Assembly: GCA_945905815.1 (NCBI GenBank)
Contig: CAMDQH010000027.1
Location: 1 to 32,769, forward strand
DNA length: 32,769 nt
Source: Bacteriovorax stolpii
Lineage (GTDB): Bacteria > Bdellovibrionota > Bacteriovoracia > Bacteriovoracales > Bacteriovoracaceae
Direction: 5' to 3'
The notes under the pieces were generated by a model. It ran no database searches. It was not told the DNA's origin and saw nothing but the letters and a program-made list of their open reading frames with translations. The translations under genes and the position numbers were made by a program. Below, one piece after another: positions 1-32,769 of this stretch. Position 1 is the stretch's first letter, and each line of letters opens with the position of its first letter.

Positions 1-398
1 CTTTTTTTTCTACATTTACAATTTGAAGTGATGGTGGATTCTTAGCAATAGCATCGTCAACCAGCGATTGTGCTGCAAAGTAATTAGTAATTTAAGGATA
101 GACCGGATTAACGCTACATAACTATACATCAAAAACACTAAGACCCCCCATTAGGAAATAAGGTCGCCCCAATAGGGCCGTCTTTTAGGTTGGTTTGACG
201 GGAATCTACTATCAGCTTGCTTGAAATTTATTGAATCATCTTAATTAAGATTGAATATAGCGCCTATGCTCTCGCTTTAAGAGAATCGCAAACCTTTGAA
301 TGCAAAACCTCATCAGATGTTCAGAAACTTCTTAAGCTTGCTGAAAAAAAATAGCAGTAGTCAATCATGTGACTTTAAGCATCTTAATGCGATTTAAC
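1..398. other. Non-coding flank downstream of the lipoprotein operon
   Basis: No convincing gene is seen in this stretch. It holds a 14-bp perfect palindrome at 238-251 and a small GC hairpin at 163-176 followed by a short T-rich run. A short plus-strand open frame (235-354, ends TAG) has protein-like composition but no start codon and no recognised similarity. It may be the eroded end of a lost gene. No strong intrinsic terminator is evident directly after the operon's last stop codon; only a 4-bp stem (GCAT/ATGC) without a T run lies there. Confidence 0.5.
161..182 (+). terminator. Weak terminator-like hairpin
   Basis: A GCCC/GGGC stem with a five-base loop at about 165-176 is followed by CGTCTTTT. 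The stem is short and the T run is interrupted, so this is only a candidate. It could end a plus-strand transcript entering from the left of the window. Confidence 0.25.
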
Positions 399-3300
399 TT
401 AATGAGTCGGAGTGAGTAGTCCATCCGCCGTAATAAAGAGCTGATCCAAATCAATATCCCCCGCCGATGAATTCTTAACATCAAGTAAAATCTGAGTTCG
501 ATCAACAAGTGAAACGGAACCAACTAATAACCATTCAAAATCAACGCCAGTAGAACCTACGGCAGTCGGCCCCAGGCCAGTCACAGCGACGGGAACTTCC
601 GGTACAACCGCCCTATTCATGCGAGAAACATTTATCACGAGATTGCTCCCAGTAGCACTTCTGACTTTAGCCCAAACATAAAAAAGACCAGATGCGAATT
701 TATTATCAAAGTGCATCGAAACTTTTTTATTCGTTGTTAAGTTCTCCATAAACGTAACATATTCAGCATATTCAGGATCATTTGTCTCAGTCACCTTCAC
801 TGATGTTTGACCAACTTCCATTGAATCATGCATTTCTGCTTCTAACTTTATGTCATCACTCCAGTGGGAATAATGATTTGATTCATGCCATTTATCTAAT
901 TGGTAAAAAACTGGCGAAAGAGGAGTTGTGCGGTCAAATAAATACACACTTCCCTGGCGACGAGTTTTAACTGTAAAAGTTTCTTCCCAAGCGCTGCCGC
1001 CAATGTAAGAGAGCTTAATTCTAATTTCTTCTTCTTCAGGGACGGTATCCTTAATGTTTGAAGAGCGCATGATTCCAGTGGCGATAACAAAACGGTCTTG
1101 TGACATATGCTTTCTTACATAGACTGGCGTAAGAAAATTTCCCTTTAATATTTCAATTTTGTACTTATCAGATTCAGCAATCGCCACACCTTTTATTTTC
1201 CATTCTGTGTTTGTCAGGAAGTAGCCATTCGCAAAGATATCTTCGTAATGACTAACCAATGATTGTGCTAACGCCGGAGTGGCCATTTGCCAAACATAAT
1301 TCTGAGGAGTAATCAATGCCCCGCGGTTCGGATCTTTTTGATCATGCTGAAAATTAGATGCCCAAAAATGCTCGGCTCCTAAAATATTTTGAAATTTGAG
1401 AATAGAAAGCCACTGTGAAGGCAGTATATTATTGGTGCCGCTATTGTTACCATTCCAACCAGGACTTACGGCCGGAGCCGCGTGATGATCGCCCCACTTC
1501 ACTTCAATCACTCTTGAATCCCAAAAGTGGCCGAAGCCAAAAGAAAATGCACTGACCATACCCTTATTCCAGTGAGAAGGAGAAAGTATATAGGCCATAT
1601 CTGTAGGATATTTCTGCCCCTTAATTGTGGTTAAAACTTCTCTCACTTTTGCATAATTATGATAAGTCGGTTCTTGAGCTCCCATCGTTTTATACTGGTA
1701 GTAGGCAGTGTAGCCCATATCAATCCCATCCCAGTCGATGGCTTCACGTAGTTGAACTGAACTATTAGTTGAACCGCCAATATAGGATAGATTGAGTGGG
1801 TCATTATAAGTGGGAGACCAGGGATGACGATTATTAATATAGTCGTAGTTTAAATAACCCTCTTTGAAAACGTTATAAAGCTGCATGACGAGCTCTGCCG
1901 AATAGTAATCCCAAAGAGCATTCAACTCACATGCTTTTTGGCCGGAATAACTGGTAGGAGTTATTTTTAGCTTATTTGTTGCACCAGTTGAAAAATAGGT
2001 AAGATCATACGTTTGAGGAATTCCAGTGTTACAAGCAGGAATAAAATATGGGGTTACACCATTGGTGTAACGATCAATAAAATCTTGAACGACGGTACTA
2101 TCAAGTAAATATCCTGATTGTAATCCTCGCCCAACATATTCTTCCAGGTACTCTCCATTTTCAAAAATCATATTTATAGGGCGAGTAATCATAGCGGTAT
2201 CTAGTTTTGTATCCAACTTTAGTGCTTGAAGCTTGGCGACTGGACCAAAGGCAACCGAGGGTGCTGGCCCGGTGAAAGTAGGACTAAAAACATAAGGATT
2301 TATAACGACGTTGCCAGGATTCACGATAACGCCAGAGTAATCGATAAGGCTATTGTTACTGGTATTGGTTAATTTATAAGCGCTATCCCAAGCACTCTTC
2401 TGTTCGAGAAAGTTAGCTGCATTGCCCTTTGGTTCGGGGCCATAGGCAATAAAGGCAACCATATCAACAAGAGGCACGTCAGTTCGCAAATTGATATAAC
2501 TACTACTGAGATTCGGAGTTGCTTCTTTCGTATGTCCTACTCCCCAGGTAACCAGCGCATAATTATTGAATTCTACTAATTCTTTTTGGAATCGAACCCC
2601 TTTTTCGTCAGGAGTTAAAGAATTATTATCACTCTGATTGATAGAATCATTAATAATGAAGTCCAAAGGCATCAGGCCTGAGCTGTTTCTTAACAGATTG
2701 TGTCCCCGTTTATATTGAGGCCGAGGAAAATGTGATAATTGATAGTAAGTAGATTGAGTGTAATAAGGGTGGCCAATAGCAAAATCTTTGGGATCAATGG
2801 CCCCAGCAATATTAACCTCATATACATCGGGAGCATTACCCGGATCAGTAATTGAAAAAGGATTTGCCGATTGAAATTCCGCATAATGAGAACTGACTAA
2901 AGAAAAGGGCAAATCATCAGTATAGAGACGGAACTCATCAATGAAGAAGTTACCTTGTAGACTCCCAATAGTGGTCACGCCACCCGATAAAGCCGTACCG
3001 GGCAGAGTAAATTCCATTTGATCATTTGACTTTCCATCGACAAAAATTTTGCCTTTTCCGGTGGAGGCATTACGGGTAAAGACCACATGGTGCCAATTAT
3101 TATCCAAGAAATGATCATAACGATTAATGCCAGCTCCTTGCAAATTAAGCGCAACTGTACTTGGACTACCACTGCTGTAATTTAGAGTAAAACTAAGACC
3201 ACTGACTCCAAAATTTGCCACCAACCCGCTACTACGAAAGAGTTCAACATTTTTGACTGCAGCACTTCGCGAATAATCGCTATTAAGTGCGGCGTGGCCG

Positions 3301-4235
3301 TTTTCAGGAAATTTCAATAAGAATTCCACTGAAAAATTCCTTGATAATGCAACTGTACCGATTGTTTGCCCTGGTGTGGTAAAGCTGCTGTCCCAAGATC
3401 CACTGTTGCCATAAAGACCTGATACGATGGTTCCTGGACCGGAAGTAAAATCAGTCGCAGAAACTGGGCGAAAAACGGGAGCAGTAATAATAATCGGAGT
3501 CGACCATACATCAACTTCCACATTATTCTCATCACTTCTTCTTAAGCAAAGATAGTAAATTCCGGGAGAGATGTTTTGATTTTTAATATTCCACGTATAA
3601 GTGTTATTGGTTGAAGATTCTAAAATATCTCCGGTAATCTTAATACCCTGAGAGCATGAGCCGCTCGAAACCGAAGCCAAGTAAATATCCAGCTCTAAAG
3701 TACTAAGCGCATGGTCGGTATCAGACCAGCTTATTTGCATGGTTGAATTGTTAGCATAAGAAAATTCGGCGGCATTCGGAGTTAAAAAAGTATAGAGGCT
3801 TGGATTAATCACATTGATTTGGGGGGACCAAATATCAACAACCGCATTAACCCCGTCATTCATGGAAAAACAAATGAAATTGGTACCAAGAGGCATGAGC
3901 GATGAATCAATCATATAATCAAGATGATTGCCCTCCGCCAGACCAATACTCAGTGGAAAACCAGAAGAGCAATTGGTATTAAAAAGACTTTGTGCGTAGA
4001 CTGATAATGTCACTACATTATCTGGGTCCTCACCCTTAAAAGACACTGGAAAAGTCGTCCCTTGCGAGATTGTTAAATTAGAAACCGGCAATGAGAAGAA
4101 ACCACTTGGAATAGCATTGCCCGAAACAACAGGATCATCAATTTTCTGCAAAATATCTTTATTCTTAGGAATAGCTGGGGCATCAAAGCAAGAAGCCAGA
4201 AAACTCAATAAGAAAAGTAATAGGATTTTTACCAT
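399..4235 (-). CDS. Giant LamG-domain lipoprotein with a large hydrolase-like middle region (last gene of operon)
   Basis: A secreted lipoprotein of 1278 residues. The N-terminus MVKILLLFLLSFLASC is a signal peptide with lipobox LASC and the lipidated Cys at 16. Phe follows the Cys, so outer-membrane sorting is expected. Two Ig/FN3-like beta domains lie at about 45-255. A LamG/concanavalin-like domain lies at about 265-445, with the typical NNWHHVVFTR strand and a closing FIDEFRLYTDDLP strand. Residues 470-1060 are a large uncharacterised region with many Trp/Tyr/Asp-rich stretches (for example AIDWDGIDMGYTAYYQY) that could be a glycosidase-like barrel; this is a guess. The C-terminus (about 1120-1278, LEAEMHDS ... 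GLFYVWAKVRS) resembles CBM6/35-type jelly rolls. It overlaps the upstream gene by 7 nt, with AAGGGA 7 nt before ATG, so it is translated within the same operon. The gene at 28477 is a paralogue. Confidence 0.8.
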   Translation of the reverse strand: MVKILLLFLLSFLASCFDAPAIPKNKDILQKIDDPVVSGNAIPSGFFSLPVSNLTISQGTTFPVSFKGEDPDNVVTLSVYAQSLFNTNCSSGFPLSIGLAEGNHLDYMIDSSLMPLGTNFICFSMNDGVNAVVDIWSPQINVINPSLYTFLTPNAAEFSYANNSTMQISWSDTDHALSTLELDIYLASVSSGSCSQGIKITGDILESSTNNTYTWNIKNQNISPGIYYLCLRRSDENNVEVDVWSTPIIITAPVFRPVSATDFTSGPGTIVSGLYGNSGSWDSSFTTPGQTIGTVALSRNFSVEFLLKFPENGHAALNSDYSRSAAVKNVELFRSSGLVANFGVSGLSFTLNYSSGSPSTVALNLQGAGINRYDHFLDNNWHHVVFTRNASTGKGKIFVDGKSNDQMEFTLPGTALSGGVTTIGSLQGNFFIDEFRLYTDDLPFSLVSSHYAEFQSANPFSITDPGNAPDVYEVNIAGAIDPKDFAIGHPYYTQSTYYQLSHFPRPQYKRGHNLLRNSSGLMPLDFIINDSINQSDNNSLTPDEKGVRFQKELVEFNNYALVTWGVGHTKEATPNLSSSYINLRTDVPLVDMVAFIAYGPEPKGNAANFLEQKSAWDSAYKLTNTSNNSLIDYSGVIVNPGNVVINPYVFSPTFTGPAPSVAFGPVAKLQALKLDTKLDTAMITRPINMIFENGEYLEEYVGRGLQSGYLLDSTVVQDFIDRYTNGVTPYFIPACNTGIPQTYDLTYFSTGATNKLKITPTSYSGQKACELNALWDYYSAELVMQLYNVFKEGYLNYDYINNRHPWSPTYNDPLNLSYIGGSTNSSVQLREAIDWDGIDMGYTAYYQYKTMGAQEPTYHNYAKVREVLTTIKGQKYPTDMAYILSPSHWNKGMVSAFSFGFGHFWDSRVIEVKWGDHHAAPAVSPGWNGNNSGTNNILPSQWLSILKFQNILGAEHFWASNFQHDQKDPNRGALITPQNYVWQMATPALAQSLVSHYEDIFANGYFLTNTEWKIKGVAIAESDKYKIEILKGNFLTPVYVRKHMSQDRFVIATGIMRSSNIKDTVPEEEEIRIKLSYIGGSAWEETFTVKTRRQGSVYLFDRTTPLSPVFYQLDKWHESNHYSHWSDDIKLEAEMHDSMEVGQTSVKVTETNDPEYAEYVTFMENLTTNKKVSMHFDNKFASGLFYVWAKVRSATGSNLVINVSRMNRAVVPEVPVAVTGLGPTAVGSTGVDFEWLLVGSVSLVDRTQILLDVKNSSAGDIDLDQLFITADGLLTPTH

Positions 4236-7200
4236 GAGAAGTTCCCTTGTGGATCTTCCTTAATAAAACTCGAACAACGTCCGCCTACCATGGCCGTGGA
4301 TGAATCTGGAGTGACTGCGGAGTAAGAGTAGCGTCCGGTAATCGCGGCAGTGGCCGGGCAGGCCACGTAAGATGAGTAATCAGCACATGGAAAACTTCCA
4401 ACAATAAAAGTCAGACCAAAAATTGAAGTATCGAGAGGAACGTTACTGCTTTGATACTGGCTTGAAACTTTATACGGCACATACACTCTTGAATTAGCAT
4501 AATCCGGTAAGCTTGTTTCGGAATTCAAGGCTGCGGCCTCATTTGCCAGTGGATGTGGTACTCGGGGAGAAAACCTAATATCATCAGTATAAACGCTTCC
4601 AGACTGACAAGAAGTATAGGGAGCTCCTCCACACGACAATGGCAAACCAGTGGTCAGAGAGATAAAAGGCGAAATAGCATCTGCAAAGCCATTACTAAAA
4701 TTATTAAACTGAGAATGATTGCTGTAAAAAAAAGGATAGTGAGCAGTAGTCACTCGCAGACTGGCATAATTATAAAGGGCAGTAATTTTACTGCTTGTAG
4801 TATTCATATCCTCAATGGATCCTGCCATATTTGAATTATCAAAATTGGAAAGGTTACAGCTCGTTTCATTAGTACAGGTGATATTATCAGCGGTCCATTC
4901 TGAAGCGCTGCCAATCGTGTCCTGGACACCATAACGTCCCACACATTGAGCACTACTACCGGGACCAGAAGATCCTGTTGCAAGATAAGGTCCAATATAA
5001 GAACGAAGATTCGTATTACTCTCCACGGCTGAAGTGGCAGGATAACGAATATTTCTAAAGTCTAATTGATTGACGAGCACATTTGTTGTGAAAGCACTTT
5101 TAGCTGCGACCGTTGTTGCGACAGAACATCCTCGCTCGATATTTCCCAGCTCCACGTTTCGATAATTGAGTGTTTCAAGAGCCGGAGCATTCACTGCCAC
5201 ATACTCAGCTTTTGTTGGAAGACGAGGCGTCAAGGAAATATTGGTTGGAGTTGAACCACCACTGGTAAACTTTAAAGATCTCTCACCGCAAATTGAATTC
5301 AGTTTGCTTTTAGAAATGTCTCCCAGTGGTGGAAGATTAGCATCATTAGATACTGCTTGCTTTGCAATCGAGGCAGAAACACTATCAAGCGCTTGCCATG
5401 AGCCGGAATAAATTTGGCAAGTGTCACCACCAGTGATGACTCTTTTATAACGAACGGTATTGTTAAATAATGCAGTATTGGCCGAATTTAAAGTCGGAGT
5501 ATCTACTCCAATACAATCCCCTGCCTGAACTCCACCACCGAAAACACCTGTTTCCGTTTTGTTACATAAGCTACGTGAGAAGCGACAGCCGGCCTCAAAT
5601 CGATCAATTAATAGATGTCCACCGAAATCAAAATATTTTCCGGCGTTTATGGTTTTGGATAAAAGACCATTAAATGGGCAGCGATAATTATTGTTCCGAT
5701 CATAACTTCTTTTTAATCTCTTACAAGTTTCACGATTGACGTTCCAAGGATGGATGCTTGCCATATTTCTTGGAGGCAAAATCACTTTCACAACATAATC
5801 ATTTAGCAGAGTCCCCACTAGGGGCAAATTGTTGCCATTGAGAACCGGAACAACTTTATACCAAAAGGCACGCGCCTCAACTCCGCTTGGATCAGTCACT
5901 TGAACTGCCGGTAAAGTATAATCACTAAAAGAGGCCAAATTAAGAGTATCGACACCAACATAAAAGGTACTGGCCTTGACCGGAGTGGTTGATACCTTCG
6001 TCCAATTGGCATCGTTTTGTGATGGACGGCCGCTAGCATGATCTGGAGTCAAATACGGTTGTCGATAAACATCATAGCCCAATGTCGGATCAGTCTGCCC
6101 AATAGAAAAGGTTTTCCCTGGTTCATTTTCAAATTCATAATCCAACCAAGACAAACGAATGAAACCCTGGCCACCTTTAGATGAATTGGTATTGGAAGCT
6201 GGAGGCAAGCCCAGGACATCGGCATGTTCAGCAGGTAAACTGAAATCTGTTTCAATATCATCTTGAAACTTTTGCCCCGGATTCATAAAGACTTCCGGTA
6301 TCACTCGGTTCTGCGGCAATGGATCCGTGGCAAGACCATTCATCTTTTGTCCTAAGGCCACCATCGAAACCCATTCACCAGGAACTAGATTCTTTTGAAG
6401 AGTGGTGCAAGAAACTTCTACTGAATCAGTCCCGTTAAAAATACCCAACGTAGGATGACCGTAGATTGGTCGGACCCCGACGGAATAAGTAACGCCTGCA
6501 GGAAAATTATTAAAAGCATACTTAAAGGAAGTTTCTGCTAAAGAATGGAGAACTTGATAACTGCTTCCTAGCCAATTTACCGTTGGCCCGGCAGTAATAT
6601 ATACTTGATAACTAGAAACATTACCAACAGTCGGTGGTGTCCACCTGACTTCAAAACCATCAGTACTGATGTTGTGGCAAGGAGTTGAGTTAGGAGCATT
6701 TAAAAAACTTACCTGTGAGGCCGGAATAAATGCCGCCACCTTACAAAACCAGGAATTATTCGGATAAGTTGATTCGCCCAAGTTATAGCTTAATCGCGAT
6801 TCAACTTTAAAGCAGTACTCTTCATTTAAGGTCAGACCCAAAACCCGAATTGATTTGGCAGCTCCAGCAGGAACAGATTCCAATGTAAGACCATCGCCGT
6901 TAATTGTTGTGGTAATTTCACTGGCGCTGGCAGGAACGCCGCCCTGGGTTTTATTGTATCCCATAATTTTATAGCTGTTAAACGCTCCATGGATTCCATC
7001 GGGATAATTACTCCAACGTAAAACGACATTATCAATTTCACCATCAATAGCATCCATACCTGTAAAAGGGGCCACGAGTGGGATGGTTGAAACAGGTAAT
7101 AAAACTCCCGCTCCTTCGGCTCCAATGACAGCGCAATTAGCACCACTACAAGCGGCAACACCAACGACGTAATCTGTCACTTGCAAAGGAACATAAAAAG

Positions 7201-8170
7201 TATGCGAGGTCTTGGTGGTATCAAAGATGTCAATTGTCTCTACTGGCAATCCGACCGTTGGTGTAATAATCGGAAAGGCAGTGTTGCTTGTATAAAAAAT
7301 ACGATAATAAGTGAATGGGCCTGATCCAGCATCCCAAGAAATAGTAATATTATTAAGCCCAGACATATTACTGGGAACTGTAGCGGTCTTAATGCCAGCA
7401 AAAGTTACATTTACTTCACCCAATGTCGCCTTAGACATTTCCATTTTGTTTGCATCTTCTCTTGATGGAGCATGGCCATCCAGAGCGTGAACATAAAAGT
7501 AATAGAGAGTGTTTTCCTCTAATCCATTAATGACATAAGAAGTCGCATTGGGATCAGCGATAAGGACCGTTTGAACTGAACCACCAAATTTTTTGTAGTA
7601 AATTATATAACCAGTTATAAAATTGGGATCAAAGATGGAATTTATCGATGCAGCTTGTGCTTTTGACCAATTAATTTTCAAAGCAGTATTTGCCAGCAGG
7701 CCACCAACGTTTTCAACAGATTTAATTCCATCATAAACAGGATGTTCTACACTAAAAGTGGTAGCAGAAAGTTTTTTGGTATTGGCATCCATGAGTCCTG
7801 TCACAGAATCATATAATCTGACTGAGAAAAAGTTAGTCTGCCCCGCATCCAGTCCCCTCACAATGATATTGACCTTGCCGTTTGAATCGAGCTTCACTGA
7901 ACTGCTGAGGGTTGAGGCCACTGGAGCTGTAAAATTTCCATTTTTAAAAACAAGAAAGCTGTAATTATTGGAGATGGTCGTGACTGGATTGACGACTACT
8001 TGAACTGCATCATGAGCAACAGGAAATACATTTTGGATACCAGAATACAACATTTGAAGTGACTCATTGACGGCCACAGAATTATCCACTTTAGACGGAT
8101 CTTCAATGGTGCCCTGGCAGCCCATAAATCCCAAAAGGATAAACAATACTAAGATGAACTTCATGTCCAT
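4229..8170 (-). CDS. Giant FN3/FGE-like lipoprotein
   Basis: A secreted lipoprotein of 1313 residues. I place the start at the ATG at 8170 (MDMKFILVLFILLGFMGC): GAGGT sits 7 nt upstream, whereas the longer reading frame from 8215 would put a non-signal stretch in front of the hydrophobic core. Lipobox Cys is residue 18, followed by Gln. After the Cys comes a tether motif GTIEDPSKVDNS shared with two paralogues. Fibronectin-III-like domains lie at about 144-250, 254-365, 366-480 and 497-600, with a degenerate one at 669-790. A Cys-containing joint (HPWNVNRETCKRL, about 806) leads to a C-terminal formylglycine-generating-enzyme-like (SUMF1, C-type lectin) fold: RLPTKAEYVAV at about 982, YGVQDTIGSASEWTAD at about 1079, terminal GGRC at about 1297. 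It is the third gene of the minus-strand operon. An adhesive or binding role is inferred; no catalytic activity is claimed. Confidence 0.85.
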   Translation of the reverse strand: MDMKFILVLFILLGFMGCQGTIEDPSKVDNSVAVNESLQMLYSGIQNVFPVAHDAVQVVVNPVTTISNNYSFLVFKNGNFTAPVASTLSSSVKLDSNGKVNIIVRGLDAGQTNFFSVRLYDSVTGLMDANTKKLSATTFSVEHPVYDGIKSVENVGGLLANTALKINWSKAQAASINSIFDPNFITGYIIYYKKFGGSVQTVLIADPNATSYVINGLEENTLYYFYVHALDGHAPSREDANKMEMSKATLGEVNVTFAGIKTATVPSNMSGLNNITISWDAGSGPFTYYRIFYTSNTAFPIITPTVGLPVETIDIFDTTKTSHTFYVPLQVTDYVVGVAACSGANCAVIGAEGAGVLLPVSTIPLVAPFTGMDAIDGEIDNVVLRWSNYPDGIHGAFNSYKIMGYNKTQGGVPASASEITTTINGDGLTLESVPAGAAKSIRVLGLTLNEEYCFKVESRLSYNLGESTYPNNSWFCKVAAFIPASQVSFLNAPNSTPCHNISTDGFEVRWTPPTVGNVSSYQVYITAGPTVNWLGSSYQVLHSLAETSFKYAFNNFPAGVTYSVGVRPIYGHPTLGIFNGTDSVEVSCTTLQKNLVPGEWVSMVALGQKMNGLATDPLPQNRVIPEVFMNPGQKFQDDIETDFSLPAEHADVLGLPPASNTNSSKGGQGFIRLSWLDYEFENEPGKTFSIGQTDPTLGYDVYRQPYLTPDHASGRPSQNDANWTKVSTTPVKASTFYVGVDTLNLASFSDYTLPAVQVTDPSGVEARAFWYKVVPVLNGNNLPLVGTLLNDYVVKVILPPRNMASIHPWNVNRETCKRLKRSYDRNNNYRCPFNGLLSKTINAGKYFDFGGHLLIDRFEAGCRFSRSLCNKTETGVFGGGVQAGDCIGVDTPTLNSANTALFNNTVRYKRVITGGDTCQIYSGSWQALDSVSASIAKQAVSNDANLPPLGDISKSKLNSICGERSLKFTSGGSTPTNISLTPRLPTKAEYVAVNAPALETLNYRNVELGNIERGCSVATTVAAKSAFTTNVLVNQLDFRNIRYPATSAVESNTNLRSYIGPYLATGSSGPGSSAQCVGRYGVQDTIGSASEWTADNITCTNETSCNLSNFDNSNMAGSIEDMNTTSSKITALYNYASLRVTTAHYPFFYSNHSQFNNFSNGFADAISPFISLTTGLPLSCGGAPYTSCQSGSVYTDDIRFSPRVPHPLANEAAALNSETSLPDYANSRVYVPYKVSSQYQSSNVPLDTSIFGLTFIVGSFPCADYSSYVACPATAAITGRYSYSAVTPDSSTAMVGGRCSSFIKEDPQGNFSW

Positions 8171-8253
8171 TTGTAATACCTCATAACCTCTTATCGAGGG
8201 ACGGGAGGTAAACATTCGAGATATTAGCGGGTGGGTAAATTATGCCGACGAGA

Positions 8254-11200
8254 TTAGTAGGTATAGGAGCAGCGGGCACCAGCTAAAGGGGTTTGTCCGT
8301 CTCCAATTAACCAGAATAAGTTAAACTTACTCAAAGTACTTGAAAAAGGTCCTCCTGCTTGTAAAACGGTCGGTACAGGATAATTGTTTACAAAATCCCA
8401 AGGTGCCCGATAGTTACTGTCAGTAAAAATCGGCATCGTATTGTGGTCTCCGCAGCTGGCCCCGTTGGACGGAACGGGAATCCCCAAGATAGGAGAGAAG
8501 CATGAATAGAGACTGTAGGCCTGCGGACTAAAATAAGAAGAATTTAAACCGGCGTAACTCAGGTTATTTAAATAACTATCTTGCGCCCAGTTACTTTCAA
8601 TATTTGAACCGGTCGACCCGGCCCCACCAGACATTTTATCCCGCAGCCATTCCCAACCATTACCAATTAAATCATAAATTTCATGGCGGCTGACACAACT
8701 AGAACGTTGACCAGTCAAATTACCAGAAGTCACAGCGCAACTATTTTCTGTTAAGTCATTAGCATCTTCAAATTCAACGGCCAAGCGGTATTCCAGGAGT
8801 CCCATTAAGCGTTTAGATCTAGTGCCCGTCACTTCAGATCCGTTTTGATTTATCTGCATAGAAGCAGTTCGAGAATTATTACGACAATAATCCCAGGCTC
8901 CCTCCACACCTTGCTGGGTAAAGTCTTGTTTGGGAGTTTTTCCAGGTTCATTATAATAAGTTGCGCCGACACCATTGTTAATTTCATAACGGTCGACAAA
9001 TAAATGTTTTCCGAAATCAAATTTTTGAGCGCTACTACCTAATCCATAGGCAGTACAGGAAAAATTGTCAGAAGAGTTTTGGTAAGAACCATTTAAATAT
9101 TCTTCGCACACTTGACGGTTAGCTTCCCAACGATGAATTAAGGACATGTATCTTGGCGGAGCTATAATTTGAACTTTTGAAAATCCCTGTGTGGGAATTG
9201 ATGGATAACTTTTAGTCGCTCCAACGATTGCTGCTTGGTTGTTGCCCGTATAAATCGGAGTTACGAGATAGTAATATTCAGTGCCAGGAATAGCAGTGGA
9301 GTCTTCATAATAGTCAGTTAATACATCTGTTGCAATCGGGGTATTCATATCGTAGTTTTGCCAGGCCAATCTTCTAAAAATCATGTAACCATAAATCGTA
9401 GTGGCCAGGCCCGTAAACGGTTTCCATTTTAAATAAACGGTGGAAGTGGACAAATCAGAATAGGCCTTAATTCTTTCCCATCCTGCATGATTTACGTTTT
9501 GAGATCTTGTCTCCGCCGTCAATGGCAAGACTTTGGTAATGGTACTTACGCCATCAAAGTAAGTTGCGACAAAATTCGCCGGTGAATTGCTAATCAGCCC
9601 AGCTGCCACAGCGGTAAAAGTAACGTTGACTGAACAGCTGGCGGAAGAGGCCAGTACACAACTGGCAACACTACTGGTGTAGCGTGCGGCACCGGGTCCG
9701 GTGAAAGAAAAATTAACAGTTGAAGCGAGACCTGCCAGATTTGTAACAGAAATAGCATCGGCCACGGTCCCACCAACAGCTGCAAATCCTAAATGTTTAG
9801 AAGCAGCGTTGTTGGCAATAACAATTTGTGTTGTATAACCAGAAGTCATATAGGCACTTCCAGAAATAATTTTCTTATTATAATTATCGTTACTGATAGT
9901 GGCATCAAAATCATCAAAGTCGTCGGTATTGTCATAATTAAAACTAAAATCAACATTGTACTGCTTAGGTGTCATAGGGGGATTGAATGCAACATCAATC
10001 GTTTCAGACTGGCCAGGTCCAAGAATAAAATTGCCGGTAGTACCGGGGCCGCTAATGGCAACCACACCAGGAGTGGCAATGGGATTAATCACTGAAGCGA
10101 CGTTATAAACCGCATTCCCTTTGCCAGAATTAGTAACCACCATACTACCTGTTGCCGGAACATTCACCAATGTCGTGAATGACAATGAAGCAGGTAAAAG
10201 AGTTAAATAACCAAGTTCTTTTGCTTCGGCCCGAAATGCAACAATCTTAGACACAGTTGCCGGGGCCATTGCTGCAGTCGTGTAGGTAAAGTTCACTTCC
10301 CCCTGATAAACACCAACACATTGAGGGTTGAATTGAACCGGAAAGCCACAACTGGCCCCATTTTCGAGAATACTCAGAGGTAAACATGTGCTCGTACCTA
10401 AGATCATTCCTTGAGTCGGTAAAAGATCTAATCCACAAAGAGGAGTGCTGGTCATCGTTACGCTATAAGCAGTCAAGGTCGCAGAAAAATTTCCACTGTG
10501 TTGAATGTTCACAATCCCGATTTCATCACTATTAATTCCGACTGGAAAATTTCCAATAAGTTGAGGAAATTTCCAATGAATTGAAGGAACCCCTCCAGCA
10601 AGGACTCCAGGAAAAACAAAGGTAGCATTGAAGCTCATGAGCGGATCCTCAAGACTTCTGGCCTCAATACCATCATCGTAAAGCACTTGAAAATCATAAG
10701 CATAAGTAAAATTGATACCTCGGTAACTTACCGCTAAGGCCAGAGTACATTCTGCCCCCGGAGGAAGCCTGCGATCGGCGGGGCAATCTCCCCCAACTCC
10801 AGGATAACTGCCAGCAAAGGGACCGAATGAATTGGCATAAAAATAAGGCGAGCGAAGGTTCTCAGATAAATCACGAGCGGTTCCACTTCCAACGTTTTTA
10901 ACTTTTACTAAAATCGCATTTGAAATATCTGTACTTAAGATAGAATTGTCCAAAGCCATTTGGTTTACGCTAACAAGTTCCAGTTTGGCCTTACGAATAG
11001 AGCGACCAAAGACCGTGATAACTTTTTCGACTGTCTCAATACCATTGTGATAGTTCATTGTAAGGGTTTCAGAAAAAACACCTACAGAAGTCGGTTGAAA
11101 AAGAAAATTTATACTACAAGACTGCCCTCCGCGATTAATCCGAGTGACTGCAAAGCAACCTGATGATTGGTTCGCACTAATCGCGCCACCTGAGCCGAAA

Positions 11201-12480
11201 GGCGTAATCGAAATCGGATTAGCATCCATACTTCCAATATTGGTTAATACCAGAGTGAGAATTTGAATAGAACCAACACCAATTAATGAGAATTCTGCAA
11301 CATCATCAACCATATTTGTTTTTAAAAGGGCAGCATTGAGTCCACGACCTTGAAAGTAATCGGCGAGAGTTAAAGTTTTACTGCCTTTACCACCTTCATA
11401 GTCGATAACGATTCCACTTTTAAGTAATACCCCGGTAGTCACAGGACTAAATTTAAAGGAGAGATCACAGATTTCATTAATTTCAATATCTCTACCCACA
11501 CAAGTACTTCCTACGGGATCAAAAGTAAAAGGTGGAGTAAGGGTCACATTCCCAACAGACAGTTTATCGTACCCGACATTTTTAAAAGAGATTGTAACCG
11601 TATCAGATCCATTTTTGGGAACGATACCAAAATCATAAGAAGGATTTGTATTATTAAGCTCTAAGCGGCCTTCGATAATATCCGTGACTGCTTTCAATAC
11701 TGCTGGAGCCATGGCAGTGCTAATGCCATTGTTGTAATTCATTCTCAGTGTTGAACTCTTTGGGCCAATTGACTGGGAATTATAGGTTACATCTACTAAG
11801 CAGGTTGTTTTGCCGGGAATTGTTAGGCCACAGGTTCCATTTGTTCCAGGATAAGTTCCCCCAGTAAAATTAAAATCATTCAATGGAGAAAAAATCATGG
11901 AAACTGAATTGGCGGTCAAATCTCCGGAGTTTGTCACCTTTATTATTTTCTTGGCCGTATCCCCTATTCCAAGCGCACCATAAAAATAAATAGGCAATTC
12001 TGGCTGAAGATTTGCCAACATTCCGGCCTTGCCTTTAACCACCACTTGACTGGTAGTCATACTTACTCCGTTCTCAAATCGAATTGGAAGTAGATCTTGA
12101 AAATTTCCAGATTGTGTTGGCATGAAACGTAGAACAACTTTACAAGTTCCACCCGACATTAAAGTAGCGCCACAATTTCCGCCCAAACCAGGAAACTCTC
12201 CACCCAGATAAGAAAAAGGACCTGTAGGATCAAGTGCCCCAAAGCTAATGGTCGTAGCATCAAAGACACCCGGATTGGTCACTTCAAACTCAATATCATT
12301 TACGGTATTGACTACCACTTCACCAAATTCAATATTTTCAGAGCCACTAAACTCAAGGCGACCAAGTTTTTTTTCATCAAATTTGACGACATTAGATTTT
12401 TCATTGCAACCGAATGACAAAACTAACAAGGCAATAAGGAATAGATGGTAAAGCTTAAGGAACAAAACTTCCCCCCTCAT
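8254..12480 (-). CDS. Giant ASH-repeat (choice-of-anchor D) lipoprotein with FN3 and FGE-like C-terminus
   Basis: A secreted lipoprotein of up to 1408 residues. Lipobox LSFGC places the lipidated Cys at 25 (Asn next). About eight repeats of roughly 100-120 residues fill residues 40-1000. Each ends in a 'C-x-hydrophobic ... F-x-P-x-x-x-G' signature (GTCKVVLRFMPTQSG, QSCSINFLFQPTSVG, ASCGFPVQFNPQCVG). This is the pattern of ASH/choice-of-anchor-D immunoglobulin-like domains. One FN3-like domain (about 1000-1105) follows, then the joint LIHRWEANRQVCEEY and a compact FGE-like domain with RLMGLLEYRLA at about 1224, YDLIGNGWEWLRD at about 1268 and terminal GARC. The C-terminal module is shared with its neighbours while the N-terminal part is different, a domain-swap pattern. 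It overlaps the upstream gene by 26 nt from the ATG. A TTG at 12465 preceded by AGGGGGGA is an alternative start that gives a more usual signal peptide length. Confidence 0.85.
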   Translation of the reverse strand: MRGEVLFLKLYHLFLIALLVLSFGCNEKSNVVKFDEKKLGRLEFSGSENIEFGEVVVNTVNDIEFEVTNPGVFDATTISFGALDPTGPFSYLGGEFPGLGGNCGATLMSGGTCKVVLRFMPTQSGNFQDLLPIRFENGVSMTTSQVVVKGKAGMLANLQPELPIYFYGALGIGDTAKKIIKVTNSGDLTANSVSMIFSPLNDFNFTGGTYPGTNGTCGLTIPGKTTCLVDVTYNSQSIGPKSSTLRMNYNNGISTAMAPAVLKAVTDIIEGRLELNNTNPSYDFGIVPKNGSDTVTISFKNVGYDKLSVGNVTLTPPFTFDPVGSTCVGRDIEINEICDLSFKFSPVTTGVLLKSGIVIDYEGGKGSKTLTLADYFQGRGLNAALLKTNMVDDVAEFSLIGVGSIQILTLVLTNIGSMDANPISITPFGSGGAISANQSSGCFAVTRINRGGQSCSINFLFQPTSVGVFSETLTMNYHNGIETVEKVITVFGRSIRKAKLELVSVNQMALDNSILSTDISNAILVKVKNVGSGTARDLSENLRSPYFYANSFGPFAGSYPGVGGDCPADRRLPPGAECTLALAVSYRGINFTYAYDFQVLYDDGIEARSLEDPLMSFNATFVFPGVLAGGVPSIHWKFPQLIGNFPVGINSDEIGIVNIQHSGNFSATLTAYSVTMTSTPLCGLDLLPTQGMILGTSTCLPLSILENGASCGFPVQFNPQCVGVYQGEVNFTYTTAAMAPATVSKIVAFRAEAKELGYLTLLPASLSFTTLVNVPATGSMVVTNSGKGNAVYNVASVINPIATPGVVAISGPGTTGNFILGPGQSETIDVAFNPPMTPKQYNVDFSFNYDNTDDFDDFDATISNDNYNKKIISGSAYMTSGYTTQIVIANNAASKHLGFAAVGGTVADAISVTNLAGLASTVNFSFTGPGAARYTSSVASCVLASSASCSVNVTFTAVAAGLISNSPANFVATYFDGVSTITKVLPLTAETRSQNVNHAGWERIKAYSDLSTSTVYLKWKPFTGLATTIYGYMIFRRLAWQNYDMNTPIATDVLTDYYEDSTAIPGTEYYYLVTPIYTGNNQAAIVGATKSYPSIPTQGFSKVQIIAPPRYMSLIHRWEANRQVCEEYLNGSYQNSSDNFSCTAYGLGSSAQKFDFGKHLFVDRYEINNGVGATYYNEPGKTPKQDFTQQGVEGAWDYCRNNSRTASMQINQNGSEVTGTRSKRLMGLLEYRLAVEFEDANDLTENSCAVTSGNLTGQRSSCVSRHEIYDLIGNGWEWLRDKMSGGAGSTGSNIESNWAQDSYLNNLSYAGLNSSYFSPQAYSLYSCFSPILGIPVPSNGASCGDHNTMPIFTDSNYRAPWDFVNNYPVPTVLQAGGPFSSTLSKFNLFWLIGDGQTPLAGARCSYTY

Positions 12481-15400
12481 CTTCTTCTACCATCGCAGCA
12501 CAACGTCCACCCACATCAGGATATTTAAGGTTCGATTCAGTCAGCGTATAACTATAGCGTCCCTGGGCATTGATATTGGGTTCACATGATTGGGAATTGC
12601 GGTAAGAAATACCGTAGACAGCGTCACTTAAACTTTGGCTATTGCAAGGGAAGCCTCCAACAACATAACCAGCTGTTTGACCATTAATCGAGGCTATATT
12701 AAGAATAGAGAGTCCAATACTACCGTAAGCATTCAAATCAGTTTGCGGTGCTTGTAGATCAATTCGGCCAAAATCGTTTCCAATACTAGCTGCAGAAATG
12801 GTGGTAGCACCGGTTGTGTTCCATCCTAACGAAGGAGCCGCGAGAGTAAATTTCATACTATCACCATCACAATGATTAGGATCCTGACAAAACAGCGGAA
12901 CACCACTGAACTTAGAAAAAAATGGTGCTGTGGTAAAAACATTTCGAGAGTTAGCAACTGCCGACCCAGTCGAGCCATAATTGTAATAAACGGCATGTTG
13001 ATAATAGAAGCCGTTACCATAAATGTTAGTATTAAGTAGGGTCTGTGTCGCTCCGTTCACACCAGCGGCTGCACTATAGACATAGAAACCGGTACGATTT
13101 GGTCCCACCGAGGTGGTGAAATTTAATGTTTTAGTCACGTCACCTCCCAGAGTTAGAGCATCTGAGATAATGTTTGGATCTTGAGTGTATGAACTTGGAT
13201 AGCAATCTTCCGCCGTACTACAGATAAATTTTTCACCACTCCACTCTGGCACGTTCCCCATAATATCCTGAACACCATATTTAAAGGTACAGGCAGCAGT
13301 ACTATTTAATCCTTGTGAACCACTAGCAAAAACGGGCCCAGTCCCGGCGACATCAAGTCCAGTGGTTTCCCAGGCAGTGGTGCGCGGATAACGAAAGTGT
13401 TTTAAATTTAGTTCGTTTTTTTTCTGACCATAGTCTCCATTGCTGGCCTTCGAAAAATTCAATTCATGGTTGGCCAAACCACCTACCGGTCGTGTACCCG
13501 TCGGAGCATAGCCATGCTTGGTATTGCAACCCATGTTGTGACGACTACCGATGGCCGCTTCGTAATGATTAGAGTAATTTTCCACTTCAATCGGATCGGC
13601 CATCAAGGCCACATATTCTTGCTTACGGGGAAGTCGCTTAGACAGAGTCTTAATGAGCCCATCCGAGGGAGATTTTAAATTAACAGAAAAAGTGCCACAG
13701 ATCTTGCTCATGTTTCCCTGGGAAATCATGGTAAGCGGAGGAAGACCTGCCTTATTTGAGATTGCAGTGCCGGCAACGATAGAAAGATTTCCTCCAGCAG
13801 TCGTTATCGCCTGTTCAATCGTTTTCCATGCCCCACCTTCACGATAAAAACATGAATCATTGGGCATTAGAGTAGTCCACGACCATGACCCTCCTTTTTT
13901 AGTCGCACGATTGTAAAACACCGAGCCATCGGCAGCTGTATTGGGAAGGGTATGCAAATTAATACAAGCACCGTCTTCAACGCCAGTTCGCTGATTTGAT
14001 GTAAGAAAAGATTCAGCGGCGCACCCCGGATCATTTAAAGCATCGCAAGCTAAGGCCGCACGATTTTCGTGCGTTCCAACACTAGTACCGTTATGACAGG
14101 TCAGGAGCGCCCGCGAAAAATTACAACCAAGTTCAAAGCGATCAATTAACAAATGACCTCTAAAGTCTAAATAGAGCGCACCAGCGGGTGCAAAACGACG
14201 GGAACCAATGCCAGTGTAGGCACAACGGTATTGATTATTTCGATCAGGGATCTTTCCTAATCTTTCACACGACTCTTTATTTAACATCCACCGATGGGCC
14301 ATAGCAGTGTTACTTGGAGGAGTTACAATTTTAAGAATGTAATCGCCTGGAGTGGAAAGTAAATCAACCTTAGTCGCGCCAATATAGGGTTCAACTTTAT
14401 ACCAATAGACTTGAGCATCATTTGCCGAGACAGGGGAAGGAATTGTGTAATCTACAAATTCGGCCTGATAGAAGTTTCGATTAGGATCGTTGAAGCTGAT
14501 TAGATTGGCCTTAATTACCGAGACACCAGTGACATCAACCCAACCAGCAGTTGTAGCAACAGGCGGAGTGGTAGAATGAGAATTGGCATATGGCATACGA
14601 AAAACTTTGTAGCCAACTGTTCCCGAAAGGTCACCGGCCGAGAACAAACTATTATCTTGAAAAATAAAATCTTTCCAAGCAAGTCGTACCATGCGACCAC
14701 CAATACTGGTTTTAGTGGAAGATAAAGTTGCACCTGTATAATTTTTCTTAAGCAATGAATATTCAGCGGGGAAAGAAAAATCCGGTTTGATAGAGCTGTC
14801 ATCGACTCCGCGGGATGAAACTTTGAAGGGTAATCCAGCATCATCGATTTCTTGTCTGGTCGCAAAGAAATCATTCTTACTTGAAAAGCTCTCTGGCACA
14901 CTCCCTTCAATAACATCATCCTTTAAACCAATCGCCATAATAGATGTCCAACCTTGTGGAACGGCTTTCTGGATTTCAATGGTGCAGCTAAAGCTTGAAG
15001 CAATTTGCCCAAAAAATAGATTATTACCAACATCTTCAAAAACAGTGCGAACTGCGACTTGAACTTGAGTCCCTGCAATTTTCCCCGTTACGGTTTTTGA
15101 ATACTGAGTATTGGCATCATGGTTGCCCTGAAGGTTTACAGTGACAGCATTATTCCAATCTAAAGGCCCCACACCTTCTTGCAGAAGAATTTCATAGCGC
15201 GAAAAAGTTCCTGATGATGGACCCTTCCATTTTACGGTGAAACCATCAGTCGTTGGTGATTGACAATACCTGGTACCAGTTCCTGGGCCAGGAGAAAGTA
15301 AATATGTTTCACTCAGGTAAGTCGCAGGTCCAGGTTGCTGATACTGAGGCACGCCACATTTCCAGGCGGTATTTTCGTACACTTTTGTAGGTGCACCGGC

Positions 15401-16789
15401 AGTCAGAGAAGACTCAACCTTGAAGCAATAATTTGCACCTTCAGTGAGACCAATAACTTTAATTTTTTTACTCGATTTTGTAGGTGTACTAAACAATTTC
15501 TCTGTCGGAGAAAGATTCGTTAGTATTGATTCCGCACAAAGCATAGGTGGGAGACATTGCTTCATCGTTACCCGAAAACCATCGGTGGCACCTAGGTTTT
15601 CATTTGCACCGTAAATCCAACTTAACTCAACTGCATCGACTCCAAATTCAGCAAGTTCTGCTCCAGCGAAGGGAGCAACAGGAGGTGTGGTGGCAGCATC
15701 TTGGTAAGTGTCTTCACCTTGATAATCACCACAAGTATCATCACATGCAACTACGAAAACTCGATAAGTGGTATTGGGAAAATTCACTGGAAACTGATAG
15801 GAAGAAACATTGGGATTATTGGCCGAAACTGCGACATCAACATAACTCATTGTGATGGAGTCAACGGGAGGATTAATGCTAGTGGTGCTCGTATTAGTGG
15901 TGAAGAATATTCGGTATTTAGTAAAATTACCACTGGCCGGCGACCATGAAGCAATTAAATTCGATAGACCATTTGCATTATTGGGAACATAAGCCGTGTT
16001 GATTCCATTAAAGAGAATAGGACGATCAGGATAGGTTGATTTGGCCAGAGTGACTAAATTCTCATCTTCAACAGCAGGATTCTGTCCATCTTTGGCGCTA
16101 ACCCAAACATGATAGAATGTATTTTCTTCCAGGCCAGTCAGTGTGTATGAAGTAGCATTAGGATTAGCAATCAAAACAGAACTAATCGCACCTAAACCTT
16201 GCTTTTGATAATAAATGCTATAGCCCGTAATATCATAAACCGTGGTCGGAGCAAAGGCATTGGCACGTGGTCTAGCGGCGCCAGCTGGTGCCCAAGTCAC
16301 AGTTAAAGCTGATTTTCCAAGTGATCCTTGTACATTCTCAAGCTTGATGGCGCCATTAAATAAGGGAGTTTCATATCCCAAAACAGGTAAGACTATGGCA
16401 TTGGTGTTATAATCTTCGAGTAAAGAAACTCGGTTGCGCGCTCTAACGACTAATGAATAAGGAACAGTCCTAAAATTCAGATTATTAATCATTATATTTA
16501 GTTTGCCGTTGGTATCGATACCAGCGTTTTCAGAAGCTAAAGATGCAGCAGATTGTGTGAAATTACCATCGACATATAAATTGTAATCAAAGATCCCTGA
16601 GCCACCACTGGCCGGTTCGAAACTAACTTGAAATCCTCTATGAGAAATGGCACGGGCCGAAGAAGCTCCGTTGAAGTTAAAGTCAAGGACCTGATTTTGA
16701 ATAGTCGACTTATCAATCTTTTTGGGATCTTCAATCGTTCCCACGCACCCAACGAGGGTTAGAAGATATATAAACATCCATGTTTTCAT
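12455..16789 (-). CDS. Giant FN3/FGE-like lipoprotein (first gene of operon)
   Basis: A secreted lipoprotein of 1444 residues from the ATG at 16789; a GTG at 16792 is also possible, since AAAGGA lies 9 or 6 nt upstream. The signal MKTWMFIYLLTLVGC has lipobox LVGC with the Cys at 15, followed by Val and the tether motif GTIEDPKKIDKS. FN3-like domains lie at about 142-255, 256-368, 370-480 and 505-610, with a longer degenerate one at about 700-820. The joint AMAHRWMLNKESCERLG lies at about 827. The FGE-like C-terminal half shows RLPRKQEYVAL at about 1052, YGVQDIMGNVPEWSG at about 1172, then GGFPC, GRYSY and GGRC near the end (about 1427). Many Cys in this half suggest disulphides after export. 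It is collinear with the products of 4229-8170 and 23781-27983. Binding or adhesion is inferred from domains; the partner is unknown. Confidence 0.85.
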   Translation of the reverse strand: MKTWMFIYLLTLVGCVGTIEDPKKIDKSTIQNQVLDFNFNGASSARAISHRGFQVSFEPASGGSGIFDYNLYVDGNFTQSAASLASENAGIDTNGKLNIMINNLNFRTVPYSLVVRARNRVSLLEDYNTNAIVLPVLGYETPLFNGAIKLENVQGSLGKSALTVTWAPAGAARPRANAFAPTTVYDITGYSIYYQKQGLGAISSVLIANPNATSYTLTGLEENTFYHVWVSAKDGQNPAVEDENLVTLAKSTYPDRPILFNGINTAYVPNNANGLSNLIASWSPASGNFTKYRIFFTTNTSTTSINPPVDSITMSYVDVAVSANNPNVSSYQFPVNFPNTTYRVFVVACDDTCGDYQGEDTYQDAATTPPVAPFAGAELAEFGVDAVELSWIYGANENLGATDGFRVTMKQCLPPMLCAESILTNLSPTEKLFSTPTKSSKKIKVIGLTEGANYCFKVESSLTAGAPTKVYENTAWKCGVPQYQQPGPATYLSETYLLSPGPGTGTRYCQSPTTDGFTVKWKGPSSGTFSRYEILLQEGVGPLDWNNAVTVNLQGNHDANTQYSKTVTGKIAGTQVQVAVRTVFEDVGNNLFFGQIASSFSCTIEIQKAVPQGWTSIMAIGLKDDVIEGSVPESFSSKNDFFATRQEIDDAGLPFKVSSRGVDDSSIKPDFSFPAEYSLLKKNYTGATLSSTKTSIGGRMVRLAWKDFIFQDNSLFSAGDLSGTVGYKVFRMPYANSHSTTPPVATTAGWVDVTGVSVIKANLISFNDPNRNFYQAEFVDYTIPSPVSANDAQVYWYKVEPYIGATKVDLLSTPGDYILKIVTPPSNTAMAHRWMLNKESCERLGKIPDRNNQYRCAYTGIGSRRFAPAGALYLDFRGHLLIDRFELGCNFSRALLTCHNGTSVGTHENRAALACDALNDPGCAAESFLTSNQRTGVEDGACINLHTLPNTAADGSVFYNRATKKGGSWSWTTLMPNDSCFYREGGAWKTIEQAITTAGGNLSIVAGTAISNKAGLPPLTMISQGNMSKICGTFSVNLKSPSDGLIKTLSKRLPRKQEYVALMADPIEVENYSNHYEAAIGSRHNMGCNTKHGYAPTGTRPVGGLANHELNFSKASNGDYGQKKNELNLKHFRYPRTTAWETTGLDVAGTGPVFASGSQGLNSTAACTFKYGVQDIMGNVPEWSGEKFICSTAEDCYPSSYTQDPNIISDALTLGGDVTKTLNFTTSVGPNRTGFYVYSAAAGVNGATQTLLNTNIYGNGFYYQHAVYYNYGSTGSAVANSRNVFTTAPFFSKFSGVPLFCQDPNHCDGDSMKFTLAAPSLGWNTTGATTISAASIGNDFGRIDLQAPQTDLNAYGSIGLSILNIASINGQTAGYVVGGFPCNSQSLSDAVYGISYRNSQSCEPNINAQGRYSYTLTESNLKYPDVGGRCAAMVEEDEGGSFVP
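12463..12480 (-). promoter_or_regulatory. G-rich ribosome binding site and alternative TTG start for the ASH lipoprotein
   Basis: Between the ATG at 12480 and a TTG at 12465 the minus strand carries AGGGGGGA about 5 nt before the TTG, while only a weak purine stretch precedes the ATG. Starting at TTG would give MFLKLYHLFLIALLVLSFGC, a standard lipoprotein signal, and reduce the overlap with the upstream gene to 11 nt. Confidence 0.45.
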
Positions 16790-16868
16790 CACGACAAATC
16801 CTTTGTCTTAATATCACCTTGGATGAAACGGTCTTTTTTGGAATTAACTTAATACGAAGAATTTGATC

Positions 16869-16881
16869 GGCAATTTTTGCC
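16869..16881. repeat. Short inverted repeat in divergent intergenic region
   Basis: GGCAA-TTT-TTGCC is a perfect 5-bp dyad between the minus-strand lipoprotein operon and the plus-strand small genes. It could be an operator half-pair or a small hairpin; there is no further evidence. Confidence 0.3.
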
Positions 16882-16923
16882 TGAGGGGAAAAATATCCTG
16901 GCCACTCGTTTCCATATTAGTAA

Positions 16924-16939
16924 TGGTATAATCATCATT
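16924..16939 (+). promoter_or_regulatory. Extended -10 promoter for the two small genes
   Basis: TGGTATAAT (16924-16932) is a perfect -10 hexamer with the TGn extension. No good -35 is visible at 16-18 nt, as is common for extended -10 promoters. The predicted start near 16939 gives a leader of about 14 nt that begins at the GGAGGGA ribosome binding site of the 16953 gene. Confidence 0.6.
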
Positions 16940-16952
16940 GGAGGGACTTACT

Positions 16953-17363
16953 ATGTCTCGATTAGACCACGCTCAAATCACTGATAAAAAAAACTCACCC
17001 ACTGCTGGGCCCATTTTTTCTACATTAAACCTTACTCGAAAATTAGAAGAACTTGGATTTCTCGTGTTTCCTTTAATGGAAAGTAAATTTATATGGAATC
17101 CTCTGGATTATCAAATGACCCTTGAAGGCTATCGCAAGTTGATAGTGCGAAAACCAGAGATTAAAAACTCCATCCTTTGGCTCGATTTTGAGGGTACTAT
17201 CCTAGATTTTCAGTGCAGTGATACTGAAGATGCCCTTAAGTTGAATAATGTGATTTCAAATATATTTAATCAATTTGAGATCAATTCCAAACAGGCGATG
17301 TTTAAAAATAACCAGAAATGCATACGTTTCTGTATAATTACCAAAACAACATTTGTAGGTTAG
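16953..17363 (+). CDS. Hypothetical protein, 136 aa
   Basis: I do not recognise this protein. The start is the ATG at 16953 (MSRLDHAQITDKK), chosen because GGAGGGA lies 7 nt upstream; an in-frame TTG at 16938 falls on the promoter side of that site. The product is soluble, without signal peptide or membrane span. It has a helical-looking centre (LTRKLEELGFLVFPLMESKF), an acidic/aromatic stretch SILWLDFEGTILDFQC at about 83-98, and a basic C-terminus. The next gene starts 2 nt after its stop, so the two are probably co-transcribed and may act together. They point toward the MotB/MotA genes and converge with them, so a link to the motor is only positional. Confidence 0.65.
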   Translation: MSRLDHAQITDKKNSPTAGPIFSTLNLTRKLEELGFLVFPLMESKFIWNPLDYQMTLEGYRKLIVRKPEIKNSILWLDFEGTILDFQCSDTEDALKLNNVISNIFNQFEINSKQAMFKNNQKCIRFCIITKTTFVG

Positions 17364-17365
17364 TT

Positions 17366-17698
17366 ATGAATGATATTATTCCTGTTTTTAATCAGATATG
17401 TGTTGAAAAAAATGTCTCACGAGAAAAATCTCAAATCCTACGCAAGTGGGTAGTCAACATCATCAAGGCTTTGCCTGAAGACTCCCCTGTCCGTATGGAT
17501 AGCTTCTCGCATGAAGGTGCTAATTATTTTTTATTAAGTTTTCCCATGACCGATATATTTACCAATCCCTGGGACACTAAAAGTTTGAATCTGTCCACCA
17601 CACTCTATCGCGCTTCTAAAGAAATAAATTTTGTCCCAAGATTTCAGAACCAGGGAAACTTTTCTGGCGTCACACTTAGAGTTAAGCTCGAAGCTTAA
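17366..17698 (+). CDS. Hypothetical protein, 110 aa
   Basis: This family is not recognised. The start is the ATG at 17366 (MNDIIPVFNQICVEKN), 2 nt after the preceding stop, with AGG 6 nt upstream; the longer frame from 17318 lies inside the upstream gene. It is cytoplasmic in character: a helical N-terminal half (REKSQILRKWVVNIIKALPED) and a beta-rich C-terminal half ending in GVTLRVKLEA. Its stop overlaps the stop of the convergent MotB-like gene by 2 nt, leaving no room for a terminator between them. Confidence 0.65.
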   Translation: MNDIIPVFNQICVEKNVSREKSQILRKWVVNIIKALPEDSPVRMDSFSHEGANYFLLSFPMTDIFTNPWDTKSLNLSTTLYRASKEINFVPRFQNQGNFSGVTLRVKLEA

Positions 17699-18465
17699 GG
17701 CAGATCCTCAATCTCTTGAGTAGAGTCTTTAAAATAGACCCCAAGACCCATCTTGATATTTTTGGATACATCTTTAGGTTGAATCACTTTAATTACCACC
17801 CGGCGATTGAGCTTTTGATTCTCAGGAAGAGATTTTCCAGTGGCATCCATCATCGCAGCAACCGGTCTAGTATCTGCATAACCGATAACCGCTAGCTTTG
17901 ATGGTTCAAATCCGCCAATTTCAAAACGCTCCACCACGGCCGAAGCCCTAGCACTAGACAGTGCCCAGTTATTGGCAAAACCGGAGTTTGGACGAGGAGG
18001 AATATTATCGCTGTGGCCTTCCACTAGAATGCGGTAATTTGGGTTAAGTGAGCGGATGATCGAAATCATTCCATCTAAGCTAGCCTCTACTGACTCACCT
18101 AGCTCAGCTGACTGATCATCAAACAAGGCACTTCCTTGAAAAACCACATTTAAATCTCCATCTTTAATAGAAATCTTGGCCATCTTTACAATTTCAGGAT
18201 GCCGGGAAAGTTCATCTTCAAAATTTTTAAGCTTCTGCTCAGATTCCTTCCCCTCACCTTTGAATTCACCTTTACCAGGACCTTTTCCTTTTTCCTTACT
18301 AAAATGATCCGCTATGACCTTCACTTTTTGCTGAAAGCCAGCAGGCTCATAATTGGCAAAGGCCATCATGAGAATAAAAAAGCAAGCGACCAAAGTCATC
18401 ATGTCGGCGTAAGAGACAAGCCATAGTTCTTCTTCATCTGGTGGATCGAATTTGCGCTTTGCCAT
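17695..18465 (-). CDS. motB: MotB-family stator protein
   Basis: This is the peptidoglycan-anchored stator subunit of an ion-driven motor. Its 256 residues have the usual layout. A short cytoplasmic N-terminus leads into one membrane span containing the signature WLVSYADMMTLVACFFI, whose Asp21 corresponds to the ion-binding aspartate of MotB. A Lys/Gly/Glu-rich linker lies at about 60-85. An OmpA-type peptidoglycan-binding domain covers about 100-225, with LVEGHSDNIPP and NWALSSARASAVV. The gene starts 1 nt after the stop of the MotA-like gene with AAGG 7 nt upstream, so the pair is translationally coupled. No flagellar genes are nearby; the neighbours are outer-membrane candidates and a FliF/FliG-like protein, so a non-flagellar motor is possible. 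Whether it uses H+ or Na+ cannot be told. Confidence 0.92.
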   Translation of the reverse strand: MAKRKFDPPDEEELWLVSYADMMTLVACFFILMMAFANYEPAGFQQKVKVIADHFSKEKGKGPGKGEFKGEGKESEQKLKNFEDELSRHPEIVKMAKISIKDGDLNVVFQGSALFDDQSAELGESVEASLDGMISIIRSLNPNYRILVEGHSDNIPPRPNSGFANNWALSSARASAVVERFEIGGFEPSKLAVIGYADTRPVAAMMDATGKSLPENQKLNRRVVIKVIQPKDVSKNIKMGLGVYFKDSTQEIEDLP

Positions 18466-18466
18466 T

Positions 18467-19258
18467 TTAAGCCTTCCCTACGATGTCTTTCCAATTAATG
18501 CGATTTTCGGGAGGTAAAAATGAGTTGAGTTCTTCGGCCAAGATCACCGGATTCTGCTTATCCATGATGAGTTTGGTGCCTTCGATAACAATTAAATCTT
18601 TCAAATATAAATTTTTCGAATGCAAAATAAGATTTTCTGCCACAGGCAAGAAAGCGATATTCGATAAGGCACAGCCATAGAGCGTAGTAATGAGACATAC
18701 ACCCATGGCAGGCCCAATCATCTTCAGGGAATCTGGGCCACCTAAGTTGGCCAGAAGAACAACCATTCCGATAGTGGTACCCAACATTCCAAAAGCAGGA
18801 GCGAATTTTGCTACCACTTTCAGTTTTCCGGCCTCTTCTTTTCGTTCAACGTCCTGGTTATTGGCACGATCATCCAGAATTTTCACAATTCTTTCCTGAG
18901 TCATGACCCCATCGGCTACCATCATCAGCGCTTCTTTAAGAAACGTATCAGAAGATTTAGAGGCCAAAGCTTCAAGTGGCGTCCCTTTTCGATATGCATC
19001 CCCAATTTTAATCATTTCAGTAATGATTTTAGAGTTCGCAGTTACATTTTTGATGAAAACAATTTTGAAAAAAGTTTTAAAAAGCACCCAGATTCTGTCT
19101 AAGCGGAAAGCAATTGCAGTGGAAGTTAAGGTTCCGCCCACAACAATAAATGCACTGGGAACATCCCAAAATATTCCTAAAGTGGGAGAAGATAATCTTA
19201 GCCCAATGACAAAAACAATTCCTGCCGACAATAAGCCCAATATCGAGAAAATATTCAT
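18467..19258 (-). CDS. motA: MotA-family stator protein
   Basis: This is the membrane-embedded stator subunit that works with the adjacent MotB-like protein. Its 263 residues carry four hydrophobic segments: IFSILGLLSAGIVFVIGL, DVPSAFIVVGGTLTSTAIAF, the third span with APAFGMLGTTIGMVVLL (the family-conserved proline and GT motif), and GVCLITTLYGCALSNIAF. The cytoplasmic loop between spans 2 and 3 is basic/acidic helical (EALASKSSDTFLKEAL), the region that touches FliG in flagellar motors. AAAGG lies 6 nt before ATG. The length and pattern fit PomA/MotA better than the TolQ/ExbB branch. The gene is divergent from the gene at 19294, with only 35 bp between the two start codons. Confidence 0.92.
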   Translation of the reverse strand: MNIFSILGLLSAGIVFVIGLRLSSPTLGIFWDVPSAFIVVGGTLTSTAIAFRLDRIWVLFKTFFKIVFIKNVTANSKIITEMIKIGDAYRKGTPLEALASKSSDTFLKEALMMVADGVMTQERIVKILDDRANNQDVERKEEAGKLKVVAKFAPAFGMLGTTIGMVVLLANLGGPDSLKMIGPAMGVCLITTLYGCALSNIAFLPVAENLILHSKNLYLKDLIVIEGTKLIMDKQNPVILAEELNSFLPPENRINWKDIVGKA

Positions 19259-19275
19259 TTAATACCTTTGAATCG

Positions 19276-19291
19276 TGGTAATATAAAACCG
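19276..19291 (+). promoter_or_regulatory. Candidate extended -10 box for the motor operon
   Basis: TGGTAATAT at 19276-19284 fits TGn plus a 4/6 -10 hexamer. Transcription would begin about 3 nt before the ATG at 19294, which has no recognisable ribosome binding site, so the message would be nearly leaderless. The 35-bp divergent gap must also serve the MotA-like gene. Confidence 0.3.
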
Positions 19292-19293
19292 TA

Positions 19294-20565
19294 ATGAAAC
19301 GAAATCAAATTGTAAACTCTTGTCTTGTCCTCCTATTTGGACTGATGGTATTGCCATTGGGACATGCTCAACAAACTAAACCGGAAAAACATCTCGTTGT
19401 TGATGCGGCCAAGCTGCCGACTGATTTGGTCAAAAACACTGAAAGCATTCAGCAAGTACTCATACGTTCAGTATTATTATCCCAACAGTTTGAAATTCTT
19501 TTTGCAAAACCAGAAAATGTCAGCGATACTAAAATGCGGGTTTATGAGCTTCAGACTTCCGTCGATCCCACAGACAGGCCAGGCTTCTACAATATTTCCC
19601 TTAAACTTGTTAACCCTAAGTTACATAAAACCGTTCGTGCGGAAAAAGAAGAATTAATTAACGGTAAACGGCTACTGCATACTTTGCGGATTATGACCTT
19701 AAGATTGATTTTCGGTGAAGCCTTCATCAAGACGAATAAAGAAAGGTTGGAAAAAATTTCCGCTGAAGATCCGGCACTCTCAATCATTCCTGCGCCCCTT
19801 CCAAAAGGCCTTCCACCTGGGCAAAAGGTAGCACCTCTCAAGGATAAAAAGAAAGACTACGATCAATCCCGCGAAGATCTGGATAAGAAGCCTGAATCAC
19901 CTTCTGCCGATAAAGCTGTCCCTTTTTTTCGCGAAAAGACTTATGCACTAGGTGCTTATTATCAGTCTCAACAGATACAATCTTCGGGTGAATTGTTAGA
20001 TGTCACCAACAATTTCACAGCACTTCTTTTAGATTTTCACACGCATTGGAAGTTGGGTAGCGAAGGTGAAAGTTTGGCCATTGTTTCGGGACGTTATGGA
20101 AGAACGCTTAGTAAGTATGAGAAAACTATTCCGGATTCACTACAATTGGTAGGTCTCTATGATCATCATCTCTTTTCTAAATTTCGTGGACTAGCAGGCC
20201 TACGTCTGGATCAGGCCAGCTTTGCCAATCTACCGGGCCTTAATCAAGGTATTCAAGTAGGTACAACTCGCACGATCTGGGGTCAGCTAGGCCTAGAAAC
20301 TGCAGCAATTTTTTTCAATAGCCGCTTTCTTTTTTCAGCTAGTTTATTAAAAGCTTTGCAATCGAAAGTTGATTTTCCGGGAGCTTCTGGAGCCCAAGTT
20401 TCTGGCCAGGGATATCTTTTTTTTGGGGCCTATGAATTTTCTAAAAAATATTTTTTGGCAATTGAAATGTCCAAATATATCTTGAGCATTACGGGAGCTT
20501 CCAGCTATTCAAACTCCGATCAAAGATTAGCTCTGGGAATTTATTATCCATTGGGTGAGAAATGA
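19294..20565 (+). CDS. Exported protein with N-terminal domain, linker and probable outer-membrane barrel
   Basis: A protein of 423 residues with a Sec signal peptide (MKRNQIVNSCLVLLFGLMVLPLGHAQ, cleavage near 25). Residues 30-160 form a mixed domain with amphipathic helices and beta strands (QQVLIRSVLLSQQFEILF; NISLKLVNPKLHKTV). A Pro/Lys-rich linker covers about 165-205. Residues 210-423 show alternating hydrophobic/polar strands with many Tyr, Gly and aromatic ends (KTYALGAYYQSQ, QLALGIYYPLG-like ending), typical of a beta-barrel; it ends ...YYPLGEK rather than in a classical terminal Phe. The family is not recognised. It is the first gene of the plus-strand operon and overlaps the next gene by 4 nt (ATGA). 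An outer-membrane role next to a stator recalls the barrel proteins of the myxococcal Glt gliding complex; this is analogy, not shown homology. Confidence 0.75.
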   Translation: MKRNQIVNSCLVLLFGLMVLPLGHAQQTKPEKHLVVDAAKLPTDLVKNTESIQQVLIRSVLLSQQFEILFAKPENVSDTKMRVYELQTSVDPTDRPGFYNISLKLVNPKLHKTVRAEKEELINGKRLLHTLRIMTLRLIFGEAFIKTNKERLEKISAEDPALSIIPAPLPKGLPPGQKVAPLKDKKKDYDQSREDLDKKPESPSADKAVPFFREKTYALGAYYQSQQIQSSGELLDVTNNFTALLLDFHTHWKLGSEGESLAIVSGRYGRTLSKYEKTIPDSLQLVGLYDHHLFSKFRGLAGLRLDQASFANLPGLNQGIQVGTTRTIWGQLGLETAAIFFNSRFLFSASLLKALQSKVDFPGASGAQVSGQGYLFFGAYEFSKKYFLAIEMSKYILSITGASSYSNSDQRLALGIYYPLGEK

Positions 20566-21155
20566 AAAATATCATGATCACCCTCATTCTGAGTCTGTTT
20601 ATTTTACCGGCCTCGGCCGATGAACAGATTAATGGTGGCTTCATTCGGAGAATGAATTTTTCACTTGCCATGACTTCCCTGTCGCTTTCAGAGCAGACGG
20701 ACTCAGCTGGAAGTTATTCGGGTACGGCCATAAACCTGGCAGTGGAATTTCCTTTTGTTCAGTCGATTAAGCGAGAGTACTTCATGAAAAGTTCGGTACC
20801 GGTAGTATCCGCTGCCGGTGAAGGACTCTACTCGGCTATCGTGGGAATGAATAATTATCGGGACAAACTGTCGGCTCCCTTCCGCTTGGAAGACGGCGCA
20901 AGTGAACTTAAAATCAGGCCTAAAATGCAATACTATTGGGGTCCACATTTTGGAGCAGGTGCGGCAGTCTACAAAATAGGCACCGCCAAAAAAAGTGATT
21001 TTGCCTTCATCATAGGCGCTCAAGCGGGCGCAATTAAACCACTAACCGCACCTTGGGGTTTAAAGCTTGAAGGTGGTCTTTCCAAAGGATTCGGGATCAA
21101 CTCGGGATTCCTGACCTATTTTGTCGGTGGTGGTGCCACATACGATCTCGACTAA
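20562..21155 (+). CDS. Small outer-membrane beta-barrel candidate
   Basis: A protein of 197 residues with a signal peptide (MKNIMITLILSLFILPASADEQ, cleavage after ASA). The mature part has a run of short amphipathic strands with Gly and aromatic girdles (FGAGAAVYKIG, FAFIIGAQAGAIKPL, FLTYFVGGGATYDLD). This pattern fits an 8-10-strand barrel such as the OmpW/OmpX-size class; exact family not assigned. The start overlaps the previous stop by 4 nt (ATGA) with GGGTGAG upstream, so translation is coupled. Two consecutive exported barrel-like proteins suggest a hetero-complex in the outer membrane. Confidence 0.75.
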   Translation: MKNIMITLILSLFILPASADEQINGGFIRRMNFSLAMTSLSLSEQTDSAGSYSGTAINLAVEFPFVQSIKREYFMKSSVPVVSAAGEGLYSAIVGMNNYRDKLSAPFRLEDGASELKIRPKMQYYWGPHFGAGAAVYKIGTAKKSDFAFIIGAQAGAIKPLTAPWGLKLEGGLSKGFGINSGFLTYFVGGGATYDLD

Positions 21156-21208
21156 AAGGCTAATTCTGCCCCGTTGTTGGCAATCTTAATACATTCGATA
21201 ATTTATGT

Positions 21209-21817
21209 ATGAAAATCTTCTATATATTAGCAGTAATATTTCATTTTCAACTTCTCATCGGACCAACTTGGGCTTCTCAGGTAGTGATAAGAAGTCAGCC
21301 TGAAGGGGCAGAGGTTATCGTTCAAGTCGCTAAGGGTGGAAAAAAAACTAAAATTGGTACCACACCTTTAGTCATACCTCACGCTCAACTAGATACAATC
21401 ACTCAAGGTGTGGCCTACAAGATTGAAGTGATTAAACCTGGCTTTGAAGTTTATCGATTGCTTGTAGCGGCTACCAACATGGAAGAGATTACTTTGTCGG
21501 CGGTATTGGAACCTTCAATCGAAGTCAAATTAGGGGCAAACACGGATGTGTTGATCACAGGCCTTTTCGAAGCTCAACGTCTGACTCGTGCTAAAGACTA
21601 CGATGGGGCCTTGTCAAAATTAGCAGAATTGGAAAAGTCCTACGCTTCAGTATCGAGCGTTTTTGAACTGAGAGGCAGTGTGAATTATCTCAAGAAAGAT
21701 TTCACCACTGCTCTGGCAGAATTCCGTAAGGCCTACACGTTGAATCCACAAAATGAAGTAGCACAAAGAATGAAAGATTACCTTGAGACCAAGATGGTTT
21801 CTGGAGCAAAGCAATGA
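21209..21817 (+). CDS. Periplasmic PEGA-domain and TPR protein
   Basis: A protein of 202 residues with a signal peptide (MKIFYILAVIFHFQLLIGPTWA). Residues 23-100 are a PEGA domain: the name-giving motif is present (SQPEGAEVIVQV), followed by IGTTPLVIPH and a Gly-Phe turn (KPGFEVYRLLV). Residues 110-195 carry TPR-like helices (ARDYDGALSKLAELEKSY-type repeat at about 127-146, then FTTALAEFRKAYTLNPQN). PEGA domains usually act as surface or periplasmic binding modules and TPRs as protein scaffolds, so a linker between the membrane motor and outer-membrane parts is plausible. The 53-bp gap before it shows no ribosome binding site. It overlaps the next gene by 4 nt (ATGA). Confidence 0.82.
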   Translation: MKIFYILAVIFHFQLLIGPTWASQVVIRSQPEGAEVIVQVAKGGKKTKIGTTPLVIPHAQLDTITQGVAYKIEVIKPGFEVYRLLVAATNMEEITLSAVLEPSIEVKLGANTDVLITGLFEAQRLTRAKDYDGALSKLAELEKSYASVSSVFELRGSVNYLKKDFTTALAEFRKAYTLNPQNEVAQRMKDYLETKMVSGAKQ

Positions 21818-23772
21818 AATTGTTAATCTGTGGATTTCTACTATCAGGCTTAGCGCTGGCCCGAACACTCCAACCTCCTCAGCTTCTTCCATCTTTAGAA
21901 TGGCAAAAAGTTGTTCTTAAACAGGACCTGGAAATTAAGACCAAAGAAGTACTTTCGAAAGTCCTTAAACCCGAAGAATTTTTGGTCACGGCAAAAATTG
22001 ACTTAACAACTCCTCAAATGCCCGATTTTAAAAAACAGATCGCTCCGAGTGCAAATTTAACCAACGAGACAACTCGCCTGAATAAAGTGAAGGCAACCAA
22101 CGCTGCTCCAAAGAATGATCCCTACGGCTACATCGTTTTCCATAAAATGGGACTGGAAGTGCCTCTCGTTGAAGAATTTAAAGATAACGAAATCAACATT
22201 CAGAACAATAATAATAATCAAAAAGTAGATGACGGTAACGATTTTGAAAATATCTGGAAATATAACAAAGCGCTGGATATATACAACAATATTGACCATG
22301 TAGCGGTAAATATCAAAATCACTGACAAAGTAACTATCAATGCCAGATCAAAATTGGAATCACTGGTTAAGGACATTGGTTATGATATTCCTTCCGTCCA
22401 ACCAGATGTTAGATTTGAATATGTAGACTTTCATTTGGAGAAATCATTTAGAGCAGAAACGGTGGCCGGACCAAAAAAAGTTGAACCATCCTGGCCTGAA
22501 AAAGCACTCGCCTTTGCTGAAAAATTCCAGCTTCCTATTACTCTTTTTATGTCCGTCTTCATGTTGGGAATGTTTGGCTTGATGCTAATGAAAAAGTACA
22601 AACAGATTCTGGAAGAGAATGCTCCAGGAGCACAGACAATTACTATGGAAGATGGAGGTGATCAAGACGGTAATTCTGGGTCTACTCCAGCAGAAAACAC
22701 TCCCTCATTTGTTGCTCAATCAGTGATCGAAAGATTTATAGCTTATTTAGATCAAGCTCCTAGGGAATGTAGCGCCATGGTGAAATCATGGTTAAGAGAA
22801 ACGGATGGTAATCAGATCCTTGGCTTGAAGGTTTTAATTGAAGAATTGCCCAATGAAAAACTCACGCACTTAGTTTCTATGTTGTCTGAAGAAGACAAAG
22901 GTAAGCTTCGTGCCACAGTTCAGATGTCATTGAAGCCAGCTGAAATGGAAAAGGCCAAAGAATTTATTAGTGCGCAAGTTCGCGATGAAATTCTTAAAGG
23001 TGAAAAAATTGATGATCCAGAGTTGCAGGAAATGCTACTGGCGATTTCACCCAAAAAAGCCGCCCAAATGGTAATGGAGCAACCAGAGTTTGTGTCTATG
23101 CTTTTCTCTAAACTGACTCCCCGTTTTTTAGGACTTATTCTTGAACAACTGAATGATGAAAATAAGTCTGCGGTACTCAATCAAGCACTTGGGCAGAAAA
23201 CGTTATCAGATATAAAAGTGTTCAAATCGGTCCTATTTAAATACGCGGATATTGAAATTTTTAGTCCGGCTTTGGAAAAAATAAAATTGATACTTCCCGA
23301 TTCCAGTCGAAGTACGGAAGAGACTTTGTATCACGCGATTGCTAAACACGGAAATGCTCAATCTGTTAAGGCATGTGCAATGAGGAATTTTCCTTATCAA
23401 TTAATTACCAGTTTGCCTGGGGATATGCTTAAAGAAGCTTTACTTCAATTCGATTCGATTAAAAGAATCGAATTTCTTGAAACATTGTCGAACGAGGACA
23501 AAGAATCTTTAATTAATGCGTTCGCCCCTGCTGGCAGTAAGGCGCGGGATATTTACGAATTTGATTATGAAAGAGTTTTTTCAAATGAAGAAGCAAATGC
23601 CCGAATCAAAACTGAGTCCGACACCATTGCGAAAAGTTTTGTCATCCACTTGCGAGATTTTATAAGAAAAAACCCACAATTTAAAGGTAAGGTAACTACG
23701 ATTGTTAGTCAGTGGGCCGATAGCATGGCGACTGAATTTAATACGATTAATAAATTGAAGATTGTTGTTTAG
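21814..23772 (+). CDS. FliF(RBM3)-like and FliG-like fusion membrane protein
   Basis: A protein of 652 residues that I read as a reduced MS-ring/switch fusion. An N-terminal signal or anchor (MKLLICGFLLSGLALA) is followed by a periplasmic part of about 220 residues. Its first half (EVLSKVLKPEEFLVTAKIDL) matches the start of the FliF/YscJ-type third ring-building motif. A long Asn/Asp-rich insertion follows, then the second half (DHVAVNIKITDK ... KLESLVKDIGYDI ... VRFEYVDFHL) matches the end of that motif, just before a membrane span at about 239-259 (LPITLFMSVFMLGMFGLML). The cytoplasmic 260-652 is all-helical and FliG/armadillo-like (KLTHLVSMLSEEDKGKL, FLGLILEQLNDENKSAV, RIEFLETLSNEDKESL). 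The first two FliF ring motifs are absent. It lies between the PEGA/TPR gene and a giant lipoprotein, near MotA/MotB. FliF-like assignment moderate, FliG-like assignment weaker. Confidence 0.65.
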   Translation: MKLLICGFLLSGLALARTLQPPQLLPSLEWQKVVLKQDLEIKTKEVLSKVLKPEEFLVTAKIDLTTPQMPDFKKQIAPSANLTNETTRLNKVKATNAAPKNDPYGYIVFHKMGLEVPLVEEFKDNEINIQNNNNNQKVDDGNDFENIWKYNKALDIYNNIDHVAVNIKITDKVTINARSKLESLVKDIGYDIPSVQPDVRFEYVDFHLEKSFRAETVAGPKKVEPSWPEKALAFAEKFQLPITLFMSVFMLGMFGLMLMKKYKQILEENAPGAQTITMEDGGDQDGNSGSTPAENTPSFVAQSVIERFIAYLDQAPRECSAMVKSWLRETDGNQILGLKVLIEELPNEKLTHLVSMLSEEDKGKLRATVQMSLKPAEMEKAKEFISAQVRDEILKGEKIDDPELQEMLLAISPKKAAQMVMEQPEFVSMLFSKLTPRFLGLILEQLNDENKSAVLNQALGQKTLSDIKVFKSVLFKYADIEIFSPALEKIKLILPDSSRSTEETLYHAIAKHGNAQSVKACAMRNFPYQLITSLPGDMLKEALLQFDSIKRIEFLETLSNEDKESLINAFAPAGSKARDIYEFDYERVFSNEEANARIKTESDTIAKSFVIHLRDFIRKNPQFKGKVTTIVSQWADSMATEFNTINKLKIVV

Positions 23773-23780
23773 GTTACACC

Positions 23781-26700
23781 ATGAGCACAAAGAACTTTAT
23801 TTTACTCCTGTTGTCCTTCTGGTTAGGAGGATGTGTAGGTGATGTTCAAAATTCTTCGAAACAAGACAATTCGGTCTTCAAAAAAAACATCGGTAATTTT
23901 AACTATATTGGTGCAATCAATGCTGTTGCTGAATCACAAAAAAAAATAAGGGTCTATTTTCCATCCTATTCCGGTGGGAACGTAGATTACGCAGTTTATA
24001 TTAACGGTAATTTTCTTATTCCTGCCGCGACTGTGTCCCACAATGCTCTAAATCTGAACCCGAATGGACTTTTATCAGTGGTTATAGATGGATTGAATGC
24101 TGCTAGTAAATATGAAATCACTGTTCGTGTCCGTGATGCATCCGATTCTACGATTGAAGATGCTAATACTAATTCTGTCTCGGCCACGACTTTTACGCAA
24201 CCTATGCCGACTTTTAATGGCCTCTTAGGCCTTGAAAATTTTGCAGGTATCGATGGCCTAACTAAAATCAGAGCTTTCTGGAATGAAGCTTTGCCCACAT
24301 CTCTTCCTATCGCTGGCCATATGATCTATTACAAAAAGAAAACGGATGTCGTTTTTCAGACAATTCGAATTGAAGATCCTTCAGCTCGTGAAGGAACCAT
24401 AAGTGGTCTGGTAAAAAACACAGATTATATTTTTAATGTCCGAGCATTTGATAATCAAAACCGCGAGGAAGAAAACTACGAGTATGCCAGTCTCATGACC
24501 TTAGATGATACTCTCGTTATTTTCCCAGGAATCTCAGCGGCAACTGTTCCCACCAATGATACCGGCTTCGGAAATATTTTGGTAGAGTGGCCTAAAGCTA
24601 TTGGCCCAGTTGTGAAGTATCGAATTTTTTGGAAAGAAAGCCTTGATCCAAATCCCATCCTGGCAAGTTTAAACTTCATCGATATCACTGACCTTAAAGC
24701 CGTTTCCAGATTAGTGGCAGTTCCCAATAGAAATACCAATTATCAATTTGTCGTTTTGGGATGCCTTGATCTTCCTGCCTGTGCCACTTACAATTCGGCC
24801 AGTGCTCTGAATATTAAAAGTGCTACGACTACACCGCCAGTCGCTCCTTTTGCAGGACTCTCGGAAGTACGTTTTGGAATTGATTACGCCATTCTTTCCT
24901 GGATAACGATGCCCGATTCTGCTTTAGGTGCCTTCGATGCCTTTCAAGTTTCAAAAATTGAAACTAACAATACAGAGACATTGATTATAGGCACTGGCGC
25001 CCCCCTGATTGCCACTTATCCCGTCGCTAAAAGTGCCACAAGTGTTAAGGTCGAAGGATTAATTGAAGGCGAGAAGTATTGCTTCAAAGTAAAATCGACT
25101 ATTGTTGATCCTGGTCCCGTCTATCGTAATGCCGGCAATGCTTCGGTCGTATGTGGGATTCCCCAATATGTTCGACCTGGTCAAATCCAATGGGTCATGA
25201 CGACAATACCTGATCCAGAATCGACCAATCCGCTTGATACCATTCAGACGGCCTGCTACTCCCCAACCAAAGATGGATTTACAGTAAAATGGAAGGCTCC
25301 AATAGGAGAAGGCACTTTTTCTTCATTTGCTATTTATGTTGAAGAAGGTCCAAGTGCAACTTATACCTCAACGCCAGTCTACATGAACAAAACTGTTGGC
25401 GACCCAACTTACATTTTTAATTTCACTGGATTGAATCCTGACACTCAATATGCGGTAGGAATCCGGACTTATTTTTCACAAAATACTATCCAAAAATTTG
25501 GGGCAAGCTCTGTTATTCAGACTTGTAAAACCAATCTTGAACCAGTTGTACCCCAAGGTTGGTCTGGCATCATGTCTCTGGGGTCTAAAACTGATGGTCT
25601 GAATAACAATGAGATTATTCCTGAAGCCTTTATTCCAAAGGGAGACTTCATTCTTAATCAAGGGATAGCGACAGAAGCTCCCTTTACCATGCCAGTTGAT
25701 TTTAATAAAATTCAAAACTATTTTGGCTGGGAGCCCGTTGGTTCAAAAATTTCAACTTACGATTCTCGCGGTATGATCAGATTGGCCTGGAAAGATTTTA
25801 AGTACCAAGATGGTGGTAATTTCTCTCTCTCCTCTAATTCAACTTCTTTGGGTTACAACGTTTACCGAATGGATTACAAACATTCCGTTCACGCTAGCTC
25901 CAGACCAGGAAAGAATCTTACTTCATGGGGCCTACCTCGCAACACTACCCCGCTTAAAGCAAAAAATGTGATTACCACTCAGGGCACTCAGGCGATCGTT
26001 GAATTTTATGATTATGATTTTTCTGATGGTGTGACCGATTTATCTAAAGTCTATTGGTATAAGGTTGAACCTGTGGCTTCTGGAAATCATGTTCAACTTC
26101 TCTCAACAGCTCCAGACACTGATTACAAAGATTATGTCGTAAAAGTGATTTTACCAAGTAAGAATGTTTCTCTCATTCATCGCTGGATGGCAAACAGGGA
26201 AACTTGCGAAAGGATGGGGCGCCAAGCCCTCATTGATCGCAATAAACAATATCGCTGTCCTTATGATGGGATTGCCTCTAAAGCTTACCCTACTGGCTCC
26301 TATTACGATGTGGGTGGCCATATTTTGATGGATCGTTTTGAATTGTCTTGTAATATGTCCCGCAATAAATGCAATAACACTGAAACTAAAAAAGGTGCCT
26401 GGCAATGTGTGGGAGCTGCCTGCTCCTATATACCTTACGAAGCTGCCAACGGTGACTGCGTAGGTACTGGAACTTTACCAACTGCTTTATCCACTAATGA
26501 TCCCAATACTCTCAGTTTGGCCGGTGCCGTTTATTATAATCGCAAGAAGTGGGACACCACCAGTTGCTCCATCCATCAAGGTGGCTCATGGAAAGACCTC
26601 AATAGTGCTAGCTTAACTCCAGCACAAGCTGCACCTGCTGTTACCAACGCTGCCAATCTGCCACCTTTAACTCGGCTTACTCAGACGCGCATGGGACTTC

Positions 26701-27983
26701 TGTGTGCTCAGAAATCCATCACTCTTCAGTTGGATACAACGAATACAAAAGTCATTTCCAAACGACTTCAGCGCAAACAAGAATTTGTCTTGGCCAGTGC
26801 CCCACCGGAAGATTCTCCAAATCACTACACCTATACCAACGGAGACAATGATCTAGGCTGTAATATTAAATGGGCGAAAGGCTCTAGTCTGACAGTTTAT
26901 CAAGGGATGCTATACGCTAACCTTTCTCCAAATGATGCTGTTCAAATTGTTCGCGGACCATCGGCTACTGGGTCCAATTTCTCTAAGCACAATGGTGGAT
27001 TGCATGGGCAAAAGATGAATCAATTGGATTTGCGAAACTTTCGCTACCCTACTACTACCATGGCAGATGCCATGGATTATTCTGGACTTTCTCAGGCAGA
27101 TTTTTCAATTATCCATGGAAACTGGCCAATGCCAGAGCGTGGCTCAAAATCTGGCCCCGTTTTTGCCGGCGGCTCGCAGGGAATTGATTCCACTATGCTG
27201 TGCCTTTCTCGTTACGGAATTCAAGATATGATTGGCAACGTTCCCGAATGGTCCAGTGATCGCTTCTATTGTACCAATATGGATAACTGCGTTCCCGCCA
27301 CTACCACGACTGAAGACACACAAAATCGCACGTGGTCTTATCTTTCTAAAAAGTCTGAAGTGTATGATATGAAATTTTCTGGAAGTTCTATGGGACTTCC
27401 ATTAAGAAATTATTTTGGTCCAATTAATGCTCTCACTTTTCCTGTATCTCCAACACTCAATAAGACCTGGTTTAATCATTTCCTTAAATCTACCAGTGAT
27501 CCCAATGCCTTCCAAAGTGCTGACTTCATTTCCGTTCCACTGGGGCTACCGGTTTCTTGTCAGGGTGGCAAATGTCTTAAAACGCCTTCAACTTTTGATG
27601 ATAATGCTTCGGTAGCTACCGGACTGCCTAATCCTTTTAGTTTAATTTACGGATTTAATTATGAAGGGGACCTGGCCAGGGCCAGTGTCTTCTATGATTT
27701 ACAAAGCTCAGCTTTTAATGCCAATGATGGGACAGTTGCAAAATATCTCAGCTTTATTCTAGGTGGATTTCCATGCTCAGCTCGCAGTGAAAATGGCTAT
27801 AATGAGTATTTACTTCTCCCTGGTAATTTGGACGTAACCAAGCATGCTTGCCTAGATGATAAGTTTGCACCTGGAAGAAATAGTTTTAATTTGACTGTCA
27901 CTGAAACCGCCTTGAATGATCTAGGTGGTCGCTGCTCCACGATTGCGGCCGAGGATGAAGAAGGCAACTTTACTATCCCGTAA
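23781..27983 (+). CDS. Giant FN3/FGE-like lipoprotein co-encoded with the motor proteins
   Basis: A secreted lipoprotein of 1400 residues. The signal MSTKNFILLLLSFWLGGC has the lipidated Cys at 18 (Val next). The post-Cys tether (GDVQNSSKQDNS) resembles that of the paralogues. FN3-like domains lie at about 141-240, 244-350, 353-465 and 490-590, with a degenerate one at 664-785. The joint SLIHRWMANRETCERMG lies at about 797. The FGE-like C-terminal half has RLQRKQEFVLA at about 995, YGIQDMIGNVPEWSSDRFYC at about 1144, GGFPC at about 1329 and GGRC at about 1381. It starts 8 bp after the FliF/FliG-like stop with AGG 7 nt upstream, so it very likely belongs to the motor operon. Its 3' end overlaps the convergent PilZ gene by 11 nt. 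The position suggests it is cargo, adhesin or regulator of the machine. Confidence 0.87.
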   Translation: MSTKNFILLLLSFWLGGCVGDVQNSSKQDNSVFKKNIGNFNYIGAINAVAESQKKIRVYFPSYSGGNVDYAVYINGNFLIPAATVSHNALNLNPNGLLSVVIDGLNAASKYEITVRVRDASDSTIEDANTNSVSATTFTQPMPTFNGLLGLENFAGIDGLTKIRAFWNEALPTSLPIAGHMIYYKKKTDVVFQTIRIEDPSAREGTISGLVKNTDYIFNVRAFDNQNREEENYEYASLMTLDDTLVIFPGISAATVPTNDTGFGNILVEWPKAIGPVVKYRIFWKESLDPNPILASLNFIDITDLKAVSRLVAVPNRNTNYQFVVLGCLDLPACATYNSASALNIKSATTTPPVAPFAGLSEVRFGIDYAILSWITMPDSALGAFDAFQVSKIETNNTETLIIGTGAPLIATYPVAKSATSVKVEGLIEGEKYCFKVKSTIVDPGPVYRNAGNASVVCGIPQYVRPGQIQWVMTTIPDPESTNPLDTIQTACYSPTKDGFTVKWKAPIGEGTFSSFAIYVEEGPSATYTSTPVYMNKTVGDPTYIFNFTGLNPDTQYAVGIRTYFSQNTIQKFGASSVIQTCKTNLEPVVPQGWSGIMSLGSKTDGLNNNEIIPEAFIPKGDFILNQGIATEAPFTMPVDFNKIQNYFGWEPVGSKISTYDSRGMIRLAWKDFKYQDGGNFSLSSNSTSLGYNVYRMDYKHSVHASSRPGKNLTSWGLPRNTTPLKAKNVITTQGTQAIVEFYDYDFSDGVTDLSKVYWYKVEPVASGNHVQLLSTAPDTDYKDYVVKVILPSKNVSLIHRWMANRETCERMGRQALIDRNKQYRCPYDGIASKAYPTGSYYDVGGHILMDRFELSCNMSRNKCNNTETKKGAWQCVGAACSYIPYEAANGDCVGTGTLPTALSTNDPNTLSLAGAVYYNRKKWDTTSCSIHQGGSWKDLNSASLTPAQAAPAVTNAANLPPLTRLTQTRMGLLCAQKSITLQLDTTNTKVISKRLQRKQEFVLASAPPEDSPNHYTYTNGDNDLGCNIKWAKGSSLTVYQGMLYANLSPNDAVQIVRGPSATGSNFSKHNGGLHGQKMNQLDLRNFRYPTTTMADAMDYSGLSQADFSIIHGNWPMPERGSKSGPVFAGGSQGIDSTMLCLSRYGIQDMIGNVPEWSSDRFYCTNMDNCVPATTTTEDTQNRTWSYLSKKSEVYDMKFSGSSMGLPLRNYFGPINALTFPVSPTLNKTWFNHFLKSTSDPNAFQSADFISVPLGLPVSCQGGKCLKTPSTFDDNASVATGLPNPFSLIYGFNYEGDLARASVFYDLQSSAFNANDGTVAKYLSFILGGFPCSARSENGYNEYLLLPGNLDVTKHACLDDKFAPGRNSFNLTVTETALNDLGGRCSTIAAEDEEGNFTIP

Positions 27984-28404
27984 TGCTATTATCTCTGACT
28001 AAAATATCTGCCATCTTTTCCAACACAAATTTTTTATATTCATTGCGATTAGTAAGGACCTGACACCCGACCTGGCCATTGCGAACCCATGCCACTTTAT
28101 ATTTATTCTCGACACTTAAGCCTTCAAAGGACATGCTGATGGTCATGATTGCGCCCCGACGAAAAAGTTGTTCTTGATCATTAGCATCCAAAAAAAATGA
28201 TAGACCACCAAGCGAAATATCTTTGAGGTAAAACACTTTTTTCTGTAGTTCTGAAAAGGTAACTTCAAATAAAATGTTCGAGAGTTTTTTTAGCGCCAAA
28301 CGTTCATATAATCGATTTTCCACTTGGAGCATCCGATTAAAACGCTTACCGAGAAAAGGTAACAAGACTAAAACCGTCAGGATCATTTTTTTAAATGTGC
28401 GCAT
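27973..28404 (-). CDS. PilZ-domain protein with N-terminal membrane segment
   Basis: A protein of 143 residues. A short hydrophobic segment near the N-terminus (MILTVLVLLPFLG) probably anchors it in the inner membrane. The rest is a PilZ domain: RLYER fits the RxxxR c-di-GMP-binding element and DISLGG, about 30 residues on, fits DxSxxG. These are the residues that contact cyclic di-GMP in known PilZ proteins. A beta-rich remainder (TISMSFEGLSV, YKVAWVRNGQVGCQVL) and a C-terminal helix complete the fold. No ribosome binding site precedes ATG 28404, but TATAAT lies 5 nt before it. The gene is wedged between the motor-operon lipoprotein and the LamG lipoprotein, which suggests c-di-GMP control of the surface system; that link is inferred. 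Confidence 0.82.
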   Translation of the reverse strand: MRTFKKMILTVLVLLPFLGKRFNRMLQVENRLYERLALKKLSNILFEVTFSELQKKVFYLKDISLGGLSFFLDANDQEQLFRRGAIMTISMSFEGLSVENKYKVAWVRNGQVGCQVLTNRNEYKKFVLEKMADILVRDNSITG

Positions 28405-28424
28405 AATTGATTATATCGCGCATA
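28399..28424. repeat. Imperfect dyad in the divergent PilZ/LamG promoter gap
   Basis: TGCGCATAAT on the left is mirrored by ATTATATCGCGCA on the right, with a 3-nt insertion breaking perfect symmetry. It covers the PilZ -10 box and lies upstream of the LamG lipoprotein gene, so a shared operator is possible. Confidence 0.3.
28404..28415 (-). promoter_or_regulatory. Perfect -10 box abutting the PilZ start codon
   Basis: On the minus strand TATAAT (28415-28410) ends 5 nt before the ATG at 28404, with TTTACG about 16 nt upstream as a weak -35. The transcript would start at or within a base or two of the start codon, as in leaderless mRNAs. Confidence 0.5.
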
Positions 28425-28476
28425 TTTTATTCGTAAATACTTCTCACATAAAACCGACTAGATGATGGGGGGTTCA

Positions 28477-31400
28477 ATGAACTTCAAGTTTCACGTCCTT
28501 TTCATTTTAGCCTTCAGTGCTATTTTTCTGGCCTCTTGTCAGAAATCGCAAAATCATACGGATGCTCCCCCGGACTATAAACTCGACAATATTTCTGGTG
28601 CATCCAATGCTTTACCTACTATTCAGTTCAAATTTCCAGAGACGGAGATCTCAATTCCTGATGCTTCCCATTTGAACATCTCTTGGTTTGCCCGAGATCT
28701 CGATGATGATGCTAAAATTAGCATTCGAGTCCTTGCCGGCCCATTAGTTCCTTGCGGAAACGGAATTTTGATTGCTTCTAATCTAAGTGAAAACACAATC
28801 AATAATTATACCTTGGATACTTCGCAATTTGTTATGACTCAATTTGTCGTCTGTTTGATCATTGATGATTCCTTTTCTCCGGCCGTCTCAGTTAAGTCAC
28901 CGATAATCAGCAAAATACTTCCGGTCACATCGCCTAAATTAGTTTCACCTTCAGCAGCTTTAAGTCTGCCTTACTACAATGGTGTTCGACTTAAATGGCA
29001 AGACTTCGATGCCTTCTCTCATAGTATTTCGATTAAAGCTTCTGCTACTAATTCTGGTACCTGTTCCGCCGGTCAAACCTTAGTCAGTGGAATTACCGAT
29101 GCTGATAAAAATAATTACTGGGATTTTTTACCTTCAGTCCATGGAATGTCAGCAGGCACGACTTACCTGTGCTTGGTCTATCAAGATAATTTAGGCAAAT
29201 TTATCTATTCATTCTCCCCACTTATTACAATTCAGGCAGCAAATTTAAATATTGCGATGAAAACAGATTTTGATAATCCCTCCATACCTGTTGGGGCAGT
29301 GCTACACTCCGGAGCAGTTGGGAATAGCACCTATTGGAGCAGTGGTGGAAATGCAGGCCCCCTTTCCCTCGCCCACATCATGCCGGTCGATTCGTTTACA
29401 CTTGAATTTGGAATGAAGGTTCCTGTCGCCAGTACAAACTTTCAAGGAATGGATAACCTTGCACTGTCAAAAGATAAGTATATTCTTTTTAACGGTCCGA
29501 ATTTCACACTCTCGCTCTCTCCCTCGATGGGATGGCAAGGTACATTTAAAATTGCCGGAGGCCAGACCGATTTTAGTATCTGGTTAGATGGAGTAAATGA
29601 AAATTCTTATAGCTATTTGGCCGATAATAACTGGCACCATGTTGCTATTGTGTGGGATGGAAGAATAGGTGATGTGAAATTATATATCGACGGAAAAATG
29701 CCTTTGGTTTTTAATCAAAAAGTCCCCCCAGGTTCTCTCCAGGTTGTTTCTGGCCCTCTGTATTTAGGTAATAATTTTGATGGTGAAATTGATCAGATCG
29801 CTCTGACCGATTGGGTACTACCTCAAAGTTTATTATTAAATCATTCTCAAAAATTAAATTCAGGCTTGGCCTACGACAATACTCTTGCCACCGTTCCAGC
29901 ATTTATCAATCCAATCCATGCAGTCTTACCTGCTCTCTACACTGCTCCTTCAATAGTCGGCAGTAATCCGCTGGTAACCTTGCTAGATATGCCCGTTCCC
30001 GTAATTAAATCCACTTCCACTCTAGCAGAAAACCGTTTGACGTTTAAAGGCCGTTATCTCTCTCAGACTGGATCACTTGAAACTGATATCACAATCAATC
30101 AACGTGAAGCGGATATCCAAGCTGAGCTGGCAAAAAACTATCACTTTGCTTTGCAACTTTCCGAAGGGCAGTACACTAGCATAAATGCAAGTAACGATCA
30201 GGTATTGGTTCTCGCAAATGCAAATCCTAACTTCTCATTGGGTATTTGGTCTGGCTACCAGGAAATGCCAGATAAATTTATCAATAATTTTTCATTGCTG
30301 CCAGTCTCCATGAGTTTGACCAATTTGGCCGATGAGGTGATTGGATGTAACGGGCTACCGAATGGTAAATGTCCGGCTCCATTTTCGTCATTGGGATTAT
30401 TCGCTGAAGATGCTTCTAGAAAAGCAGATCTTTTAGAACCTTATCTGACCGCACTCACTCGTGATGTTGACTTTATTCAGGATGGAAGAGATTTTCTGGA
30501 TTGGGAAATTACTGGATACAAAATAAATTCGAGGGCCATTCAGCTGCGAGCTCATATGGGGCTGCAATGGGATACATTTCAGAGCCGAAATCTAGCGCGC
30601 CTGTACACTAACTACGCCTTCGAAATACAAAACTATGATTTTCCACAGCCGCGCTCGATTAATAGTGCTCCCTATATGATGATGGATGTAGCAGGAAAAA
30701 ATAGCTTTAATCGATCTTACGAGGAAATGAAGGGAATCAATGGATCAATAGGCGGGACAACATACCCTACTCCACTCTTCATTCCTCTAAATCCGAGTGC
30801 TTGGAAAAAAAGTCAAACGGGAAGTCTGGGCTTGTCCTGGATTTGGAATTCACGGAGAAATGAGGGCACCAAGCTCTTTGCTCCGATGGTAAGTGCTCAT
30901 CAGGAATCAGCAACTCAAGCTTCACTTCCACCTTTTAATTATTTGGCCAACTTGAAATTTATGGGTGTTTGGGGATCTGAGTTTTATAACTCCGGGATTA
31001 ATTTCCCAATGGATAACAGCACTGATTCAAGGGACTTGATTTGGCCATTGGCCTCAGTGGGATTGGTCCAAGGAGCTCTCTCTCATGCTGATGATTTGAT
31101 CAAGAATGGCTTTTTACTCGTTTATGAAACGTTTCAAAAAGATTTTAGCATTTCCCTTTCTCCCTTCGACACTCCTATTGCTGTTAGAAAACATTTAACC
31201 TTAGAAAAATATCTCATTGCAACTGGGCGCATGCCTTCTTCCATCAAAAATGGCAGCATTCCGGCAAACACTAATGTCACTTTAACTATAAGTGGTAAGA
31301 CCATAACCTTGGAATCAAGACCACAGGGAAGTCTTTATTATTTTGATAACTCAGCGGCTTTACCTGTTCTGTTGCAATTAGATAAATTTCACGAAATTGG

Positions 31401-31839
31401 ACATCCTCAACGCTGGTCAAAAACAACTTTATTAGAAGCTGAACTCTATGATGATCTGGGAATGAATAGTGGATCGCGAGAAACCAGTCCAAATATCGGA
31501 GCGTCTTTAAACTATTCGGCCCATCAAACTTATCTAACTGGAGTCAGCTCAAATTCTCCCATTAAGTATAACTTCACTCCAAACAAAGCTGGCAATCTTA
31601 AAATAGAAGCGAATCTTTCAACTTCCGTTGCTACCAATTTTACGATTGAAGTCTTTGATCCAAGCATTTCTTTAATTGTACCGATATATTTAAATTCCCA
31701 ACTAGTTTCAACCTTTGGTATTTTTCAAACAGTGAACCTAGGAACCATCGCTGGATTAGTTCGCAAAAACTATATCTTGAAAGTTCGTGTCGATGCTCTT
31801 GGTAGTCATTGGGATGCATTCACTCTCTCTCCGCTTTAG
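28477..31839 (+). CDS. Giant LamG-domain lipoprotein
   Basis: A secreted lipoprotein of 1120 residues from the ATG at 28477 (MNFKFHVLFILAFSAIFLASC). I prefer this to the ATG at 28462, because GGGGGG lies just upstream and the signal then begins with a normal charged segment. Lipobox LASC, Cys 21, Gln next. Two Ig/FN3-like domains (about 40-255) contain Asp-rich turns (RDLDDDAKISIRVL). A LamG domain lies at about 265-450 (NNWHHVAIVWDG; GEIDQIALTDWVL). A large uncharacterised middle region (about 470-900) follows. The tail (VRKHLTLEKYLIATGRMPSS; QLDKFHEIGHPQRWS; LEAELYDDLG) aligns block by block with the 399-4235 product. The two are clear paralogues, although this middle region lacks some Trp/Asp-rich stretches of the other. 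The gene is monocistronic in view and divergent from PilZ. Confidence 0.83.
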   Translation: MNFKFHVLFILAFSAIFLASCQKSQNHTDAPPDYKLDNISGASNALPTIQFKFPETEISIPDASHLNISWFARDLDDDAKISIRVLAGPLVPCGNGILIASNLSENTINNYTLDTSQFVMTQFVVCLIIDDSFSPAVSVKSPIISKILPVTSPKLVSPSAALSLPYYNGVRLKWQDFDAFSHSISIKASATNSGTCSAGQTLVSGITDADKNNYWDFLPSVHGMSAGTTYLCLVYQDNLGKFIYSFSPLITIQAANLNIAMKTDFDNPSIPVGAVLHSGAVGNSTYWSSGGNAGPLSLAHIMPVDSFTLEFGMKVPVASTNFQGMDNLALSKDKYILFNGPNFTLSLSPSMGWQGTFKIAGGQTDFSIWLDGVNENSYSYLADNNWHHVAIVWDGRIGDVKLYIDGKMPLVFNQKVPPGSLQVVSGPLYLGNNFDGEIDQIALTDWVLPQSLLLNHSQKLNSGLAYDNTLATVPAFINPIHAVLPALYTAPSIVGSNPLVTLLDMPVPVIKSTSTLAENRLTFKGRYLSQTGSLETDITINQREADIQAELAKNYHFALQLSEGQYTSINASNDQVLVLANANPNFSLGIWSGYQEMPDKFINNFSLLPVSMSLTNLADEVIGCNGLPNGKCPAPFSSLGLFAEDASRKADLLEPYLTALTRDVDFIQDGRDFLDWEITGYKINSRAIQLRAHMGLQWDTFQSRNLARLYTNYAFEIQNYDFPQPRSINSAPYMMMDVAGKNSFNRSYEEMKGINGSIGGTTYPTPLFIPLNPSAWKKSQTGSLGLSWIWNSRRNEGTKLFAPMVSAHQESATQASLPPFNYLANLKFMGVWGSEFYNSGINFPMDNSTDSRDLIWPLASVGLVQGALSHADDLIKNGFLLVYETFQKDFSISLSPFDTPIAVRKHLTLEKYLIATGRMPSSIKNGSIPANTNVTLTISGKTITLESRPQGSLYYFDNSAALPVLLQLDKFHEIGHPQRWSKTTLLEAELYDDLGMNSGSRETSPNIGASLNYSAHQTYLTGVSSNSPIKYNFTPNKAGNLKIEANLSTSVATNFTIEVFDPSISLIVPIYLNSQLVSTFGIFQTVNLGTIAGLVRKNYILKVRVDALGSHWDAFTLSPL

Positions 31840-31851
31840 CCTGTACAGGCT
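31838..31851. repeat. 14-bp perfect palindrome at a gene end
   Basis: AGCCTGTACAGGCT overlaps the TAG stop of the LamG lipoprotein. No T run follows, so it is not a standard intrinsic terminator; it may still form a hairpin at the mRNA end or be a protein-binding site. Confidence 0.4.
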
Positions 31852-31918
31852 TCGAGCTTACCTTGGGTAAATGATGGGCCAATTCGCTGGGGCAGATCTT
31901 TTTGCCTGCCAGTACCGA

Positions 31919-32065
31919 TTAATGATTCTTAAGAATTTTGCAAACTCTTTGCGCCAGATCCTTTGCCGCTTCTACGCAGATATGAATATTGTAATTTGAG
32001 GCGGCCCCAGAGCATCCAGGTGCTGACAGCGATCTTTTAATGTTTTCTTGATAACCGTCAAAGAT
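31919..32065 (-). pseudogene. C-terminal fragment of an unrecognised protein next to the intron
   Basis: A minus-strand open frame of 48 codons ends in TAA at 31919 and reads FDGYQENIKRSLSAPGCSG, followed by a helical end (VEAAKDLAQRVCKILKN). Codon composition is protein-like. It begins exactly where the group II intron 3' boundary is predicted, so it could be the 3' exon of an interrupted gene. The sequence on the other side of the intron does not offer a clear matching open frame. Family unknown; it may be chance. Confidence 0.35.
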
Positions 32066-32102
32066 CGGGTAGACCTACCCCGTTACCAGGGTAGACTCCC
32101 CA
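32066..32102 (-). ncRNA. Group II intron domain VI
   Basis: Downstream of domain V the minus strand has GTCTACCCTGG-TAAC-GGGGTAGG, a stem with a short loop, followed by TCTACCCGAT at the expected 3' splice site. A bulged A near the 3' side could be the branch point; I cannot place it exactly. Confidence 0.6.
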
Positions 32103-32104
32103 CA

Positions 32105-32137
32105 GAACCGTACGTGCGGATTTCCCGCATACGGCTC
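32105..32137 (-). ncRNA. Group II intron domain V
   Basis: On the minus strand GAGCCGTATGCGG-GAAA loop-TCCGCACGTACGGTTC folds into the 33-nt domain V hairpin. It has the catalytic AGC triad at the base, the CG bulge and a GAAA loop. It is the most conserved part of group II introns and is undamaged here. Confidence 0.88.
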
Positions 32138-32156
32138 TTCAAAATAGGAGTTTACT

Positions 32157-32420
32157 TTACAGTCTGACATACAGCTTTAATGACCCATAAGGTATTTTCA
32201 TGAAGGGTCGAATCAGTGGAACTTCCTCCATCAATCTTTTCATCTCGGCCCAACTTACTTTTCCCTTCTGACTTCTTCGTGACAGGCAACGTTTCCAGTA
32301 TTTTAAAACCTCTTGATAAAAGCTTTGCAACCTTCCGTTATTTCCGGCCATACCGTAGTAATTGTAGTGTCCCCTGAGTACGGCAGTGATTACATTTCCG
32401 CTTACGGGGTTGATGCCTAT
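32157..32420 (-). pseudogene. ltrA: C-terminal remnant of group II intron reverse transcriptase/maturase
   Basis: The frame reads GNVITAVLRGHYNYYGMAGN at its start, then FYQEVLKYWKRCLSRRSQKG, SWAEMKRLMEEVPLIRPF and KIPYGSLKLYVRL before TAA. This matches the maturase (domain X) end of group II intron proteins, where 'LRGHxNYYG' and 'W..xLxRRSQ' are hallmark blocks. The frame is closed upstream by TGA at 32421-32423, and sequence beyond is intron RNA rather than the reverse transcriptase palm. The YADD-containing catalytic part is therefore gone and no HNH endonuclease follows. A non-functional protein is expected. Confidence 0.82.
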
Positions 32421-32730
32421 TCATCTCGACGATTCGGCCTGTTCATTCAGATTCCATCAGCTCTGGCATTAGGTTGCCCGTCCTACCAACATGGTTCCTT
32501 CACCTCCATCTGCTAAACTTTAAGGTGGTGCTCATTTCAGAGCACAAGCTCACTTCACGCTTTCTTGGCGCGCTATAGCCTGAATTAGCCCTACATTTTA
32601 CATCTTGAAAACATGGGAGCCCCCCCTTTTTTATGTGTTGATCTCCAATGAAAACTCGAAACCAATAGGTTTAAGGTGAACTACTTATTATCTTTCCCCA
32701 TTTAAAAGCAATTCCCTGATCGGCTAGGCC

Positions 32731-32762
32731 GGAGGCTTTTCCGTTTCGGCTTCCATTTTTTA
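32731..32762 (+). terminator. Weak terminator-like hairpin at the right edge
   Basis: GGAGGC pairs with GCTTCC (one G-U) around a 12-nt loop, followed by ATTTTTT. No plus-strand gene ends just before it, so its role is unclear. Confidence 0.3.
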
Positions 32763-32769
32763 GGAGGGG

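Follow-up and report, generated by a model that had tools for sequence, protein, structure and literature searches.

Here we describe P3, a predicted lipoprotein of Bacteriovorax stolpii, as the ASH-repeat half of a conserved two-lipoprotein module that would serve a flagellar-type motor without a flagellum in contact with surfaces or prey, a reading to which we assign a probability of about 0.48. The window analysed is the whole stretch of 32,769 nucleotides in which the P3 gene lies, together with those of three related lipoproteins (P2, P4 and PP), a stator and a putative rotor (Table 1). At the protein level, P3 combines known domains in a new way; its value resides in its company, since it ties giant lipoproteins that form a two-part family to a rotor and stator of flagellar type that stand alone. 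In the open-licence literature on FliF/FliG outside flagella, on Bacteriovorax and Bdellovibrio gliding and on ASH/choice-of-anchor lipoproteins, we found no description of this locus.

Table 1. Features of the window, with positions and strand.
Feature	Position (strand)	Basis or remark
LamG-domain probable lipoprotein, last of the minus-strand run	399..4235 (-)	homologue at 28462-31839 (+)
P2: stalk of five FN3 domains and tip; tether CQGTIED	4229..8215 (-)	profiles, sequence
P3: predicted lipoprotein of 1408 aa; eight ASH repeats, FN3 joint, neck, FGE-like tip	8254..12480 (-)	profile searches
P3 FGE-like tip with D-L-I-G-N-x-x-E-W and terminal G-A-R-C	8260..8979 (-)	pattern and profile
P3 neck H-R-W-x-x-N-x-x-x-C ... 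V-D-R-Y-E (residues 1108-1174)	8959..9159 (-)	pattern and profile
P3 FN3 joint, opening with the shared G-W linker (residues 998-1085)	9226..9489 (-)	i-E 3.2e-5; homologous in neighbours
P3 ASH repeat 8	9595..9849 (-)	i-E 2e-9
P3 ASH repeat 7	9970..10200 (-)	i-E 1.1e-7
P3 ASH repeat 6	10306..10563 (-)	i-E 1.4e-10
P3 ASH repeat 5	10726..11007 (-)	i-E 4.3e-11
P3 ASH repeat 4	11074..11349 (-)	i-E 2.6e-14
P3 ASH repeat 3	11425..11679 (-)	i-E 3.1e-14
P3 ASH repeat 2	11761..12039 (-)	i-E 5.4e-24
P3 ASH repeat 1 (residues 37-127)	12100..12372 (-)	i-E 4.9e-28
P3 predicted signal peptide with lipobox-like ...LLVLSFGC (Cys 25), without the C-V-G-T-I-E-D tether	12406..12480 (-)	sequence
P4: stalk of five FN3 domains, P3-type joint and tip; tether CVGTIED	12455..16792 (-)	directly upstream of P3
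MotB (plug and OmpA domain), stator	17695..18465 (-)	Pfam scan
MotA, stator	18467..19258 (-)	Pfam scan
Conserved locus protein of unknown kind	19294..20565 (+)	present at 34/50 same-family FliF-FliG sites
Small possible outer-membrane barrel	20562..21155 (+)	PF13505 at E<0.1 in 2/22 relatives
PEGA and TPR protein	21209..21817 (+)	Pfam scan
FliF-like (RBM3/collar, membrane helix) fused to FliG, rotor	21814..23772 (+)	FliG by profile and fold, RBM3/collar by fold
PP: stalk of five FN3 domains and tip, on the divergent arm; tether CVGDVQN	23781..27983 (+)	profiles, sequence

An ASH stalk and a shared tip

The P3 gene is the second in a minus-strand run of four, formed in this order by the genes of P4, P3, P2 and the LamG-domain protein, and it is overlapped by that of P4 over 26 bases. 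Since a scan for promoters and terminators gave counts no higher than those of shuffled sequences, the operon structure is based on gene overlap and spacing.

By curated cut-offs, P3 is a choice-of-anchor D/ASH repeat protein: NCBIfam choice_anch_D (NF012200) matches it in seven stretches (E 3.4e-36, 124 bits against a cut-off of 45), as does Pfam PF22544 (E 3.7e-28, 98.1 bits against 25.5), with further Pfam matches to PF22073 (E 9.5e-16) and PF15780 (E 6.6e-10). A preliminary description of this DNA had proposed about eight ASH repeats, and eight are found (i-E 5e-28 to 1e-7) by a custom ASH profile, which was seeded from P3's own repeats and matches P3 partly by construction. Their starts are spaced 110-148 residues apart, within residues 37-962. 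The three FN3-stalked neighbours give at best an i-E of 0.06 with the same profile. Eight ASH repeats in P3 stand against five FN3 domains in each of the others.

The canonical lipobox is [LVI][ASTVI][GAS]C. That of P3 reads SFGC and is non-canonical, given which its lipidation is likely, not certain; a looser lipobox pattern is matched by 22/24 ASH-type rows. The tether C-[VIQ]-G-x-[IV], which had been reported as lacking in P3, occurs in none of these 22 lipobox-bearing ASH-type rows and in all 27 lipobox-bearing FN3-type rows (27 of 29 rows have a lipobox).

The C-terminal part unites the two kinds of protein. Residues 1108-1407 of P3 match the tip profile, built from rows including P3 itself, with i-E values of 4e-24 and 1e-33, and, independently of that profile, a search of P3 against its own genome retrieved its three neighbours, with the similarity confined to residues about 1058-1174 (E 4e-11 to 3e-6). 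When nine ASH-type and 26 FN3-type C-termini were aligned as profiles with hhalign, the probability was 100 and E 2.3e-53 over 272 columns. Thus, the same tip on a different stalk within one operon, as first noted, is real, and profile searches exclude both an absence of ASH repeats and an unrelated C-terminus. A peptide-pattern search with the whole of P3 for named relatives returned none.

Nature of the tip

The FGE signature consists of D-x-x-G-N-x-x-E-W and a terminal G-x-R(C), and the enzyme has a closely spaced C...C catalytic pair after a G-G motif. By pattern, the first element is present in 8/10 ASH-type and 9/25 FN3-type tips, and the terminal one in 10/10 and 23/25, respectively. 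The tip profile matches EgtB and FGE only weakly. Motifs and weak profile matches together suggest that the tip is FGE-like, and both could be expected if it were enzymatically active at the surface, in the manner of a formylglycine-generating or EgtB-like enzyme. Such an activity is nevertheless very improbable, since C-x(3-6)-C after a G-G type motif occurs in 0/10 ASH-type tips, in a pattern test on sequence only, and PF03781 (FGE-sulfatase) stays below its gathering score in all four lipoproteins of the window (16.9 bits in PP against a cut-off of 23.3, with P3, P2 and P4 unlisted at E 0.1). The AlphaFold model of joint and tip, made from eight rows, had a mean pLDDT of 35.8.

A diversity-generating retroelement, which FGE/lectin tips had suggested, was also considered and rejected: the reverse transcriptase family PF00078 is unmatched in the genome at E 0.01, and the only two repeats within 399-16792, both short and two-copy, count against it.

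Origin of the P3 tip

The preliminary description derived the P3 tip from the operon neighbours by domain shuffling. In the tip tree (58 rows, of which two shorter than 300 aa were dropped), the P3 tip clusters with six other ASH-stalked tips, in a group of seven genomes of which one belongs to another family (support 96/99), while the window's FN3 tips form a separate group together with the FN3 tip of genome G043. Forcing the P3 tip into a clade with the window's FN3-stalked tips was rejected (AU p 0.0015, in a set to which the G043 row was added once the tree was known). A recent copying of the neighbours' C-terminal module onto an ASH stalk would suit the homology of the tips and the adjacency of the genes, but it can hardly be reconciled with this placement, nor with the recurrence of the FN3/ASH pair in the 23 loci judged, and we regard it as most improbable.

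At greater depth the idea of shuffling fares better. The tree needs one to three changes to or from ASH stalks, the main ASH group of the best tree leaves out 3/10 ASH tips, and a single ASH origin appears in 0/200 bootstrap trees; ASH stalk and tip may have been joined on one to three earlier occasions. P3 belongs to an old, conserved pairing, and a swap made inside its own operon is not supported.

A conserved pair of lipoproteins

At motor loci with the upstream side in view, all 23 ASH genes adjoin an FN3-type or tip lipoprotein gene, and 22 lie directly downstream of this partner on the same strand. This count excludes L092, which is not a motor site, the genes at L123, L127 and L156, cut at the upstream end, and those at L147 and L150, which belong to another family and have no tip; among the partners, the truncated ones of L042 and L065 show a tip and no FN3 repeats, and that of L076 shows FN3 and no tip. 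Over 21 loci, the distance matrices of the two lipoproteins correlate with r 0.86 (0/2000 permutations as high) and still with 0.82 after removal of the FliF-FliG distance, compared with 0.50 between ASH protein and FliF-FliG and 0.70 between FN3-tip protein and FliF-FliG; shared ancestry raises such correlations, and several of the partner proteins are truncated where a contig or stretch ends. Co-assembly of the operon products, proposed at the outset, becomes more likely from the conserved adjacency and the correlated divergence. Tips at different heights, also proposed there, are a weaker expectation: the stalks differ in make-up, yet in 14/15 pairs judged uncut the total lengths of the two partners lie within 138 residues of each other.

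Some ASH lipoproteins (L071-L074, L077-L082, with L061 and L075) at first seemed tipless. Six of them (g1) carry a reduced tip, as aligned with ASH tips by hhalign (probability 95.6, E 1.3e-8); for four others (g2) the alignment is unconvincing (probability 6, E 0.007), and g1 and g2 align with each other at E 2.7e-54. The ASH protein of L051 stops after the joint.

A putative rotor and a stator beside the pair

The product of 21814-23772 contains FliG, as recognized by profile (E 8.8e-9) and by fold (Z 11.0; Foldseek E 9.2e-5), with the fold tool's warning that helical matches below Z 13, as is FliG's, can reflect a common arrangement. Its putative FliF half, with a membrane helix at residues 239-268, is supported by fold and not by profile: the RBM3/collar match has Z 10.1 over 98 residues at 3.4 A, where unrelated OsmC/Ohr proteins reach Z 9.7, in a fusion model of mean pLDDT 68, and the FliF profile match is not significant (E 0.13). 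Pfam YscJ_FliF and YscJ_FliF_C leave the fusion unmatched, their sole match in the genome being the flagellar FliF at C20; FliG_C has no match in the fusion at E 0.01 and finds the ordinary FliG, and FliG_N is found in 2/30 relatives. A fused FliF-FliG rotor can work: a Salmonella fusion mutant that is motile but defective in chemotaxis is mentioned in PMC6079021.

The preliminary description made no connection between P3 and the window's motor genes. Lipoproteins and motor lie near each other repeatedly. Among 368 genomes, 8/9 of the strongest tip matches (at least 300 bits), seven of which had served to build the profile, are within 16.4 kb of a FliF-FliG gene. FliF-FliG is matched in 65 genomes, and the stretches read around such genes cover 63 of them (G134 and G038 are excluded, G152 and G270 enter the sample without their weak second matches, and several contigs are only 5-6 kb long). 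At 50 same-family sites, PEGA is present in 45, the barrel in 41, MotB in 32 and MotA in 30; an ASH lipoprotein is found at 26, an FN3/tip lipoprotein at 26 and both at 22. The ASH count includes L155, recognized solely by its C-terminal profile, and L043, whose FN3-tip protein was entered as ASH.

The same survey shows neither lipoprotein type in the stretch read at 20/50 sites, at several of them over the full 20 kb (G048, G130, G151). Moreover, 62 genomes have tips without a FliF-FliG match, and tips therefore also serve elsewhere; genome G044 has even an ASH-tip gene without such a match. The lipoproteins could thus be free-standing adhesins that lie beside motor genes by chance, without mechanical link. 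We consider this unlikely, albeit a real contender, as the proximity recurs in different gene orders, tips occur in 42/65 genomes with FliF-FliG against 62/303 without it (Fisher p 1e-11, uncorrected for kinship), and ASH-rich giants adjoin the motor in another family, f11, as well (L147, L150).

Another possibility is that the locus is an accessory of the ordinary sheathed flagellum, to which it would add stators and a second rotor, while the lipoproteins would sit on the sheath or at the cell pole. Ordinary flagellar FliF, FliG and FlhA are encoded elsewhere in the genome, as are three further MotB genes (four in total), so the MotAB of the locus could serve that flagellum. PMC4511183 describes Bacteriovorax strains as having a single polar flagellum with a sheath, and in B. 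bacteriovorus three stator pairs feed one flagellum, as cited in PMC12827227. Nonetheless, the fusion would duplicate, not extend, the flagellar rotor because it has its own FliG and an apparent ring-building fold, and the Pfam scan of 14 window ORFs matched no flagellar family other than MotA and MotB. A sheath accessory seems improbable to us.

Proposed working of the module

We favour instead a module of two lipoproteins, an FN3-stalk-tip gene followed by an ASH-stalk-tip gene, which would belong to a rotary-motor locus of Bacteriovoracaceae-type bacteria. MotA/MotB would form the stator and the FliF-like/FliG fusion the rotor, accompanied by the PEGA-TPR protein and the small possible outer-membrane barrel. 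Both lipoproteins would be exported, lipid-anchored in the outer membrane and displayed outside, each bearing a presumably non-catalytic FGE/C-type-lectin-like head on a long beta-sandwich stalk. They may contact a surface or prey, and the ion-driven rotor may move, strain or position them by way of periplasmic parts. In its fullest form the proposal is more tentative: an undescribed trans-envelope machine of predatory Bacteriovoracaceae and relatives might exist, in which a flagellum-less rotor and stator moves or loads the lipoprotein pair for gliding or prey grip. If true, the flagellar rotor would have found a second use, independent of the first.

If the link holds, a flagellar motor working without a filament bears on the origin or reuse of the flagellum, as well as on surface movement or prey holding in these predators. 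The locus offers defined, deletable genes, including in the cultured predator Bacteriovorax sp. BSW11_IV (L111).

Comparison with known systems

P3 resembles the bacterial choice-of-anchor D/ASH (HYDIN-like) proteins in its repeats, which exceed the NCBIfam cut-off, whereas ten other ASH proteins of the phylum (L047-L050, L052-L057) lack this tip, and the stretches read around them show no motor genes.

GldK/PorK offers a parallel of another kind, an FGE-like lipoprotein that works together with a MotAB-like, ion-driven motor, as proposed for P3. GldK is part of the type IX secretion/gliding machine and is not known to carry a stalk of the P3 type. The match of the tip profile to PorK is weak (E 0.24), and identity with GldK/PorK was rejected, the equivalog score being 13.8 of 350 bits, and that only for PP. 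Type IX secretion itself was rejected as well, with GldK below cut-off and GldM without match in the genome at E 0.1.

The Agl-Glt machinery of Myxococcus and Bdellovibrio, compared here by description only, combines a MotAB-family motor, a TPR periplasmic protein and outer-membrane parts, as the locus would; unlike the locus, Agl motors are not known to have a FliF/FliG rotor.

A further likeness is with the flagellar rotor and stator, through FliG (profile and fold), the putative FliF RBM3/collar (fold), MotA and MotB. The locus differs from them in that the FliF-like part is fused to FliG, has apparently only one ring-building motif and is missed by the Pfam FliF models, in a genome that holds a separate flagellar set, and in that no family of the export apparatus, rod, hook or filament is found among the 14 window ORFs scanned.

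Architecture and Homology

The gene for the predicted lipoprotein P3, with its stalk of ASH repeats, has long been one of two paired lipoprotein genes associated with a motor. As the preliminary description had proposed, the stalk is indeed made of such repeats, eight in number and far above chance (NCBIfam choice_anch_D, 124 bits against a cut-off of 45); seven of the eight hold two or more cysteines, which fits an extracytoplasmic place. In a plain protein search, only the FN3 joint and the neck that precedes the FGE-like C-terminal tip match the FN3-stalked neighbours P4, P2 and PP, and the tip itself, counted from the neck, is shorter than theirs (301 vs. 515-621 residues). Profile-profile comparison of the C-termini, with 9 proteins of the ASH type set against 26 of the FN3 type, gave a probability of 100 and an E of 2.3e-53; thus, judging from sequence profiles, the tip of P3 is the same module as that of its neighbours, as first suggested.

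Features of the window discussed in the text
Feature	Position	Strand	Description
P3	8254-12480	-	1408 residues
P3 signal peptide			lipobox-like SFGC, predicted from sequence
P3 ASH repeats, eight	residues 37-962		profile matches
P3 G-W linker and FN3 joint	residues 998-1085
P3 neck	residues 1108-1174		H-R-W-x-x-N-x-x-x-C and V-D-R-Y-E
P3 FGE-like tip			D-L-I-G-N-G-W-E-W; G-A-R-C at terminus
P4	12455-16792	-	same run as P3; FN3x5, joint and tip as in P3
P2	4229-8215	-	same run as P3; FN3x5, joint and tip as in P3
PP	23781-27983	+	strand opposite to P3; FN3x5, joint and tip as in P3
MotB, MotA			between the two arms; Pfam match
PEGA-TPR protein			right arm
Small possible barrel			right arm
FliF-like/FliG fusion	21814-23772	+	652 residues; right arm
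LamG-domain homologues	399-4235; 28462-31839	-; +	close the two arms
PilZ-domain protein	27973-28404	-	between PP and right LamG gene

The ASH-type C-terminus was found at E 1e-8 in 104 of the 368 genomes sampled across the phylum, where the stalks bearing the tip are of FN3, ASH and other kinds. In three stretches (L087, L088, L089), two or three tip proteins stand in an array on stalks unrecognised as ASH or FN3 arrays, with no motor genes in the stretch read. The ASH partner of genome G049 (L051, 6592-10008, -) stops after the FN3 joint, without a tip.

Origin of the Stalk-Tip Combination

A tree of 56 joint-plus-tip rows, unrooted and silent on which stalk came first, gathers seven ASH-stalked tips (those of the window, G043, G102, G053, G042, G114 and G086, the last belonging to another family) into one group with support of 96/99, while the three FN3 tips of the window form a group with that of G043 (100/100). 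Forcing the P3 tip together with the window's FN3 tips was 41 log units worse (p-AU 0.0015). The domain-level phylogeny therefore rejects the domain shuffling that had been read as a tip swap onto an ASH stalk inside this operon. Three of the ten ASH tips (L046, L070, L076), one of them on a very long branch, fall outside the main group. Three stalk changes are needed in the best tree and two or three in the bootstrap trees; a single ASH-stalk change occurs in 0 of 200 of the latter, yet the starred branches force only one. By these counts, between one and three events brought the ASH stalk and the tip together, all long before this operon. The grouping of the window's three FN3-tip paralogues with that of G043 indicates, in turn, a local expansion; the other loci read have one or two.

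A Conserved Gene Pair

Stretches around the tips and around the FliF-FliG genes were annotated by profiles. All 23 ASH-type genes at motor loci with their upstream side in view have a lipoprotein gene beside them, of the FN3 type or, if the partner is cut, one that bears the tip. In 22 of them the partner immediately precedes the ASH gene in the same orientation, at spacings of -58 to +28 bases (P4 and P3 overlap by 26), the exception being L044, where it is divergent. Between the distance matrices of the two partners r is 0.86, a value reached in 0 of 2000 permutations; once FliF-FliG distances are removed it is 0.82. Both figures cover 21 loci, with some partners incomplete. The motif C-[VIQ]-G-x-[IV] follows the lipobox in 27/27 FN3-type rows having one and in 0/22 ASH-type rows, in agreement with the tether motif having been described as missing from P3; hence the two partners may be sorted or anchored differently. 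In one sub-group (L061, L105, L110, L111, L120), a shorter, tipless FN3x5 lipoprotein (633-670 residues) adjoins the FN3-tip gene.

The Motor Locus

The product of 21814-23772 is read as a FliF-like/FliG fusion from the order of a ring-building fold, a membrane helix and FliG. Pfam barely recognises it (MgtE_N, E 5.5e-4; among 30 relatives, MgtE_N in 20 and FliG_N in 2), and FliG_C, YscJ_FliF and YscJ_FliF_C leave it unmatched, while the flagellar proteins of the genome are found. Against the PDB, the profile of the 30 relatives identifies FliG at E 8.8e-9, and FliF at a non-significant 0.13. In the AlphaFold model (mean pLDDT 67.9), residues 331-630 match FliG (Foldseek 9.2e-5) at Z 11.0, although helical matches below Z 13 can, as the comparison tool notes, be common arrangements. 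Residues 25-207 match the FliF RBM3/collar (Z 10.1, 98 residues, 3.4 A), and OsmC/Ohr proteins match the same residues at Z 9.7; helix 239-268 is likely a membrane span. PMC6079021 mentions a Salmonella FliF-FliG fusion mutant that is motile and chemotactically defective, which shows that fusion need not stop a rotor from turning.

An ordinary FliF (C20:8705-9853) and FliG (C20:7271) lie near each other elsewhere in the genome, which also has FlhA and three further MotB genes, and the window locus is thus a second set. Beyond the flagellar FliG, FliG_C also matches short frames of 144, 144 and 259 residues (C65:13385-13702, C22:2994-3311, C32:7820-8125).

The fusion was matched in 65 of the 368 genomes. 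Among the 71 motor sites read, MotA, MotB, PEGA and barrel accompany it at 30, 32, 45 and 41 of 50 in the window's family and at 18, 18, 20 and 16 of 21 in other families, the FN3/ASH pair being seen only in the window's family and in G086. Elsewhere other giant ORFs stand beside the core, ASH-rich ones in family f11 (ASHx7 in L147, ASHx17 in L150); such frames, of about 1400-2800 residues and cut by contig or stretch ends, were also seen at L118, L119, L122, L131, L132, L138, L144, L145, L152 and L153. The closest named MotA relatives found (first 12, 45-53% identity) are mostly from Bacteriovoracaceae, other titles being Halobacteriovoraceae, Bdellovibrionales, Bdellovibrio and Deltaproteobacteria. 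One of them, Bacteriovorax sp. BSW11_IV, carries genes of the FN3-only, FN3-tip and ASH types one after another on its contig, running divergently to motA; PMC4511183 describes it with other strains that are obligate predators and bear a sheathed polar flagellum.

Profiles of the two LamG-domain proteins that close the arms gathered no other protein in the stretches searched. The PilZ-domain protein, seen in one other stretch only (L085), is a possible cyclic-di-GMP input.

Proposed Mechanism and Known Systems

Beyond the architecture, homology, pairing, neighbourhood and FliG identity described here, both lipoproteins would stand outside the outer membrane, and an ion-driven rotor would move or load them via the PEGA-TPR protein and outer-membrane parts, perhaps for gliding or prey contact. 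Their FGE/lectin-like heads would bind rather than catalyse, because the FGE-type C...C pair occurs in 0 of 10 ASH tips by pattern. Against a tight lipoprotein-motor link count 20 of the 50 same-family motor sites, with neither lipoprotein in the stretch read, and 62 genomes having tips without a FliF-FliG match, as compared with 42 having both. Such a machine, if real, would go beyond P3 as a lone protein.

In the open-licence literature searched on FliF/FliG outside flagella, Bacteriovorax/Bdellovibrio gliding and ASH lipoproteins, we found no description of such a locus. Membership in the GldK family was rejected, the score lying below the GldK cut-off and the genome giving no GldM match. 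GldK is an FGE-like lipoprotein working with the GldLM ion motor, and it is this system that offers the closest likeness to the proposed way of working, common to both being an FGE-like lipoprotein and an ion motor.

Follow-up and report, generated by a model that had tools for sequence, protein, structure and literature searches.

A probably lineage-specific lipoprotein gene beside a flagellum-related, non-flagellar motor in Bacteriovorax stolpii: a candidate outer part of a putative surface-movement machine

The focal gene of this study encodes a lipoprotein of 1400 residues in Bacteriovorax stolpii and belongs to a family whose N-terminal half (N-half) is genetically linked to a motor related to that of the flagellum but independent of it. 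The window, that is, the whole stretch of DNA analysed, is 32,769 nucleotides long (GCA_945905815.1 CAMDQH010000027.1:1-32769), and all positions are counted from its first letter. We see an even chance that the focal gene is an additional copy, specific to its lineage, in a family of motor-associated outer-membrane lipoproteins, and that members of this family form the outer load-bearing part of the non-flagellar motor. If the motor powers a surface-movement machine, the lipoprotein is well placed to be the component that carries the load on its outer side.

According to a 2026 review (PMC13104615), the machinery by which Bdellovibrio glides has yet to be identified, and finding the motor, the adhesins and the means of force transmission is a major open challenge. 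The module described here names candidates for the motor, the adhesins and the force transmission in Bacteriovoracaceae, a group related to Bdellovibrio. There is no simple extension to B. bacteriovorus, since the gene for the fused FliF-FliG-like protein (FliFG) was found in only 72 of 369 genomes of the phylum. If the proposal is true, a flagellar-type rotor is at work without a flagellum, and an ion-driven motor is paired with FGE-like outer-membrane lipoproteins for the second time, after the Bacteroidota track.

Results

Motor genes at the locus

The features of the locus are collected in Table 1.

Table 1. Features of the window and their coordinates.
Feature	Position	Strand	Remarks
A1, LamG-domain lipoprotein	399..4235	-	End of divergent operon; candidate system member
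Paralogue A2, FN3/FGE-like lipoprotein, 1328 aa	4229..8215	-	36% identity to focal protein
A3, HYDIN/choice-of-anchor-D giant lipoprotein	8254..12480	-	Shares only part of the C-half; family recurs at motor loci
Paralogue A4, FN3/FGE-like lipoprotein, 1445 aa	12455..16792	-	37% identity to focal protein, full length
MotB/PomB-type stator subunit	17695..18465	-	Plug and OmpA-type peptidoglycan-binding domain
MotA/PomA-type stator subunit	18467..19258	-	Flagellar type, full length
Barrel1-like secreted protein with N-terminal domain	19294..20565	+	Barrel fold putative
Barrel2-like secreted protein	20562..21155	+	Kept beside FliFG across the phylum; barrel fold putative
PEGA-TPR periplasmic-type protein	21209..21817	+	4-bp overlap with FliFG start
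FliF-FliG-like rotor protein (FliFG), 652 aa	21814..23772	+	N-terminal signal/TM, periplasmic part, TM ~239-268, FliG-like C-terminal half
Focal lipoprotein, 1400 aa	23781..27983	+	ATG start; lipobox LGGC-VGD, FN3 N-half, Cys-rich FGE-like C-half
Focal N-half, residues 1-599	23781..25577	+	Motor-linked module with FN3 domains
Focal C-half, residues 600-1400	25578..27980	+	Cys-rich; FGE-like motif YGIQDMIGNVPEW
PilZ protein	27973..28404	-	Convergent; 11-bp overlap with focal gene end; adjoins FliFG in G004 too

An earlier note on this DNA had called the gene upstream of the focal one FliF/FliG-like, and the comparisons bore this out. The protein matched a FliG profile (3ajc, E 2.5e-7, ARM/M/C similarity), had FliG as its top Foldseek matches and could be aligned with the true FliG of the same genome through the torque-helix region (E 0.0014). 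Where the FliG torque helix aligns, Arg578 was found in 13/14 and an acidic residue at position 584 in 14/14. The match to the FliF tail was weak (E 0.25) but lay in the right place, and an RBM3/collar similarity was returned by Foldseek with a probability of 0.51. The assignment of the 652-residue protein to FliG is supported by these sequence and fold similarities, and that of its membrane-anchored part to FliF is tentative. The divergent stator genes are of the flagellar type: MotA matched PomA/MotA over its full length (6e-33) and is not TolQ/ExbB-like, and the remaining stator features (plug, OmpA domain and the channel Asp in SYADMMTL) were all found.

The focal genome carries a separate true FliG and FlhA. 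In the genus g53, FlhA and FliG_C were absent from all four genomes (88-99% complete); one of these four genomes (G121) holds two FliFG-like loci with PEGA genes, motor-type lipoproteins and MotAB at both, and another (G122) has MotAB together with motor lipoproteins. Because the motor is kept where FlhA and FliG are missing, it is not flagellar, and we rejected the idea that the locus is part of a flagellum. Several further families of the phylum also have the core PEGA-FliFG-barrel2-MotA-MotB, usually without these lipoproteins. Our literature searches on FliF-FliG-fusion or FliG-like non-flagellar motors gave flagellar work only.

Two further observations concern other loci. A second motor-like locus (L036, L038, L039) encodes a FliG-like protein of 355 residues and, next to it, a protein of ~515 residues, with MotAB and homologues of barrel1 and barrel2; this may be a version of the FliFG motor in which the fused protein is split. 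A group II intron domain (Rfam RF00029, 55 bits) lies at 32064-32139 on the minus strand, near the contig end.

The focal lipoprotein

The earlier note had described a 1400-residue FN3/FGE-like lipoprotein here; the open reading frame is real, and so are its lipobox, its fn3 match and, in degenerate form, its FGE motif. The N-terminus, MSTKNFILLLLSFWLGGCVGD, contains the lipobox LGGC with Cys18 and with Val, not Asp, at +2, an outer-membrane lipoprotein signal. Besides the lipobox cysteine the protein has 24 further Cys, 7 of which, all in the C-half, are invariant among 18 relatives. The lack of Asp at +2 and the cysteine content fit a predicted exported outer-membrane lipoprotein. The fn3 domain (Pfam PF00041) was matched at E=3e-19 (69.4 bits versus a curated cutoff of 25), and by 20 of the 20 N-half relatives at E<=0.01.

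For the C-half, the FGE profile PF03781 gave 16.9 bits and did not reach its curated cutoff of 23.3; 10 of the 18 relatives matched it, the best with E 1.9e-7. The FGE core GxxDxxGNVxEW and the terminal GfRC are found in the focal C-half as YGIQDMIGNVPEW and the end GGRC. The Gly, Asp, Gly and Glu of the core motif are invariant or near-invariant, and the terminal RC is invariant (in A2). The FGE-like character of the C-half is known here by motif, and the FGE fold is putative. An AF2 model of the C-half had a pLDDT of 51, with the motif region low, and a Foldseek search with this weak model gave no FGE among the matches listed, which were of low probability and mostly Ig-like or chaperone folds. 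The region aligned with the FGE catalytic Cys pair, GGFPCSARSEN, contains a single Cys in the window copies, and the other sequences have no Cys there. With the pair missing there, an enzyme role is unlikely, and an FGE enzyme was rejected.

The C-half also occurs in lipoproteins distant from the motor, elsewhere in the genomes, so we take the N-half as the motor marker and rejected the FGE-like domain for that purpose. At four loci (L075, L076, L077, L082), FGE-like lipoproteins without the motor N-half adjoin a gene of ParA-like type (GKVISFLNQKGGVGKT motif) and so have a conserved setting of another kind.

Junction with FliFG

As the earlier note had stated, the focal gene starts 8 bp (23773-23780) past the FliFG-like stop codon (TAG, 23770-23772). 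An AGG 7 nt before the focal ATG, overlapping the upstream stop codon, is weakly Shine-Dalgarno-like and a possible ribosome-binding site. A gap of only 8 bp leaves no room for a promoter or a terminator between the genes. Around the locus, neither promoter-like patterns (29 versus 26+/-4 in shuffled DNA) nor terminator-like patterns (14 versus 11+/-3) were in excess. From the gap and these pattern scans it is likely that FliFG and the focal lipoprotein gene share one transcript.

A PilZ gene directly neighbours FliFG in G004, as it does the focal gene in the window, and c-di-GMP control of the motor is possible.

Linkage of the lipoprotein family to the motor

We surveyed 129 genomes of the family; these are drafts, the counts depend on draft quality, and only strong N-half matches were counted. 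The relatives named here are metagenome-assembled genomes of Bacteriovoracaceae and Bdellovibrionales. The contigs were searched with an alignment of FliFG sequences.

The N-half was found almost only together with the motor: 34 of the 38 genomes that have it carry FliFG too (hypergeometric 1.7e-18, uncorrected for phylogeny). On the same contig as FliFG lie 42 of the 70 N-half matches, all 42 at most 17.8 kb away, and the pattern spans about 20 genera. In one genome (G094, genus g41) lipoproteins and FliFG are on separate contigs, that of the lipoproteins being large. A counted N-half match was missing in nine FliFG genomes, some of them 95-99% complete. The co-occurrence and the linkage reject random placement for the family, though not for the exact position of the focal copy.

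Many genera share a recurrent operon with the order N, N+FGE, HYDIN-type, barrel1, barrel2, PEGA, FliFG and with MotAB divergent, the frequent sizes being 640 residues for N, 1720 for N+FGE and 1650 for the HYDIN-type protein. Lipoproteins are upstream of or divergent from the motor in most relatives. Their type (mid-size versus a long/short pair) clusters on a quick FliFG tree with long branches, with 9 changes against 19.7 after shuffling (0/200).

It is improbable, in our judgement, that the lipoproteins serve in prey or surface recognition and are co-expressed with the motor without any mechanical coupling. Surface binding proteins often contain domains of the FN3, LamG and HYDIN types, the motor is flanked by LamG lipoproteins too, and giant lipoproteins of other families are found near motors that lack the N-type; yet a family that follows the motor through about 20 genera, with a type that tracks motor phylogeny, exceeds what co-regulation by itself would need.

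Giant lipoprotein-type open reading frames with little or no Pfam match (L035:11069-19991, L212:12960-19900 and L203:10780-15000) share an N-terminal GLKL... pattern and adjoin or lie near FliFG motors without N-type lipoproteins.

Paralogues and origin of the focal copy

The divergent operon had been proposed to hold paralogues of the focal gene. This is true of A4 and A2, which share the family's co-occurrence with and linkage to the motor; A3 is related through part of its C-half, and A1 was not found to be a paralogue in the comparison of the window lipoproteins. On a quick tree with long branches, the three N-type copies of the window group together in one clade (SH-aLRT 99), and an older long/short lipoprotein pair is present in other lineages. 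Together with the local duplications of the family beside other motors, this suggests that two or more kinds of N-type lipoprotein are often at work in the machine.

In the nearest motor relative (G004, FliFG 49-51% identical), PilZ comes directly after FliFG, and no lipoprotein gene separates the two. No focal homologue was found in that genome, which is 85% complete; its contig stops within MotB, and the divergent side is unjudgeable. The position behind FliFG is not ancestral to the operon. Since the three window copies are one clade, the focal gene probably arose by duplication and came to lie behind FliFG in its own lineage; alternatively, G004 may have lost the lipoprotein gene. The description 'locked into the motor operon' holds only in part: the family is tied to the motor, but the position of its genes is not conserved, as G004 and the upstream or divergent genes of the relatives show.

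The same unconserved position, the lack of the gene in G004 and the single clade of window copies would also be expected if a duplicated lipoprotein gene had landed behind FliFG by chance and were transcribed by simple read-through, this copy having no function of its own. We hold this to be very improbable, as the copy is intact, of full length and from a motor-linked family, and local duplications of this family recur beside motors in three other genomes (G150, G063, G122).

In the genus g60 (L208:11960-13894, L209:7267-9186), a different lipoprotein of ~640 residues directly follows FliFG, in the position of the focal gene.

Discussion

Proposed function

In the mechanism that we propose, MotAB units anchored in the peptidoglycan would drive the fused FliF-FliG-like rotor in the inner membrane, and the torque would reach the FN3/FGE-like lipoproteins of the outer membrane by way of the rotor's periplasmic domain, the PEGA-TPR protein and the barrel-like proteins. 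The lipoproteins would be the load-bearing outer part, either as a surface adhesin or as a track or ring that carries one, and the output of the machine would likely be surface movement of predatory-type Bacteriovoracaceae.

Two versions of the outer part both fit: an adhesin on the cell surface that the motor moves, and a ring or track facing the periplasm. The track is a serious rival to the moved adhesin because the FGE-fold lipoproteins GldK and PorK of Bacteroidota form a track on the periplasmic side. In its strict form, with the lipoproteins as a static or moving ring or track on the periplasmic face of the outer membrane, a PorK/GldK-like structural hub and not adhesins, we consider it rather unlikely. 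The precedent combines outer-membrane lipoproteins, a repurposed non-catalytic FGE fold and a stator-like motor, and here too the FGE-like domain is without the catalytic Cys pair, is Cys-rich and has barrel-like proteins alongside. Against this, the FGE fold is putative, the similarity to PorK (E 0.2) is no better than that to other FGE-like proteins, and FN3 arrays several hundred residues long are more usual in proteins that bind or form stalks.

A broader form of our load-bearing reading, which we advance tentatively as possible, is that a flagellum-related rotor, the FliF-FliG fusion, was put to a new use without any link to Bacteroidota or myxobacteria: it would push FGE-like outer-membrane lipoproteins that carry adhesins. 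It would be a third stator-driven gliding machine, and the focal gene would encode a duplicated track or adhesin subunit.

Comparison with known systems

Zorya ZorAB shares the MotAB-like character, and the MotB of the locus matches ZorB models through its OmpA and plug regions. MotA had no ZorA match, however, a FliG-like rotor is present and no other Zorya gene was found among the tested neighbours; Zorya was rejected, the similarity being at the MotB level only.

With the MS-ring and C-ring of the flagellum (FliF, FliG) the motor has in common a MotA/PomA-type stator, a FliG-like torque domain and a putative FliF-like membrane-anchored part. It differs in that a single protein combines the FliF and FliG parts, the locus has no export gate, and the motor is linked to barrel-like proteins and lipoproteins and kept in genomes without FlhA and FliG.

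The Agl-Glt machinery of Myxococcus with CglB offers an analogy, as a non-flagellar, stator-driven trans-envelope machine whose outer end is made up of outer-membrane barrels and a lipoprotein adhesin at the surface. AglRS are TolQR/ExbB-like (GIT clade), whereas the stator here is of the MotA/PomA type, and to our knowledge a FliG rotor is absent from the AglRS machinery. A VWA domain is present in CglB, and none was found in the focal protein by Pfam scan.

Compared with GldK, GldJ and PorK of the Bacteroidota T9SS and gliding systems, the focal protein likewise has the features of an outer-membrane lipoprotein and a non-catalytic domain of FGE-like type, and its gene lies with genes for an ion-driven stator and for secreted or barrel-like proteins. 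The motor is different, MotAB with a FliF-FliG-like rotor instead of GldLM/PorLM, and we know of no large FN3 N-half in PorK-type proteins. The focal protein matched no NCBIfam family, GldK/PorK included, and its PorK match (E 0.23) was confined to the shared FGE motif. PorK and GldK, with their non-catalytic FGE fold, are outer-membrane lipoproteins that act as hub and track, to which outer-membrane partners are attached by disulfides (PMC12421860, PMC12635249). The focal family, too, has conserved cysteines that could be put to use, and with seven of them invariant in the C-half a disulfide-based link to a partner is worth considering.
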